Positions 1-46,247 of a stretch of DNA of 46,247 bases are shown here, one piece after another; position 1 is the first letter of the stretch; each line of letters opens with the position of its first letter. Position numbers and translations under genes: made by a program. The DNA comes from Microcoleus sp. FACHB-1515 (GTDB taxonomy: Bacteria; Cyanobacteriota; Cyanobacteriia; Elainellales; Elainellaceae). The stretch lies in assembly GCF_014696105.1 (NCBI RefSeq), contig NZ_JACJPO010000006.1, positions 1 to 46,247 on the forward strand, in the 5' to 3' direction. The notes under the pieces are model-generated. The model was not told where the DNA came from and did no database searches. It was given only the letters and a program-made list of their open reading frames with translations.

Positions 1-45
1 GGATTTGAACTGGGCGCTATGCTGCTTGCGTTTGTTTTGGCTCAT
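1..45 (-). CDS. IS3-family transposase OrfA, N-terminal fragment (runs off left edge)
   Basis: ATG at 45-43 begins MSQNKRKQHSAQFKS, a start typical of the helix-turn-helix OrfA proteins of IS3-family elements. An AGGAGT ribosome-binding site lies about 8 nt upstream. Only 15 codons are visible, so intactness and the frameshift to OrfB cannot be judged. Confidence 0.65.
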   Translation of the reverse strand, partial: MSQNKRKQHSAQFKS

Positions 46-113
46 AAACCACTCCTAGCATGGGTTGGAAGCGTGTAGCTTATTCACCTGTCCAGTTTTA
101 GGGTTCCACCTCA
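1..113 (-). mobile_element. IS3-family insertion sequence, left-truncated by the window edge
   Basis: Read leftward, this starts with a terminus of the form TGAGGTGGAACCC...ACTGGACA (113 down to 89), then a ~45-nt leader, a Shine-Dalgarno AGGAGT and the first 15 codons of an IS3-type OrfA. The terminus resembles the end of the IS3 remnant at 28885-28911 (both contain a TAGTTTTNGGGGTTC-like core), which supports calling it an IS end. It interrupts hsdM: the host reading frame runs into the IS and stops at its first bases (TGA at 113-111). The rest of the element lies outside the window. Confidence 0.75.
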
Positions 114-392
114 GAGGTCATTGCTGTAAGGGGCGGCCCAGTCGTGCCAGCGGTAGGGCGGTGCGATCGAGTAGCTGAAGGCTGATCCCACTGCTTCGGC
201 GTGTTCGGCTTCTTGCTGTTCTTGCTCGTCGAGGATGCGGAGGAAGAGTATCCAGGTGAGTTCGGGAACGTATTGTAAGGCTCCGGCGCAGTTGGAACGG
301 CGCATGATGTCACAGGCGGATTTGATGTATCCGTCGAGACTCTGCTGAGTGTTGAAGCTGCGTCCGTTGCTGTTTTTTGAGGCGCGTGGCAT
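111..392 (-). pseudogene. hsdM: Type I restriction-modification methyltransferase HsdM, truncated after ~92 residues
   Basis: The 93-residue frame matches the N-terminal helical domain of type I DNA methyltransferases: an opening of the form LDGYIKSACDIMR, then LTWILFLRILDEQE and APPYRWHDWAAPYS. The catalytic domain with the SAM-binding and NPPF/NPPY motifs is absent because an IS3-type element begins at about position 113. The ATG follows directly on the TAA of hsdS (TAAATG), so translation was coupled. HsdM is needed for both modification and HsdR activity, so the system should be inactive unless a second copy of hsdM exists or the insertion is not fixed in the population. Confidence 0.85.
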
Positions 393-1598
393 TTAGAGTT
401 CTCCGTTGAATGCCTGCCGAAGCAGAGCGGCGGGAAGTTGATCGATCGCGTCGAGTTGATCTTGGAGCGATCGTTTTAATGCTGTAACTCCTGATAGCTT
501 CTCTGAAACAGCGTTAGTAATTTTGTGTTGCTCAGGTAAATCTGGTATTGGAATGAATTCGTCGAGGAGTTGGCTGCGCGTAATTTTTTTCATTGAATCA
601 CTTGATCCGCCTGCTTTCTCTTTCCAATAGCCTTGGATATAGAGAGAAGAAAGGTAGTTGTTTAGAAAGGTAGAAGTAAGGATTGAATGAGGTTTAATTC
701 TAATAGTTAAATCTGAAGCAACGACTCCTTCAACTTCTCCTGAATACATAGCCACACGACCTACGAGATCAGCAGTATTACTTCTCGCAATTAAGACCTC
801 TCCAGGAGCCACCTTAGAGATAGCCGCATCTGTGCAAGTCATTCGTGCCCGTTTCACGCCTGCTGGTTGAAAACCTGTTTCAGAAAGACAAGCTGTTGTG
901 ATTGCAAAAACTTCAGTATCTCCCTCGGTTGCTATAGATTTAGCAGGCAGTAGCTCACACACATCTCCTAGCTTTTTTCGATTCCATTTCTGCGCTTCAG
1001 AACTATCGAAAAATTGGCGAAGGTAGGCGAAGGGGAGTGCTTTTGCTGCTTCTATCTGGGCGATCGTGGCGGCACGGGCTTTCTCTATGGTGGAGAGGCG
1101 ATCGCTGAGAATGGCAACAATTCGCTTCTGTTCCGCAAGGGGAGGAAGAGGAACTTCCCATTTTTCTACAGCCCCCTTTGTAACGTGTAACATGCTTGCC
1201 CCATGAGACGAGGCTTTTATGTCGTTAGTAATTCTTTGAAGTAAGTAAAAAGCAAATGTTTTGTTTAGAATTTCATTTGGTAAAACCTTCCAGATATGAT
1301 AGTGAAAAATTGATTTCTCTCCAATCCAAATATAGGGGCCAAAAGTTGTTGACCAAGCAAAAAGCAGATCCCCTTTGTCGCAATATTTTTCAGAAGGAAG
1401 ATCTAAATTTGAGTAATACCAATTTTTTCCACCATTTAAATTTTGAATGCGGATGACTGGTGTACCTTGGCTAAGTAGCTCATGCTGTCCATAAGCTCTG
1501 CCATTAATAAGTTGAGCGCATTCTCCTAGCTCTCGCCATCTCCATCCCTTCGGTAGCGGCTTTTCTGCTTTTGCCAGATTGTTTTCGATCGCCTTCAT
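393..1598 (-). CDS. hsdS: Type I restriction-modification specificity subunit HsdS
   Basis: The 401-residue protein has the classic two-half layout. Target-recognition domain 1 opens with LPKGWRWRELGECAQL and closes with WEVPLPPLAEQKRIVAIL plus a helical spacer. Domain 2 opens at WNRKKLGDVCELL and ends with PDLPEQHKITNAV and a second helical conserved region. HsdS chooses the two half-sites of the DNA target and bridges two HsdM and two HsdR subunits. I chose the ATG at 1598 because AGGAGT sits 7 nt upstream; an upstream in-frame start at 1628 lacks this. The second half is AT-richer than its neighbours, as expected for exchangeable recognition domains. Its partner hsdM is broken. Confidence 0.93.
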   Translation of the reverse strand: MKAIENNLAKAEKPLPKGWRWRELGECAQLINGRAYGQHELLSQGTPVIRIQNLNGGKNWYYSNLDLPSEKYCDKGDLLFAWSTTFGPYIWIGEKSIFHYHIWKVLPNEILNKTFAFYLLQRITNDIKASSHGASMLHVTKGAVEKWEVPLPPLAEQKRIVAILSDRLSTIEKARAATIAQIEAAKALPFAYLRQFFDSSEAQKWNRKKLGDVCELLPAKSIATEGDTEVFAITTACLSETGFQPAGVKRARMTCTDAAISKVAPGEVLIARSNTADLVGRVAMYSGEVEGVVASDLTIRIKPHSILTSTFLNNYLSSLYIQGYWKEKAGGSSDSMKKITRSQLLDEFIPIPDLPEQHKITNAVSEKLSGVTALKRSLQDQLDAIDQLPAALLRQAFNGEL

Positions 1599-1647
1599 TA
1601 CACTCACTCCTATCCCAGCCCAAATCAAACCTCAACAATTTTAGGAA

Positions 1648-2085
1648 TCAGTCGTTGACTTCACCACTTTTTAGCACTCCAGCGCGGATCAAGAGTTTTC
1701 GTTCCGACAATCGTTCCGCACGATTCATCTGCAACAGGCGCACCGTCACCCGTCCGATCGCGCTTAGCGGTTGAATCATTCCAGTATCGGCCTCAAGCTG
1801 AAAGTGATCGTGCCAGCGATCTTGGCGCGGATGATAGAGCCGCACAATCTCGCCAGTGGTGGGATCGATCGAGGCAATATCGCTGCCCTTCGCTAGATTG
1901 CACAGCGAACAGGATAACGCCAAATTTGCCGCACTCGTTTCACCGCCATGTTTCTCCGCAATTACATGATCGACCTGATGCGAAGCCAGCGTCAGCGCTT
2001 CTGGAATGAGGCAATACTCGCAGCTACCTTGAGCGCGATCGACCACTAAGCGCCGTAACTCAGCCATCACATAGGTTTTACTCAT
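1648..2085 (-). CDS. HNH endonuclease family protein
   Basis: The 145-residue protein carries an HNH/ββα-metal nuclease core: CEYC (about residues 22-25), HQVDHVIAEKHGG (about 36-48), then NLALSCSLCN. The two CxxC pairs probably bind structural zinc, and the DH/N residues form the metal site. This compact cyanobacterial HNH family usually stands alone and its role is not established. Its ATG overlaps the TGA of the next upstream gene by 4 nt (ATGA), so the two are probably co-translated. It sits between hsdR and hsdS within the type I locus, which suggests accessory or piggy-back cargo rather than a type I subunit. Confidence 0.85.
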   Translation of the reverse strand: MSKTYVMAELRRLVVDRAQGSCEYCLIPEALTLASHQVDHVIAEKHGGETSAANLALSCSLCNLAKGSDIASIDPTTGEIVRLYHPRQDRWHDHFQLEADTGMIQPLSAIGRVTVRLLQMNRAERLSERKLLIRAGVLKSGEVND

Positions 2086-2438
2086 GCCGCTGCATTCAGC
2101 TTCAGCAGCGCTTGCGCTTTCGCCAGCCGCACTAAATGTTCAACGAATTCGTAATGCTGCCACAGGCGTTGCTCAACAGGGGTTAAACCTTGCGATCGAT
2201 TCTTCTCCAGAAGCGCCTCAATTTCCGCCTGCACCGAGGCAGACAACCGCAACGCTAGGATCTCACTGGGATCTGGCAAACTGGCTAACAGTTCCAGAAT
2301 CTCCCGCAGCCCCGACAGGCCAGTGGCCGGATCTGCCGTCACTTCTCGCAAGCCCAACGCCAAAATTTCCGGCAGCTTGTCTTGCAGCGATCCTAACTGC
2401 TGGGCGAGGTCATCAGGAATTTCAACGGTGACTTGCAT
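2082..2438 (-). CDS. Hypothetical protein coupled to the HNH nuclease
   Basis: This 118-residue acidic, leucine-rich, largely helical protein opens MQVTVEIPDDLAQQLG, which resembles the short β-strand plus helix of small antitoxin-like proteins, and ends in a predicted helical segment (EQRLWQHYEFVEHLVRLAKAQALL). It overlaps the HNH gene start by 4 nt and starts 16 nt after the stop of hsdR, so all three look like one transcript. Nuclease-associated two-gene cassettes of this kind are frequent in cyanobacteria. Whether this one restrains, targets or simply accompanies the HNH protein cannot be told from sequence. Confidence 0.7.
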   Translation of the reverse strand: MQVTVEIPDDLAQQLGSLQDKLPEILALGLREVTADPATGLSGLREILELLASLPDPSEILALRLSASVQAEIEALLEKNRSQGLTPVEQRLWQHYEFVEHLVRLAKAQALLKLNAAA

Positions 2439-2453
2439 GGTGCGGCCTTTCCC

Positions 2454-4841
2454 CTACGTTGAGAACAATCTTACCTTCGTTTCTTGCAGCACACTGGCTG
2501 GCTTACCCAGCAGCTTCAGCGCATTTAAGCCACCCGATCGCACGATTTCCGGCACTTGAAACAGCCGCGCATCTTCTAGCCCGTCCGTGCCCGACAGCAC
2601 AAACTGCTGGGCGATCGCCTGCACCGTCCGCGCTGTTGGCGCTGGCATTCCCTGCAACCAGTCGGCTTGCTGCCTAGCAAACTCGGCAAAGCGAATCGTG
2701 CGCGTTTGGGGCGTGAGCTTGTAGCCCAACTGCCCCAGCACATCATACAGGTCATAATCTTGCATCTCGCGAATCAACTGAATCAGCTTGGGAGAACTGC
2801 CCGCCTGCACCAGTTGCGTCAATAATTCCCGTCGCTCATCGGGAACCACCCAGCGCGATCGAAATTCTCGCGGATTGGCCGCCACGCTCACGAGTCGATC
2901 GGCCAACTGCGCTTCATACTCGGCAACGGGCACGGGCATCGCCTGTCCGTCTACGGTCGCCAGCACAAACCGCCCTTCTGAAGTAATCTGCACATCGAAG
3001 CCTTCAACGGTGATGATTTTAGGGGGATCAGGGGCATCGATCGGGATGTCTGGTAGAGCATCTGGATCGGCAGGAGCAGCAGGGCGAACGGGTGACAGTT
3101 TGGTTAAGAACGACTGCCCAAACAGGCGCGTGGCGTTCGTGTAGTCGTACAGCCGAAACATCAGCTTTTCCGTTGCCGCATCTAGTCGCGTTCCGCGTCC
3201 AACCATCTGATAGAACGTGATTGGCGACTGCATATATTTGAAAAACACCACGTTCCGCAAGCTGGGCACATCCACGCCCGTCGAAAGCAAATCTACCGTT
3301 GTCGCAATAAAGAAATTGCGGTTGCTGCCTTTCAAGTCAGCCAAATAATCTTTTCCGCCACTTTCCGCCGTGCATTTGAAGGCGTAGTTGGCGACCGGGC
3401 GCTGTCCCTGCTCGCGACACCACCGAGCGTAGAGGTTATTGAGTTCGATCGCGACCGCATCGGCATGAAGATCGCGCACACAGAAAACGATCGTCTTCTG
3501 CTCTGGCGTTCCGGTTTGCAGCAGATAGTTAAACAAGTCCTGGCACATCGCCAAGACGCGATCGGGCAGCAAAATTCGATTCTCAAATGCTGTGTGTTCA
3601 TACAAGTCGCGCAGTTCTGCCTCGCTCACGGGTTGCCCCGTGCGAGCGTCAGTCGGCTGGCGAGCGAGAATCTGATCGATCGTGATTCCCGTATCGTCCA
3701 GGTTGACGCGGCTGCGCTGAATTTCACAGGCGGCGAGATAGCCATCCTCAATGCCCTGCGCGATGTCGTACTCATACACTGGCTCGCCAAAATAGCGCCG
3801 ATTGTCAGCGGTAATTTGCTGATCGCGCTGAGCTTCAATGCTGTCCTCGCTCAATTCCAGTTCGCGGGGCGTAGCCGTTAAGCCAATTTGGACGGCTTGG
3901 GCGTTGCGCGTTAGCACTTGCGACCACTTGCCCCAGGCCGATCGATGGCACTCGTCGATGATGATGTGGCTGAAGTAGTTTTCAGGGTAGTTTTGGGTGA
4001 GGAAGTTGGCCGTATCGTCCTCATTGGCGACATCGAGCGTTTGATAGGTGGCGATCAAGATGCGGGCGTTCTTCTGAGCGTTGCTAGCTGAAACGGTCGC
4101 GGCGTTCGCGCCAAACACATTTTGAAACGCGCCTGCTGCTTGCAACCGCAACTCGTCGCGATCGCACACAAATAGCGCCCGCGTCATTTGCCCCGCATCG
4201 GCAATCCGCTGAAGCAAATTGACAGCAATAAAGGTTTTGCCTGCCCCCGTTGCCAAAGTCAGCAGGACGCGCCCCGGTTCCCCACGAGCTTGACACTGGG
4301 CAATCTTTTCGAGGGCGGCGCGGATGGCGGCATCTTGGTAATAGCGCCGCGTTGCCTCACCACCCGCATAGCGAGTCAGCAGCGGTTTGGCGATCGGATC
4401 TTCGAGACTAAAGCCAATGGCCTGCTCATAGCGCGATCGCAAGTCGATCGGGGAGGGAAAGCGGCTGAGCGGCTGGGGTTTGCTGGTGAGTCCGGTTGTG
4501 CGATCGAACTCGACAAACAAGTGCCCATTGGTGCTGAACACAAACGGCACGTTAAATCGGTTGCACAGCGTATAGCCTTTGGCCTGCTCTAGCCCATGAC
4601 CAGGCGGCAGATGTTCTGCCTTGGCTTCCACCAACGCCACTGCGACGGGCTGCGTTTCTGCCCCGACTTGAATTCGCAACGTATAATCTAGCCGCCCGCG
4701 TCGTTGCTTGCGAGCTTTGCCGCCAACAATTGCAATGCTGCCAGCGGTTTCTTCGCGCTTAATGTAGTCTTCAATCCAGCCGCGATCGTGCAGGGCTGGG
4801 TCAATCAGCTTGGCTCTGGTGTCCGCTTCATTCAATCCCAT
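2454..4841 (-). CDS. hsdR: Type I restriction enzyme endonuclease/translocase subunit HsdR
   Basis: The 795-residue subunit carries both activities. The N-terminal PD-(D/E)XK nuclease shows RLDYTL (D52) and VEAKAE (E72, K74). An SF2 translocase follows, with Walker A ATGAGKT (about 197-203), DECH box (about 296-299), the GLTATP motif III, and YQMVGRGTRL as motif VI. The C-terminus has an EcoEI-type helical region. HsdR binds HsdM2S, pumps DNA and cuts at a distance when unmodified sites are met. The ATG at 4841 gives MGLNEADTRAKLID, the usual family start; a TTG at 4865 is possible but less likely. First gene of the leftward restriction operon. With hsdM disrupted it should have no functional complex to join. 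Confidence 0.93.
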   Translation of the reverse strand: MGLNEADTRAKLIDPALHDRGWIEDYIKREETAGSIAIVGGKARKQRRGRLDYTLRIQVGAETQPVAVALVEAKAEHLPPGHGLEQAKGYTLCNRFNVPFVFSTNGHLFVEFDRTTGLTSKPQPLSRFPSPIDLRSRYEQAIGFSLEDPIAKPLLTRYAGGEATRRYYQDAAIRAALEKIAQCQARGEPGRVLLTLATGAGKTFIAVNLLQRIADAGQMTRALFVCDRDELRLQAAGAFQNVFGANAATVSASNAQKNARILIATYQTLDVANEDDTANFLTQNYPENYFSHIIIDECHRSAWGKWSQVLTRNAQAVQIGLTATPRELELSEDSIEAQRDQQITADNRRYFGEPVYEYDIAQGIEDGYLAACEIQRSRVNLDDTGITIDQILARQPTDARTGQPVSEAELRDLYEHTAFENRILLPDRVLAMCQDLFNYLLQTGTPEQKTIVFCVRDLHADAVAIELNNLYARWCREQGQRPVANYAFKCTAESGGKDYLADLKGSNRNFFIATTVDLLSTGVDVPSLRNVVFFKYMQSPITFYQMVGRGTRLDAATEKLMFRLYDYTNATRLFGQSFLTKLSPVRPAAPADPDALPDIPIDAPDPPKIITVEGFDVQITSEGRFVLATVDGQAMPVPVAEYEAQLADRLVSVAANPREFRSRWVVPDERRELLTQLVQAGSSPKLIQLIREMQDYDLYDVLGQLGYKLTPQTRTIRFAEFARQQADWLQGMPAPTARTVQAIAQQFVLSGTDGLEDARLFQVPEIVRSGGLNALKLLGKPASVLQETKVRLFST

Positions 4842-4883
4842 ACAGTCCGCTCGCTCTAACCGCAACTGAGTGACTCATCAGCC

Positions 4884-5174
4884 TCACTTGAAGATCGCTT
4901 CAATATCTCGCGAGCCATGCAGCACACGAATAACATCAATGCCGTCTTCAATCGCTTGGTAGAACACCACGTAGTTGCCGATTGGAAAACTCTGCAACCT
5001 GGGAAGCAATTCCTCACGCCTTCTGCCGATGCCTGGATTTTGAGCTAGCGTTTGCAGTGTGCCCTCAATCCGGTCTAGAAACTCGTCGGCGCGATCGAAG
5101 CTGTCATCAGCAATGTAGTCCCAAATATCGAGCAAGTCCAGTTCAGCGCGGGGACGTTTAACGATGATCGCCAT
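4884..5174 (-). CDS. parE: ParE/RelE-family toxin
   Basis: At 96 residues it has the size and fold signature of the RelE/ParE superfamily: RPRAELDLLDIWDYIA at the N-terminus, a central PGIGRRREELLPRLQSFPIGNYVVFYQ, and a C-terminal VIRVLHGSRDIEAIF. ParE-type members poison DNA gyrase; RelE-type members cleave mRNA on ribosomes. The LHGSRD ending and the neighbouring RHH antitoxin favour ParE. Start and antitoxin stop overlap (TAATG), the normal antitoxin-first arrangement. It probably stabilises the plasmid or the adjoining restriction locus. Confidence 0.88.
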   Translation of the reverse strand: MAIIVKRPRAELDLLDIWDYIADDSFDRADEFLDRIEGTLQTLAQNPGIGRRREELLPRLQSFPIGNYVVFYQAIEDGIDVIRVLHGSRDIEAIFK

Positions 5175-5431
5175 TACTGTGATCGCCGCCGCTGCCGCCG
5201 CTGCCGCGCTTTCACCTTGATCGCCTGCATATCGAGTGGGGTAGCCACGCCGCTGTTTAGACCAACCTGCACGTCCTGCCGCAACTCCTGCAAGCGGATT
5301 TGCTGAAGCTGCTCTCGTTCTTTGAGCAGCCGCAACCCCTCACGCACGACTTCACTGGCCGAGTAATATAGACCGCTCGACACCTTTTCCTGGATATACT
5401 GCTCTAGTTCCGGCGTTAAAGACACGTTCAT
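5174..5431 (-). CDS. parD: ParD-family antitoxin (ribbon-helix-helix)
   Basis: The 85-residue protein starts MNVSLTPELEQYIQEKVSSG and continues YYSASEVVREGLRLLKERE, the ribbon-helix-helix DNA-binding module of ParD/CopG antitoxins. The C-terminal tail is basic and repetitive (arginine/glutamine rich), where the toxin-wrapping region is expected. It is the first gene of a two-gene unit with the downstream toxin and would autorepress its own promoter in the 5432-5560 interval. Confidence 0.88.
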   Translation of the reverse strand: MNVSLTPELEQYIQEKVSSGLYYSASEVVREGLRLLKEREQLQQIRLQELRQDVQVGLNSGVATPLDMQAIKVKARQRRQRRRSQ

Positions 5432-5999
5432 GTCAGAGTTTGCACCTCACTGGGGATGCTTTATTTTGGCCTGAATAACAGTAAATAACAATTATTGCTA
5501 TGGCTGAACGCGCAGCACTAGCCCGGATCAGCACATCATTAGACCAAGTGGGCATCCTAAAGCAGAAGGAGACTTGACAAACTCCTCAGTTCTTGAGCCA
5601 CATGGAGGCGATCGAATGCAACTTTCTCACAGTTAATTCCTTGCGATCGCGACTGGTATCGCGATTGTGATCTTGGCGAGTGGCGCTCTGCTGCTGGCAC
5701 TGATTGATCCCACTGTTCGACCGCTGTTTATTGAGACTGCGAGAGATTACCTAACGCGAATCATCGATCGACTGTTGCCTTGGGCAACTTAGCAAGCCGA
5801 GGGCAGCTTGAAAGCATCGGTAGCTTGTTGCGAAGACGAGCCATCGCGCCGTCTAACTTTAACCCTGACAGAACCGCTCAATCCACAACTTTGCATACTC
5901 GCCTTCTAAGCGGTCGGTCAGGTTTTGCGGCCTAATCAGAAAGTGCAAATCCGTGATTCTGGCAGATGCCCGCAGCCATTAGGAAGCTCACACCAACAG
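5432..5999. other. Intergenic stretch with a possible small membrane-protein remnant
   Basis: No convincing full gene. On the plus strand, 5639-5792 is open and encodes a hydrophobic stretch (AIVILASGALLLALIDP) followed by an amphipathic tail ending LLPWAT and a TAG stop. It has no ATG; only in-frame GTG/TTG starts are available, so it may be the tail of a decayed small membrane protein. The remainder should hold the promoter of the toxin-antitoxin pair. HIP1 octamers occur here as in the rest of the backbone. Confidence 0.35.
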
Positions 6000-6215
6000 T
6001 TAGTTTGATTGAATTGCATCATGGCGATCGCCCCTCGCTTCGAGTTCTTGGCAAATCTCAGCGAGGCACTGCGCTCCAGCTTCATGCCAAGCACTCCAAG
6101 CTGGCCGATCGAGTATCCAGCGCCAACCCTGCACGATCGCCTGTAGCTCCTCAGTCGAGTAGTAAGGCCAAGGCTCAAAGCTCGGTGGCAATGGAGAGGC
6201 GGTTGTTTCACTCAT
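6000..6215 (-). CDS. Small hypothetical protein
   Basis: A frame of 71 residues starting MSETTASPLPPSFEPWPYYS, rich in tryptophan and glutamate, with no transmembrane segment or recognised motif. The ATG at 6215 is preceded by AAGGTGAG at ribosome-binding distance; a GTG three codons upstream is an alternative. Similar short Trp-rich proteins are found on cyanobacterial genomes without known role. It lies just downstream of a Sel1-like gene on the same strand and may be cotranscribed. Confidence 0.45.
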   Translation of the reverse strand: MSETTASPLPPSFEPWPYYSTEELQAIVQGWRWILDRPAWSAWHEAGAQCLAEICQELEARGDRHDAIQSN

Positions 6216-6239
6216 GGCACTCACCTTGATAGAAATGAA

Positions 6240-6590
6240 TTAATCATCGATGATTCCCCCGATGAAACCTTGCGATCGCGCTTGCTCATAAAGCTGCCGC
6301 GCCCGATCGCGATCGACAGGCACACCTGAACCGCTCAAATACATCCCAGCCAAATTATTTGACGCGACACCGTAACCCAAAGCCGCCGCACGGCGATACC
6401 AAGCGATCGCTTCGTGGAAATCCGGTGCAGCACTGCCCAAACCTAACTGATAAATGCACCCAATCATGCACTGCGCTTCGGCATGACCGTCCTGCGCGAC
6501 AGGCAGCAGCAACGGCAGAGCGCGATCGTACTTGCCTGCTTCAAACTCACGCTGACCGGGAAGGGGCGCGATCGAATCAGAATGGCTCAT
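6240..6590 (-). CDS. Sel1-like repeat protein
   Basis: The 116-residue protein contains about two Sel1-like repeats, a TPR-related helical hairpin: GHAEAQCMIGCIYQLGLGSAAPDFHEAIAWYRRAAALGYGVA followed, in the same register, by ASNNLAGMYLSGSGVPVDRDRARQLYEQARSQG, each of the form AxxxLGxxYxxGxGVxxDxxxAxxWYxxAAxxG. Such repeats bind proteins. The short length suggests an adaptor or a fragment of a longer Sel1 array. Its start overlaps the end of the next gene upstream by 14 nt, so the small genes here form one leftward group. Confidence 0.75.
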   Translation of the reverse strand: MSHSDSIAPLPGQREFEAGKYDRALPLLLPVAQDGHAEAQCMIGCIYQLGLGSAAPDFHEAIAWYRRAAALGYGVASNNLAGMYLSGSGVPVDRDRARQLYEQARSQGFIGGIIDD

Positions 6591-6819
6591 AACAATTTCT
6601 CCGATGGCTCAATCCATATCGATCATTCGGCTTCACCTGCGATCGCCCCGCTACAGGCGGCAACCGGAGCGAGTTGGACGGCTCGCTTGCGGACTCAACT
6701 GGGGTAGAAGTTCGCGGCTCGACTCGAAATTCTCGCTTCAAATCTTTGATTAATTCTGCATGACGCGATTGCTCCGCAGCTTCCCACTCTCGCGCAAAGG
6801 CTTCAAATTCTGGCAGCAT
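6577..6819 (-). CDS. Small hypothetical protein
   Basis: About 80 residues from the ATG at 6819: an acidic helical N-terminus (MLPEFEAFAREWEAAEQSRHAELIK) followed by a proline/serine-rich low-complexity tail. The reading frame stays open upstream to 6906, but the chosen start gives the cleaner helix. It overlaps the Sel1-like gene by 14 nt. No family recognised, and the C-terminal half may not be functional. Confidence 0.4.
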   Translation of the reverse strand: MLPEFEAFAREWEAAEQSRHAELIKDLKREFRVEPRTSTPVESASEPSNSLRLPPVAGRSQVKPNDRYGLSHRRNCYEPF

Positions 6820-6842
6820 GGCACTGACCTCCAACATCCGAA

Positions 6843-7028
6843 TCAAGATTTTGCTGCATGGCTGAACTTCAGCACCACTGTCACCCGATCGATTTGCTCC
6901 ATGCAACAGTTTTTTTCCAACCCTCGCTGGTAGAAGCGGTCAGCATCAGCCTCGCTGAAAAACTCCAAATACAGCCCGATCGCACCCGGAAAGACACGCT
7001 TGGCTGGAACGCCTTTGACTTGGTTCAT
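6843..7028 (-). CDS. Small hypothetical protein
   Basis: The 61-residue frame MNQVKGVPAKRVFPGAIGLY continues into a β-α-β-like pattern (LEFFSEADADRFYQRG...DRVTVVLKF), compatible with a tiny ferredoxin-like fold. No motif assigns a role. It precedes the other small leftward genes at 6000-6819 and could share their transcript. Confidence 0.45.
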   Translation of the reverse strand: MNQVKGVPAKRVFPGAIGLYLEFFSEADADRFYQRGLEKNCCMEQIDRVTVVLKFSHAAKS

Positions 7029-7069
7029 CCCTTACCGAAAATGCTCCACTGATTCATCTTTGGTTTGGC

Positions 7070-7312
7070 TCACTGATACAGTCCAACCGCAACGAGGATA
7101 AAAACGCCTCCTATCATTTGTACGACTGTGATCGCTTCTCCGAACAGGCTCGCTGAGATCGCCATTGTCACCACGACTTCCCAACTTGACAGCACCGAAG
7201 CAGCGGGCGCACCCAGTCGATCGATTCCGGCAAACAGCGCTCCGATTGAGATGACCGTGCAACCCAGCACGATTACCTCAGCCTCAGCCTCGCTCGCCCT
7301 GCTTTGCCACTA
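7070..7312 (-). pseudogene. EamA/DMT-type transporter, C-terminal remnant
   Basis: The frame contains LGAPAASVLSSWEVVVTMAI and then LFGEAITVVQMIGGVFILVAVGLYQ, the last two transmembrane helices of EamA-domain drug/metabolite exporters, including the conserved GE near the helix 9/10 turn. The preceding eight helices are missing, and upstream the frame runs into a TAG near 7312. It is therefore a decayed tail of a gene of about 300 codons, cut at the boundary of the next island. Confidence 0.7.
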
Positions 7313-7347
7313 TTCGCAGATCGTTACTCTGACACATCGTAAAGCTG

Positions 7348-7492
7348 AATAAATACAGAAGGTTTCGGCCTAAGATCCCTGGAGAGCGTATCATGCGGAA
7401 AGTTTCGGCCTAAACGCTGAATCAGGGTGTTATGCAGAATCGTTCAGCCTAATCACCCGATACGGAATGTTATGTGAAAACTTCCCACCTAA
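7348..7492. repeat. Four degenerate ~40-bp direct repeats upstream of the CHAT gene
   Basis: A conserved core ending in CCTAA recurs at 7363-7373 (TTTCGGCCTAA), 7403-7413 (TTTCGGCCTAA), 7442-7452 (GTTCAGCCTAA) and 7482-7492 (TTCCCACCTAA), with period 40, 39 and 40 bp. Copies two to four are preceded by related TCATGCGGAA/TTATGCAGAA/TTATGTGAAA segments. Similarity decays toward the gene. The unit is not palindromic enough for a CRISPR repeat, and the intervals themselves are partly conserved. It may be a regulatory array for the CHAT operon or a decayed tandem repeat. Confidence 0.7.
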
Positions 7493-7568
7493 TAATTGTT
7501 AGACTGCTTGAAATTATCGATCGGGTGTAACCTCTGAATCTATGTCAAGTTAAGTGAATGTTTACCAT

Positions 7569-9572
7569 ATGATTAAAGTTCTATTTCTGACTTCAGATCC
7601 TACCGATACTAATCGACTTCGTCTAGGACAAGAGCTACGAGATATCCGAGAGCGGCTTCAACTTGCTAAGCTACGAGATAGCTTCATATTGGAATCGCGT
7701 GAATCTGTTCGGCCAAGAGACATATCTCAAGCAATTTTCGATGTTAACCCCCAGATCGTCCACTTTTCAGGACATGGGACGAGCTTGGGAGAACTTTGCT
7801 TTGAGCATTTATCAGGAAAGACTCAAACTATAGCATCTGAAGCCTTAGCGAGTTTATTCGAGTTAGTTTCTGAACAAGTCAGATGTGTAGTGTTAAATGC
7901 CTGTTATTCAGAATCTCAAGCGAAGGCTATCACTGAGCATATTCCTTTTGTTGTTGGAATGAATAAGGCGATTGGTGACACAGCAGCAATCGCGTTTGCT
8001 GTTGGTTTTTACAAAGCTTTGGGAGCAGGTCGTTCTTATGAAGATGCTTATAAATTTGGATGTGTTGAGCTTAAGCTGGAGGGTATTCCAGAACATCTGA
8101 CTGCAATTCTTCATAACAAGAAAGCTTCCCTCAGTAAAGAGCAACTGCTGGACATTTCTCAGCTATCTGAAGTGGGTGACCAAGATAAGCCATTTGAGCA
8201 GTGCAAGTCTCAAACAATAGATTTAAGCAATGCTTGGGCTAAAATACAGGATTCTCTTAACAGCCCCAAGCAACTGAGAGAAATGTTTCGTGCGTTGTAT
8301 TTGCTAATTAAAATTGATCAGTACCAAGATGTAGAAAGTAACAATGGCTTGTGGGGTTGGTCTGTTTGTGATGCCTTTCGGAAGAAAGAAGTTGCAATTT
8401 CTCTAGAGGAAGAGCCTCGTAGAGCTAGCTTGCTAGTAAGCTATTTTGCTCAATCTGCGATTAACGAGTTTCTTCAATCTCTGAATTTGCAGCAGGGAGA
8501 GCAAATGAGAGAAACGCTCCTTGATTTTTGCTACGATCACCAGTTTGGTTATTTTGGTCAACCGAGAGATACCTTAATTTCAGTTGATGCTGGAACAAGA
8601 GGTCAAACTATTCCTCAAAACATCCGACATACTGTTAACTCTGCAAAAGCGTTACTTTTGCTCAAAAATCCTAACGACATAGGCGTTATACAGTCTGTTG
8701 TTAGTTATCTAAAGACTTGTAAAGAAGATCGTTTATGGTCAGAAGAACCTTTTCCATATCGGCGCAATGCTACTCCAGATTGTAAAACCTGCTCTCAGGT
8801 TCTAGAGCTTTTTAGCTTACTTGAAAGCTCCCCTTTGTTCTTCAATTCCCTTACCCATGAGGATCAAGAATGGTTGGAAAAACGCCAATCTGAAGGGCTA
8901 AATTGGCTCAGAGGACACAAGTATCAAAGAGTCCTGTGGGACTATAAAGTAGATACTCACAAACAGTCAAGTGATAGCGTTCTAACTTTATTCCATACAG
9001 CATGTGTTCTCTATTGTTGCAGATTTTATCTGTGTTACGACTCGCAAAGAGTTTTTGAGTCTTCTATTTCGGAATTACTTTCTTTGCTTAAAACAGGACC
9101 TCATTTTGGTTTACTACCTGTGAGCAAACTTGATTCTCGCCCTCACTTATGTCATACAGCATTTTTTATTTGCAGTCTTTTTCAAAAAGTAAGTACGTTT
9201 GATGATGAGCGACTGAAACTTGTTGCTCAGTCACTTGATTCAATTGCTGAGTACTTTACCACTCAGTTTTGTCATGATTCCCTAGATGTAGATATCCCGG
9301 AGCTTGATCATTATGCGGATGGCTGGGCTTTGATGCTACATCTATCAGCTTATCTTGGCGGTGCGAAAGGTCAAGGTTTGTCTGTAGAAGATATTCAACA
9401 TCTAGACAAGCAAGCTGAGAACCTAACGTTTTTAATCAATGAGGGTGTTTCAAAACGGTTAGGCTTGAGTGCATGGAAAGTAGAAGTTCAAAATGTACTA
9501 GGAGATTTTTCGTATCTTTGGTATCTCGTATATCAGCGAATAATAAAGCAAAGAGAATTAAAGATGTTCTGA
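7569..9572 (+). CDS. CHAT-domain (caspase-like) protease with a helical C-terminal region
   Basis: The N-terminal ~190 residues form a CHAT caspase-like peptidase: MIKVLFLTSDPTDTNRLRLG, catalytic His69 in HFSGHG and Cys112 in VLNACYS. The remaining ~470 residues are helical with repeated helical-hairpin spacing and Trp/Leu-rich segments. They resemble an α/α-toroid of the prenyltransferase/terpene-cyclase-like fold, though I see no QW or DxDD signature, so this is only a suggestion. CHAT proteases are usually activated by a sensor to cleave a partner. The ATG at 7569 opens the conserved strand; a GTG at 7554 is also in frame. The gene is AT-rich and lacks HIP1 octamers, unlike its surroundings, which suggests acquisition. 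It is followed after 50 bp by a diiron-enzyme-like gene. Confidence 0.85.
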   Translation: MIKVLFLTSDPTDTNRLRLGQELRDIRERLQLAKLRDSFILESRESVRPRDISQAIFDVNPQIVHFSGHGTSLGELCFEHLSGKTQTIASEALASLFELVSEQVRCVVLNACYSESQAKAITEHIPFVVGMNKAIGDTAAIAFAVGFYKALGAGRSYEDAYKFGCVELKLEGIPEHLTAILHNKKASLSKEQLLDISQLSEVGDQDKPFEQCKSQTIDLSNAWAKIQDSLNSPKQLREMFRALYLLIKIDQYQDVESNNGLWGWSVCDAFRKKEVAISLEEEPRRASLLVSYFAQSAINEFLQSLNLQQGEQMRETLLDFCYDHQFGYFGQPRDTLISVDAGTRGQTIPQNIRHTVNSAKALLLLKNPNDIGVIQSVVSYLKTCKEDRLWSEEPFPYRRNATPDCKTCSQVLELFSLLESSPLFFNSLTHEDQEWLEKRQSEGLNWLRGHKYQRVLWDYKVDTHKQSSDSVLTLFHTACVLYCCRFYLCYDSQRVFESSISELLSLLKTGPHFGLLPVSKLDSRPHLCHTAFFICSLFQKVSTFDDERLKLVAQSLDSIAEYFTTQFCHDSLDVDIPELDHYADGWALMLHLSAYLGGAKGQGLSVEDIQHLDKQAENLTFLINEGVSKRLGLSAWKVEVQNVLGDFSYLWYLVYQRIIKQRELKMF

Positions 9573-9622
9573 CTGACAGAAGTAAGTGATTTGAGCAGTA
9601 GATTTTTACCTGAAGAAGAAAA

Positions 9623-10351
9623 ATGGAAAGACTCAGTATCACTCAAGTTCCCGACAACCTGATTCAAGCTCAAGATGAACATCGCTGGCTCATTCAAATT
9701 ATTGAGAGAGTAGAGCAAGAATCCCAATTAATGCCTTTTTATCAATCAATCTCAAACGCGAATCAAATTGAGGACTTTAAGTGGACAGTTCAACTTTTCC
9801 ATCACTCTCGTACTCTTCCCCGCTTTATTGGACTTGTCCTCGCCCAAGATCCTGACGATTCAATGATGCGATTTTATGCTGAGCACTTAAGCAATGAAGC
9901 ACCTCATTCGAGTTGGCTGCTAGAATGGATGACTCATCACGGGATAGTTCATTCTGAAAGCGAAGCCTGTTTACTGAAGCCCAGTGTTGCTACTAATTCT
10001 TGTATAAACTATGGTGCGCGTCTTGCTCAGTTAAATGATAGAGAAGCATGGCTGATTGGTATAAATTGTGGGATTGAGAAAGCTTCGCACCAGTTGTTTT
10101 CAACTATCGAACCAATTCTGTCTGAAATTGGTTTAAGCCACGCTTATTTCAAGACTCATGTTATAGCAGACGAACACCATTCAACAGAAGCACTTACTCT
10201 AGTTAGTTGTCTCGATCCGCAATCTAAACGAGCTTTATACTTGCGTGACTTGCTTCTAGAAGGGCTTAGTTTGTGGTATGGAATGCTAAATTCATGGGTT
10301 GGAGTCAACTATATTCCTCTTTTTAATGGTGATGGCTCTTTATTTCCATAA
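9623..10351 (+). CDS. Heme-oxygenase-like diiron (HDO) family protein
   Basis: The all-helical 242-residue protein has a ligand arrangement typical of heme-oxygenase-like diiron oxidases and iron-containing redox enzymes (CADD/UndA/PqqC-like): ENEAPH-type segment with E92-x2-H95 (E87 also near), E152 in NCGIEKASHQLF, and H179-x3-D183-x2-H186 in THVIADEHH. Members use O2 and iron to cleave C-C or C-N bonds or to make N-oxides; the substrate here is unknown. It has a purine-rich GAAGAAG ribosome-binding site and follows the CHAT protease on the same strand, with the same low HIP1 content, so the two were probably acquired and are expressed together. Whether it is a substrate, an effector or a metabolic partner of the protease is open. 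Confidence 0.75.
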   Translation: MERLSITQVPDNLIQAQDEHRWLIQIIERVEQESQLMPFYQSISNANQIEDFKWTVQLFHHSRTLPRFIGLVLAQDPDDSMMRFYAEHLSNEAPHSSWLLEWMTHHGIVHSESEACLLKPSVATNSCINYGARLAQLNDREAWLIGINCGIEKASHQLFSTIEPILSEIGLSHAYFKTHVIADEHHSTEALTLVSCLDPQSKRALYLRDLLLEGLSLWYGMLNSWVGVNYIPLFNGDGSLFP

Positions 10352-10544
10352 GGATGTGTACACTCGTGTAGTACAGGATAATAATCCAGTTAGAGTGAAC
10401 TGACAAAGTTGGTCAGTGTTGTAGCAGAGCCGACTCGCAGTCGCTCAGCCGGAACGTTCGACCATCCCGTTTGGGAGCGATCGCACCCACAGACGGCAGC
10501 AGTCCACTACCAACCTGACTCAATCAGCAATCCCGATCGCCAGC

Positions 10545-11087
10545 TTACAACTGAACAGTTGTGTAGGAAGCATTGAGAATTTGCTCTCTACCAGATCGAT
10601 TTTTCCCATCCCAAATTAGTAGGGAAAGAATGATGAATCCCACTGCGATCGCCACTCGATATCGCTCCAGCCAACCGAATGAAAGGCGCGGCAACTGCGG
10701 TAGTTGTGGCCGAAAAATCGGGTAGATATTATCAGGCTCGCTTGCCTGCCAATAGGTATCTCGATCGACAAACGACACGCGAATTCCCTCTTTCGCTAGC
10801 TCTCTAGCCGTGTGCAATGCGCTTCTGGCTGACTGGTCATCTTTAGGCATCTGTCCCACAATCCAAAGTTCATCTTTTTTGAGTCGCTTCTGGTATCTTT
10901 CACCCTGCCCAACGGCTTGAAAGATTGCGTCTCTGGTGAGCGTTTTCTTGAGTTCAATCACGGCACGATCGATCACAATATCGGCTCGCAATCCACCACA
11001 CCAAACTTCTTCTTTTGGCTGAATGCCTTTCAATCGCAACACTTGTAGGCAGTAGTCTTGTAGTTCTTTTTCAGTGTTGAATTGCAT
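10545..11087 (-). CDS. Membrane-anchored PD-(D/E)XK-like nuclease-fold protein
   Basis: The 180-residue protein starts with a region of the form QDYCLQVLRLKG, then GGLRADIVIDRAVIELKKTL (D...ExK) and AIFQAVGQGERYQKRL, matching the core and the Q-helix of PD-(D/E)XK nuclease folds as in restriction-like or Holliday-junction-resolvase-like families. A single transmembrane helix follows near residues 145-162 (VAIAVGFIILSLLIW). The TAATG overlap with the upstream ATPase gene shows translational coupling. In context it is the last member of a membrane-associated operon and may act on DNA at the membrane with the ATPase. Confidence 0.65.
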   Translation of the reverse strand: MQFNTEKELQDYCLQVLRLKGIQPKEEVWCGGLRADIVIDRAVIELKKTLTRDAIFQAVGQGERYQKRLKKDELWIVGQMPKDDQSARSALHTARELAKEGIRVSFVDRDTYWQASEPDNIYPIFRPQLPQLPRLSFGWLERYRVAIAVGFIILSLLIWDGKNRSGREQILNASYTTVQL

Positions 11088-13264
11088 TAGTTTTCGTCTC
11101 CGAAATATTGAGAGAGAACGTTTTCAGACTTGGACTTACCGCAAGCATTACAGGTGTAATACTTAACGCCTCTACTGGATTTGGTTTTGGTGTAACGGCC
11201 TGTCTTGCAGCCAATGCAGTTAGCCCCGAAGAAGGGGGTGACTGGCAGCGCGGCTGCAACGGTAGAATCAGCATTTGGCGCTACTTGTGCAGTCGATGCA
11301 GCAACGGCAGAATCAGCATTGCCTGCATTGCTGCCATCGATCGCAGCCCGTGCAGCTTGACTCGCTGTTGAATTGCTTTCCGTGTTATCACGTAAAATAT
11401 CTTTGATTCGATACTTACCAAAGTCAGGCAGTTCGATGAAGTAGGGTAGCTTTTGAGGCTCCATGACGATCGCAAATCGATAGGCATCCACATCTGCATC
11501 TTGACCCGTTGCCATCTTGCCCAGTTCATCATTTTGGGCACTGCAATATTCAGTGAGCTTGTCTGCAATTTGAGTCAGCTTGTCTTTTGTCTTTTGGGAC
11601 AAGTTGCTATTTGTAATCGCATCATAGACATTCGAGCCAATATGCAGATTGACCACGTTATTGAAGTCGGTGCGTTGCATTCCTCGGTAGTTAGAGGCGT
11701 TCGCATTTTGCCCGATGAAAGCACATCGAATTGTTTTGTGAGATGCCTGTTTGACGATCGCTTTGATGCTTTTGGTTGTACTGCTATCAACCTCAATGGT
11801 TGAGTCAATTTCATCGAACACATAGATGTCATCATCAACCACATCTTGATCCATCAGACTCGCTAGTTCAGCTAACCCTTTTGTGCTTTCGCTGTGAGAC
11901 TTGCCAATGGCCTCGATCGACCAGTGGTTTTTGACTGAGTTCGATTGCGGATCGTAGAGCTTGACTTGGCCGCTTCTTGCCACCAGCATTGCATAGATGA
12001 CATTGCGGGCAGTGGGAGATTTACCGGATTCAGAACCGCCCGTGATTCTGATGCGTTGCCATTCTCCAGCAATCTCAAGAAACTGCTCTGAAGACTTCCA
12101 CAGCTTCTTGATGTCTTCTTTTGAGGTGCGTTCTTTGGCGCTGTGCTGAATGGTGCAATGCAGCATCCAGCGATCCGCATCGAACCCGAAAGCCGGAAAG
12201 GATTTCAGCCGCAATTCAGCTTGAATTTCATTTTTGATTGTCTCACTATTGAGAACCTGCTTGTAGTTGGCTGAATGCTCATTCAGGTTGTGGAAGAACA
12301 GCCAGATCACATCTTCCGATCGCCCTTCTTTGATTTCGACGCGATCGCAGCGGTATTCCTGGGTGTTCCACAGGTAGTCAATAATTTTGTTGGCGCGTTT
12401 GACCGCTTCGGTATTGCCTGTGAAATGTAACGGTTTCTTTAGCTCCAGAATGTTTTGCTGCGCGATCGCATACATCCGCTTGTAGTCATCCAGCGAGGTG
12501 CAAACTTCATCGATGCCGTTGTTGTAGATTTGGTCGATCTTGGGAATGGTGACTTTTTCAAAGCTCTCCAGCGATTGATCGGCTTCGGTCAGTTTGTGGT
12601 GCAGGCGATCGATTTCACTCGTCAGCCGCTCGATCTCTTGGTTAAGTTCGTCAATTCGCGCTTGGTAGCGGCCAACATTCTCGGTGATGTTTTGCTGCGC
12701 TTGGGCGTACCACTTGTTCGCCTGAATCGCTTTGACACGCTCCACGTTTTCGGATGCCTTCAGTGCCCAGTCCTTTTTGTAGTGGGACAGGTGGCAGCGA
12801 TCGCTGTCGTTGAGCTTGCGTTCGATCGCCGCGATCGTTGCCAGTTGCGTTGCAATTTTGGCTTGGAGGTCAGCGACTTGACTCTGGAGCGCTTGATTAT
12901 CACCATCTTGCTGCTGATTGAGCCGCACGGAGATGACCAGATCGTTTTCCAGCTTCACGACGCGGCTCTGGAGCGTTTGCACCTCTTTCTGAGCTTTGAG
13001 CGCAGCTTCAACCGTTTGTTGTTTGTCTCGATATTCGCGATCGAGTTCGGCTTTGAGATCGATGGTGGCCTGGGTGAGTTCTGCCGATCGATCGCGCATC
13101 GTGGCAACGGCGGCAGTCGAGCCAGCACCCAGACCCAGCGCAAACAACATTCGAGACAGATTTCCGGTATTGGATGCCCAGATGCCAAACAGGAAGCTAC
13201 CCGCGCACAGAACGGACACAGAACCGCCCAGCACTGCCCAGTCTTTTTTTGTTTTGATTTTCAC
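11087..13264 (-). CDS. Membrane-anchored coiled-coil P-loop ATPase with C-terminal zinc ribbon
   Basis: The 725-residue protein has two hydrophobic N-terminal segments (about 9-30 and 38-56), a long coiled coil (about 60-240), a middle domain, then an ATPase core with Walker A GGSESGKSPT (409-418) and Walker B DDIYVFDEID (478-487), and a C-terminal zinc ribbon CIGC...CNAC (about 682-708). The order of parts recalls membrane-tethered DNA-pumping ATPases of the FtsK/VirD4/Zot type, but the motifs do not fix a family. It starts at GTG 13264, placed 8 nt after GGAGG. It lies in an operon with small membrane proteins and a nuclease-fold protein, so DNA transfer, partition or DNA defence at the membrane are candidate roles. 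Confidence 0.7.
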   Translation of the reverse strand: MKIKTKKDWAVLGGSVSVLCAGSFLFGIWASNTGNLSRMLFALGLGAGSTAAVATMRDRSAELTQATIDLKAELDREYRDKQQTVEAALKAQKEVQTLQSRVVKLENDLVISVRLNQQQDGDNQALQSQVADLQAKIATQLATIAAIERKLNDSDRCHLSHYKKDWALKASENVERVKAIQANKWYAQAQQNITENVGRYQARIDELNQEIERLTSEIDRLHHKLTEADQSLESFEKVTIPKIDQIYNNGIDEVCTSLDDYKRMYAIAQQNILELKKPLHFTGNTEAVKRANKIIDYLWNTQEYRCDRVEIKEGRSEDVIWLFFHNLNEHSANYKQVLNSETIKNEIQAELRLKSFPAFGFDADRWMLHCTIQHSAKERTSKEDIKKLWKSSEQFLEIAGEWQRIRITGGSESGKSPTARNVIYAMLVARSGQVKLYDPQSNSVKNHWSIEAIGKSHSESTKGLAELASLMDQDVVDDDIYVFDEIDSTIEVDSSTTKSIKAIVKQASHKTIRCAFIGQNANASNYRGMQRTDFNNVVNLHIGSNVYDAITNSNLSQKTKDKLTQIADKLTEYCSAQNDELGKMATGQDADVDAYRFAIVMEPQKLPYFIELPDFGKYRIKDILRDNTESNSTASQAARAAIDGSNAGNADSAVAASTAQVAPNADSTVAAALPVTPFFGANCIGCKTGRYTKTKSSRGVKYYTCNACGKSKSENVLSQYFGDEN

Positions 13265-13290
13265 GCGATCGCCTCCGGCATGGGGTCTGT

Positions 13291-13317
13291 ACGCCCCTAG
13301 AGCCGTTCTAGGGGCGT
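13291..13317 (-). promoter_or_regulatory. Intercistronic hairpin, 11-bp perfect stem
   Basis: ACGCCCCTAGA (13291-13301) pairs perfectly with TCTAGGGGCGT (13307-13317) over a 5-nt loop. It sits in the 64-bp gap between the 258-residue gene and the ATPase gene. No T-run follows on either strand, so it looks like an mRNA stability or partial-attenuation element that lowers expression of the ATPase relative to the upstream genes. Confidence 0.6.
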
Positions 13318-13328
13318 TGGATAGGGGA

Positions 13329-14105
13329 TTAGCTCTCTAGCTTCTTCCGGGCTTCCGTGACGCTGTTTCTAGCTGAGTCCAAGGCAACTTTTAGCTCGTC
13401 TTTGATGACTGCTCGAAGATTGACTTCGTGATCGACATAAAGCTGAGCGTTCGCGTTTTTTTCCGTCTCCAAGTGGGTCTTGATTTGCGCTCCCTTGAAG
13501 CGCTCGTCGAGCGTCCGGCCTTTTTCCCGCAAGAGATCAACTTCTTTGAACCCATTGGTGCGAGTTTCCGCGTTCTTCGCCAGTCCCACCTCGTAGGCCA
13601 CGTCTGCCGCATCCATGCCAACCAAATAGTTGACCTGAGCCTTGCGGAAGTTCACCAGCGAGGTAGAAACATTGAGCGCAACACGGCTGGCAATCACCGC
13701 ACCTTTGGACTTCTCTTCCATCAACGCCAGCGATCGATTCTCCAACTTCACCGCATTGAGTTTTTCGGATGCGGCCAGCGCTTCCTCCTGATACTGGGCA
13801 TCCGTAACGCGAGGAATTGCACTGGTGGACGGGCGGTACAAATCCGTTGGCATCGAGCCAACGAAATCCGGCATTGAAAAATTGAGATCCGGTGCTTGCA
13901 AGACGGCTTCTAGTCCCTCAATAGTGGGCAAATTCGGACGCTCCGATCGTGGCACAGTCGGCAGGGTAGGGAATGGCCTAATGTTCGATGGCGGCGGCTC
14001 TGACGTTTCAGTTTGGGACTGCGTCGGCGTGAAATCGAAGTTGACATCAGTTGGAAATTCAGGTGCGGGTTCAGGGTCGGGCTGGTTGCGGCGGGAACGT
14101 GGCAT
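13329..14105 (-). CDS. Hypothetical protein of the membrane operon, disordered N-terminus plus helical C-terminus
   Basis: The 258-residue protein has a proline/threonine/glutamate-rich disordered first ~95 residues (PRSRRNQPDPEPAPEFPTD), then an extended helical region to the end rich in Ala/Glu/Lys (for instance QYQEEALAASEKLNAVKLEN). It has no transmembrane segment and no known domain. The ATG follows the previous stop by 3 nt, with GGAGAAG inside the preceding gene's end, so it is tightly coupled. The architecture suggests a scaffold or adaptor for the neighbouring membrane proteins. Confidence 0.7.
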   Translation of the reverse strand: MPRSRRNQPDPEPAPEFPTDVNFDFTPTQSQTETSEPPPSNIRPFPTLPTVPRSERPNLPTIEGLEAVLQAPDLNFSMPDFVGSMPTDLYRPSTSAIPRVTDAQYQEEALAASEKLNAVKLENRSLALMEEKSKGAVIASRVALNVSTSLVNFRKAQVNYLVGMDAADVAYEVGLAKNAETRTNGFKEVDLLREKGRTLDERFKGAQIKTHLETEKNANAQLYVDHEVNLRAVIKDELKVALDSARNSVTEARKKLES

Positions 14106-14108
14106 CGG

Positions 14109-14417
14109 TTACTTCTCCGGTTGGGTTGGGGTGGGTTGGGCGGTGGATTGAGTAGGGACAGGGACGTTGGCTCGATTCGTCACAATCACCGAGAGAACCA
14201 GGCCAGCCGTCGCACACAGCAGCAGGGTTTGCACCCATAGGAAGGTCTGGATACGCTCAAATTCTTGAGTCATTTTTCGAGTCTGTTCAGCCAGATTGCG
14301 ATCGAGGCGCTCCTGCTGAAGCTGTTGGCGCTCCTGCTGAATGGCATCCAAGCGCTCACGCCAAACAGCGGCGGACAATTCCACAAAGTCGGCGGGATCG
14401 GTGGGGTCGGTGGTCAT
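14109..14417 (-). CDS. Small single-pass membrane protein with coiled coil
   Basis: The 102-residue protein has a glutamine/arginine coiled coil (about 22-58, RLDAIQQERQQLQQERLDRN), one transmembrane helix (about 61-83, LWVQTLLLCATAGLVLSVIV), and a short Pro/Thr-rich tail. A clean AGGAAG ribosome-binding site precedes the ATG. It is a likely structural member of the membrane complex encoded by this operon. No family was recognised. Confidence 0.7.
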   Translation of the reverse strand: MTTDPTDPADFVELSAAVWRERLDAIQQERQQLQQERLDRNLAEQTRKMTQEFERIQTFLWVQTLLLCATAGLVLSVIVTNRANVPVPTQSTAQPTPTQPEK

Positions 14418-14436
14418 GATGTGGTCTTCCTAAACT

Positions 14437-14583
14437 TCAAGGGGACGGAGGGGAAGGCAGCGCTGCGATCGCGACCGAAAACCGGGTTGGGTGGGGGCGG
14501 TGCTGTGGTGCAAACCGAGGTAAACCCTGGAACCACCAAGCGATCAAGGCCGCGCTCAAGAACAGTAGAAAAGCGGCAATCAC
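14437..14583 (-). CDS. Very small membrane protein (48 residues)
   Basis: A GTG start at 14583 overlaps the stop of the upstream gene as GTGA. The product begins MIAAFLLFLSAALIAWWFQG, one clear transmembrane helix, followed by a Pro/His/Arg-rich tail ending PSPPSP. Coupling by overlap, the hydrophobic segment, and its position between two operon members with no other coding in the gap argue that it is real. It resembles the small membrane subunits that accompany larger membrane complexes. Confidence 0.5.
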   Translation of the reverse strand: MIAAFLLFLSAALIAWWFQGLPRFAPQHRPHPTRFSVAIAALPSPPSP

Positions 14584-15536
14584 AACACGCCTAAGCTCTG
14601 GAGAAATTGCGCTAGCCGCTTTTTTGCTTCGGTTTCTTCAGCCTTCACTGCTTGAGCTTGCGCCACCAATTCAAAATTCTCGTCAACTGCTTGCTTGCCC
14701 GCTTGAGTAATGGCAGCAAGCGCTTCATTGGCAAGCTCAATATCGCTTTTGCGCTGGCTGGTATCTGCCTTGATGCGATCGTTTTGAGCCTTCATCTGAA
14801 AAACAGTGGAGTGCAGCAGTTTTAAGCCTTCGAGAATCGTGGATTGATCGCCGTTTAGCTCGATCGATTGGAAGGTTTTGACTGGCTCAGGCTTCACATA
14901 CAGCGAGTGAATCGCAGCCAGTTCGCTTTGCTGATGGTCGTCAAGCAGTTGGATATGCGACTGCGGAACTACGATCGCGTTTGATTGCTCCGGTTCTGGC
15001 TCTGGCGTTGTTTCAGGCTCGATCGCAGGAGATTCCAACGTCGCAGTTTGAGCAGATGGGAGCGCTTGCAGTCGATCGCGATACTCCTCCGCCAGCACGA
15101 TCGCCCATTTCTTGCTCGATCCGGTGAAGTAGCGATGCCCTAAAAGCTCAACGGCTAGCAGGGTGTAGCGATCGGCCTGCCGCAAGTCAGTTTCAGCCAC
15201 ACCCGGCGCGATGTCTTGCACCAGCTTGATGAGATCAACAAACCACTTTTGAACCGATCGCTTCCCAACTTGATAGTGATCCGCGATCGCTTTGCAATAT
15301 TGCGCTTCGGCGGGTTTCCAGTGAGCGATCGAAAGCAACTCATCTACCGAGGTCAGTCGCGGCGTATTGGGTTCGCACTCCTCAGAAGTTTGGACAGATG
15401 CGACTGAAACATCATTCGCTGCGCCATTTGCGGGCAGTTCGGGCGTTTGGGCGTAGGCGCGATTCAAAGCGGTCGCATAGTCGATCGAAGGTTCGCAGGC
15501 AGGCTGAAGCTGAGCCACATCAAGGCTTTTTTCCAT
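14580..15536 (-). CDS. Hypothetical protein with helix-turn-helix, first gene of the membrane operon
   Basis: The 318-residue protein contains a helix-turn-helix-like segment at about 79-101 (AIADHYQVGKRSVQKWFVDL), a helical stretch, a Pro/Glu linker around 160-180 and a coiled-coil C-terminus. It starts at ATG 15536, preceded by GGAGAAA. As the leading gene next to an inverted-repeat operator (15614-15648), it is the best local candidate for the regulator of the divergent promoters, or for a DNA-binding adaptor of a plasmid maintenance complex. No named family was recognised. Confidence 0.65.
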   Translation of the reverse strand: MEKSLDVAQLQPACEPSIDYATALNRAYAQTPELPANGAANDVSVASVQTSEECEPNTPRLTSVDELLSIAHWKPAEAQYCKAIADHYQVGKRSVQKWFVDLIKLVQDIAPGVAETDLRQADRYTLLAVELLGHRYFTGSSKKWAIVLAEEYRDRLQALPSAQTATLESPAIEPETTPEPEPEQSNAIVVPQSHIQLLDDHQQSELAAIHSLYVKPEPVKTFQSIELNGDQSTILEGLKLLHSTVFQMKAQNDRIKADTSQRKSDIELANEALAAITQAGKQAVDENFELVAQAQAVKAEETEAKKRLAQFLQSLGVL

Positions 15537-15613
15537 GATTGGTTTCTCCGAAAAGGTGGTCGTAGGCGGCGATCGAGCGGTCGGTGCGAAGGCTTGTCGA
15601 TCGCTTGCGAACT

Positions 15614-15657
15614 AATTTAGCACACAATTTTATAGAACGTGCTAAATTTTTATAGAA
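15614..15657. promoter_or_regulatory. Divergent operator/promoter with perfect inverted repeat
   Basis: AATTTAGCAC (15614-15623) and GTGCTAAATT (15639-15648) are perfect inverted 10-mers separated by 15 bp. Overlapping them, TTTTATAGAA occurs twice in direct orientation at 15628-15637 and 15648-15657, 20 bp apart, and contains TATAGA-like -10 elements. The site lies between the leftward membrane operon and the rightward hypothetical gene at 15683, the place for a dimeric repressor to control both. Confidence 0.65.
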
Positions 15658-15682
15658 TCACTTTTCAGCTTGAAGTGGGAGA

Positions 15683-16213
15683 ATGGACGAAAATATAGAA
15701 ATTCCAGAATTAATGGCGGAAAGGTTTGTAATTTCGTATTACTATTTATCGCCCCAGGACGCTGAACGGATTGAAGCGTTTCGGGACTGTTCGGGGGATT
15801 CAGAGAAAACCTTGATTACTCAATACGTGCGGGGGTGGCTTGGCAGAAATCGCGACTATTATCTAGACCTGGCTCGAAAAGATGCTGCGGCTAGGGAAAT
15901 TTCATTTCAGCAGTGGGGCGAAACTGTTGTCAATCAAGGAATTGAGGCATTACCTGCTTATCGACAGGCGTTGAATAACATTCCGCCGAGTCCTTTACGC
16001 GATGTGGCATTAGCACCCTCCGCAGAACGAAAAGCACTCAACTACATTTCACTGGGCAAACAAAATTTAGCGTTGCTGCGCGTTGGCGTTCACTACGATC
16101 GAGACAATGCGATCGGGTTTGTCTCACGAATTGTTAAAGAACATCTTGATCGCAACTGGGAGAAACTTTACGCTTCACAGGTCGCGGCGGAAAACTTTGA
16201 GAACTGGAAATAA
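15683..16213 (+). CDS. Hypothetical protein
   Basis: This 176-residue soluble protein starts MDENIEIPELMAERFVISYY, has mixed α/β composition and no recognised motif. GGGAG lies just before the ATG. It diverges from the membrane operon across the inverted-repeat operator and leads a rightward group with the 108-residue gene 14 bp downstream. A regulatory role or membership of the same system as the leftward operon is plausible but not shown. Confidence 0.65.
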   Translation: MDENIEIPELMAERFVISYYYLSPQDAERIEAFRDCSGDSEKTLITQYVRGWLGRNRDYYLDLARKDAAAREISFQQWGETVVNQGIEALPAYRQALNNIPPSPLRDVALAPSAERKALNYISLGKQNLALLRVGVHYDRDNAIGFVSRIVKEHLDRNWEKLYASQVAAENFENWK

Positions 16214-16227
16214 CAGGAGTTGAAACG

Positions 16228-16554
16228 ATGCAAGCCATTCAAACCGAACTCACTGCCGATCGCGTCAACCAAGCGATCAGCGCAATCCTGGAAACGCTGG
16301 GTGAGCCAACGAGCGAACTGCACACCAGAGCCATGACCGCTTTTCAAAGTGGCGATCACCAAACCGTGAAGCGGCTGGCTTCGACCCATTTATCTGACTA
16401 CTACTGCAAAGCCTTGGGCTACTTGGGTGGAGCGCTCAAGCTCACACCCAACACCGACACCATTCTGGCTGAATCAGCGCGGGCGGCGGCTGACTTTGTG
16501 CGCGAGCGAACGTTAGCGCGACTCGGTGCTGAAATTGCCAAGGCACTCGGCTAA
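16228..16554 (+). CDS. Hypothetical helical protein
   Basis: The 108-residue, Ala-rich helical protein (MQAIQTELTADRVNQAISAI ...) has no membrane segment. A strong AGGAG ribosome-binding site lies 8 nt before the ATG and within 14 bp of the preceding stop, so it is cotranscribed with the 176-residue gene. Function unknown. Confidence 0.65.
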   Translation: MQAIQTELTADRVNQAISAILETLGEPTSELHTRAMTAFQSGDHQTVKRLASTHLSDYYCKALGYLGGALKLTPNTDTILAESARAAADFVRERTLARLGAEIAKALG

Positions 16555-16607
16555 CAGCGGATTGCACCACAATTGAAATCATCCCCTAGCAGCCGAGAGC
16601 GATCGCC

Positions 16608-17201
16608 ATGACACAAGCAGCAGTCAAGCAACGATATACCTTTACCGAATGGCTCACCTACAACGATGGAGCTGATACTCGCTATGAACTGGTCGATGGT
16701 GAACTGATTCCAATGGACATTGGTAAAGGCAAGCATGGCGCGATCGCAGACTTTCTCAATGACCACTTCAAGGCTGAGATTTCGCGTCAAAGCCAGCCCT
16801 GGACTTCTAAGATTTTTTCGATCGGGGTGCGATCGCCCCGTGCCGGACGTTGGGACACGGCCAGAATTCCGGATCTGGTCGTCCTTGAGTTTGAGCAGTG
16901 GGAAGCAATGCTCGATCGAGAAGCGGTGATTGAACTGTATGAATCGCCGCCCATTCTCGTTGTTGAAATCGTCAGTGACAGCACTCGCAGCCAAGACTAC
17001 AAAGCAAAACGGGCGGAGTATGCAGTTCTCAATATTTTGGAATATTGGGTCGTCGATCCGATTCAACAGCAAATCACTGTCTTCAAATTGGACGAAGGAA
17101 TTTATGAGGGCGAAGAGTTTGCCAACGGTGAAGTCGTTGAATCAGCAGTGTTTTCTGATTTCAAACTCACTGCAACTCAAGTGCTAAGCGCGAAAATGTA
17201 A
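16608..17201 (+). CDS. Uma2-family (DUF820) putative endonuclease, copy 1
   Basis: The 197-residue protein shows the Uma2/DUF820 PD-(D/E)XK fold: FTEWLTYNDGADTRYELVDG at the N-terminus, IPDLVVLE (catalytic D), PILVVEIVSDSTRSQDYKAK (E...K) and YWVVDP. The family is greatly expanded in cyanobacteria and seldom has a known target. It starts in a GAGAGCGATCGCC leader shared with the next gene, which encodes a second, divergent Uma2 protein, so the pair looks like an old tandem duplication. Confidence 0.9.
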   Translation: MTQAAVKQRYTFTEWLTYNDGADTRYELVDGELIPMDIGKGKHGAIADFLNDHFKAEISRQSQPWTSKIFSIGVRSPRAGRWDTARIPDLVVLEFEQWEAMLDREAVIELYESPPILVVEIVSDSTRSQDYKAKRAEYAVLNILEYWVVDPIQQQITVFKLDEGIYEGEEFANGEVVESAVFSDFKLTATQVLSAKM

Positions 17202-17236
17202 GACTGGCTGAGAGAATTTGAAGGAGAGCGATCGCC

Positions 17237-17830
17237 ATGACCCAAGCCAAAACCCGCTTCACAACGCTTGAAGAATACGCAGCACTGGACACTTCTGATC
17301 TACCAGAGGGCAATTACGAGTTGGTCAATGGGGTAATTATCGAAATGGGTGCTGAGGCCGATCAGAACGTCGTGATTGCAGGGCTACTGTTCTCGGTTTT
17401 CCTCCAGTTTGTGCCGTACTATCTGATTCGGCGTGGGACTGAAATTGCCGTACCCAGCCAATCTGCCACGTCCCGCTACCCGGATCTGATGGTGCTGACC
17501 GAGGCCACTCGTGCCGCCATGCGTCGGGACAAGCGATCGCTGATCACGCCAGAGATGCCTGTACCTTGCTTAGTGGTGGAGGTGATTTCCCCTGGTAAAC
17601 CGGGCAGTGACAACTACGATCGCGACTATATCGAGAAACCCAGAGAATACGCTCAGCGCGGCATCCCGGAATTTTGGCAGATTGATCCAGAGCGATCGGT
17701 TGTTTCAGTGCTGACGCTGGAAGATGGCAGCTACAAGGCCAGAGCGTTTCGAGGGGGCGATCGCATCGAGTCGGAGCAGTTCAAGCAGTTGGATTTGACG
17801 GCTCAGCAAATTCTCAGCGCTGGAATGTAG
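17237..17830 (+). CDS. Uma2-family (DUF820) putative endonuclease, copy 2
   Basis: Also 197 residues: FTTLEEYAALDTSDLPEGNY, then RYPDLMVLTE (catalytic D), VPCLVVEVISPG (E) and YIEKPREYAQRGIPEFWQID. It has the same PD-(D/E)XK layout as the preceding gene but only moderate identity, and both end with QILSA-type sequence. The gap between them is 35 bp with an 18-nt identical leader (GAGAGCGATCGCCATGAC) in which the start codon follows a HIP1 octamer. The next gene begins 9 bp after its stop. Confidence 0.9.
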   Translation: MTQAKTRFTTLEEYAALDTSDLPEGNYELVNGVIIEMGAEADQNVVIAGLLFSVFLQFVPYYLIRRGTEIAVPSQSATSRYPDLMVLTEATRAAMRRDKRSLITPEMPVPCLVVEVISPGKPGSDNYDRDYIEKPREYAQRGIPEFWQIDPERSVVSVLTLEDGSYKARAFRGGDRIESEQFKQLDLTAQQILSAGM

Positions 17831-17839
17831 GCAATAAGA

Positions 17840-18646
17840 ATGTTTGCCCGCTCATCCCCAAAAAACCTAACGGTGATTCACCGACTCAGCCCGAAAGCGA
17901 GAATAGATCGCAGTCGTTCTTATGGGTTCGTAGTGGGAAAGTTTGAGACGGAAAATCAGGCCAAGCTGGAGAAACTGAGGCAGCGGCGCTATTGGCTGAC
18001 AATTTTGAGTGCTGGTGCAGTTGGCGCGGGCGGTTTTGCCGGATTTGCCACGCTGAATCCTTTACTGCTAGCGCCCGTATTAACGTCATTAAGCCTAGTT
18101 GGAGGAGATTTACAAGGAACCAGTCAAAAGTTCTTACTCATGTCGGACTTGGTTGAAGCCTTTGAGGAGGAAGACATTGCGATCGAGGTCGGGCTGAAGC
18201 TAGATGAGTTGCCAGATATCGATTTTTTTCTCAGGTTTCCTGATAAAGAATTTGTTCTCATCAAGATTCGATCGCTGTCAGCTTCAACCATTTTTTATAG
18301 TGAGGAACGTGAAGTGTTGCGATTTGTAAAAAAGCAGCGTGGGATAAAGAGTTGGCAGCCCGATCCCTTAATTGAAATCGCACAGCAGGAGCGATGGTTA
18401 CGCAAGCATCGGCCTGATTTGCTTGGCGGCTCATCCCGCGATAAACGCCGTCCACTTGCTAAGTTGCTAGTCCTTTGGACTGATACGACTTTAGGCGAGC
18501 ATCCAGAGCATTTGTACGTCACAATGGATGATCAGAAATTCCTGACGATTCGCAAGATGGGCACAACCACCATTGTTGAAAAAGATCAGGTAGTTAGCTT
18601 CATTAGAGGCTATCTAGCTTCCAGACGTAGCCAAAAGACTTCCTAG
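17840..18646 (+). CDS. Membrane-associated hypothetical protein
   Basis: The 268-residue protein has a basic N-terminus, hydrophobic segments at about 51-92 (LTILSAGAVGAGGFAGFATL and the following LLLAPVLTSLSLVGG), and a cytosolic domain with DIDFFLRFPDKEFVLIKIRS. That pattern resembles a nuclease-fold core (D...xxK) of NERD-like or restriction-like type but with the usual E replaced, so activity is doubtful. It follows the second Uma2 gene by 9 bp and ends at a hairpin at 18657. Confidence 0.6.
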   Translation: MFARSSPKNLTVIHRLSPKARIDRSRSYGFVVGKFETENQAKLEKLRQRRYWLTILSAGAVGAGGFAGFATLNPLLLAPVLTSLSLVGGDLQGTSQKFLLMSDLVEAFEEEDIAIEVGLKLDELPDIDFFLRFPDKEFVLIKIRSLSASTIFYSEEREVLRFVKKQRGIKSWQPDPLIEIAQQERWLRKHRPDLLGGSSRDKRRPLAKLLVLWTDTTLGEHPEHLYVTMDDQKFLTIRKMGTTTIVEKDQVVSFIRGYLASRRSQKTS

Positions 18647-18656
18647 AAAGACTAAA

Positions 18657-18685
18657 CCCCTCCGTCGATTTATCGATAAGAGGGG
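18657..18685 (+). terminator. Hairpin after the Uma2/membrane-protein operon
   Basis: CCCCTC (18657-18662) pairs with GAGGGG (18680-18685), and inside it TCGAT (18665-18669) pairs with ATCGA (18672-18676). It lies 11 nt after the stop of the 268-residue gene. It lacks a T-run, so it may be an RNA 3'-end or processing structure rather than a classic intrinsic terminator. Confidence 0.5.
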
Positions 18686-18739
18686 GTCAGCCTAGAACCT
18701 TGAAGGCTCGTTTGTTAGGGTTATTCACCCGCACACTAA

Positions 18740-18773
18740 AAAAAATCTTGTCCTGGCCGGATTGAGATTTTTT
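18740..18773. terminator. Candidate bidirectional terminator
   Basis: AAAAAATCT (18740-18748) and AGATTTTTT (18765-18773) are perfect inverted 9-mers with a 16-nt centre holding a weaker TCC/GGA pairing. The A-tract and T-tract flanks give the U-run needed in either direction. It isolates the upstream operon from the replication region. Confidence 0.5.
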
Positions 18774-18832
18774 CGATCACCTCCTAGTTTAGCAATACAC
18801 GATGGTAACAATCCACTGCATCTACAAAAGAC

Positions 18833-18878
18833 AGCCCAGCATCAATCCATCTCACACGATGGGTTCATGCTGGGCTGG
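18833..18878 (+). ncRNA. Strong compound stem-loop upstream of the replication operon
   Basis: CAGCCCAGCAT (18833-18843) pairs perfectly with ATGCTGGGCTG (18868-18878). Inside it, CCATC (18848-18852) pairs with GATGG (18859-18863), leaving a symmetric 4+4 internal loop and a 6-nt apical loop. It lies ~95 bp before the zinc-finger/replication operon, where plasmids often carry a copy-control RNA, a leader structure or an origin hairpin. No T-run follows, so it is not an ordinary terminator. Which of these it is cannot be told here, so the RNA label is provisional. Confidence 0.4.
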
Positions 18879-18970
18879 TGATTGAGGCACAGCGGATCGG
18901 GTGTGGACAATTAGTTCTGTGCGATCGGGTGAATTGCCCTTGCTTGTAAACAAACAGCAAGGACATTACG

Positions 18971-19513
18971 ATGCCGCAATTACCGCTATTCGAGGATGCA
19001 ACTCAAACGCATCCGCCCGCCCGATCGATCGCCCGCCCCAAATCGCCGCGATCGCCCCGCCCGAAACGTCCGCCACAGCAGCCGCTACTCGCATCAACCG
19101 CCGCGACTGTACCATCGATTCCGGCTCCGATTGACCCTGAGAGCGATCACGACAGCTTGGCTAACCGCGCAGCGGCAAGCGATCGCTCGCTTCCGCCCGC
19201 TCCAACTCCAGCCAAAGAATTGCCTCCTGGCCGGATTGACCCGACTGATCCTGCTTTCAACTACCTGAAAAATTGCCGCCTGTGCGGTGCGCCGATCGAG
19301 ATTGGGGGACTCGATCACTCCCTCTGCTCCGCTGACTGTGGCTGGGTTGTTGATCTTCAATGGCTGGCACGGATGGAGGCACACAGGCGTAAGCGCAAAG
19401 AGCCAGAGCCACAGGCCGCGACGCACACGGATCGCGGCGACAGTGAAGCGCTCGACTTGTTCAGCAATAACCTCGATCGCGACACCTCTGACATGGATGG
19501 AGGTGTGGCATGA
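18971..19513 (+). CDS. Small zinc-finger protein coupled to the replication gene
   Basis: The 180-residue protein has a long Pro/Arg/Ala-rich disordered first ~90 residues, then a treble-clef-like zinc motif CRLCGAPIEIGG...CSADCGW (two Cys pairs), then a basic helix (RMEAHRRKRKEPEP) and an acidic tail. AAGGAC lies 7 nt before the ATG. Its stop overlaps the ATG of the replication protein (ATGA), so it is cotranslated with it and probably has a DNA-binding or loading role in plasmid replication. Confidence 0.75.
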   Translation: MPQLPLFEDATQTHPPARSIARPKSPRSPRPKRPPQQPLLASTAATVPSIPAPIDPESDHDSLANRAAASDRSLPPAPTPAKELPPGRIDPTDPAFNYLKNCRLCGAPIEIGGLDHSLCSADCGWVVDLQWLARMEAHRRKRKEPEPQAATHTDRGDSEALDLFSNNLDRDTSDMDGGVA

Positions 19514-22500
19514 GCATCGTTCTCCGCAAACCACCTGCACCCGCAGCACTGCCCTTTGAGCAACGCATCGAACAGGAATTCATTGTCGGCAGTGGGATCG
19601 CCCTTGACCTGTATGCCGCCACGATCGACTTTCTGGAAGACACTGGACGCTGGGAAGTCCATGAAGCCCTGGGGCTGGACGTGCGTCCCCAGTGGCAGAC
19701 CCGCAAGCCGCATGATTTTGGAGTACTAGCCTGCCTGCGAAACGAAGATGACACGCTTTGGCAAGGCAAACCCGAACGTCCGATCGTCAACGCCAAAGGC
19801 AAGCCACAGAAATATCAATCCGTCGCGGGTGCTGGCTCACGGGCATTTTTGCCACACATTCCCGCCTCGATTCGCCGCAAGATCGCAGAACGCTACCAAG
19901 TTGAAGTCCCGTTGGTAGGGTCATTTTGGGAGTGGTTAGCGCAGCACCCAGAAATCCCCATCCTCTTCACTGAGGGCGGCAAAAAGGCGCTATCACTGCT
20001 GGGTTTGGGCTATGTAGCGATCGCGCTCTATGGCGTGAATGGCGGCTATCTCAAGTGCAAGGTCACAGGCGATCGATCGCTGATCCCAGACGTAGCTCGA
20101 TTTGCCCTCACAGGCCGACCCATCACCTTAGCCTTCGACCAGGACACCGACTCGAAAACGCAAGCGCGGGTCAACGTTGCCCTATGGCGATTTGGTGGCC
20201 TGCTCCAAGCGGCGGGCTGTGAGGTGGCGATCGCCCGCTGGGATGGAGCGCAGGGCAAAGGCGTAGACGATCTGATTGTTCATCAGGGAGCAGCGGCCTT
20301 CGATCGCCTCTACCAGGATGCGCTACCGCTCCAGCACTGGCAGCTATGGCAGCGACTAGAGCAGCGCTTGACCCATCCTGCTGCCCTCCGCATTCACCAG
20401 GCCGATCTTGCCAAGCTGGAAATTGCCCACCTGCCACAATCGGGCATCATCGGCATTGCTGCCGCGAAAGGCACAGGCAAAACTAAGCTGATTGCCAGCA
20501 CCATCAAACTGAGTGAATCCGTGTTGAGTGCAGGCCACCGCATCGCCCTGATGCGAAATCTGTGCGAGCGCTTGGGACTACGCTATCGGGGCGATCTCGA
20601 TCGCGCTGGGGGACGCTTCATCGACGAGTCGGGCTACGCCCTGCGAATCGGCTTCTGTGTTGATGCACTGATGGCGATCGACCCTGAGCAATTCAAGAAT
20701 TGCGATCTAATCATTGATGAAGTCGTGCAAGTCTTGCGGCATCTGCTCACCAGTTCCACCTGCAACAAAGACGGAATGCGCCCCTTACTGCTGGCGCGAT
20801 TTGCCGCGCTGGTGCGATCGGCGCGGCGCGTGATTGTGGCCGATGCCGACCTCGATAACGCCACACTGCACTACTTGCAGCAGTTGCGGGGCGAGGGGGA
20901 TAATTCCGTCTTCCTCATTCGCAACGACTACCAGCCTCAAGGCTATGCAGTGCGCTATGTCGAGTCGCGTGATTCCAGTCCGGCGATCGCATCTCTGCTG
21001 ACCGATGTGGGCAAGCTTGCACCCGGTAAAGTCCTGTTTGTCAGCACGGACAGCTTGAGGAAAAGCCAGCACTTGGCAAACTTGATTGAGAAAGCGTATC
21101 CCAGCAAGTGCATCCTGGTGCTGAACTCCCACACCAGCAACGGCAGTGCCGAGCAAGCCTTCATCAAAACACCCGATGCCGAACTGCACCACTACGATGT
21201 GGTGATCGCCTCGCCCACGCTAGGTACTGGTGCGAGCATCGAAGCCCAGGGCGTAATCGATCGCGTCTACGGCCTCTTTAGCGGCGGCTCCTCCACTGAT
21301 GCAGATATGGCGCAAGCGCTGGGCAGAGTGCGCGAACCTGTGCCTCGCATTGTCTGGTGTGCCAAACGCGGCAGCAACTTCAGCAAGGTCAGCCGATCGA
21401 CGAGCAGCCTTGAACTCAAGAGCCAGTTGCAGCAGAAGACCAGCATTGCCGCGAGCTTGGTCAAGCTGAGTTTGAGTGATGCCGCTTCGGATGCGATCGA
21501 CGCTTTCGACTGGAAGGGCGATGCTCACTTAAATTTGTGGTGTCACTTCGCCGCTGAGCAAAACCGCTCAATGCTCAACCTGCGAGATGCCTTGCTGGTG
21601 CGACTGCGGCAGGAAGGGCACATCGTTGAGGTGGAATCAGCCGAACCGGATGCGGCCATGAAATTGCGCCTCAAGGCAACTAGCGCCGAACTCAAGCAGT
21701 TTGAGGCCGAAGCCAAAGCCAACGCTGATGAACTTACTTACGCCGAGATCAAGCTGCTGGAGGCCAAAGAGTCACCCACGCCGGCTGAGAAACAGGCGAT
21801 CGACAATTTCCACATTCGCGACTTCTACTGCTTGGACTCACTCACAGTGGAGGACGTAACAAACGACAAAGACGGTAGATATCGGGGGGAACTGCTCAAT
21901 CTCGAAGCCGCGCTGTTTCCCGATACAGCACTTGATCGCACGGCACGGGCACTGGAAAAACAGGCAAGCTGGAACCAAGGCTTGTGCCCCTGGGATCTCC
22001 CCGATACTGCCCTGCGGCAAGCAATTCGGGTCAAGTTGGGACTGCTCAAATATATTGATGCCGATCGCACCTGGACGAAGTACGATTTGGCCGCTGATGC
22101 CGATCGAGCACGGCAGATGGCAGGGCAAATCAAAACGGTGCTGCATCTGACCATCACGCCCAAGATGAGTGACGTGCAAATCATTCACCAGTTGCTTAGC
22201 CAGATGGGGCTAAAGGTCAGCTTTGGCTGGAGCCGGGCGATCGCGGGGCATGAGGGCGAAAAGCTGCGAGTCTATCGACTCGATGCGAGTCGTTACGAGC
22301 AGGCGATCGGCATTTTACACAGGCGGCAGGAGCGACGCGAGACGCAGCAACCGCAGACAGAAGACGAGGGCGGATCACCCATGCCTTCTATCTCTACACC
22401 ACACACGGAAGATCCAGAACCACCAGAAGCCCCAACACAGGAAAAGTGGGCATCCGAGGCGGATTTGGCCGATGTGCGCGTGTGGTTGGCAGCAGCAAAA

Positions 22501-22578
22501 GCTGATCCCAGCGATGAATCGGTGCAGCAATTGCTCAGTCTCGTTCCGCCCGATGTGATTGCGCGGGCGATCGGATAG
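19510..22578 (+). CDS. CyRepA1-family plasmid replication protein (TOPRIM primase-like plus helicase)
   Basis: The 1022-residue protein has the two-module layout of cyanobacterial plasmid initiators. The N-terminal DUF3854/TOPRIM-like domain shows ILFTEGGKKALSLLGLGYVA (E155), YGVNGGY and ITLAFDQDTD (D210). A P-loop helicase-like ATPase follows with AAAKGTGKTKL (317-327) and DLIIDEVVQVLRHLL (D403, E404), then VVIASPTLGTGASIE and a QALGRVRE arginine-finger-like motif. The last ~350 residues are helical and less conserved. It marks the window as a plasmid; an origin would be expected nearby, with structured DNA on both sides (18833-18878 and 22911-22930). Confidence 0.85.
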   Translation: MSIVLRKPPAPAALPFEQRIEQEFIVGSGIALDLYAATIDFLEDTGRWEVHEALGLDVRPQWQTRKPHDFGVLACLRNEDDTLWQGKPERPIVNAKGKPQKYQSVAGAGSRAFLPHIPASIRRKIAERYQVEVPLVGSFWEWLAQHPEIPILFTEGGKKALSLLGLGYVAIALYGVNGGYLKCKVTGDRSLIPDVARFALTGRPITLAFDQDTDSKTQARVNVALWRFGGLLQAAGCEVAIARWDGAQGKGVDDLIVHQGAAAFDRLYQDALPLQHWQLWQRLEQRLTHPAALRIHQADLAKLEIAHLPQSGIIGIAAAKGTGKTKLIASTIKLSESVLSAGHRIALMRNLCERLGLRYRGDLDRAGGRFIDESGYALRIGFCVDALMAIDPEQFKNCDLIIDEVVQVLRHLLTSSTCNKDGMRPLLLARFAALVRSARRVIVADADLDNATLHYLQQLRGEGDNSVFLIRNDYQPQGYAVRYVESRDSSPAIASLLTDVGKLAPGKVLFVSTDSLRKSQHLANLIEKAYPSKCILVLNSHTSNGSAEQAFIKTPDAELHHYDVVIASPTLGTGASIEAQGVIDRVYGLFSGGSSTDADMAQALGRVREPVPRIVWCAKRGSNFSKVSRSTSSLELKSQLQQKTSIAASLVKLSLSDAASDAIDAFDWKGDAHLNLWCHFAAEQNRSMLNLRDALLVRLRQEGHIVEVESAEPDAAMKLRLKATSAELKQFEAEAKANADELTYAEIKLLEAKESPTPAEKQAIDNFHIRDFYCLDSLTVEDVTNDKDGRYRGELLNLEAALFPDTALDRTARALEKQASWNQGLCPWDLPDTALRQAIRVKLGLLKYIDADRTWTKYDLAADADRARQMAGQIKTVLHLTITPKMSDVQIIHQLLSQMGLKVSFGWSRAIAGHEGEKLRVYRLDASRYEQAIGILHRRQERRETQQPQTEDEGGSPMPSISTPHTEDPEPPEAPTQEKWASEADLADVRVWLAAAKADPSDESVQQLLSLVPPDVIARAIG

Positions 22579-23047
22579 CCCAACGCTGCCCATTTCCTTG
22601 CTAAGAGGTGTCGCGCTTGGCTACACCCTCAGCTTTGCGCTGGCAAGATTGTCTGTCCTGCCTCGATCGCGACATCTAGCCGTTTCCAGGGAACTCCGGC
22701 GCATGAAAAAGCCCCATGCGTAGATGAGGCTGAGCGGAGCGCAACGGTGTTCGGTTTCATTTTGCCCTGGAAAATTCACGGTGAAGGTCTAATGGGGCGA
22801 TTGTTGCTCCGATGACGATTAAGTTCTAGTCAATTTTGCGCTTTACACTGCTAGAACACTTTGCTGATGGGGTTGCTGGAGTTTGATGCAATTGGTGGCT
22901 GGATGAACCCCACTGTAAATATTTACAGTGCCCGTTTGCTGAGCGCTTGACGACCCTTGCCACTAGGCGGCGCGTTGGCGCGTCCAGCGGTGTTGCTGGG
23001 CGATCGCTCATCGATCAGTGCGACGATCGCGATCGCTCAAAACCCGT
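22579..23047. other. Intergenic region after the replication gene
   Basis: No credible gene. It holds a small inverted repeat near 22701-22723 (CGCATG with CATGCG around an A-rich loop), a perfect 20-bp palindrome at 22911-22930, and HIP1/CGATCG clusters at 22990-23040. Because it directly follows the replication protein gene, it is a candidate place for an origin or for control sites. Confidence 0.5.
22911..22930. promoter_or_regulatory. Perfect 20-bp palindrome downstream of the replication gene
   Basis: CACTGTAAATATTTACAGTG is fully self-complementary with an AT-rich centre. It is suited to binding a symmetric dimeric protein, for example a repressor or a replication factor, or to extruding as a small cruciform. 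No adjacent regulator gene claims it. Confidence 0.6.
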
Positions 23048-23350
23048 TTACTCGATCGCAGCCGCTGGAGTCCGTAGCCCTTGATCGATCGCATCGCGAA
23101 CGTCTGTCATCAGCCCTTTGAGACTGACGAGAACCCCTTCGAGCGACTCATCCTCAATCCAACTGCTCAGTTGCAGCGTGTCATTGAGATAAAGACTGGC
23201 CGAAAAAGTCCCGTCCTTGTAGTCGAGTACCGTGATTGAGGGGTCGATGAATCGACTGTCGCTTGCCACCGTTGCACAAGCGGAGGTATCGGACAATCGC
23301 CACTCCAGAGCAGGAAAATGTTTCGATAGCAGCGCTGGGTCGATCGCCAT
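23048..23350 (-). CDS. Small hypothetical protein
   Basis: A 100-residue acidic protein from the ATG at 23350 (MAIDPALLSKHFPALEWRLS), with a β-rich middle (ITVLDYKDGTFSASLYLNDT) and a helical end. The composition resembles small soluble cyanobacterial proteins with no assigned role. An in-frame start seven codons upstream exists but lacks a clear ribosome-binding site. Confidence 0.5.
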   Translation of the reverse strand: MAIDPALLSKHFPALEWRLSDTSACATVASDSRFIDPSITVLDYKDGTFSASLYLNDTLQLSSWIEDESLEGVLVSLKGLMTDVRDAIDQGLRTPAAAIE

Positions 23351-23371
23351 AGTCTCACCCGCTCCCCACAA

Positions 23372-23740
23372 CTTCTATCCGTGATTATGGCGCACCGCTC
23401 CTGTGATCGGGTTGTGGAGTGAACCGAGTTCAGGTGAGCGCGATCCCATCGAGTTTGCCTGCAAGGTTGTGACCGCATCGCATGGGCATGGGTATCAGGG
23501 GCAAGCCGACCGCAACCGTCTTGGCGCAGTCGCGCAGCGACAAGCGATCGCCCTCGCGCCGTTTGACCGCGCTCAAAATGGGCGCGATGGTGGAATCAAC
23601 AAACGCAGCTTGATCAGGTGTTGAGCACTTCGATGCTGTTTCAGCTTCCTGGCGATCGATCACCCAATGCGGCGTGGGTGGAACTTCTCAACGACGCAAA
23701 CTTGGAAAGAACGAAACGGATTTGAAACTCGGCACTCGCG
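23372..23740. other. Intergenic, nothing assignable
   Basis: Short overlapping frames exist on both strands but none has a convincing start, codon pattern or family resemblance. Fragmented coding-like stretches suggest old gene debris between the replication region and the LysR/aspartoacylase block. Confidence 0.4.
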
Positions 23741-24664
23741 CTACCCAATTGTGGGGAAATGAATTTCATTCTCTGAAATGGCTTGCACAATATTCAGGAA
23801 TCGCTGCAAGATTGCAGATGAATCGTTGCGACGCCAAATTGCGCTGAATGGCTTCATGCCTGTGGGTTCCTGGATAGAACGGTAAACAACGCCTTTGCGC
23901 TGTAAATTCTGAACGCTGAGCGGCAATAAACTGATGCCCATTTCACCCGCCACCAATCCTAGGATCGTGACCATAAATGTTGCTTCTTGGGCAACTTTTG
24001 GCACAAAGCCAGCTTGGGCACAAAGGTAGTGAATTTGCTCAGATAAACCTGATACAACCTGACGTAGTGGCATAATGAACTCTTCGCAAGCTAAATCAGT
24101 GAGTGCAATATTGGGTTGGCTAGATAATCGATGGCTTTGCGGTAATGCAACCACCAGCGGCTCTTGAGTAAGTGGCATGACTGCCAAGTCAGACGCTTCT
24201 GCAAGGGCGAGGTCTTGATCTTGATAGACAAAAATGATGTCGGTCTGCTGATCGCGTAAGCCTTGAACTTGAAAGGCGCTATTTTCTTCGCGCAAAATGA
24301 GCTTCACTTGCGGATAGTGCTGTCGAAACGATTGCAAAATATTGGGCAGAATCCCATTGGCGATCGAACTGGTGAAGCCAACCGTAAGGTAGCCTAATTC
24401 GCCTTGATAAATGCGCTGCGTTTTGTGGACTGCTTGCTCTAATTGCGTCAGTATGGCTCTGGCTTCTTCTAAGAAGGTGATTCCAGCGAGCGTCAACTGG
24501 AGTGGCCGTTTGGTGCGATCGAACAGCTTCACGCCAAGTTCCGCTTCTAACGCTTGAATTTGCTGGCTCAGCGGCGGTTGAGCCATTTGCAATCGTGCGG
24601 CAGCACGACTGAAATTGAGTTCATCAGCAACCGCGATGAAGTAACGCAGATGACGAAGTTCCAT
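23741..24664 (-). CDS. LysR-family transcriptional regulator
   Basis: The 307-residue protein starts MELRHLRYFIAVADELNFSR and continues AAARLQMAQPPLSQQIQALE, the LysR winged helix-turn-helix, followed by the linker helix (LFDRTKRPLQLTLAG) and a type 2 periplasmic-binding-like effector domain (YLTVGFTSSIANGILP through the C-terminus). It is transcribed away from the aspartoacylase gene 105 bp away, the usual LysR arrangement in which the regulator controls its divergent neighbour in response to a small ligand. The ligand cannot be read from sequence. Confidence 0.95.
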   Translation of the reverse strand: MELRHLRYFIAVADELNFSRAAARLQMAQPPLSQQIQALEAELGVKLFDRTKRPLQLTLAGITFLEEARAILTQLEQAVHKTQRIYQGELGYLTVGFTSSIANGILPNILQSFRQHYPQVKLILREENSAFQVQGLRDQQTDIIFVYQDQDLALAEASDLAVMPLTQEPLVVALPQSHRLSSQPNIALTDLACEEFIMPLRQVVSGLSEQIHYLCAQAGFVPKVAQEATFMVTILGLVAGEMGISLLPLSVQNLQRKGVVYRSIQEPTGMKPFSAIWRRNDSSAILQRFLNIVQAISENEIHFPTIG

Positions 24665-24709
24665 GAGTCACAATATCTTTTGAATATAGTAATGTAATCA
24701 AACAAGTAT

Positions 24710-24738
24710 TTGACGTATAGTAGCAGCTTTCTTATAGT
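24710..24738 (+). promoter_or_regulatory. σ70-type promoter of the aspartoacylase gene
   Basis: TTGACG (24710-24715) and TATAGT (24733-24738) are separated by exactly 17 bp, close to the ideal -35/-10 arrangement, and 31 bp before the chosen ATG at 24770. The AT-rich 24670-24709 segment upstream is where a LysR dimer would bind. Confidence 0.7.
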
Positions 24739-24769
24739 GAAGCCAATCGGTGCAAGAAGAAGGCTCGAC

Positions 24770-25687
24770 ATGAATCAGATTCCTGTAAGGAACGTGTCCG
24801 AATCGATGCGACGAGTGGCGATCGTGGGTGGAACGCATGGAAATGAGTTGACTGGAATTTATCTAGTCAAGAAGTTTGAGCAGTTTCCCGCTGCGATCGA
24901 ACGGCCAACTTTGGAGTGCATGACGCTGCTGGCTAACCCGAAAGCAATTGCCGCCAATCGACGCTACATCGATCGAGATTTGAACCGCTGCTTTGGCGAT
25001 GCAGATTTGGCAAACGCAAAGCTGAGGGGTTATGAAGATCAACGTGCCAAGGAGATTGCGGCACAACTGGGGCCGAAAGATCACCCCAAGGTTGACTTCA
25101 TCATTGACCTGCACAGCACGACGGCCAATATGGGACTCACAATTTTACCGACAACGAAACATCCCTTCAATTTGCGACTCGCGGGCTATTTGAGTCACCT
25201 TAATCCCGACGTTCGCGTATGTTGTGGCGTACAGTGCAGCCAGGATACGCCGATGCTACGATCGCTCTCGCCCTTCGGCTGCACGATTGAAGTCGGGGCG
25301 ATCGCGCAGGGCGTTCTTGATGCTCAGCGACTTGAGCAGACCGAGATGCTAATTCACGCGATTTTAGATTATCTCAATGCGATCAATCAGGGAACGCCCT
25401 TGCCTGTTCCGTCTGATTTCACTTTGTATCAAGCGATCGCATCAGTCGATTATCCTCGCAATGCATCCGGTGAACTGCAAGCAATGATTCACCCACAACT
25501 CCAGTTCAAAGACTACGAACCGCTGCACAATGACGCACCCATGTTTCTCAGTTTTGCGGGGGAGACAATTTCGTACCAAGGAGAAGATTTGGTTTACCCA
25601 ATCTTCATCAACGAAGCAGCTTATTACGAGAAAAATATTGCGATCGTCTTCACACAAAAACAGCAGTTCAAGCTGGAGACGGCGTAA
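24770..25687 (+). CDS. Aspartoacylase-family zinc deacylase
   Basis: The 305-residue protein matches the aspartoacylase/succinylglutamate desuccinylase (AspA/AstE) family: zinc ligands H23 and E26 in GGTHGNELTG, H115 in IIDLHSTTAN, and the substrate-arginine segment ANRRYIDRDLNRCF. A late glutamate in FGCTIEVGAIAQG is the likely catalytic residue. The family hydrolyses N-acyl amino acids such as N-acetyl-aspartate. I chose the ATG at 24770 because the -10 box lies upstream of it. It is divergent from a LysR regulator, and a GRDP-like membrane protein gene follows 48 bp downstream. Confidence 0.92.
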   Translation: MNQIPVRNVSESMRRVAIVGGTHGNELTGIYLVKKFEQFPAAIERPTLECMTLLANPKAIAANRRYIDRDLNRCFGDADLANAKLRGYEDQRAKEIAAQLGPKDHPKVDFIIDLHSTTANMGLTILPTTKHPFNLRLAGYLSHLNPDVRVCCGVQCSQDTPMLRSLSPFGCTIEVGAIAQGVLDAQRLEQTEMLIHAILDYLNAINQGTPLPVPSDFTLYQAIASVDYPRNASGELQAMIHPQLQFKDYEPLHNDAPMFLSFAGETISYQGEDLVYPIFINEAAYYEKNIAIVFTQKQQFKLETA

Positions 25688-25735
25688 CCTTTCAAATGGC
25701 GATCGACGATCAATCCTTCTAAATAAGCAAAGAAG

Positions 25736-27154
25736 ATGAGTTGCAATCAAAAGCCAGAACGTGCTGCTTTTTTCATGAGTCCTCAGCAGTTAGAACTTTA
25801 TGATCGAATTCAGGCGTTTGAAATTGACCAGCCGAATGTCTTATTGCCTTTTAGCCAGCGGTTAGCCAGAGAAAATCATTGGTCATGGAACTATGCCCAG
25901 CAGGTGATTGAGGAGTACAAAAAATTTCTATTTCTCGCGATCGTGTCCGGTCATGCAGTGACACCTTCAGACGCGATCGATCAAGTGTGGCATCTGCACT
26001 TAACGTACACTCACTCCTACTGGGATGAGTTGTGCGGCCAAGTTTTGCAAAAACCGTTACACCATCATCCCACTCAAGGTGGGGCACAGCAGCGAGATCA
26101 TTTTTGGCATTGCTATTGTCAAACGCTGGAAAGCTACGAGAAGTTTTTTGGCGATCGCGCTCCCGATCACATCTGGGCAGATCCTACCGTTCGATTTAAG
26201 CGAGTGAACAATCAGGCAGGTTGGCTCCCAAAACAACTTTTCAAGTCACTTGGGCAAGCAGTTTGGAAGGCGGCTCACTGGCTCAAGCGATCGTTTCTGA
26301 TCATGGCGCTATTGACGTTTGGCATTGCTTTGAGTGGATCTTCCGCCATTGCTCAGCTTGCTTTACCTATACGACCGCCTTTTTCATCGGGCTGGATTCT
26401 GCTAGCGATTTCAAGCTTCAATCCCGAAAACATCCAAAGACTTCTCATTCTGCATCCCTGGTTGACAGTGGGAATAGGGGTCTCGACTGCCAGTTTTTTG
26501 ATGGCGATCGGACTATCTTTTGTACCCGCTTTTACCTCCTCAGCCGGAGTCGTTGAAAATCCTAAGCATGATTCGAGCGTGTTGACAGCATTACATATCA
26601 GCGCCATCAGTGCCTCCCTTGCGATCGTGCTGTATGTGTCAAATCAGTTCAATTTGTTTTATGTGTTCTCGTTTTTTGTTTGGTTGATTATTTTGGGCGG
26701 TGTGCTGCTTCTCGAACTTTCATTCATCCAATTCTTAAGCTCAGTGAGAGCCAGCTCGAAAGGAAAATCTTTGCGACTGATGCATTGCGACAAGTGTCGC
26801 CAGCGGTTGCATCGATTAAATGCTTCTATTTATCTAAGCAGGAAAGAAAAGGTTGCAGCCCAAATGGGTAGCGTCCAGTTTGAAGGATGGCACTGCTCAA
26901 CCTGCTACCCGGAAGCGAAGCGAGACTCGATCCTCTTATACCGCTATGTCAATTCCTCAAAGCGATTCAGGCAATGTCAGAATTGCAAGGAACTCACCTC
27001 AACTCAAACTTCTTCTAAGGTCTTAAAAGCAGCAACTACTTCTTCAGAAGGCCGAAGAGAAACGCTCTATACTTGTCGGTGTTGTGCAAATCAGGAAAAA
27101 AGCATAGAGTCCATTCCTCGCTTGTCTGATGATGTTGGTTGTGCTTGTTTATAG
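25736..27154 (+). CDS. GRDP-like (glycine-rich-domain-like) multi-pass membrane protein with zinc-ribbon tail
   Basis: The 472-residue protein carries an N-terminal GRDP-like domain: LARENHWSWNYAQQVIEEYK, VDQVWHLHL-type motif (here IDQVWHLHLTYTHSYW) and KPLHHHPTQGG. Hydrophobic segments follow at about 185-205, 215-230, 240-262 and 285-330, then a cysteine-rich tail with CDKC, CSTC, CQNC and CRCC pairs and a terminal CACL. Related cyanobacterial proteins are uncharacterised membrane proteins. The AGAAG before ATG 25736 supports this start, though an ATG 13 codons in (25775) is also possible. Confidence 0.75.
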   Translation: MSCNQKPERAAFFMSPQQLELYDRIQAFEIDQPNVLLPFSQRLARENHWSWNYAQQVIEEYKKFLFLAIVSGHAVTPSDAIDQVWHLHLTYTHSYWDELCGQVLQKPLHHHPTQGGAQQRDHFWHCYCQTLESYEKFFGDRAPDHIWADPTVRFKRVNNQAGWLPKQLFKSLGQAVWKAAHWLKRSFLIMALLTFGIALSGSSAIAQLALPIRPPFSSGWILLAISSFNPENIQRLLILHPWLTVGIGVSTASFLMAIGLSFVPAFTSSAGVVENPKHDSSVLTALHISAISASLAIVLYVSNQFNLFYVFSFFVWLIILGGVLLLELSFIQFLSSVRASSKGKSLRLMHCDKCRQRLHRLNASIYLSRKEKVAAQMGSVQFEGWHCSTCYPEAKRDSILLYRYVNSSKRFRQCQNCKELTSTQTSSKVLKAATTSSEGRRETLYTCRCCANQEKSIESIPRLSDDVGCACL

Positions 27155-27360
27155 TGCAAAATCCAGTTAATTGTTTGATTGGAATTTTGATGAAGCAGAT
27201 CGATGAAGAATATGGCGATCGAATTTTGCCGATCACACTTAATAGAAAGCTAAAGCAGTAGGGTTTAATTGCAACCCCATGATGCACCTCAATTCACGGT
27301 GACGGAATGCTTTGAGTTTGGAAGTCGCGATCGTAAATTCTACTACCGAGATGACACATC

Positions 27361-28185
27361 ATGTCACAAGGACCGGTCCGAGAAGGGCTAACGATTAACA
27401 GTCAGGTGTTAGGTAAAAGCGTTCGCTACACCATCTACTTACCAAACGACTACGAGACTTCAGTTCGCTCCTATCCAGTGACCTACTTGCTGCACGGCAA
27501 TCGAGCGGATGATACTGCTTGGATTTGTTTTGGTGAGGTTCATTTGAGTGTTGATGCGATGATTGCGGCTCGAACAATTCCTCCGATGATTCTTGTCATG
27601 CCGGATGGTGGAAATAGTCGTTATATTAACAACTTCGATCGATCTGTGTGTTATGAAGACTTCTTCTTCCGGGAGTTTATTCCAGCGATCGAATCGCAAT
27701 ACAGAATTAAGCAAACCCGATGGTTTCGAGGAATTTTGGGCGTATCAATGGGAGGATATGGGGCTTTAGTTCATGCGCTGAAATATCCAGAATTGTTTGG
27801 TGCTTGCGTCTCACTCAGCGCTTCACTTTACACCGACACAATGATTCTTCAGATGACCGATGAGGAGTGGACATCAAATCGAGCTTCAGCGCATGGAGAC
27901 GGCTTAACGGGGGAATCTCGGTTGACCGAACACTATAAGTCATATGACCCATTTCGCCTGATTCAAGCGACTGATTCTGAACGCTTCAAACAGCTTAAGC
28001 TCTATTTGGATTGTGGGGATAAAGATTTTCGCAGCGAGGGGTATGCCACCTTTCATCTATTACTGCGGCGTTTGGATATTGCCCATGAATACCGAGTGCG
28101 ATCGGGAAATCATACCTGGTCGTATTGGCGAAGTGGCTTGGAAGATGGATTAACCTTTATTGGCAGTATGTTCCGGCGATCGTAA
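27361..28185 (+). CDS. Esterase D-like α/β-hydrolase
   Basis: The 274-residue protein is of the S-formylglutathione hydrolase/esterase D type: YTIYLPNDYE, YLLHGNRADD (oxyanion region), nucleophile Ser in GVSMGGYGAL, Asp in DCGDKDF and His in SGNHTWSYW. There is no signal peptide. Substrates in this family range from short acyl esters to sugar esters, so the natural one is not deducible. It stands alone, with ~200 bp of non-coding sequence on its 5' side. Confidence 0.92.
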   Translation: MSQGPVREGLTINSQVLGKSVRYTIYLPNDYETSVRSYPVTYLLHGNRADDTAWICFGEVHLSVDAMIAARTIPPMILVMPDGGNSRYINNFDRSVCYEDFFFREFIPAIESQYRIKQTRWFRGILGVSMGGYGALVHALKYPELFGACVSLSASLYTDTMILQMTDEEWTSNRASAHGDGLTGESRLTEHYKSYDPFRLIQATDSERFKQLKLYLDCGDKDFRSEGYATFHLLLRRLDIAHEYRVRSGNHTWSYWRSGLEDGLTFIGSMFRRS

Positions 28186-28335
28186 ATCCAATTTCTCAGC
28201 GCGATCCGGTCGTGGCATTGCAGTTAAATGGTTGTGTAGTTGATGTCTGCGCCAATAAAACTAAGGGCTGTGAACGGCAAACTCGCCACACTCGTTGTAT
28301 TTCTCTTTTGTTACTTTCACTAGAAGGAATGTCGT

Positions 28336-28593
28336 TTATGGTAGGCGATCGAGGCGAAGCCGATGATAAGCAAATGTACCTCTGACCGAGTTTATAAAAG
28401 CAATGACGATGAGCAAAGCAACCAAAAAATCGCTGGCTGAAACAAAAGGCTGACTGATTCGGGTCAGAATTTGCTCTGTTCCGTGTAGCACCAATCCAGT
28501 AACGGCAGCAAGGTGGGACAGATGCTCGATGCCGATCGCGATCGCCATAACAACGCCAATTTCCCAACCATACCGCGCATCAAACTGTGGCAT
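28336..28593 (-). CDS. Small hypothetical membrane protein
   Basis: The 85-residue protein MPQFDARYGWEIGVVMAIAI has a hydrophobic N-terminal half, a short polar loop (HGTEQILTRISQP) and a second hydrophobic helix (FLVALLIVIAFINSV), ending with a basic tail. Two transmembrane helices are plausible. No family recognised. It is convergent with the esterase gene. Confidence 0.45.
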   Translation of the reverse strand: MPQFDARYGWEIGVVMAIAIGIEHLSHLAAVTGLVLHGTEQILTRISQPFVSASDFLVALLIVIAFINSVRGTFAYHRLRLDRLP

Positions 28594-28599
28594 TTGTTG

Positions 28600-28770
28600 A
28601 ATAACAAATTAGGTGCGTCGTTAACAAATTGGATGCGTGAACTGAGAATTGGCTGAAGCGAGGATATAGCAAGGGTTTGGAGCGGTGAGACGAGTGTGAG
28701 ACGGGCAAAACTTGGATTAACAAATTCACTGCGTCAAATTGGTACAAGGTTTTAACACATTCGTTGCACG
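28600..28770 (+). repeat. Four copies of a TAACAAATT-N3-TGCGT motif
   Basis: Related 20-mers lie at about 28600-28619, 28620-28639 (tandem, exactly 20 bp apart), 28717-28736 and 28751-28770, sharing TAACAAATT followed three bases later by TGCGT or TGCAC. A small inverted repeat, ATTTGTT/AACAAAT, overlaps the first. The interval holds no gene and precedes the IS3 remnant. They may be protein-binding sites or the decayed edge of a mobile element. Confidence 0.6.
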
Positions 28771-28884
28771 AATTATCAAGCGGCTCGGTGCGGTCGGTGC
28801 GATCGCCTGCTGTCTAGTCTACTCGCCCGCCTGCTTCTCAACGAATTTTTTCAACTGCTCGACATCGCGCCCTGACTGGCGATT

Positions 28885-29900
28885 TGTAGTGAACCCCAAA
28901 AACTAGATACAAGATGACTTGTTTACTTCAAGTCTTTTTCTTGTTTTTGTATTGTACAACTTGTTTCAATTTCTGCTTCTTTTTTTCTCGATTTTGTTGC
29001 TCATTCCATTGGTTCTCAAACTCCATTGATGTTAAGTAACCCAGCGAAGAATGGATGCGCTTCTCGGTGTAGACCTCCTCTAGAAATTGGCCGATCTGTT
29101 CATACGCTTCCTCAAAGTTGCGATACTCTGATAAATCCACCTCCTCTTCTTTGATCGTTCGCATCAGTCGCTGGTGCGTATCCCTTCTGCCATGCCTCTC
29201 CAACGGCTGCCATACTGATAGCAATGCCTTGTTGCTCCAGCAATTGCGTGTAAGCTTTCGCGGCATACTGCACTCCTTGGTCTGTGTGATGAATCTCTGG
29301 TTTTCCTACCTCTAACGCTCGGAAGAAGCGCGACCAACGTCAGATCAGTTTCTAAGCTTCGTCCGAGTTGCCATCCGCGAATACTGCGGGTAAACACATT
29401 CATCAGGACAGCTAGTTAAACGAACTCACTGCCAGCTTGATGTACGTGATATCGCCCACCCATACTTAATTGGGGTGCTCAATGCTCAATGTTTCGACCC
29501 GGTTGGCACAACGCTTGAAGCTGTGATTACTGTCGGTAGTACGACACCTTCTTTTCGGACATTTGCCCACCAAGAACAAAATCGCGGATCAACCGCAGTC
29601 CACACTTGTTGTTGACGATTTGCCCTTGTTGATGCAGCATTGCCGTAATGCGCCAATACCCGTAAGTAGGATGCTCCGCTGCAATCTCAGCAATCGTGTG
29701 CTTCACTTCGTCATCACTATTTGTCGCCGACTGGTAATAGAAACTGCTCCGGTTCATCTCGAAGATCTGGCACAATGTTGTGACAGGATACTCCTGGCTC
29801 ATTGCCTTTACCAGTTCACATTTTCGCTTTACTTGCTGCTCGCTGTCCATTTTTGGGGACGCATTACAATCATAATCCCAATCTTTTTTTAACATCCTAC
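28885..29900 (-). mobile_element. Decayed IS3-family element, 3' part
   Basis: A terminus-like sequence at 28885-28911 (TGTAGTGAACCCCAAAAACT and onward) resembles the IS3 end at 89-113. The coding sequence to its right is frameshifted and lacks an OrfA. The other end is not seen; the element was cut before 29963, where a lipoprotein gene ends. Confidence 0.8.
28928..29900 (-). pseudogene. IS3-family transposase OrfB, frameshifted
   Basis: Successive reading frames carry pieces of one OrfB. The first (about 29900-29527) has VTTLCQIFEMNRSSFYYQS and AEHPTYGYWRITAMLHQQG; the second (about 29403-29290) has FTRSIRGWQLGRSLETDLTL (an rve-domain D region); the third (29230-28928) has LMRTIKEEEVDLSEYRNFEE and RIHSSLGYLTSMEFENQW, the DDE-domain end. 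At least two frame changes separate them, so the gene is dead. Confidence 0.9.
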
Positions 29901-29962
29901 TGTCGGCTCGAATGAAAGCAGCTTTTCTAAGAACGATTGGATGTGAAAAATGCCAAATCAAG

Positions 29963-30823
29963 TTAATCCCCCGAAACAAAAGCAAGCATCTGCCACTTGC
30001 CATTCTGATATGAGAAAACAGCTCGATATCCATTGATATCGTATAAATAGCGATTTTCTACATAGCCTTGCTCACTATTTGGAAGAACAATGGACGTTTG
30101 ACCTTCGGTAGAATACCACCTTGCCTCTTGCGGTTCGGCTGCATTCGCTGATGCATAAAACTGATTAACCGTTTCTTCGCCCAGTAAAGCTCTTTCGTTG
30201 GAAAGCGTGGTGATAATAGGACTATCGGTTTTTGCCTCAGAGTAAACCGGAATGTTCTCTCCCAAAATAAACACTTCCCAAGCGAACACTCGATCGCCGA
30301 ACTCCGCCCGATCGATGCTTTCTCCAGCCGCAAAAACATGAGGACAAATCCAGCTTTCGGGCGCTGATGCGGGACGATTGTATAGCCGATTTTCATCTGA
30401 ACAACCGGTGCCGATCGCCTTCTCTAGATACTGCCAAAACGGAGCATTGGGATTATCGATCTCCAATTCATCCACGCTGTTCGGACTAACACCGAAGCCC
30501 AACTTAATTGGAGAAATTGCAATTGAGCGGATATAGTCGGCATCGCGATCGCGCACGGCAGTACGAAGCCGTTCTCGAAACTCAAAGAAGCTGCTTTCTG
30601 GCTCAACCGCATCGACTAGAGGAAATGGTTTAGGGGGATAAGTTCCCTCAAAAAAGGCAATGTTTGTTCTAGTAGGATTTGGTTGAGAGCGAGAGGCAGT
30701 TGGTTTCGATTCAGATGAGGACAGACTAATTTGCTGTTTCTCCAGGGAATTGCAAGCAGCAATATTTATGATTAGAAGCGCGATCGCCGCGTAGCAAAAT
30801 CGTTTCAAAAGTTTTATTTTCAT
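29963..30823 (-). CDS. Lipoprotein, function unknown
   Basis: The 286-residue protein has a signal peptide with lipobox (ALLIINIAACNS, Cys near residue 24), a Ser/Pro linker, then a domain with FFEFRERLRTAVRDRDADYI. That last part resembles the short helical motif seen in bacterial proteins with an SH3-like C-terminus, and the protein ends in β-rich YLYDINGYRAVFSYQNGKWQ. It is probably anchored to the periplasmic face of a membrane. Function not assigned. Confidence 0.7.
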   Translation of the reverse strand: MKIKLLKRFCYAAIALLIINIAACNSLEKQQISLSSSESKPTASRSQPNPTRTNIAFFEGTYPPKPFPLVDAVEPESSFFEFRERLRTAVRDRDADYIRSIAISPIKLGFGVSPNSVDELEIDNPNAPFWQYLEKAIGTGCSDENRLYNRPASAPESWICPHVFAAGESIDRAEFGDRVFAWEVFILGENIPVYSEAKTDSPIITTLSNERALLGEETVNQFYASANAAEPQEARWYSTEGQTSIVLPNSEQGYVENRYLYDINGYRAVFSYQNGKWQMLAFVSGD

Positions 30824-30907
30824 CCTATATCACCCAATACAATAAAGCGATCGGCTCAAAGTAGAATTCAAAGAAAAATGTTCTTTGAGCCGATCGAACA
30901 ATCCGCC

Positions 30908-33223
30908 TTAGCGGTAACAGCCAATGCGCTGAACAAGCTGCTGACGAACCGCTCGATTTTGCAGCACTTGCGCGACCTGAAGGGCTTGTGGAACCTGATT
31001 GATTTGGGCAAACCGGAGCGCGATCGCCGCCAAGAAGCTGCCGCGATCTTGGTCGTCCTCACCGGTTAAGGGAAGTTCACCCCCTCGCACTGTAATCGTT
31101 CGTGACTCTGCACCGGGAATCGTTCGTGCCGTTTGGAAGGCTTGATTGAGAAAGGTAGCGGCTTGAGTGCGATCGCCCAACTGTCGGTAGCGATCGGCCA
31201 CCGTCACCAGCCAGCGCGTTTTGACAACCGGATCATTCAGTTGATTCAGCCCAGCAGCGGCAGCGATTAGGTCACCTGCATTCACAGCTTTTTCGATCGC
31301 CGCATTCAGGCTATAAATTCGCTCTGTCGAGTCAGGAATCGCCTGAGCAATTTGGAGCGCAGCTTGATAGTAATTGGCAGCGGTCAACTGCTCAGCGATC
31401 GATCGCAGCAAAACAGTTCGGTCTGAAGGATTTTCGATCGATTGGGAAACGGTGATGGCCTGATTGAGCAGTTGAGGAGCGTCACCCGTGAAATTGATCC
31501 GCAGATATTCAATGGCGATCGCCGCCAGGGTTTCTGCTCGCGTAGACGGCTGCTCAATCGCATTCGCCAAGTCGATTGCTTGCTCAAACAGCACCGTTGC
31601 CGGATCAATTTGTCCAGAGACTTTTAGAATTTGGGCGGCGATCGCGGCTAGCGTTTTGGGTCGAAAACTCTGATCCAAGCTTGGCGTTTGAGCAATCGCC
31701 TGAGCGCGATCGAACTCTCCCGCTTCAGCCAGCCCTCGCGCGATTTTGAGCAGCAGCGGATCGCGATTTCCAGCAAAGTTGGACGGAATCTGATTGGTAA
31801 TTTCCAGGGCAGCATCGTAGCGATCGGTGGCAATGGCTCGATCGGCGATTTGCATCAGTACCTGAACGCGATCGGACGGAATTGCTTCTCCGGTCTGAAT
31901 TGTTTGGGCAACTCGCAGCGCAACGTCATACCGTCCTGCCTGAATCGCTTGCTCAATCAACTGCTGAATCGCGCTGTTGCGTTCACTTGCTTCGCCAATG
32001 GTTGCCGCCGTTGCCAGTGCTTGCGTCAACAAAGCGTCGGCTCGATCGCTCTGTCCGGCTTTGGCATAGAACAGTGCCATCATTCCCTGAGCGGGAGCTT
32101 TAACAAACGCATTCTCGATCGCCTGCACTGTTTCTTCTGCGGCTGCCACCAGTCCGCCCGCCTCGACATAGCGAACTGCGATCGTCACAACGGCCTGAGC
32201 ATTTTGCGTCGATCGTGCCGTTGATACCGCTTCGGCATAAAGCTGTCGGGCGCGATCGGGCTGTTGAGCGGTGAGTCGTCCGGCAATCATTGCCAATAAT
32301 TCTGCTTTGCGATCGGCAGATGCAATCGTTCTGAGCAGTTCCAAAGCGCGATCGACCTGTCCCGCTTCGCTGTAACGGTTCACCAGCGTCAGTACGGTTT
32401 CTGATTGATAGTTTGAGATGGAAATCGATCGCACAATTTGCAGGGCGCGATCGACCTGATTGATCCGGGCATAGAGGCTGGCGATGCGCTCTAGGGCGTT
32501 GGCTTTGCGGTAAGGATTGGACGAAGTGATGGTTTGAGCGAACTGCAGCGATCGCGCCAAAATCGGTACAGCGTCATTAGCTTGTCCGGCGTTGATGTAG
32601 GCTTCGGCAACGTTGCTGAGGGCGATCGTCTTGAACTCCGCCCCTTGAATTAAATTGCTGGCGTTGAGCGCTTGTCCCAAAATGTTGACGCTGCGATCGG
32701 GCTGACCGATGCGAGTGGCGTAGTTGGCAAGTGCAGTGAGCGTCCGGGTTTTAGAAGCGCTATAGCCGCTGCTGACGGTTTGAGTGGTGTCATAAGCAGC
32801 CGAGATCACGGCTAAAGCAGCTTGTGGGCTTTGGGTAGGAACCGCCCGCACCAATCGTTCGAGCGGACTGGTATAGGCAATGTCAGGCGGCAAACTGCCG
32901 ACGACTCTTTCAATGAAAGTGACCTTGTCGGCGGAATTTTCCATGCCTCGAATGGTTTGGAGCGATCGCACCAGCAAGATCGAGGCTTCGTCCAATCGTC
33001 CAAGCGCAATATATTGGTCAGCCTGCTCTAACATGCCATTTAAAAGAGTGACTTGGTTCTGCTGGCGCTCGGATCGACAAAGTGCAGATGAGTTGGAAGT
33101 TGCTTGAGTCATGATTAAAGGTAAAGCTTGAGCTTGTACATTGCCACTGAGGACAGTTGAGAAACTGAAACACGCGAAAGCAGCGATCGATTTTGCCGTT
33201 TTATAAGTATTAAAGTTGATCAT
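30908..33223 (-). CDS. Exported TPR-like repeat protein
   Basis: The 771-residue protein has an N-terminal signal peptide (FACFSFSTVLSGNVQAQA) and then a continuous series of about twenty helical-hairpin repeats of the form AxxYxxALxIAxxI. Examples are AQPDRARQLYAEAVSTARS, QAGRYDVALRVAQTI and ATDRYDAALEITNQIP. This is a TPR-like solenoid for protein binding in the periplasm or outside. Nothing indicates an enzyme. No other gene on its strand follows closely, and 600 bp of non-coding sequence lies upstream. Confidence 0.8.
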   Translation of the reverse strand: MINFNTYKTAKSIAAFACFSFSTVLSGNVQAQALPLIMTQATSNSSALCRSERQQNQVTLLNGMLEQADQYIALGRLDEASILLVRSLQTIRGMENSADKVTFIERVVGSLPPDIAYTSPLERLVRAVPTQSPQAALAVISAAYDTTQTVSSGYSASKTRTLTALANYATRIGQPDRSVNILGQALNASNLIQGAEFKTIALSNVAEAYINAGQANDAVPILARSLQFAQTITSSNPYRKANALERIASLYARINQVDRALQIVRSISISNYQSETVLTLVNRYSEAGQVDRALELLRTIASADRKAELLAMIAGRLTAQQPDRARQLYAEAVSTARSTQNAQAVVTIAVRYVEAGGLVAAAEETVQAIENAFVKAPAQGMMALFYAKAGQSDRADALLTQALATAATIGEASERNSAIQQLIEQAIQAGRYDVALRVAQTIQTGEAIPSDRVQVLMQIADRAIATDRYDAALEITNQIPSNFAGNRDPLLLKIARGLAEAGEFDRAQAIAQTPSLDQSFRPKTLAAIAAQILKVSGQIDPATVLFEQAIDLANAIEQPSTRAETLAAIAIEYLRINFTGDAPQLLNQAITVSQSIENPSDRTVLLRSIAEQLTAANYYQAALQIAQAIPDSTERIYSLNAAIEKAVNAGDLIAAAAGLNQLNDPVVKTRWLVTVADRYRQLGDRTQAATFLNQAFQTARTIPGAESRTITVRGGELPLTGEDDQDRGSFLAAIALRFAQINQVPQALQVAQVLQNRAVRQQLVQRIGCYR

Positions 33224-33848
33224 TTTTACAGATTAATGAATGCGGTAACATCTAAAGCAACAACTTGAAGAGAAGAAATTTCGGACTAGATCGATCGCAA
33301 ATCTAAAAATATTTTTAGTACTTCTATGTTGGGTGCAGCTAATACTTAGTTGAGAAATTTAGCTAAAGAGACAACCTGCAAAACAGGTACTTCATCCTAA
33401 TGTTCAAATTGACTTTTAAGGCTGGCGACTCCATAATCAGCGCAACCTCAATACAAGAATAAACAAGCGGGTGTATAACATGAGGATTTGTGCAGAAAAT
33501 TACACAGTTTTGACCAGCAGTTCGTCTGTCCCAAGCGGGCAAGCGAGCGTTCTTTGCTTGATCTTGCGTCGTTACTTTGTCCTGAATTGTTGAAAGGCGA
33601 ATTCTCAAATAAATCTCGATCGCCTTTTATCAACTTGAAAACTGAATTAAGTTGTAAGTTGTCCTAATTAATAATTAGACTTAGGTTGAAGTAGCCATCT
33701 TAGAACATCAAGAAAATGATAGTAAATTAAAAGTAAACTGAGTGCAGATGAAGAATTTGTACCATTTGTCCGCATAATTTCAGGAAATGAATTCTGCGCG
33801 AATCGTAGTTAGAGGCGGTGAAAATTCACTTTGTACTGCTATATCAAA
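33224..33848. other. Intergenic, AT-rich, no gene seen
   Basis: Between the ends of two leftward genes; it should carry the promoter of the TPR-like protein gene on the minus strand. Only short non-conserved frames are present, and I see no strong repeats or hairpins. Confidence 0.5.
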
Positions 33849-36800
33849 TCAGGGGACATTACAAATTCGACGAGTTTCTGATGTGCCTTCTAAGGCGATC
33901 GAAGGACGCAGCCAGCGGCAAGCCTGCTCAATTAATTCGTTTAAGTCGCGAATTGCATAGTGTTTTGGTGTGTTGTTTGCAGAAATCACGACAATACTTC
34001 TACCGTCTGCGCTGAGTGACATCGCATAGCCTTCATACTGAGCAATTTGATTACCTCTGCCATCCCACACGCGAATTTGACGATCGCCTCCCAGCGCCGC
34101 AATTCGCTGCCCATCCTGACTAATTTGTACGGCATTCGCTTGAACCGAAGTCGGAATAAACCAGCCTCGTCGTCCGCTCAGCGTGGCAGTTTCACCGCTA
34201 AGATTCCACAAAAAAGCGCGATCGTCAGCAGCAGAAACAAATTGATTCATTTGATTGGTAAACGTAAAGCGAGCCAAATCGGAAAAAGTTGCGCCGTCCG
34301 CAAATCGATCGCCACGAATTTCATCAACGGGATTGCCCTGTAAGTCCCAAGTTCGCACGGCTGCACCAGCATCGGTGGGAGCGATCGTGATCAACTGCTT
34401 TCCATTGGCGGTGAAGTACACCTGATCAACCCACTTTGAATTCGCTTGAAAGTTTGCCAACAGTTGTCCTTGCAAATTCCAGATTTGCACTTTTCCCTGC
34501 CCGCCAGCAGTTGCTAGAAGTTGACTATTGGGGCTGAAAGCAATCGATTGCACTTTGCCCGAAATTGGAGAAGTTACTGCAACTTTTTCTCCAGTCGTTG
34601 TCCAAATTTGGATCGCATTATTCGGCTGAAGGGTTGCCACATACCGCCCATTCGGGCTGATTGGGTTGCTCCAGGTGAGGGGATTTTGCCAATCTTCGCC
34701 CCATGTTCCAGAAAGCTTCGCGATCGCCTCTCCCTGTGAATTCCAAACAGTTACGATTCTGTTCTCACCGCTATGCGTCAAGAGATATTCTCCTGATGTG
34801 TTAAATCGCAAATTATCGATTCCAGATTCACTCAACGGCAGTGACAAATTGCCTTGAGTTCGAGAATTCCACATTTCTACTGTGGCATCATTCAGTAACG
34901 CGGCAAATGATTCTCCATCCGGATTTATTTGCACTGTAGAAACGCGCTGAGAAATCGGAAGATAATATGTTCCAGGCGTTTCCAAATGCAGAAGCGTTGT
35001 GTCAGCAAGAGCGATCGTTTTACTATCAGGACTGAACTCTAGCTTATATTCAGAGCCTCGAAATCTCGATTCGGTAACCTGCTGTCCAGCAAGATTCCAG
35101 ACTCGCACCCGATCGTCCCAGTTCTGCGTTGCGGTATCGCTGCCGATCGTCGCCAGTTTTTGACCATCGGGACTGATGGCAACCGCATAAATTCCGCCCG
35201 AATGCGCTTGAAATTCGCGGATTAAACTGCCCTGATGATCATAGAGGCGCAGTTTACCATCCTCTGAGCCGATCGCCATGAACTGACCATCGGGACTGAT
35301 TTGAGCATCGATCGTGCCCTGCGATCGAGTTTCCAGTGATCTCATGACCCTGCCATTCAAATCACACTGCGTTACTGTAGCGGTTCCTGCTTGAGCAGTA
35401 ATCATCAAGACGGATGGCCTATCTGGACTGAAACGAGCTTTGAGGACTTGACCCTGCCCCTGACAAGTCGCAACAGCTTGACCCTGATTGTTCCAAAGTT
35501 TCACCTGACGATCGCCACCTGTAAGCAAATACTTTCCATCTAAACTGAACTCAGTGATTAATGACTGATGATTTAATGTGGCAATTTGTGTTCCTTGATC
35601 ATTCCAAAGTTTTGTAATTTGCCGTTCCCAGGTTGCATTATTGCGATGAGCAGCATCGACAACCGGTTCGATTGTGGCCAACAAACGACCATCCGGACTG
35701 AAGGCAATTCCCAAGACGGGCATTTGCAAATTTGAAAAGGTGGCGATCGCCCTACCCGCAGTACTCCACAGCGTCGCCGTGCCGTCCGATTCAACTGCTA
35801 AAAAACGCTCTCCATCCGGACTCAGAGCAACTTTTTCAGCCGTTCCTGACTGCTGAAATTGATGAATGAATTGTCCTTCCATATCTAAAATTTTGTAGTC
35901 AGTGCGATCAGGTTGCGTAGACCCTGTATGAAACAATATTCGTCCACCATTTGCAGCAAAAGGACGCGCAGTTGTATTGCTGGTTGCGCCGATCGATTGT
36001 TCTTGAACGCGATCGAGTACCGACTGCAATGTTAGAATCGGGGTGACTGTTGCATAATTTGCATTACTTGCTTGCTGTAAGTTATGTGCTGCTATTAATG
36101 CAGAAATTAATGCTTCACTGGGCTGATAGGAAAACTGATCGAGGGCACTGGTACTCATGCGCTCTGCTTGACCAATCAGCGCGGCGCGGTGCAGCGATCG
36201 AGTTGACCAAACGGTAATGCCTGAAGCTGCCAGCAGTGCAGCCGCTAAAATTCCTGCTCCCAAGCACAGCCGTCGCTGTGCAATTTGATTCGCTTTGGCA
36301 AGAATTTCGTTGGCGCGTTTCGTTTCCTGGTTTTCAAACTGCTGACTGAGCGATAGAAATTCAGCATCCTGCTGACTCAAGGTTTTATCGCTTGCCCAGG
36401 CGAGTGCTTCTTCTAAACTTTGTCCGCGCAAAAGGCGAGAGCGGTCTTGTTTTCCAGAGGCAAGCCATGCAGCTAAGGCATCGGCGTAAGGACGAAGGTT
36501 GTTGAACATTGTTTCTACCCATTGAAGATTAAAAACTTCGGCATAAATTAAGTTTCGGACTGCCAAACCATTTTCTTGTTTGACGACTAGCCCTGATAGG
36601 CGCAGTTTTAACTGGGATGAGCTTTCATCGGAAATTACGGATTTCTGCTGCAAAATTTGCTGATAGATACCTAACAGTCGGCTGGTTTGTTTTTCGTGGC
36701 GAAGCAGGCGATCGCGAATCGTTCGTAAATGCTCTGGCTCATCTTGAGTTTCCCAATGTTGAATCAGATGGGTGTGGATCAGGTGAGCGATTTTAGCTTT

Positions 36801-37592
36801 TAAATTTTGGTGGTGATGGGGCGATGAGTGCCAATATTCGATGACTAGACGGCAAACCTTTTGCGTCAGAAAAGGCTGTCCGCCTGTCCAATCTAGAATT
36901 TCTTGAAGGGCAATTTGCGGTTCTGCGATCGCGCCAGCTAAGCCTTCAGCCAGAACCGTTGCTTCTTCATATTGAAAGCCGTTAAGCGCGATCGCTTGAC
37001 CGACATTAAAAGGGGTGCGGGTTTTATCTTGAATCAAATCAGAAGGAGTGGCAACACCCAGTAGGCAAAACGTCAGCGCCTTCACATCGTCTCGATCGTT
37101 TGCATAAGAACGAATTAACGCAAAAAAGTCATTGATTGCAAATTCAAGGCTGAGAACGCTATCAATTTCGTCAATGAAAATAACGATCGGCTGATTGGCG
37201 AAATGCAGTAAAAGTACATCCTCAATAAATGTACTGAGTAGATGAATATGAGTCAGAGAGGGAGGAGCGTTCAACCAGGCTTTCAAATTGACTTTGCCAA
37301 TTAAATTCGCGCTGCGCCATAGTTCTGAAACGACTCGTTCATACCACTGTTGCGGAGTTAGATGCTCACTTCCCACTCGCGTCATATCGATCGCAATACA
37401 GCAAACTCCTTCCATTTGCAAACGGTGCATCACGCGAACTCGCAAACTCGATTTGCCCATTTGCCGACAGTTAAACACATAGCAAAACTGTCCTGCTTTT
37501 AATGCAGCATAGAGTTCTTGATCTGCTTGTCGTTCGACGTAGCTGGGAGCATCAATCCTTAAACTTCCCCCAACCTGATATTCGTAACTCAT
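33849..37592 (-). CDS. AAA-like ATPase fused to a WD40 propeller
   Basis: The 1247-residue protein has an AAA-like (AAA_35-type) ATPase at its N-terminus (YEYQVGGSLRIDAPSYVERQ, P-loop NCRQMGKSSL, Walker B PIVIFIDEIDSV, sensor-like FCLLGVATPSDL). A transmembrane segment follows around 440 (LGAGILAAALLAASGITVW), then about a dozen WD40 blades of the form SPDGxxLAT...VRVWNxxGQ filling the C-terminal ~650 residues. Such cyanobacterial AAA-WD40 proteins act as signalling or conflict sensors. ATG 37592 follows an in-frame TTG. A second AAA-like protein of the same family is encoded at 40172-41350. Confidence 0.9.
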   Translation of the reverse strand: MSYEYQVGGSLRIDAPSYVERQADQELYAALKAGQFCYVFNCRQMGKSSLRVRVMHRLQMEGVCCIAIDMTRVGSEHLTPQQWYERVVSELWRSANLIGKVNLKAWLNAPPSLTHIHLLSTFIEDVLLLHFANQPIVIFIDEIDSVLSLEFAINDFFALIRSYANDRDDVKALTFCLLGVATPSDLIQDKTRTPFNVGQAIALNGFQYEEATVLAEGLAGAIAEPQIALQEILDWTGGQPFLTQKVCRLVIEYWHSSPHHHQNLKAKIAHLIHTHLIQHWETQDEPEHLRTIRDRLLRHEKQTSRLLGIYQQILQQKSVISDESSSQLKLRLSGLVVKQENGLAVRNLIYAEVFNLQWVETMFNNLRPYADALAAWLASGKQDRSRLLRGQSLEEALAWASDKTLSQQDAEFLSLSQQFENQETKRANEILAKANQIAQRRLCLGAGILAAALLAASGITVWSTRSLHRAALIGQAERMSTSALDQFSYQPSEALISALIAAHNLQQASNANYATVTPILTLQSVLDRVQEQSIGATSNTTARPFAANGGRILFHTGSTQPDRTDYKILDMEGQFIHQFQQSGTAEKVALSPDGERFLAVESDGTATLWSTAGRAIATFSNLQMPVLGIAFSPDGRLLATIEPVVDAAHRNNATWERQITKLWNDQGTQIATLNHQSLITEFSLDGKYLLTGGDRQVKLWNNQGQAVATCQGQGQVLKARFSPDRPSVLMITAQAGTATVTQCDLNGRVMRSLETRSQGTIDAQISPDGQFMAIGSEDGKLRLYDHQGSLIREFQAHSGGIYAVAISPDGQKLATIGSDTATQNWDDRVRVWNLAGQQVTESRFRGSEYKLEFSPDSKTIALADTTLLHLETPGTYYLPISQRVSTVQINPDGESFAALLNDATVEMWNSRTQGNLSLPLSESGIDNLRFNTSGEYLLTHSGENRIVTVWNSQGEAIAKLSGTWGEDWQNPLTWSNPISPNGRYVATLQPNNAIQIWTTTGEKVAVTSPISGKVQSIAFSPNSQLLATAGGQGKVQIWNLQGQLLANFQANSKWVDQVYFTANGKQLITIAPTDAGAAVRTWDLQGNPVDEIRGDRFADGATFSDLARFTFTNQMNQFVSAADDRAFLWNLSGETATLSGRRGWFIPTSVQANAVQISQDGQRIAALGGDRQIRVWDGRGNQIAQYEGYAMSLSADGRSIVVISANNTPKHYAIRDLNELIEQACRWLRPSIALEGTSETRRICNVP

Positions 37593-37831
37593 CAAAACAC
37601 GAGTGGGATAATATCTATGACTATTTCACTGTAGATGAAAGGTAAACCAACCGATGAATCTGTGTAGAAGAATGCACAGTGTTGCGGTTTTGTTCCCGGA
37701 AATAGCGAATTCGGTGAAAAGGCCGTGTGATCATTTTTCTGCACAAACCCATCTCTTTCAAATCATGTCGCTAAGCTGGAAACCTCAGCTTCAAACGTGA
37801 AGTCACATCCTGAAAAACCTGGATTGAAATC

Positions 37832-38209
37832 ATGCAGCAACCATTCAACGCTTTGCTTAAAACGTTCCTCTTGGGCAGCACCGTTGTAGGCATTGCGATC
37901 GCCCTGCAACTGCCCACCGTAGCGCAACGATCGCCCAATTCTAGCCGAGTTCCTCTAGATAATATCTACCACGAACGCGATAATCTGCCTGACGATGCCG
38001 ATGTCTTTCCCCGGATGGGCAGAATTGCAGGCAGTCAGCAGGAGCAGTCGAACTGCCGCGTTGCACCCTGGGGTAGGGTCGTAACTCGCTTTCCGGGCAG
38101 ATCATCGGTTGAAATCGATCGCCGTCAAGTCGATCGCAATGGCGAATCCTGGTTCCATAACCCCGACGGCAACTGCTGGGTTCACGACAGCCGCATTGAT
38201 TTGCTATAA
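37832..38209 (+). CDS. Exported hypothetical protein
   Basis: The 125-residue protein begins MQQPFNALLKTFLLGSTVVG, a signal peptide ending near AQR, followed by a soluble domain with two cysteines (NCRVAPWGRVVTRFPG and NCWVHDSRIDLL). The spacing suggests a disulfide in a small β-domain, perhaps SH3-like. No family recognised. It lies 5 nt before the next gene's alternative start and is probably cotranscribed. Confidence 0.65.
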   Translation: MQQPFNALLKTFLLGSTVVGIAIALQLPTVAQRSPNSSRVPLDNIYHERDNLPDDADVFPRMGRIAGSQQEQSNCRVAPWGRVVTRFPGRSSVEIDRRQVDRNGESWFHNPDGNCWVHDSRIDLL

Positions 38210-38229
38210 GCCCATTGAGAGCAACCCAA

Positions 38230-38982
38230 ATGAATTTTAATTGCCGCAAAAAACAGTTGATCGCCTGTGTGTTTGGCTGCTGGATGCTGAGCGCTGCGAT
38301 CGCCGGATGCACTGCTACGCCGACTCGATCGCAGCCTGAAACGACTTCACCCGATTCTGAAACAGTCGCGCCCTCTCCGTCCAATCCAGCAGACTCCCCA
38401 AGCCTTCCCAAACTGGCAGGCGTTCAAGAATGGGCAGAGATTTTGCAGGGCGAATCCGTGCAGGGATTAACGTTTAGCAATGATGGCAAGCTATTGTATC
38501 AAGACAAGGTATTACTCACAGAAATTCCGGTGAGCTATGTCAGCAATGGCGATGTTACTGATGCTCAACGGCTGATTATTTCTGATTCGTCTCCATCCGG
38601 TCGATTTAATATCGTGAAAGCCTGTGAAGGCACAACCAATGAATCGGGACTTTGCTGGTCGCTGTATCTGGTCGATCGCCAGTCAGAAACCGCTCAAAAG
38701 ATCGATATTGCCAAATACGGCGGACTCAACTGGGTGCAGTGGACGAGCGATGAGCGATATGCCCTGTTTGTTGAATCGATGGAGGGTGTGTCCTGGTTTG
38801 TTGCGCTCGATTTACAGACTGGGGAATCAAAAATGTTTGAACAAACGGCAGCAACTGCGGATTTAAGCAGCTTTAAGTGGATTGATGATCGCACCTTTGA
38901 GGCAAATCTTCTTTGTCGTGAAGGAACAACCTGCACAGAACCTTCGTTTCGCGGCAATATCTCAACCTTGTTCACTCAATAG
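38230..38982 (+). CDS. Lipoprotein, probable β-propeller-like
   Basis: The 250-residue protein has a signal peptide with lipobox (MLSAAIAGCTATP) and a Pro/Ser linker, then β-rich segments such as SVQGLTFSNDGKLLYQD, DSSPSGRFNIVKACEG and LNWVQWTSDERYALFVES, which resemble blades of a propeller. It is membrane-anchored and exposed. The ATG at 38230 is preferred over the TTG at 38215. It belongs to a rightward block of secreted or lipid-anchored proteins. Confidence 0.7.
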   Translation: MNFNCRKKQLIACVFGCWMLSAAIAGCTATPTRSQPETTSPDSETVAPSPSNPADSPSLPKLAGVQEWAEILQGESVQGLTFSNDGKLLYQDKVLLTEIPVSYVSNGDVTDAQRLIISDSSPSGRFNIVKACEGTTNESGLCWSLYLVDRQSETAQKIDIAKYGGLNWVQWTSDERYALFVESMEGVSWFVALDLQTGESKMFEQTAATADLSSFKWIDDRTFEANLLCREGTTCTEPSFRGNISTLFTQ

Positions 38983-39001
38983 TTTTCACTGCGAAAAAAC
39001 T

Positions 39002-40188
39002 GTGGAAAAGCTTTCTGTCCTTCATCCTCTTGTCCTCATTTTGCTGAGTTTATGTGCAGGTTTATCCGCGTGTCAACCGAACAACATTACCTCATCCACT
39101 CCGTCTGCTGAAACGACTCCATCTTCAGATTTCCAGAAGGCATCACTCACCACGATCGCTCACTTTCAAGGTGACAACGGCGGCAACCCGTTAGGAGTAG
39201 TTCAGGCGAGCGACGGCAACTTTTACGGCATCACCGAAGGCGGACGAATTGGCCCCGGAGTCATCTTTCGCCTCACGCCGGACGGCCAGATTCAGCCGAT
39301 CGTGCATCTGCATGGCGAAACTCAAGGCTACAACCCGGAGGCAGAGCTAATTTTGGGGCGCGATGGCAATTTGTACGGCACAACTTCGGGCGGTGGTGCA
39401 AATGGGCAGGGGTTCGGCACGGTCTTTCGCGTCACCACAGCCGGACAACTGACGACCTTAGCGGTGTTCGATCGCAAAAACGGCGCTAGTCCTCAGCGTC
39501 CTCTCATTCAAGCGCAGGACGGCAATTTCTACGGTACAACCTACATGAGCGGCGACCATGAGCAAGGCACAATTTTTCGGCTAACGCCTGCCGGAGAACT
39601 CACGACTCTGGTTCACTTCAAGGTCGATCGATTTCCAGGGGCACTCGATATCATTCAGGATCGATCGGGCAATTTTACGTGACGCACGGCAATTTTTACG
39701 GCACACAATACATGGCAGATGGCGAAGCAACAATTTTTCGCCTCACCAATCACCAAACGTTGATTCCATTTGCTCAATTTGTAGGGCTAAATGACAACCC
39801 CAGCCGCGATGCCTATCCGAGTCGCCTCGTAGAAGCGCAGGACGGCAACTTCTACGGCGTGACGCTGTTCGGCAACTTCTTTCGTTTAACGCCGGATGGA
39901 CAAAAGACGACGATCGCCACCCTCGATCGCAACTTTTTGTTTAACCGCCTGATTCAGGGCAGCGACGGCAACTTTTACGGCACAGCGATCGGACCAGAAC
40001 CCCCCGACCCCGGCATGGTTTTTCGCCTCACACCTCAGGGAGAACTTACTCCGCTCGGCTACTTCACCGGAGGCAACGGCAGCCAGCCCAACAGCCTAAT
40101 TGAAATTGAGGGCACATTCTACGGCACAACGTTAATGGGCGGCAAACACAATCAGGGAACTATATTTAAGCTCACGATCGATCGCTAA
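39002..40188 (+). pseudogene. GloVer-repeat lipoprotein, split by a frameshift
   Basis: Starts at GTG 39002 with a lipobox (CAGLSAC) and carries the glycine-rich tandem repeats of GloVer/choice-of-anchor proteins: repeated SDGNFYGxTxxGG...GTIFRLTPxG units. At 39680-39682 the frame meets TGA (ends GNFT), and a second frame beginning with GTG at 39679 continues the same repeat pattern (HGNFYGT...AEATIFRLT...) to 40188. The identical repeat register on both sides shows one gene of about 395 codons with a short indel. The GTGA overlap could in principle let a ribosome re-initiate, so some product may still be made. A sequencing error is also possible. Confidence 0.75.
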
Positions 40189-41350
40189 AATACCGACGAT
40201 ACAGTTCACAGCTTAGCCTGACTTGATTGCCATCCAGTCTTGCCAGCCCGGAACTCTCCAGCCTGTAGGCCAGAATCGGATCGAGACTGGTTCCCTGCGG
40301 CTCGTTGGCAATCACGCGATCGAGGGCGATTTGTAGTTCTAAATAGTTTTGCAAAACCTGCCAGTGACGCCGCAGATGATCGCGATAAATTCCGGCTTGA
40401 GTTGGAGCCGTTCGCAGTAGTTCTTCCAGCGTCATTCCTTGTTGCAGATGATAAAACGCCAACTGCAAAAGATACGGATGCCCCCCGACCATTGCAACGA
40501 TTTGCTGGATTGCTGCTGCTGAACCGTTCCAACCATAGTGTTTTGCTAACTGCTGGATTTGATCGATCGTCAGTTCCGATAAGCGAATCGGCAATCCGAC
40601 ATTAAAAGGCGATTGATTCAAATTGAGCGGTAGATAAACTTCAGTAGAATGAGCGACGACCAATCGTAATCGCTGCCAAACCTGTAGATTGTTTGCCTCT
40701 TCGTGCCAGCTTCGCAGCAATGCAAAAAATCCCTGTGCGATTTGCGGAAATTCAAATAGCCAGTCTACTTCATCCAATCCCAAAACTAAATTCTGATGCA
40801 GTTGCTCTAAAAGACAGAACTGAAAAGAAGTCGTGCAGCTTACCAGGCTTCCAAACCGATCGCTATCCCAGTAATCTTCAATCTGAACGGATAAATTCAG
40901 CTTGCGGATAAGATTGATGCAAAACCATCGCAAAAATGTATCTAAATCCGTCAAGACTGCTGCTTCTGCCTGCCGCAAATTCAGCCGCACCGTTGCAAAA
41001 TTCATCTCGTTGGCTCCTGCTAAAATTCGATGCAGAAGCGACGTTTTACCCATATGTTGCGGGGCGCGAATTCGCACTAAGCCGCCCGGTTTGCGAATTT
41101 CTTGAAGACACTGTTTTTCGATCGGCGGACGCTCAACATAAAGCGGCGATTTTAGCGTTAGTGGACTACCCGGAAATTCTATAGCGGATTTTCCCTGACC
41201 CACTAATTGCGGATGAACCAGTTCCGATCGATGCTGAGCAAACAGGTCAACGAGTTCTTCCCGGTAGGAGTAATGTTCGCCTTCAATGTTGCTGAATCCA
41301 AACGCTTTGCAAACGTTAGCAATATGACGACGAATGGTGGAAGGTTCCAA
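40172..41350 (-). CDS. AAA-like ATPase with winged-helix-type N-terminus, probably 5'-truncated
   Basis: The 392-residue protein begins at a TTG (41350) with EPSTIRRHIANVCKAFGFSN, the recognition half of a LuxR/vMap-type helix-turn-helix. An AAA-like (AAA_35-type) ATPase follows: LVRIRAPQHMGKTSLLHRIL (P-loop), VLGLDEVDWLF (Walker B), VVAHSTEVYLPL and GGHPYLLQLAFYHLQQG. A stop codon (TAG) lies directly upstream in frame, and the expected first half of the helix-turn-helix is missing, so the gene may have lost its start. It is a relative of the AAA-WD40 protein at 33849-37592. Confidence 0.75.
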   Translation of the reverse strand: MEPSTIRRHIANVCKAFGFSNIEGEHYSYREELVDLFAQHRSELVHPQLVGQGKSAIEFPGSPLTLKSPLYVERPPIEKQCLQEIRKPGGLVRIRAPQHMGKTSLLHRILAGANEMNFATVRLNLRQAEAAVLTDLDTFLRWFCINLIRKLNLSVQIEDYWDSDRFGSLVSCTTSFQFCLLEQLHQNLVLGLDEVDWLFEFPQIAQGFFALLRSWHEEANNLQVWQRLRLVVAHSTEVYLPLNLNQSPFNVGLPIRLSELTIDQIQQLAKHYGWNGSAAAIQQIVAMVGGHPYLLQLAFYHLQQGMTLEELLRTAPTQAGIYRDHLRRHWQVLQNYLELQIALDRVIANEPQGTSLDPILAYRLESSGLARLDGNQVRLSCELYRRYFSDRS

Positions 41351-41973
41351 GTACTATGCGTTAATCGCATTTTTCTTAACAATTTTCTCGATTGCTCAAA
41401 CGGTTGCGGGGTAATAGTTTGAGCGAGTTTAGATTTTAATTTTTCTAGTTCAATTTCCGCCGTTGCAACACTTCTTCATAGCTGGTGTAACCGTTGGCGA
41501 TCGAATGTGACGAGCGCTCTCAAAAGATTGCAATTTCAAGGAGAAGGCCGATCGAAGTGCTTTACACGGGTCTAATGCAGAAGGGGCGAGCGCTTGGTGA
41601 TTTAGCAGAGTGACAAAAAATACAAAGCTTCATCTAGGGGCGAGTGGGGACTTTTTGCGGCTGGCTGCGCGGGTGCGATCGAGTTTGGCTGCGGATGGTT
41701 GTCCGCGATTGTCTGATGCGATCAGGGGTATATAGGGCTAGATAAGGATGTGGATATGGATAAGGAATATACAGGTATAGATAAGAATGCTATGTGCATA
41801 TGCGGTATTTTTGCCGCATGGATGGCTGGTTTGGACGCGAATTTTACGGCAAAAGTGGCAAGTAGAATCGGCTGTGAGGCGCTTTTAGCACTGGTTTTGA
41901 GCGTTGCTGATTTTGCTCGATCGCGATCGAGCGCGGGTGTCGTCGCGTGTGCATCCAGCCAGAGAGTATTGTC
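41351..41973. other. Intergenic region before the IS4 transposase
   Basis: No intact gene. On the minus strand near 41420-41500 are coding-like fragments in two frames (SIANGYTSYEEVLQRRKLN, then IELEKLKSKLAQTI in another frame), perhaps a frameshifted small gene. Three GATAAG words lie at 41741, 41759 and 41780, and a hairpin (ATGCGG 41800-41805 with CCGCAT 41814-41819) precedes the transposase. The left end of the IS was not located. Confidence 0.4.
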
Positions 41974-43347
41974 ATGAGTTGGGTCAGCGAGGAACTTGAG
42001 GCCGCCGATTTAGGCGACTTGCGCCGGACTCGACGGCTGATAGCGATCGTGGAAGACTTGGCGGCCAAGCCGAATGCCAGTGTGCCGCAAGCGAGTCGGG
42101 ATCGAGCTGCAATGCAGGGGATGTATGACTTTTGGGCGAATCGGCGGGTGGATGCGGCTGCGATTATTCGCGCTCATGCCGTCCGGTCGGTCGAGCGGAT
42201 GGCCCAAGAAACAACGGTGCTTGCCATCCAAGACACAACCGAATTGGACTACAGCCATCATCGATCGACGCAGGGATTAGGCAGCATCAGCAAAGCACGA
42301 GCGCGTGGGCTGAAAGTGCATAGCGTGTTGGCCGCCAGTGCAGCAGGAGTGCCCCTCGGTGTGCTGCATCAGGAAGTGTGGGCGCGACCCAAGTGCCGCA
42401 AGCGCGACGATCAGCGGCGGATGGTGATCGCGCAAAAAGAGAGCGTGCGCTGGCTGCGGAGTCTCGAAATCACGCAGCAACTGGTGGGCGATCGTACACG
42501 GGTGGTGACGGTGGGGGATCGCGAAGCGGACATTTATGAACTATTCGCCTGTGCGCGATCGACTCAAAGTGAATTTCTGATTCGCGCTGCCCAAGATCGA
42601 CAAACGACGAGTAACGAGGCCGATGAGGATTTTGCCGCCCTATTCGCCACCGTTGCGGCGTGTGAGTGCCAGGGTGCATTTCGGTTGGCACTGCAACGGA
42701 CACCGCGCCGTGCCGCCCGCACTGCCGTCGTCAGCGTGCGCTTCACTCAATTGTGGTTGCACCCCCCAGAGTATTTGAGCCAGCTTGCACCGATCGCCGT
42801 CAGCGCGATTCTGGCCGAAGAGATGCAGCCGCCGCCCAGCCACGAAGCACCGATCCGCTGGTTGCTGCTGACGACGCTGGATGTGCCCGACTTCGCGATG
42901 GCGCAGCAGTGCTTGACGTGGTACAGCTATCGGTGGCTGATCGAACGCTATCACTACTTGCTTAAATCGGGGTGTCGCCTGGAAACGCTGCAACTGAAGC
43001 GTTCAGACCGACTAGAGCGAGCGTTGGCGTGTTACGCAGTTGTGGCATGGCGACTGATGTGGCTGGCGTATGGGGCACGGACTGATCCGGATGGCTCGAT
43101 CGACGGCAAGCTCGAACCTGCCGAATGGCAAGCGTTGTATTGCTATGTGCATCAAACGAACACACCCCCGGCACGAGCGCCGAGTTTGGGCGAGTGCCTG
43201 GTGTGGATCGGTCAATTGGGTGGCGCATTGGGCACTTGCGCGGGGCTGCAAAGTCTCTGGCGGGGTTGGCAGCGGCTGCAAGATCTCAGGGCGATGTGGC
43301 AACTGGTGTCACCGCTCGATTGCCTGAGCGTGATGCTTGATCGGTGA
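41974..43347 (+). CDS. IS4-family (Tn5/IS50-like) transposase
   Basis: Starting at ATG 41974 the product of ~457 residues opens MSWVSEELEAADLGDLRRTR, the N-terminal Tn5-type domain, then VLAIQDTTELDYS and VTVGDREADIYELF (two acidic catalytic regions). The IS4 signature Y-(2)-R-(3)-E-(6)-K sits in YSYRWLIERYHYLLK. The reading frame is intact and GC-rich. Terminal inverted repeats were not recognised in the 41630-41970 or 43348-43590 flanks, so the borders of the element are unknown. Confidence 0.9.
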   Translation: MSWVSEELEAADLGDLRRTRRLIAIVEDLAAKPNASVPQASRDRAAMQGMYDFWANRRVDAAAIIRAHAVRSVERMAQETTVLAIQDTTELDYSHHRSTQGLGSISKARARGLKVHSVLAASAAGVPLGVLHQEVWARPKCRKRDDQRRMVIAQKESVRWLRSLEITQQLVGDRTRVVTVGDREADIYELFACARSTQSEFLIRAAQDRQTTSNEADEDFAALFATVAACECQGAFRLALQRTPRRAARTAVVSVRFTQLWLHPPEYLSQLAPIAVSAILAEEMQPPPSHEAPIRWLLLTTLDVPDFAMAQQCLTWYSYRWLIERYHYLLKSGCRLETLQLKRSDRLERALACYAVVAWRLMWLAYGARTDPDGSIDGKLEPAEWQALYCYVHQTNTPPARAPSLGECLVWIGQLGGALGTCAGLQSLWRGWQRLQDLRAMWQLVSPLDCLSVMLDR

Positions 43348-43680
43348 GTGAGGCCAAATTTGACCTGAAATTCGGGTCGCCAGTAGGGTGATCGCCGCGC
43401 TGATTGCGATTGAATTGTAACGAAAGATGCGATGCAGGGACAAAGGCGCGGATTGGGGCGATTTCTGAGCCGACTTTACAATCGATCGCCGGCTCCAACG
43501 CGCTGGCAAGGGTGCAAAGCCGCCTGAGCCAATGGCACGGCCCCAGCGCTCCCACTGAGACTAGTGTGAATCGGGACTGTGCCACACCTTGACGCAGCAA
43601 TTGGATTGCTTCGCACTAAGCAATCCAATTGCTGCATGAATTGCTTAATTGGATTGGGGCAGCGTTGCGGGTCTGGAGCG
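43348..43680. other. Intergenic region between transposase and protelomerase genes
   Basis: The two genes converge here. Apart from the inverted repeat at 43594-43635 and an adjacent ATTGCTTAAT copy at 43640-43649, I see no coding sequence. The right end of the IS4 element must lie in the left part, but no matching terminal repeat was identified. Confidence 0.5.
43594..43635. repeat. Perfect 18-bp inverted repeat carrying the subtelomeric motif
   Basis: GCAGCAATTGGATTGCTT (43594-43611) and its exact complement (43618-43635) flank CGCACT. It sits between two convergent genes, so it can act as a bidirectional RNA-end hairpin, though no T-run follows. The arms hold AATTG and ATTGCTT words also found at the telomere-like right end, and a third copy of the word follows at 43640-43649. 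Confidence 0.65.
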
Positions 43681-45627
43681 TCAATCTTGACCTGTCCCCT
43701 TGCCCGATCGCAGGGATTGCTGCACCTGTGCGAGTGTGATTTTTTCGCGGTAGCTGCTGTTGTGCCCAGGCTGAATGTGCAGTTGGTGGTGGTGTTGATC
43801 GATCGCCTGTTGCTGCTGCTCCAAAATGCGGTTGATTAAGCGCTGGTTGGGCGTGAGTGCCTTGAGAAAATTGGCTGTAATCTCGCGCTTGAGCTTGTGG
43901 GGTTGCTGTGTTTGGTCGATATACAGGTTGTAGTGTTGAATGTCGTCGATCGCCTGGAGAATTTGCTGTGTGAGGGCAGCGGTGGCAGTGGCCTTTTCTG
44001 GCGACTTCGAGCGGCTGGGTTGACGTTGAGTGCGGGCGGCGGTGGCGCTCGTCGCTGCTTCTGTGTCCGGTTTGGGTGGACGATCGCTTGCCACTGTGCC
44101 ACTGTGCGGCGCGGGGTCAGGGCGCAAGGTGTCCGCAACCGGCGATGGCGCAAGGCCATGATCCCCTGTGGGTGTGGCGCTGAGCTGCGTGTGCGTTTGC
44201 ATCAACGCCTGAAACATCGCCAGGGTTTGAGTAAACATCGACTTGAGTTCGTCCACCTCAGCGGCTGGGGCTTGCACCTGTGGGGGCGGCGCGGCGATCG
44301 TCGTCGGCTCAGTGGGTCGTGGATCGGGCGTGGTTGCGGGTGTGACGATCGCCGTTTGCTCGGCGGCATCGGATGCAGCGGATTGGGGTGGCGCGACCGT
44401 TTCGAGTGTTTCCAGTGACCAATGCAACCAGCGGGACATGGCGGCGATTTTGGCTTCTGTTGTGTCGGTTGGGCCAAAATGCGATAGCACTTGCTGGACG
44501 AGATTTTCCTCTTGGTAATTGATCCACACGCTCTTTCTGGGTGTGCGCTTGCTTTTGCTGGATTGGGGAGCGGCGGAGTGGGACATGGCTTGCGGTTGCA
44601 AAGTGGAGCGGGCTTCCGGTGGTGCGGGTGCTGCTGTGGCGTCAGGTCGCTGGAAGCGGGCGATCGGTTGGATGCCGCCGTGCCCTAGCTTGATGCCCTT
44701 GCGCTTGCCCCCGGCTTGAGCAATGACCGCATCCGCGATCTCATAGTCGGCATAGTGACGCGAAGCGGTGAGCGATCGCCGCAGCGTCGGATCAGTTTCG
44801 TCTAAAACGGCATAGTGGCCTTGAATCGCCGCCTTGTACTCGGTCGGCTCCACCCAGGACGGGCAATACCAAAAGGTGGCGATCGTCGCGTAGACGGCGC
44901 GAAACAAGTGGGTGTAGAGGTTGTCTTGCCCTCTGGGTGGAACCAGCCCCGCGAAGTGACGCTCGCAGGCTTGCACCACGCGATCGCCGTACTTGCGGTT
45001 AATCTCTTCCGGCGTCAGAGCAACCGCATCGGGCAGTTGCTGACGTAGCTTTGCTAGGGCCGCAATGACGCGATCGGCAGTGGTGAGCGTGGGAATCTCA
45101 AAGCTGAGGATTTGCCGCTCGCCCCGCCGTTTGAGTGCCCCGGTGAACCGCACACTCCACTGGCTCGCCTTCTCAAACTGAGCGGTTGCCAGAATCTCAC
45201 TCGATCGCCGTCCGGTCAGGACGGCCAGCGCTGCGGCGAGGTCAAACCAATGCGGTGAGTCCTCGATCAGCGCAACGGCTTTTGCCACGATCGCATCCGG
45301 TTGGTCAATTTGTTTCACGTCCTCATTGCGATCGGCAGTGCGTTGCAACTTCTGGTTATTGAGTTCGGTGTATTCCTCTGTGGTCAGGCCAAAATATTTC
45401 AAGGCAAAATGGTCAGCCCCAAACTTGGCTTTGATTTGGCTGCGGGTTTGGTCAAACAACGGCTGAAGCTGAGAGATCTGGGTGAAATGGCGATCGACCC
45501 AGGATTGGCGAAGCTGTGCGGCTAAGTCGATCGCTTGCTGATGTCCCGCTTCGGAGTCGGGCAACTGGGCGATCGCGGGCAAGAATTCATTGGCAAGCTG
45601 AGTATTGAGCCAGGTGCGTTTACCCAT
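43681..45627 (-). CDS. Protelomerase (telomere resolvase), ResT/TelK/TelA-like
   Basis: The 648-residue protein has a tyrosine-recombinase core typical of telomere resolvases: GRRSSEI (R141, E144), FTGALKRRGE (K166), THLFRAVYATIATFW (H240, R243), YKAAIQGHYAV (H271) and SRHYADYEI, with Y292 or Y295 the candidate nucleophile. The N-terminus (1-130) is helical. From about 330 there is a long Pro/Ala/Gln/Thr-rich linker, then a basic C-terminal domain ending KITLAQVQQSLRSGKGTGQD. Resolvases cut a replicated palindrome and reseal each end as a hairpin. The gene reads leftward, away from the terminal palindrome at 46195-46247, and its upstream region carries repeated ATTGCTTA words, so it may also bind there to regulate itself. 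No strong ribosome-binding site is seen. Confidence 0.85.
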   Translation of the reverse strand: MGKRTWLNTQLANEFLPAIAQLPDSEAGHQQAIDLAAQLRQSWVDRHFTQISQLQPLFDQTRSQIKAKFGADHFALKYFGLTTEEYTELNNQKLQRTADRNEDVKQIDQPDAIVAKAVALIEDSPHWFDLAAALAVLTGRRSSEILATAQFEKASQWSVRFTGALKRRGERQILSFEIPTLTTADRVIAALAKLRQQLPDAVALTPEEINRKYGDRVVQACERHFAGLVPPRGQDNLYTHLFRAVYATIATFWYCPSWVEPTEYKAAIQGHYAVLDETDPTLRRSLTASRHYADYEIADAVIAQAGGKRKGIKLGHGGIQPIARFQRPDATAAPAPPEARSTLQPQAMSHSAAPQSSKSKRTPRKSVWINYQEENLVQQVLSHFGPTDTTEAKIAAMSRWLHWSLETLETVAPPQSAASDAAEQTAIVTPATTPDPRPTEPTTIAAPPPQVQAPAAEVDELKSMFTQTLAMFQALMQTHTQLSATPTGDHGLAPSPVADTLRPDPAPHSGTVASDRPPKPDTEAATSATAARTQRQPSRSKSPEKATATAALTQQILQAIDDIQHYNLYIDQTQQPHKLKREITANFLKALTPNQRLINRILEQQQQAIDQHHHQLHIQPGHNSSYREKITLAQVQQSLRSGKGTGQD

Positions 45628-45683
45628 GATTCAATGAAGGTGAGCGTGGATCAGTGGAGCGGTCTACTGCGTTGAGCTAACTG

Positions 45684-46182
45684 TATTGTATCGCTTATTG
45701 TATTGGTTGTTGATATGAATTGCTACTGGTCTATCCCTTCGCATTGTTTGGCTAGGGCGATGGCTCAATTGCTGCGATCGTTACCGTGCAATGGATTTGG
45801 CTTGCGAGAACAGAATCGTCGCCGCCGCGCACAGGCAATCGATCAGGGTCTGGCGGCAAACACTCAATCGATACAAATTGCTTATAGAACTCGAAATGAA
45901 GCAATCCAAAATAGTGAACTAGATGAGCAGATTGTATCGACTAGCCGCAATTGTATTGCATATTTGAATTATTTAATACAAATTGCTAATCATTTGAATT
46001 GCTTAGTGCTTTGGGTTAAGCGGTGCGGTCGAACCTAAAAATGGCTGAAAGCCGCTCTGTGTATAGATTTGAGCGATTATTGCAAGTAGTGGAAAGTACC
46101 CTAAAAGCGCTAGAGAGCGATCGTGCAAGCAATACAATAATAAGTAATTCAAATAGAGGTTAAATGATACAAATTGCTTATA
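45684..46182. repeat. Subtelomeric ATTGCTTA-type repeats
   Basis: GATACAAATTGCTTATA occurs exactly twice, at 45870-45886 and 46166-46182. Related words include ATACAAATTGCTAAT (45976-45990), TTTGAATTGCTTAG (45993-46006) and, near 45684-45704, a TTGTATCGCTTATTGTATTG run; inverted forms such as AAGCAAT occur near 46120. A frame of 111 codons at 45703-46038 is built from these words and is not considered a gene. They resemble protein-binding iterons between a resolvase gene and its likely telomere. Confidence 0.7.
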
Positions 46183-46194
46183 AGCGATCGGGAG

Positions 46195-46247
46195 TTGACG
46201 TATTGCTTAATAGGATGTTCAGAACATCCTATTAAGCAATACGTCAA
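46195..46247. repeat. Terminal 53-base inverted repeat, candidate hairpin telomere
   Basis: The left arm 46195-46220 and the right arm 46222-46247 are perfect inverted complements of 26 bases each, with a lone A at 46221 as centre. The inner ten bases on each side read TAGGATGTTC and GAACATCCTA, the outer parts contain ATTGCTTAAT (46202-46211) and its complement (46231-46240). The repeat ends exactly on the last base of the window, so the true arm may be longer. It lies 568 bp upstream of a protelomerase gene. Known resolvase targets are palindromes of about this length. Confidence 0.8.

Follow-up and report, generated by a model that had tools for sequence, protein, structure and literature searches.

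Among the closest described systems to our locus are plasmids of Nostoc N6, for three of which covalently closed hairpins were inferred from reads in 2018, according to the available part of that report (PMC5987646). In this strain pNPM8, pNPM9 and pNPM10 carry protelomerases, and its plasmids resemble ours in having a cyanobacterial protelomerase gene; theirs have inferred closed hairpins and terminal inverted repeats. Hence the preliminary description of our locus, according to which no characterised hairpin-ended linear plasmid was known in cyanobacteria, overstated its novelty. The accessible portions of other papers list two linear plasmids in Nostoc ATCC 53789 (PMC7118181), treat the large plasmids of Cyanothece 7822 as linear (PMC4320622) and name cyanobacteria among the bearers of hairpin telomeres (PMC3558466). 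Outside this phylum, the linear chromid of Agrobacterium and linear plasmids of Rhizobiaceae have a palindromic target, with hairpin ends on the plasmids, in the available text of PMC13293297. PMC3558466, in the same partial form, gives an even central six for the targets of TelA (TCATGA, cut 6 bp apart) and TelK (CGCGCG), and says that a distance of 6 bp between the cuts holds for all known protelomerases.

The window, that is the whole stretch of DNA that was analysed, is the entire contig C56 (46,247 bases) of the Microcoleus sp. FACHB-1515 draft (96 contigs, 5.79 Mb), so the palindrome at its right edge sits at a true contig end. This terminal palindrome (46195..46247, no strand assigned) consists of the arms 46195-46220 and 46222-46247, which are 100% complementary (26+1+26 nt) around A46221 and include the last base of the contig; the arm length is a lower bound, since the contig stops at 46247. 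The chance expectation for such a repeat in the window is about 1e-11, and the first 20 nt of the arm have no other exact match in the genome. Folding of the terminal 53 nt as DNA predicts 25 base pairs with a triloop of CAG or CTG. A palindromic tip adjoining a protelomerase gene, as in a hairpin-ended linear plasmid, was found at the right end of the contig. In our view this edge is very probably a hairpin telomere, covalently closed, that belongs to a linear cyanobacterial plasmid and was formed by the resolvase encoded next to it; the covalent closure and the cutting by this enzyme are both what we infer. The sequence would then have been read around the hairpin, with the true tip near 46221.

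The tip reads GTTC-A-GAAC, with the core TTC-A-GAA at 46218..46224 (no strand), and the even-length dyad of characterised protelomerase sites is absent because the centre is a single A. This sets it apart from the TelA target and, among TelK, TelN and ResT, from that of TelK, which alone of these three our site comparison covers. It also differs from the Nostoc N6 telomere AAATTAACRGAC, which it does not match and which is taken to have an even dyad, the same tip lying in an even palindrome of contig G078:C53. Plasmids pNPM8 and pNPM10 begin with AAATTAACAGAC and AAATTAACGGAC, the latter published end being contained in the G078:C53 tip, and their enzymes belong to a clade other than that of the window resolvase. 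The preliminary description had recorded a perfect 53-base repeat with 26-base arms ending on the last base, and a protelomerase homologue beginning 568 bp inside it, both of which hold in full; it had also seen the central A, but passed over the oddness of the dyad, which is the unusual feature.

The telomere resolvase (protelomerase) gene lies at 43681..45627 on the minus strand and reads away from the tip, its start lying 568 nt inward of the palindrome, at a distance of 594 nt to the palindrome centre. Its 648-aa product is a telomere resolvase as judged by domain, predicted fold and candidate active-site residues. PF16684 (ResT-TelK_cat) matches it with E 3.8e-30 and 105 bits against a cut-off of 27, and comparison with the TelA sequence, which has the same catalytic domain, gives E 9.5e-8. 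The predicted structure has a mean pLDDT of 74.7, reaching at least 90 in 21 of the first 33 ten-residue blocks. Unlike TelA, the window protein has a linker, long and modelled with low confidence, and an additional C-terminal part. All of the top eight fold matches of this model are entries of Agrobacterium TelA (Z 23.2), TelK of phage phiKO2 (18.0) and Borrelia ResT (13.9), followed by the next fold at 8.8. The likeness to TelK and ResT lies in the catalytic fold, whereas phiKO2 and N15 represent a phage setting and Borrelia a spirochaete setting, unlike the window. R140, R141, K166, H240, R243, H271 and Y292 are invariant in 24 sequences, and the candidate active site comprises R140 or R141 together with K166, H240, R243, H271 and Y292. 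The corresponding TelA set is Arg255, Lys286, Tyr363, Arg366, His394 and Tyr405 in the available text of PMC3558466; the mapping follows the TelA alignment up to the His, while His240 and Tyr292 were assigned by motif, position and invariance. According to the HxxR motif, His240 probably stands where TelA has Tyr363.

It is improbable that the replicon is linear and hairpin-ended but resolved by another protelomerase of the cell, with the adjacent gene inactive or acting elsewhere. Such a separation of gene and target has a parallel in Agrobacterium biovar 1, where the accessible part of PMC13293297 places the gene on a different replicon. However, the single full-length protelomerase found in the FACHB-1515 genome is the window gene itself, which is complete and keeps the conserved residues. 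Contig C45 holds a second, broken copy (L034, 1102-2353) with a 152-aa open frame, and in C8 the match is weak and confined to the C-terminal part of the protein.

Chimeric reads can produce terminal inverted repeats, and an inverted chimera at the contig end would be an artefact of assembly or library with no biological hairpin behind it. We regard this as very unlikely for our palindrome. Among 47 contig ends examined (the assembly has 192), the right end of C56 is the only one with a terminal palindrome of arms of at least 6 nt, and the TTC-W-GAA core recurs at the ends of resolvase-bearing contigs in separately assembled genomes. In support of the hairpin reading, 30 pairs of contig ends in the same assembly have common suffixes of 113-116 nt, which suggests an assembler k near 113. 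At this k a 53-nt palindrome in unique flanks should not halt assembly, and hence presumably nothing unique lies beyond it.

The claim of the preliminary description that the right edge is the tip of a linear replicon, read partly around a hairpin, is well supported by relatives. Odd centres were found in six replicons including the window, five of which, all from the clade of the window resolvase, have TTC-W-GAA. Chroococcus sp. FPU101 (22+1+22) and G412:C4 (16+1+16) both have contig-terminal palindromes with GTTC-W-GAAC; they also have arm sequence in common, and may therefore not be independent. The palindrome ending a contig of Leptolyngbya sp. FACHB-8 (11+1+11) has ATTC-W-GAAT. Contig G518:C4 (45,320 bp) is 100% identical to the Leptolyngbya boryana plasmid pLBY in both end regions, which were the parts compared, and continues beyond them by 425 and 526 nt. 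It has the core at both ends: its right end is the odd palindrome GTAAGTTC-T-GAACTTAC, and its left end, which begins C-A-GAACTTAC, reaches one base beyond the same centre. Together the two ends make up an inverted repeat, with 79.8% over 890 aligned columns. In the sixth replicon, G027, the centre TTATC-A-GATAA lies in a perfect mirror of 2x3,079 nt with a resolvase gene in each arm. The resolvase gene reads away from the tip in all six, at 307 nt (G027), 594 nt (window) and about 1.0-1.3 kb (up to about 1,294 nt; FPU101, G412, FACHB-8 and G518:C4) from it, where the distances for G412, FACHB-8 and G518 are taken to the start of the match. That FPU101, G412, FACHB-8 and G518:C4 repeat both the core of the tip and the orientation of the gene argues for a hairpin telomere, as do the inverted-repeat ends of G518:C4, the full mirror of G027 and plasmids of a related clade with even tips that were inferred from reads to be hairpin-ended.

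Under another reading the window comes from a circular plasmid with an intact, unresolved target site of the resolvase, and some relatives are indeed deposited circular (AP017309.1 and NZ_CP092421.1), a point counted against the hairpin. Protelomerase genes occur on the circular-deposited NIES-3755 plasmid1 and L. boryana IU 594 p2 (L026 and L028). Still, we give this explanation very little credence. The window contig stops inside the palindrome although the overlaps suggest k near 113, the circular-deposited relatives have no palindrome with arms of 11 nt or more in the stretches around the gene, and pLBY is deposited linear, its longer form ending in tips.

An AT-rich subtelomere (45628..46194, no strand) lies between the resolvase gene and the palindrome and contains many AAGCAAT/TTGCTTA words, which possibly form a resolvase-binding array. 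Counted on 45628-46221, AAGCAAT has 6 copies, against an expectation of 0.22 based on the remaining window sequence. FPU101, G412 and G518 contain the shorter word AGCAAT, but FACHB-8 does not; this is counted against the hairpin reading, and it makes the candidate binding sites a weak part of the case. The subtelomere also holds two plus-strand copies of a 17-nt direct repeat, GATACAAATTGCTTATA, at 45870..45886 and 46166..46182. Downstream of the resolvase gene, an inverted repeat with 18-nt arms and a 6-nt spacer (43594-43635) contains AAGCAAT as well. Although this second long inverted repeat shows that such structures occur elsewhere in the window, an ordinary DNA or RNA hairpin at the tip, such as a terminator or cruciform, can practically be dismissed in view of the contig-end position, the one-base spacer and the recurrence of the common core with a resolvase gene in other genera.

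The left end of the window (1..114, no strand) is a repeat at an assembly break, not a telomere. Its 114 nt also begin contig C10, and the first 22 of them occur once in C63 and at contig ends in C21, C62 and C92 as well. A second telomere was sought in the own genome with 120 nt of telomere sequence, at E values as high as 10, and with a gapped pattern of motifs, which returned only C56 itself and weak noise. This missing partner counts against the hairpin reading, and it may lie among the contig ends outside the 47 of 192 viewed directly. The two ends of the window have no mutual similarity in the stretches compared, and the same was found for pLBX and Cy782202.

That the contig is a plasmid is indicated by a gene (19510..22578, plus strand) for a CyRepA1-type plasmid replication protein with DUF3854 and a helicase-like region, whose best plasmid match is 52.5% identical. 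The preliminary description had suggested that CyRepA1 and resolvase together would be an undescribed replicon type, which was an overstatement, since Cy782202 of Gloeothece PCC 7822, which is deposited linear, also has a protelomerase gene and, at a distance of about 2.3 kb, one with DUF3854 (CyRepA1-type). Plasmid pLBY has a resolvase of the window's clade, but unlike the window it encodes a large central protein with a D5_N domain and no DUF3854 match, and has a second, partial resolvase-like stretch at its other end. Further genes of the window include Type I restriction specificity, HNH nuclease and ResIII/helicase (R-subunit-like) genes at the left end (393-4865), and two AAA_35-domain genes (33849-37595 and 40172-41350), one of which has a WD40 array.

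Against genome contigs, the window protein alone as query found no relative, while alignment A1 led to 34 loci; in viral contigs, 52 stretches matched a pattern with this alignment and none encoded a relative. Of the 386 genomes sampled from the phylum, 15 have PF16684. At E <=0.001 alignment A1 had a match in 99 of 388 genomes of the class, a figure that includes many weak matches to parts of the protein, was obtained from few scored candidates per genome and is not a clean count of the window clade. The majority of resolvase-bearing contigs end before reaching a tip. Terminal palindromes were present in 11 of the 96 contig-end rows tested, corresponding to 9 distinct ends; in the named set they were found at 3 of 24 ends on the 5′ side of the gene, including the C-centred one of L062, and at none of 18 on the 3′ side. 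That most gene-proximal contig ends of relatives have no palindrome is likewise counted against the hairpin reading. The terminal TGAGAATCATTCTCA of M33_DOE_097 (L062) was excluded as a telomere, its centre being C and its distance to the gene 9.4 kb. On contigs of at least 8 kb (25 loci, two of them on one contig), only the 5′ end of the gene lay within 1.5 kb of a contig end in 10 cases and only the 3′ end in 2 (sign test p 0.039); for all 34 loci the numbers were 12 and 5 (p 0.14). Gene position by itself lends weak support.

The palindromes that accompany resolvases of other clades, whether they end a contig or form the centre of a mirror, are even in G078 (two contigs), G501, G481, G444 and G455, and G585 is scaffolded across Ns at its mirror. 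In a tree of 46 proteins, chosen from a larger set of loci, one branch separates the six odd-tip rows from the eight even-tip rows with support of 98/89 and in 100% of 200 bootstrap trees, where pNPM8 and pNPM10 were called even by tip identity with G078:C53. The rows G078:C59, G042 and G127 (divergent) came from a separate extraction, and G280, G215 and Gv7822 have long branches.

Other contigs also resemble linear replicons. The 98,395-bp LUGL01000231.1 of Elainella saxicola (L073, L076) has an inward-reading resolvase gene at both ends and is perhaps a nearly complete linear plasmid. Contigs G444:C54 (L124), G455:C1 (L126) and G585:C72 (L125) are mirror images, each with a pair of resolvase genes, and look like hairpins that assemblers have read through; in G455 an ungapped comparison did not see the mirror at 18-20 kb from the centre. 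The genome G027 is one contig of 4.68 Mb (G027:C1; L032/L033) that starts with dnaA and has its mirror around 2,113,190. Among 34 sampled windows of this contig, GC skew is positive in 14 of 17 on the left and negative in 11 of 17 on the right (p 0.0012), the cumulative peak falls in a window beside the mirror, and the two windows touching the mirror show the sign opposite to that of their side. G027 is a candidate for a linear main chromosome with hairpin ends, which assembly would have joined into a single piece. For the window and pLBY, cumulative skew was too noisy to place an origin.

If the right edge is a hairpin telomere, replication would start inside the plasmid, probably near the CyRepA1-type gene, and would run around the hairpin to give a head-to-head duplex palindrome. 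The resolvase, with its predicted tyrosine-recombinase fold and its gene 0.6 kb inside, would bind this palindrome as a dimer and cut both strands in a staggered manner around A46221, and each 5′ overhang would then be folded back and rejoined to leave two hairpin ends. A symmetric cut of an odd dyad requires an odd stagger, most simply of 5 or 7 nt, and the loop would be a CWG triloop. Staggered cutting around an odd dyad should also yield, at each resolution, one product with A and one with T. The window and FPU101 have A as the central base read outward, and G412, FACHB-8 and both ends of G518:C4 have T.

Hairpin-ended cyanobacterial plasmids had already been inferred, and it is the odd-centred class of telomere that looks new. 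No odd-centred hairpin telomere and no hairpin-ended Leptolyngbya plasmid was recognised among the matches listed from the literature, mainly open-access with few subscription papers. We are evenly divided on whether cyanobacteria have a separate class of hairpin telomeres, with an odd dyad (mostly TTC-W-GAA), its own protelomerase clade, a stagger of 5 or 7 nt instead of 6, and one A-tipped and one T-tipped triloop end per replication, which would be spread over several genera and cap a linear main chromosome in G027. Such a dyad would test how fixed the 6-bp cut geometry is, and would give new pairs of enzyme and site with which closed linear DNA could be made. Linear replicons also seem to be under-recognised among cyanobacteria, given that several contigs and one single-contig genome resemble hairpin read-throughs assembled as internal mirrors.
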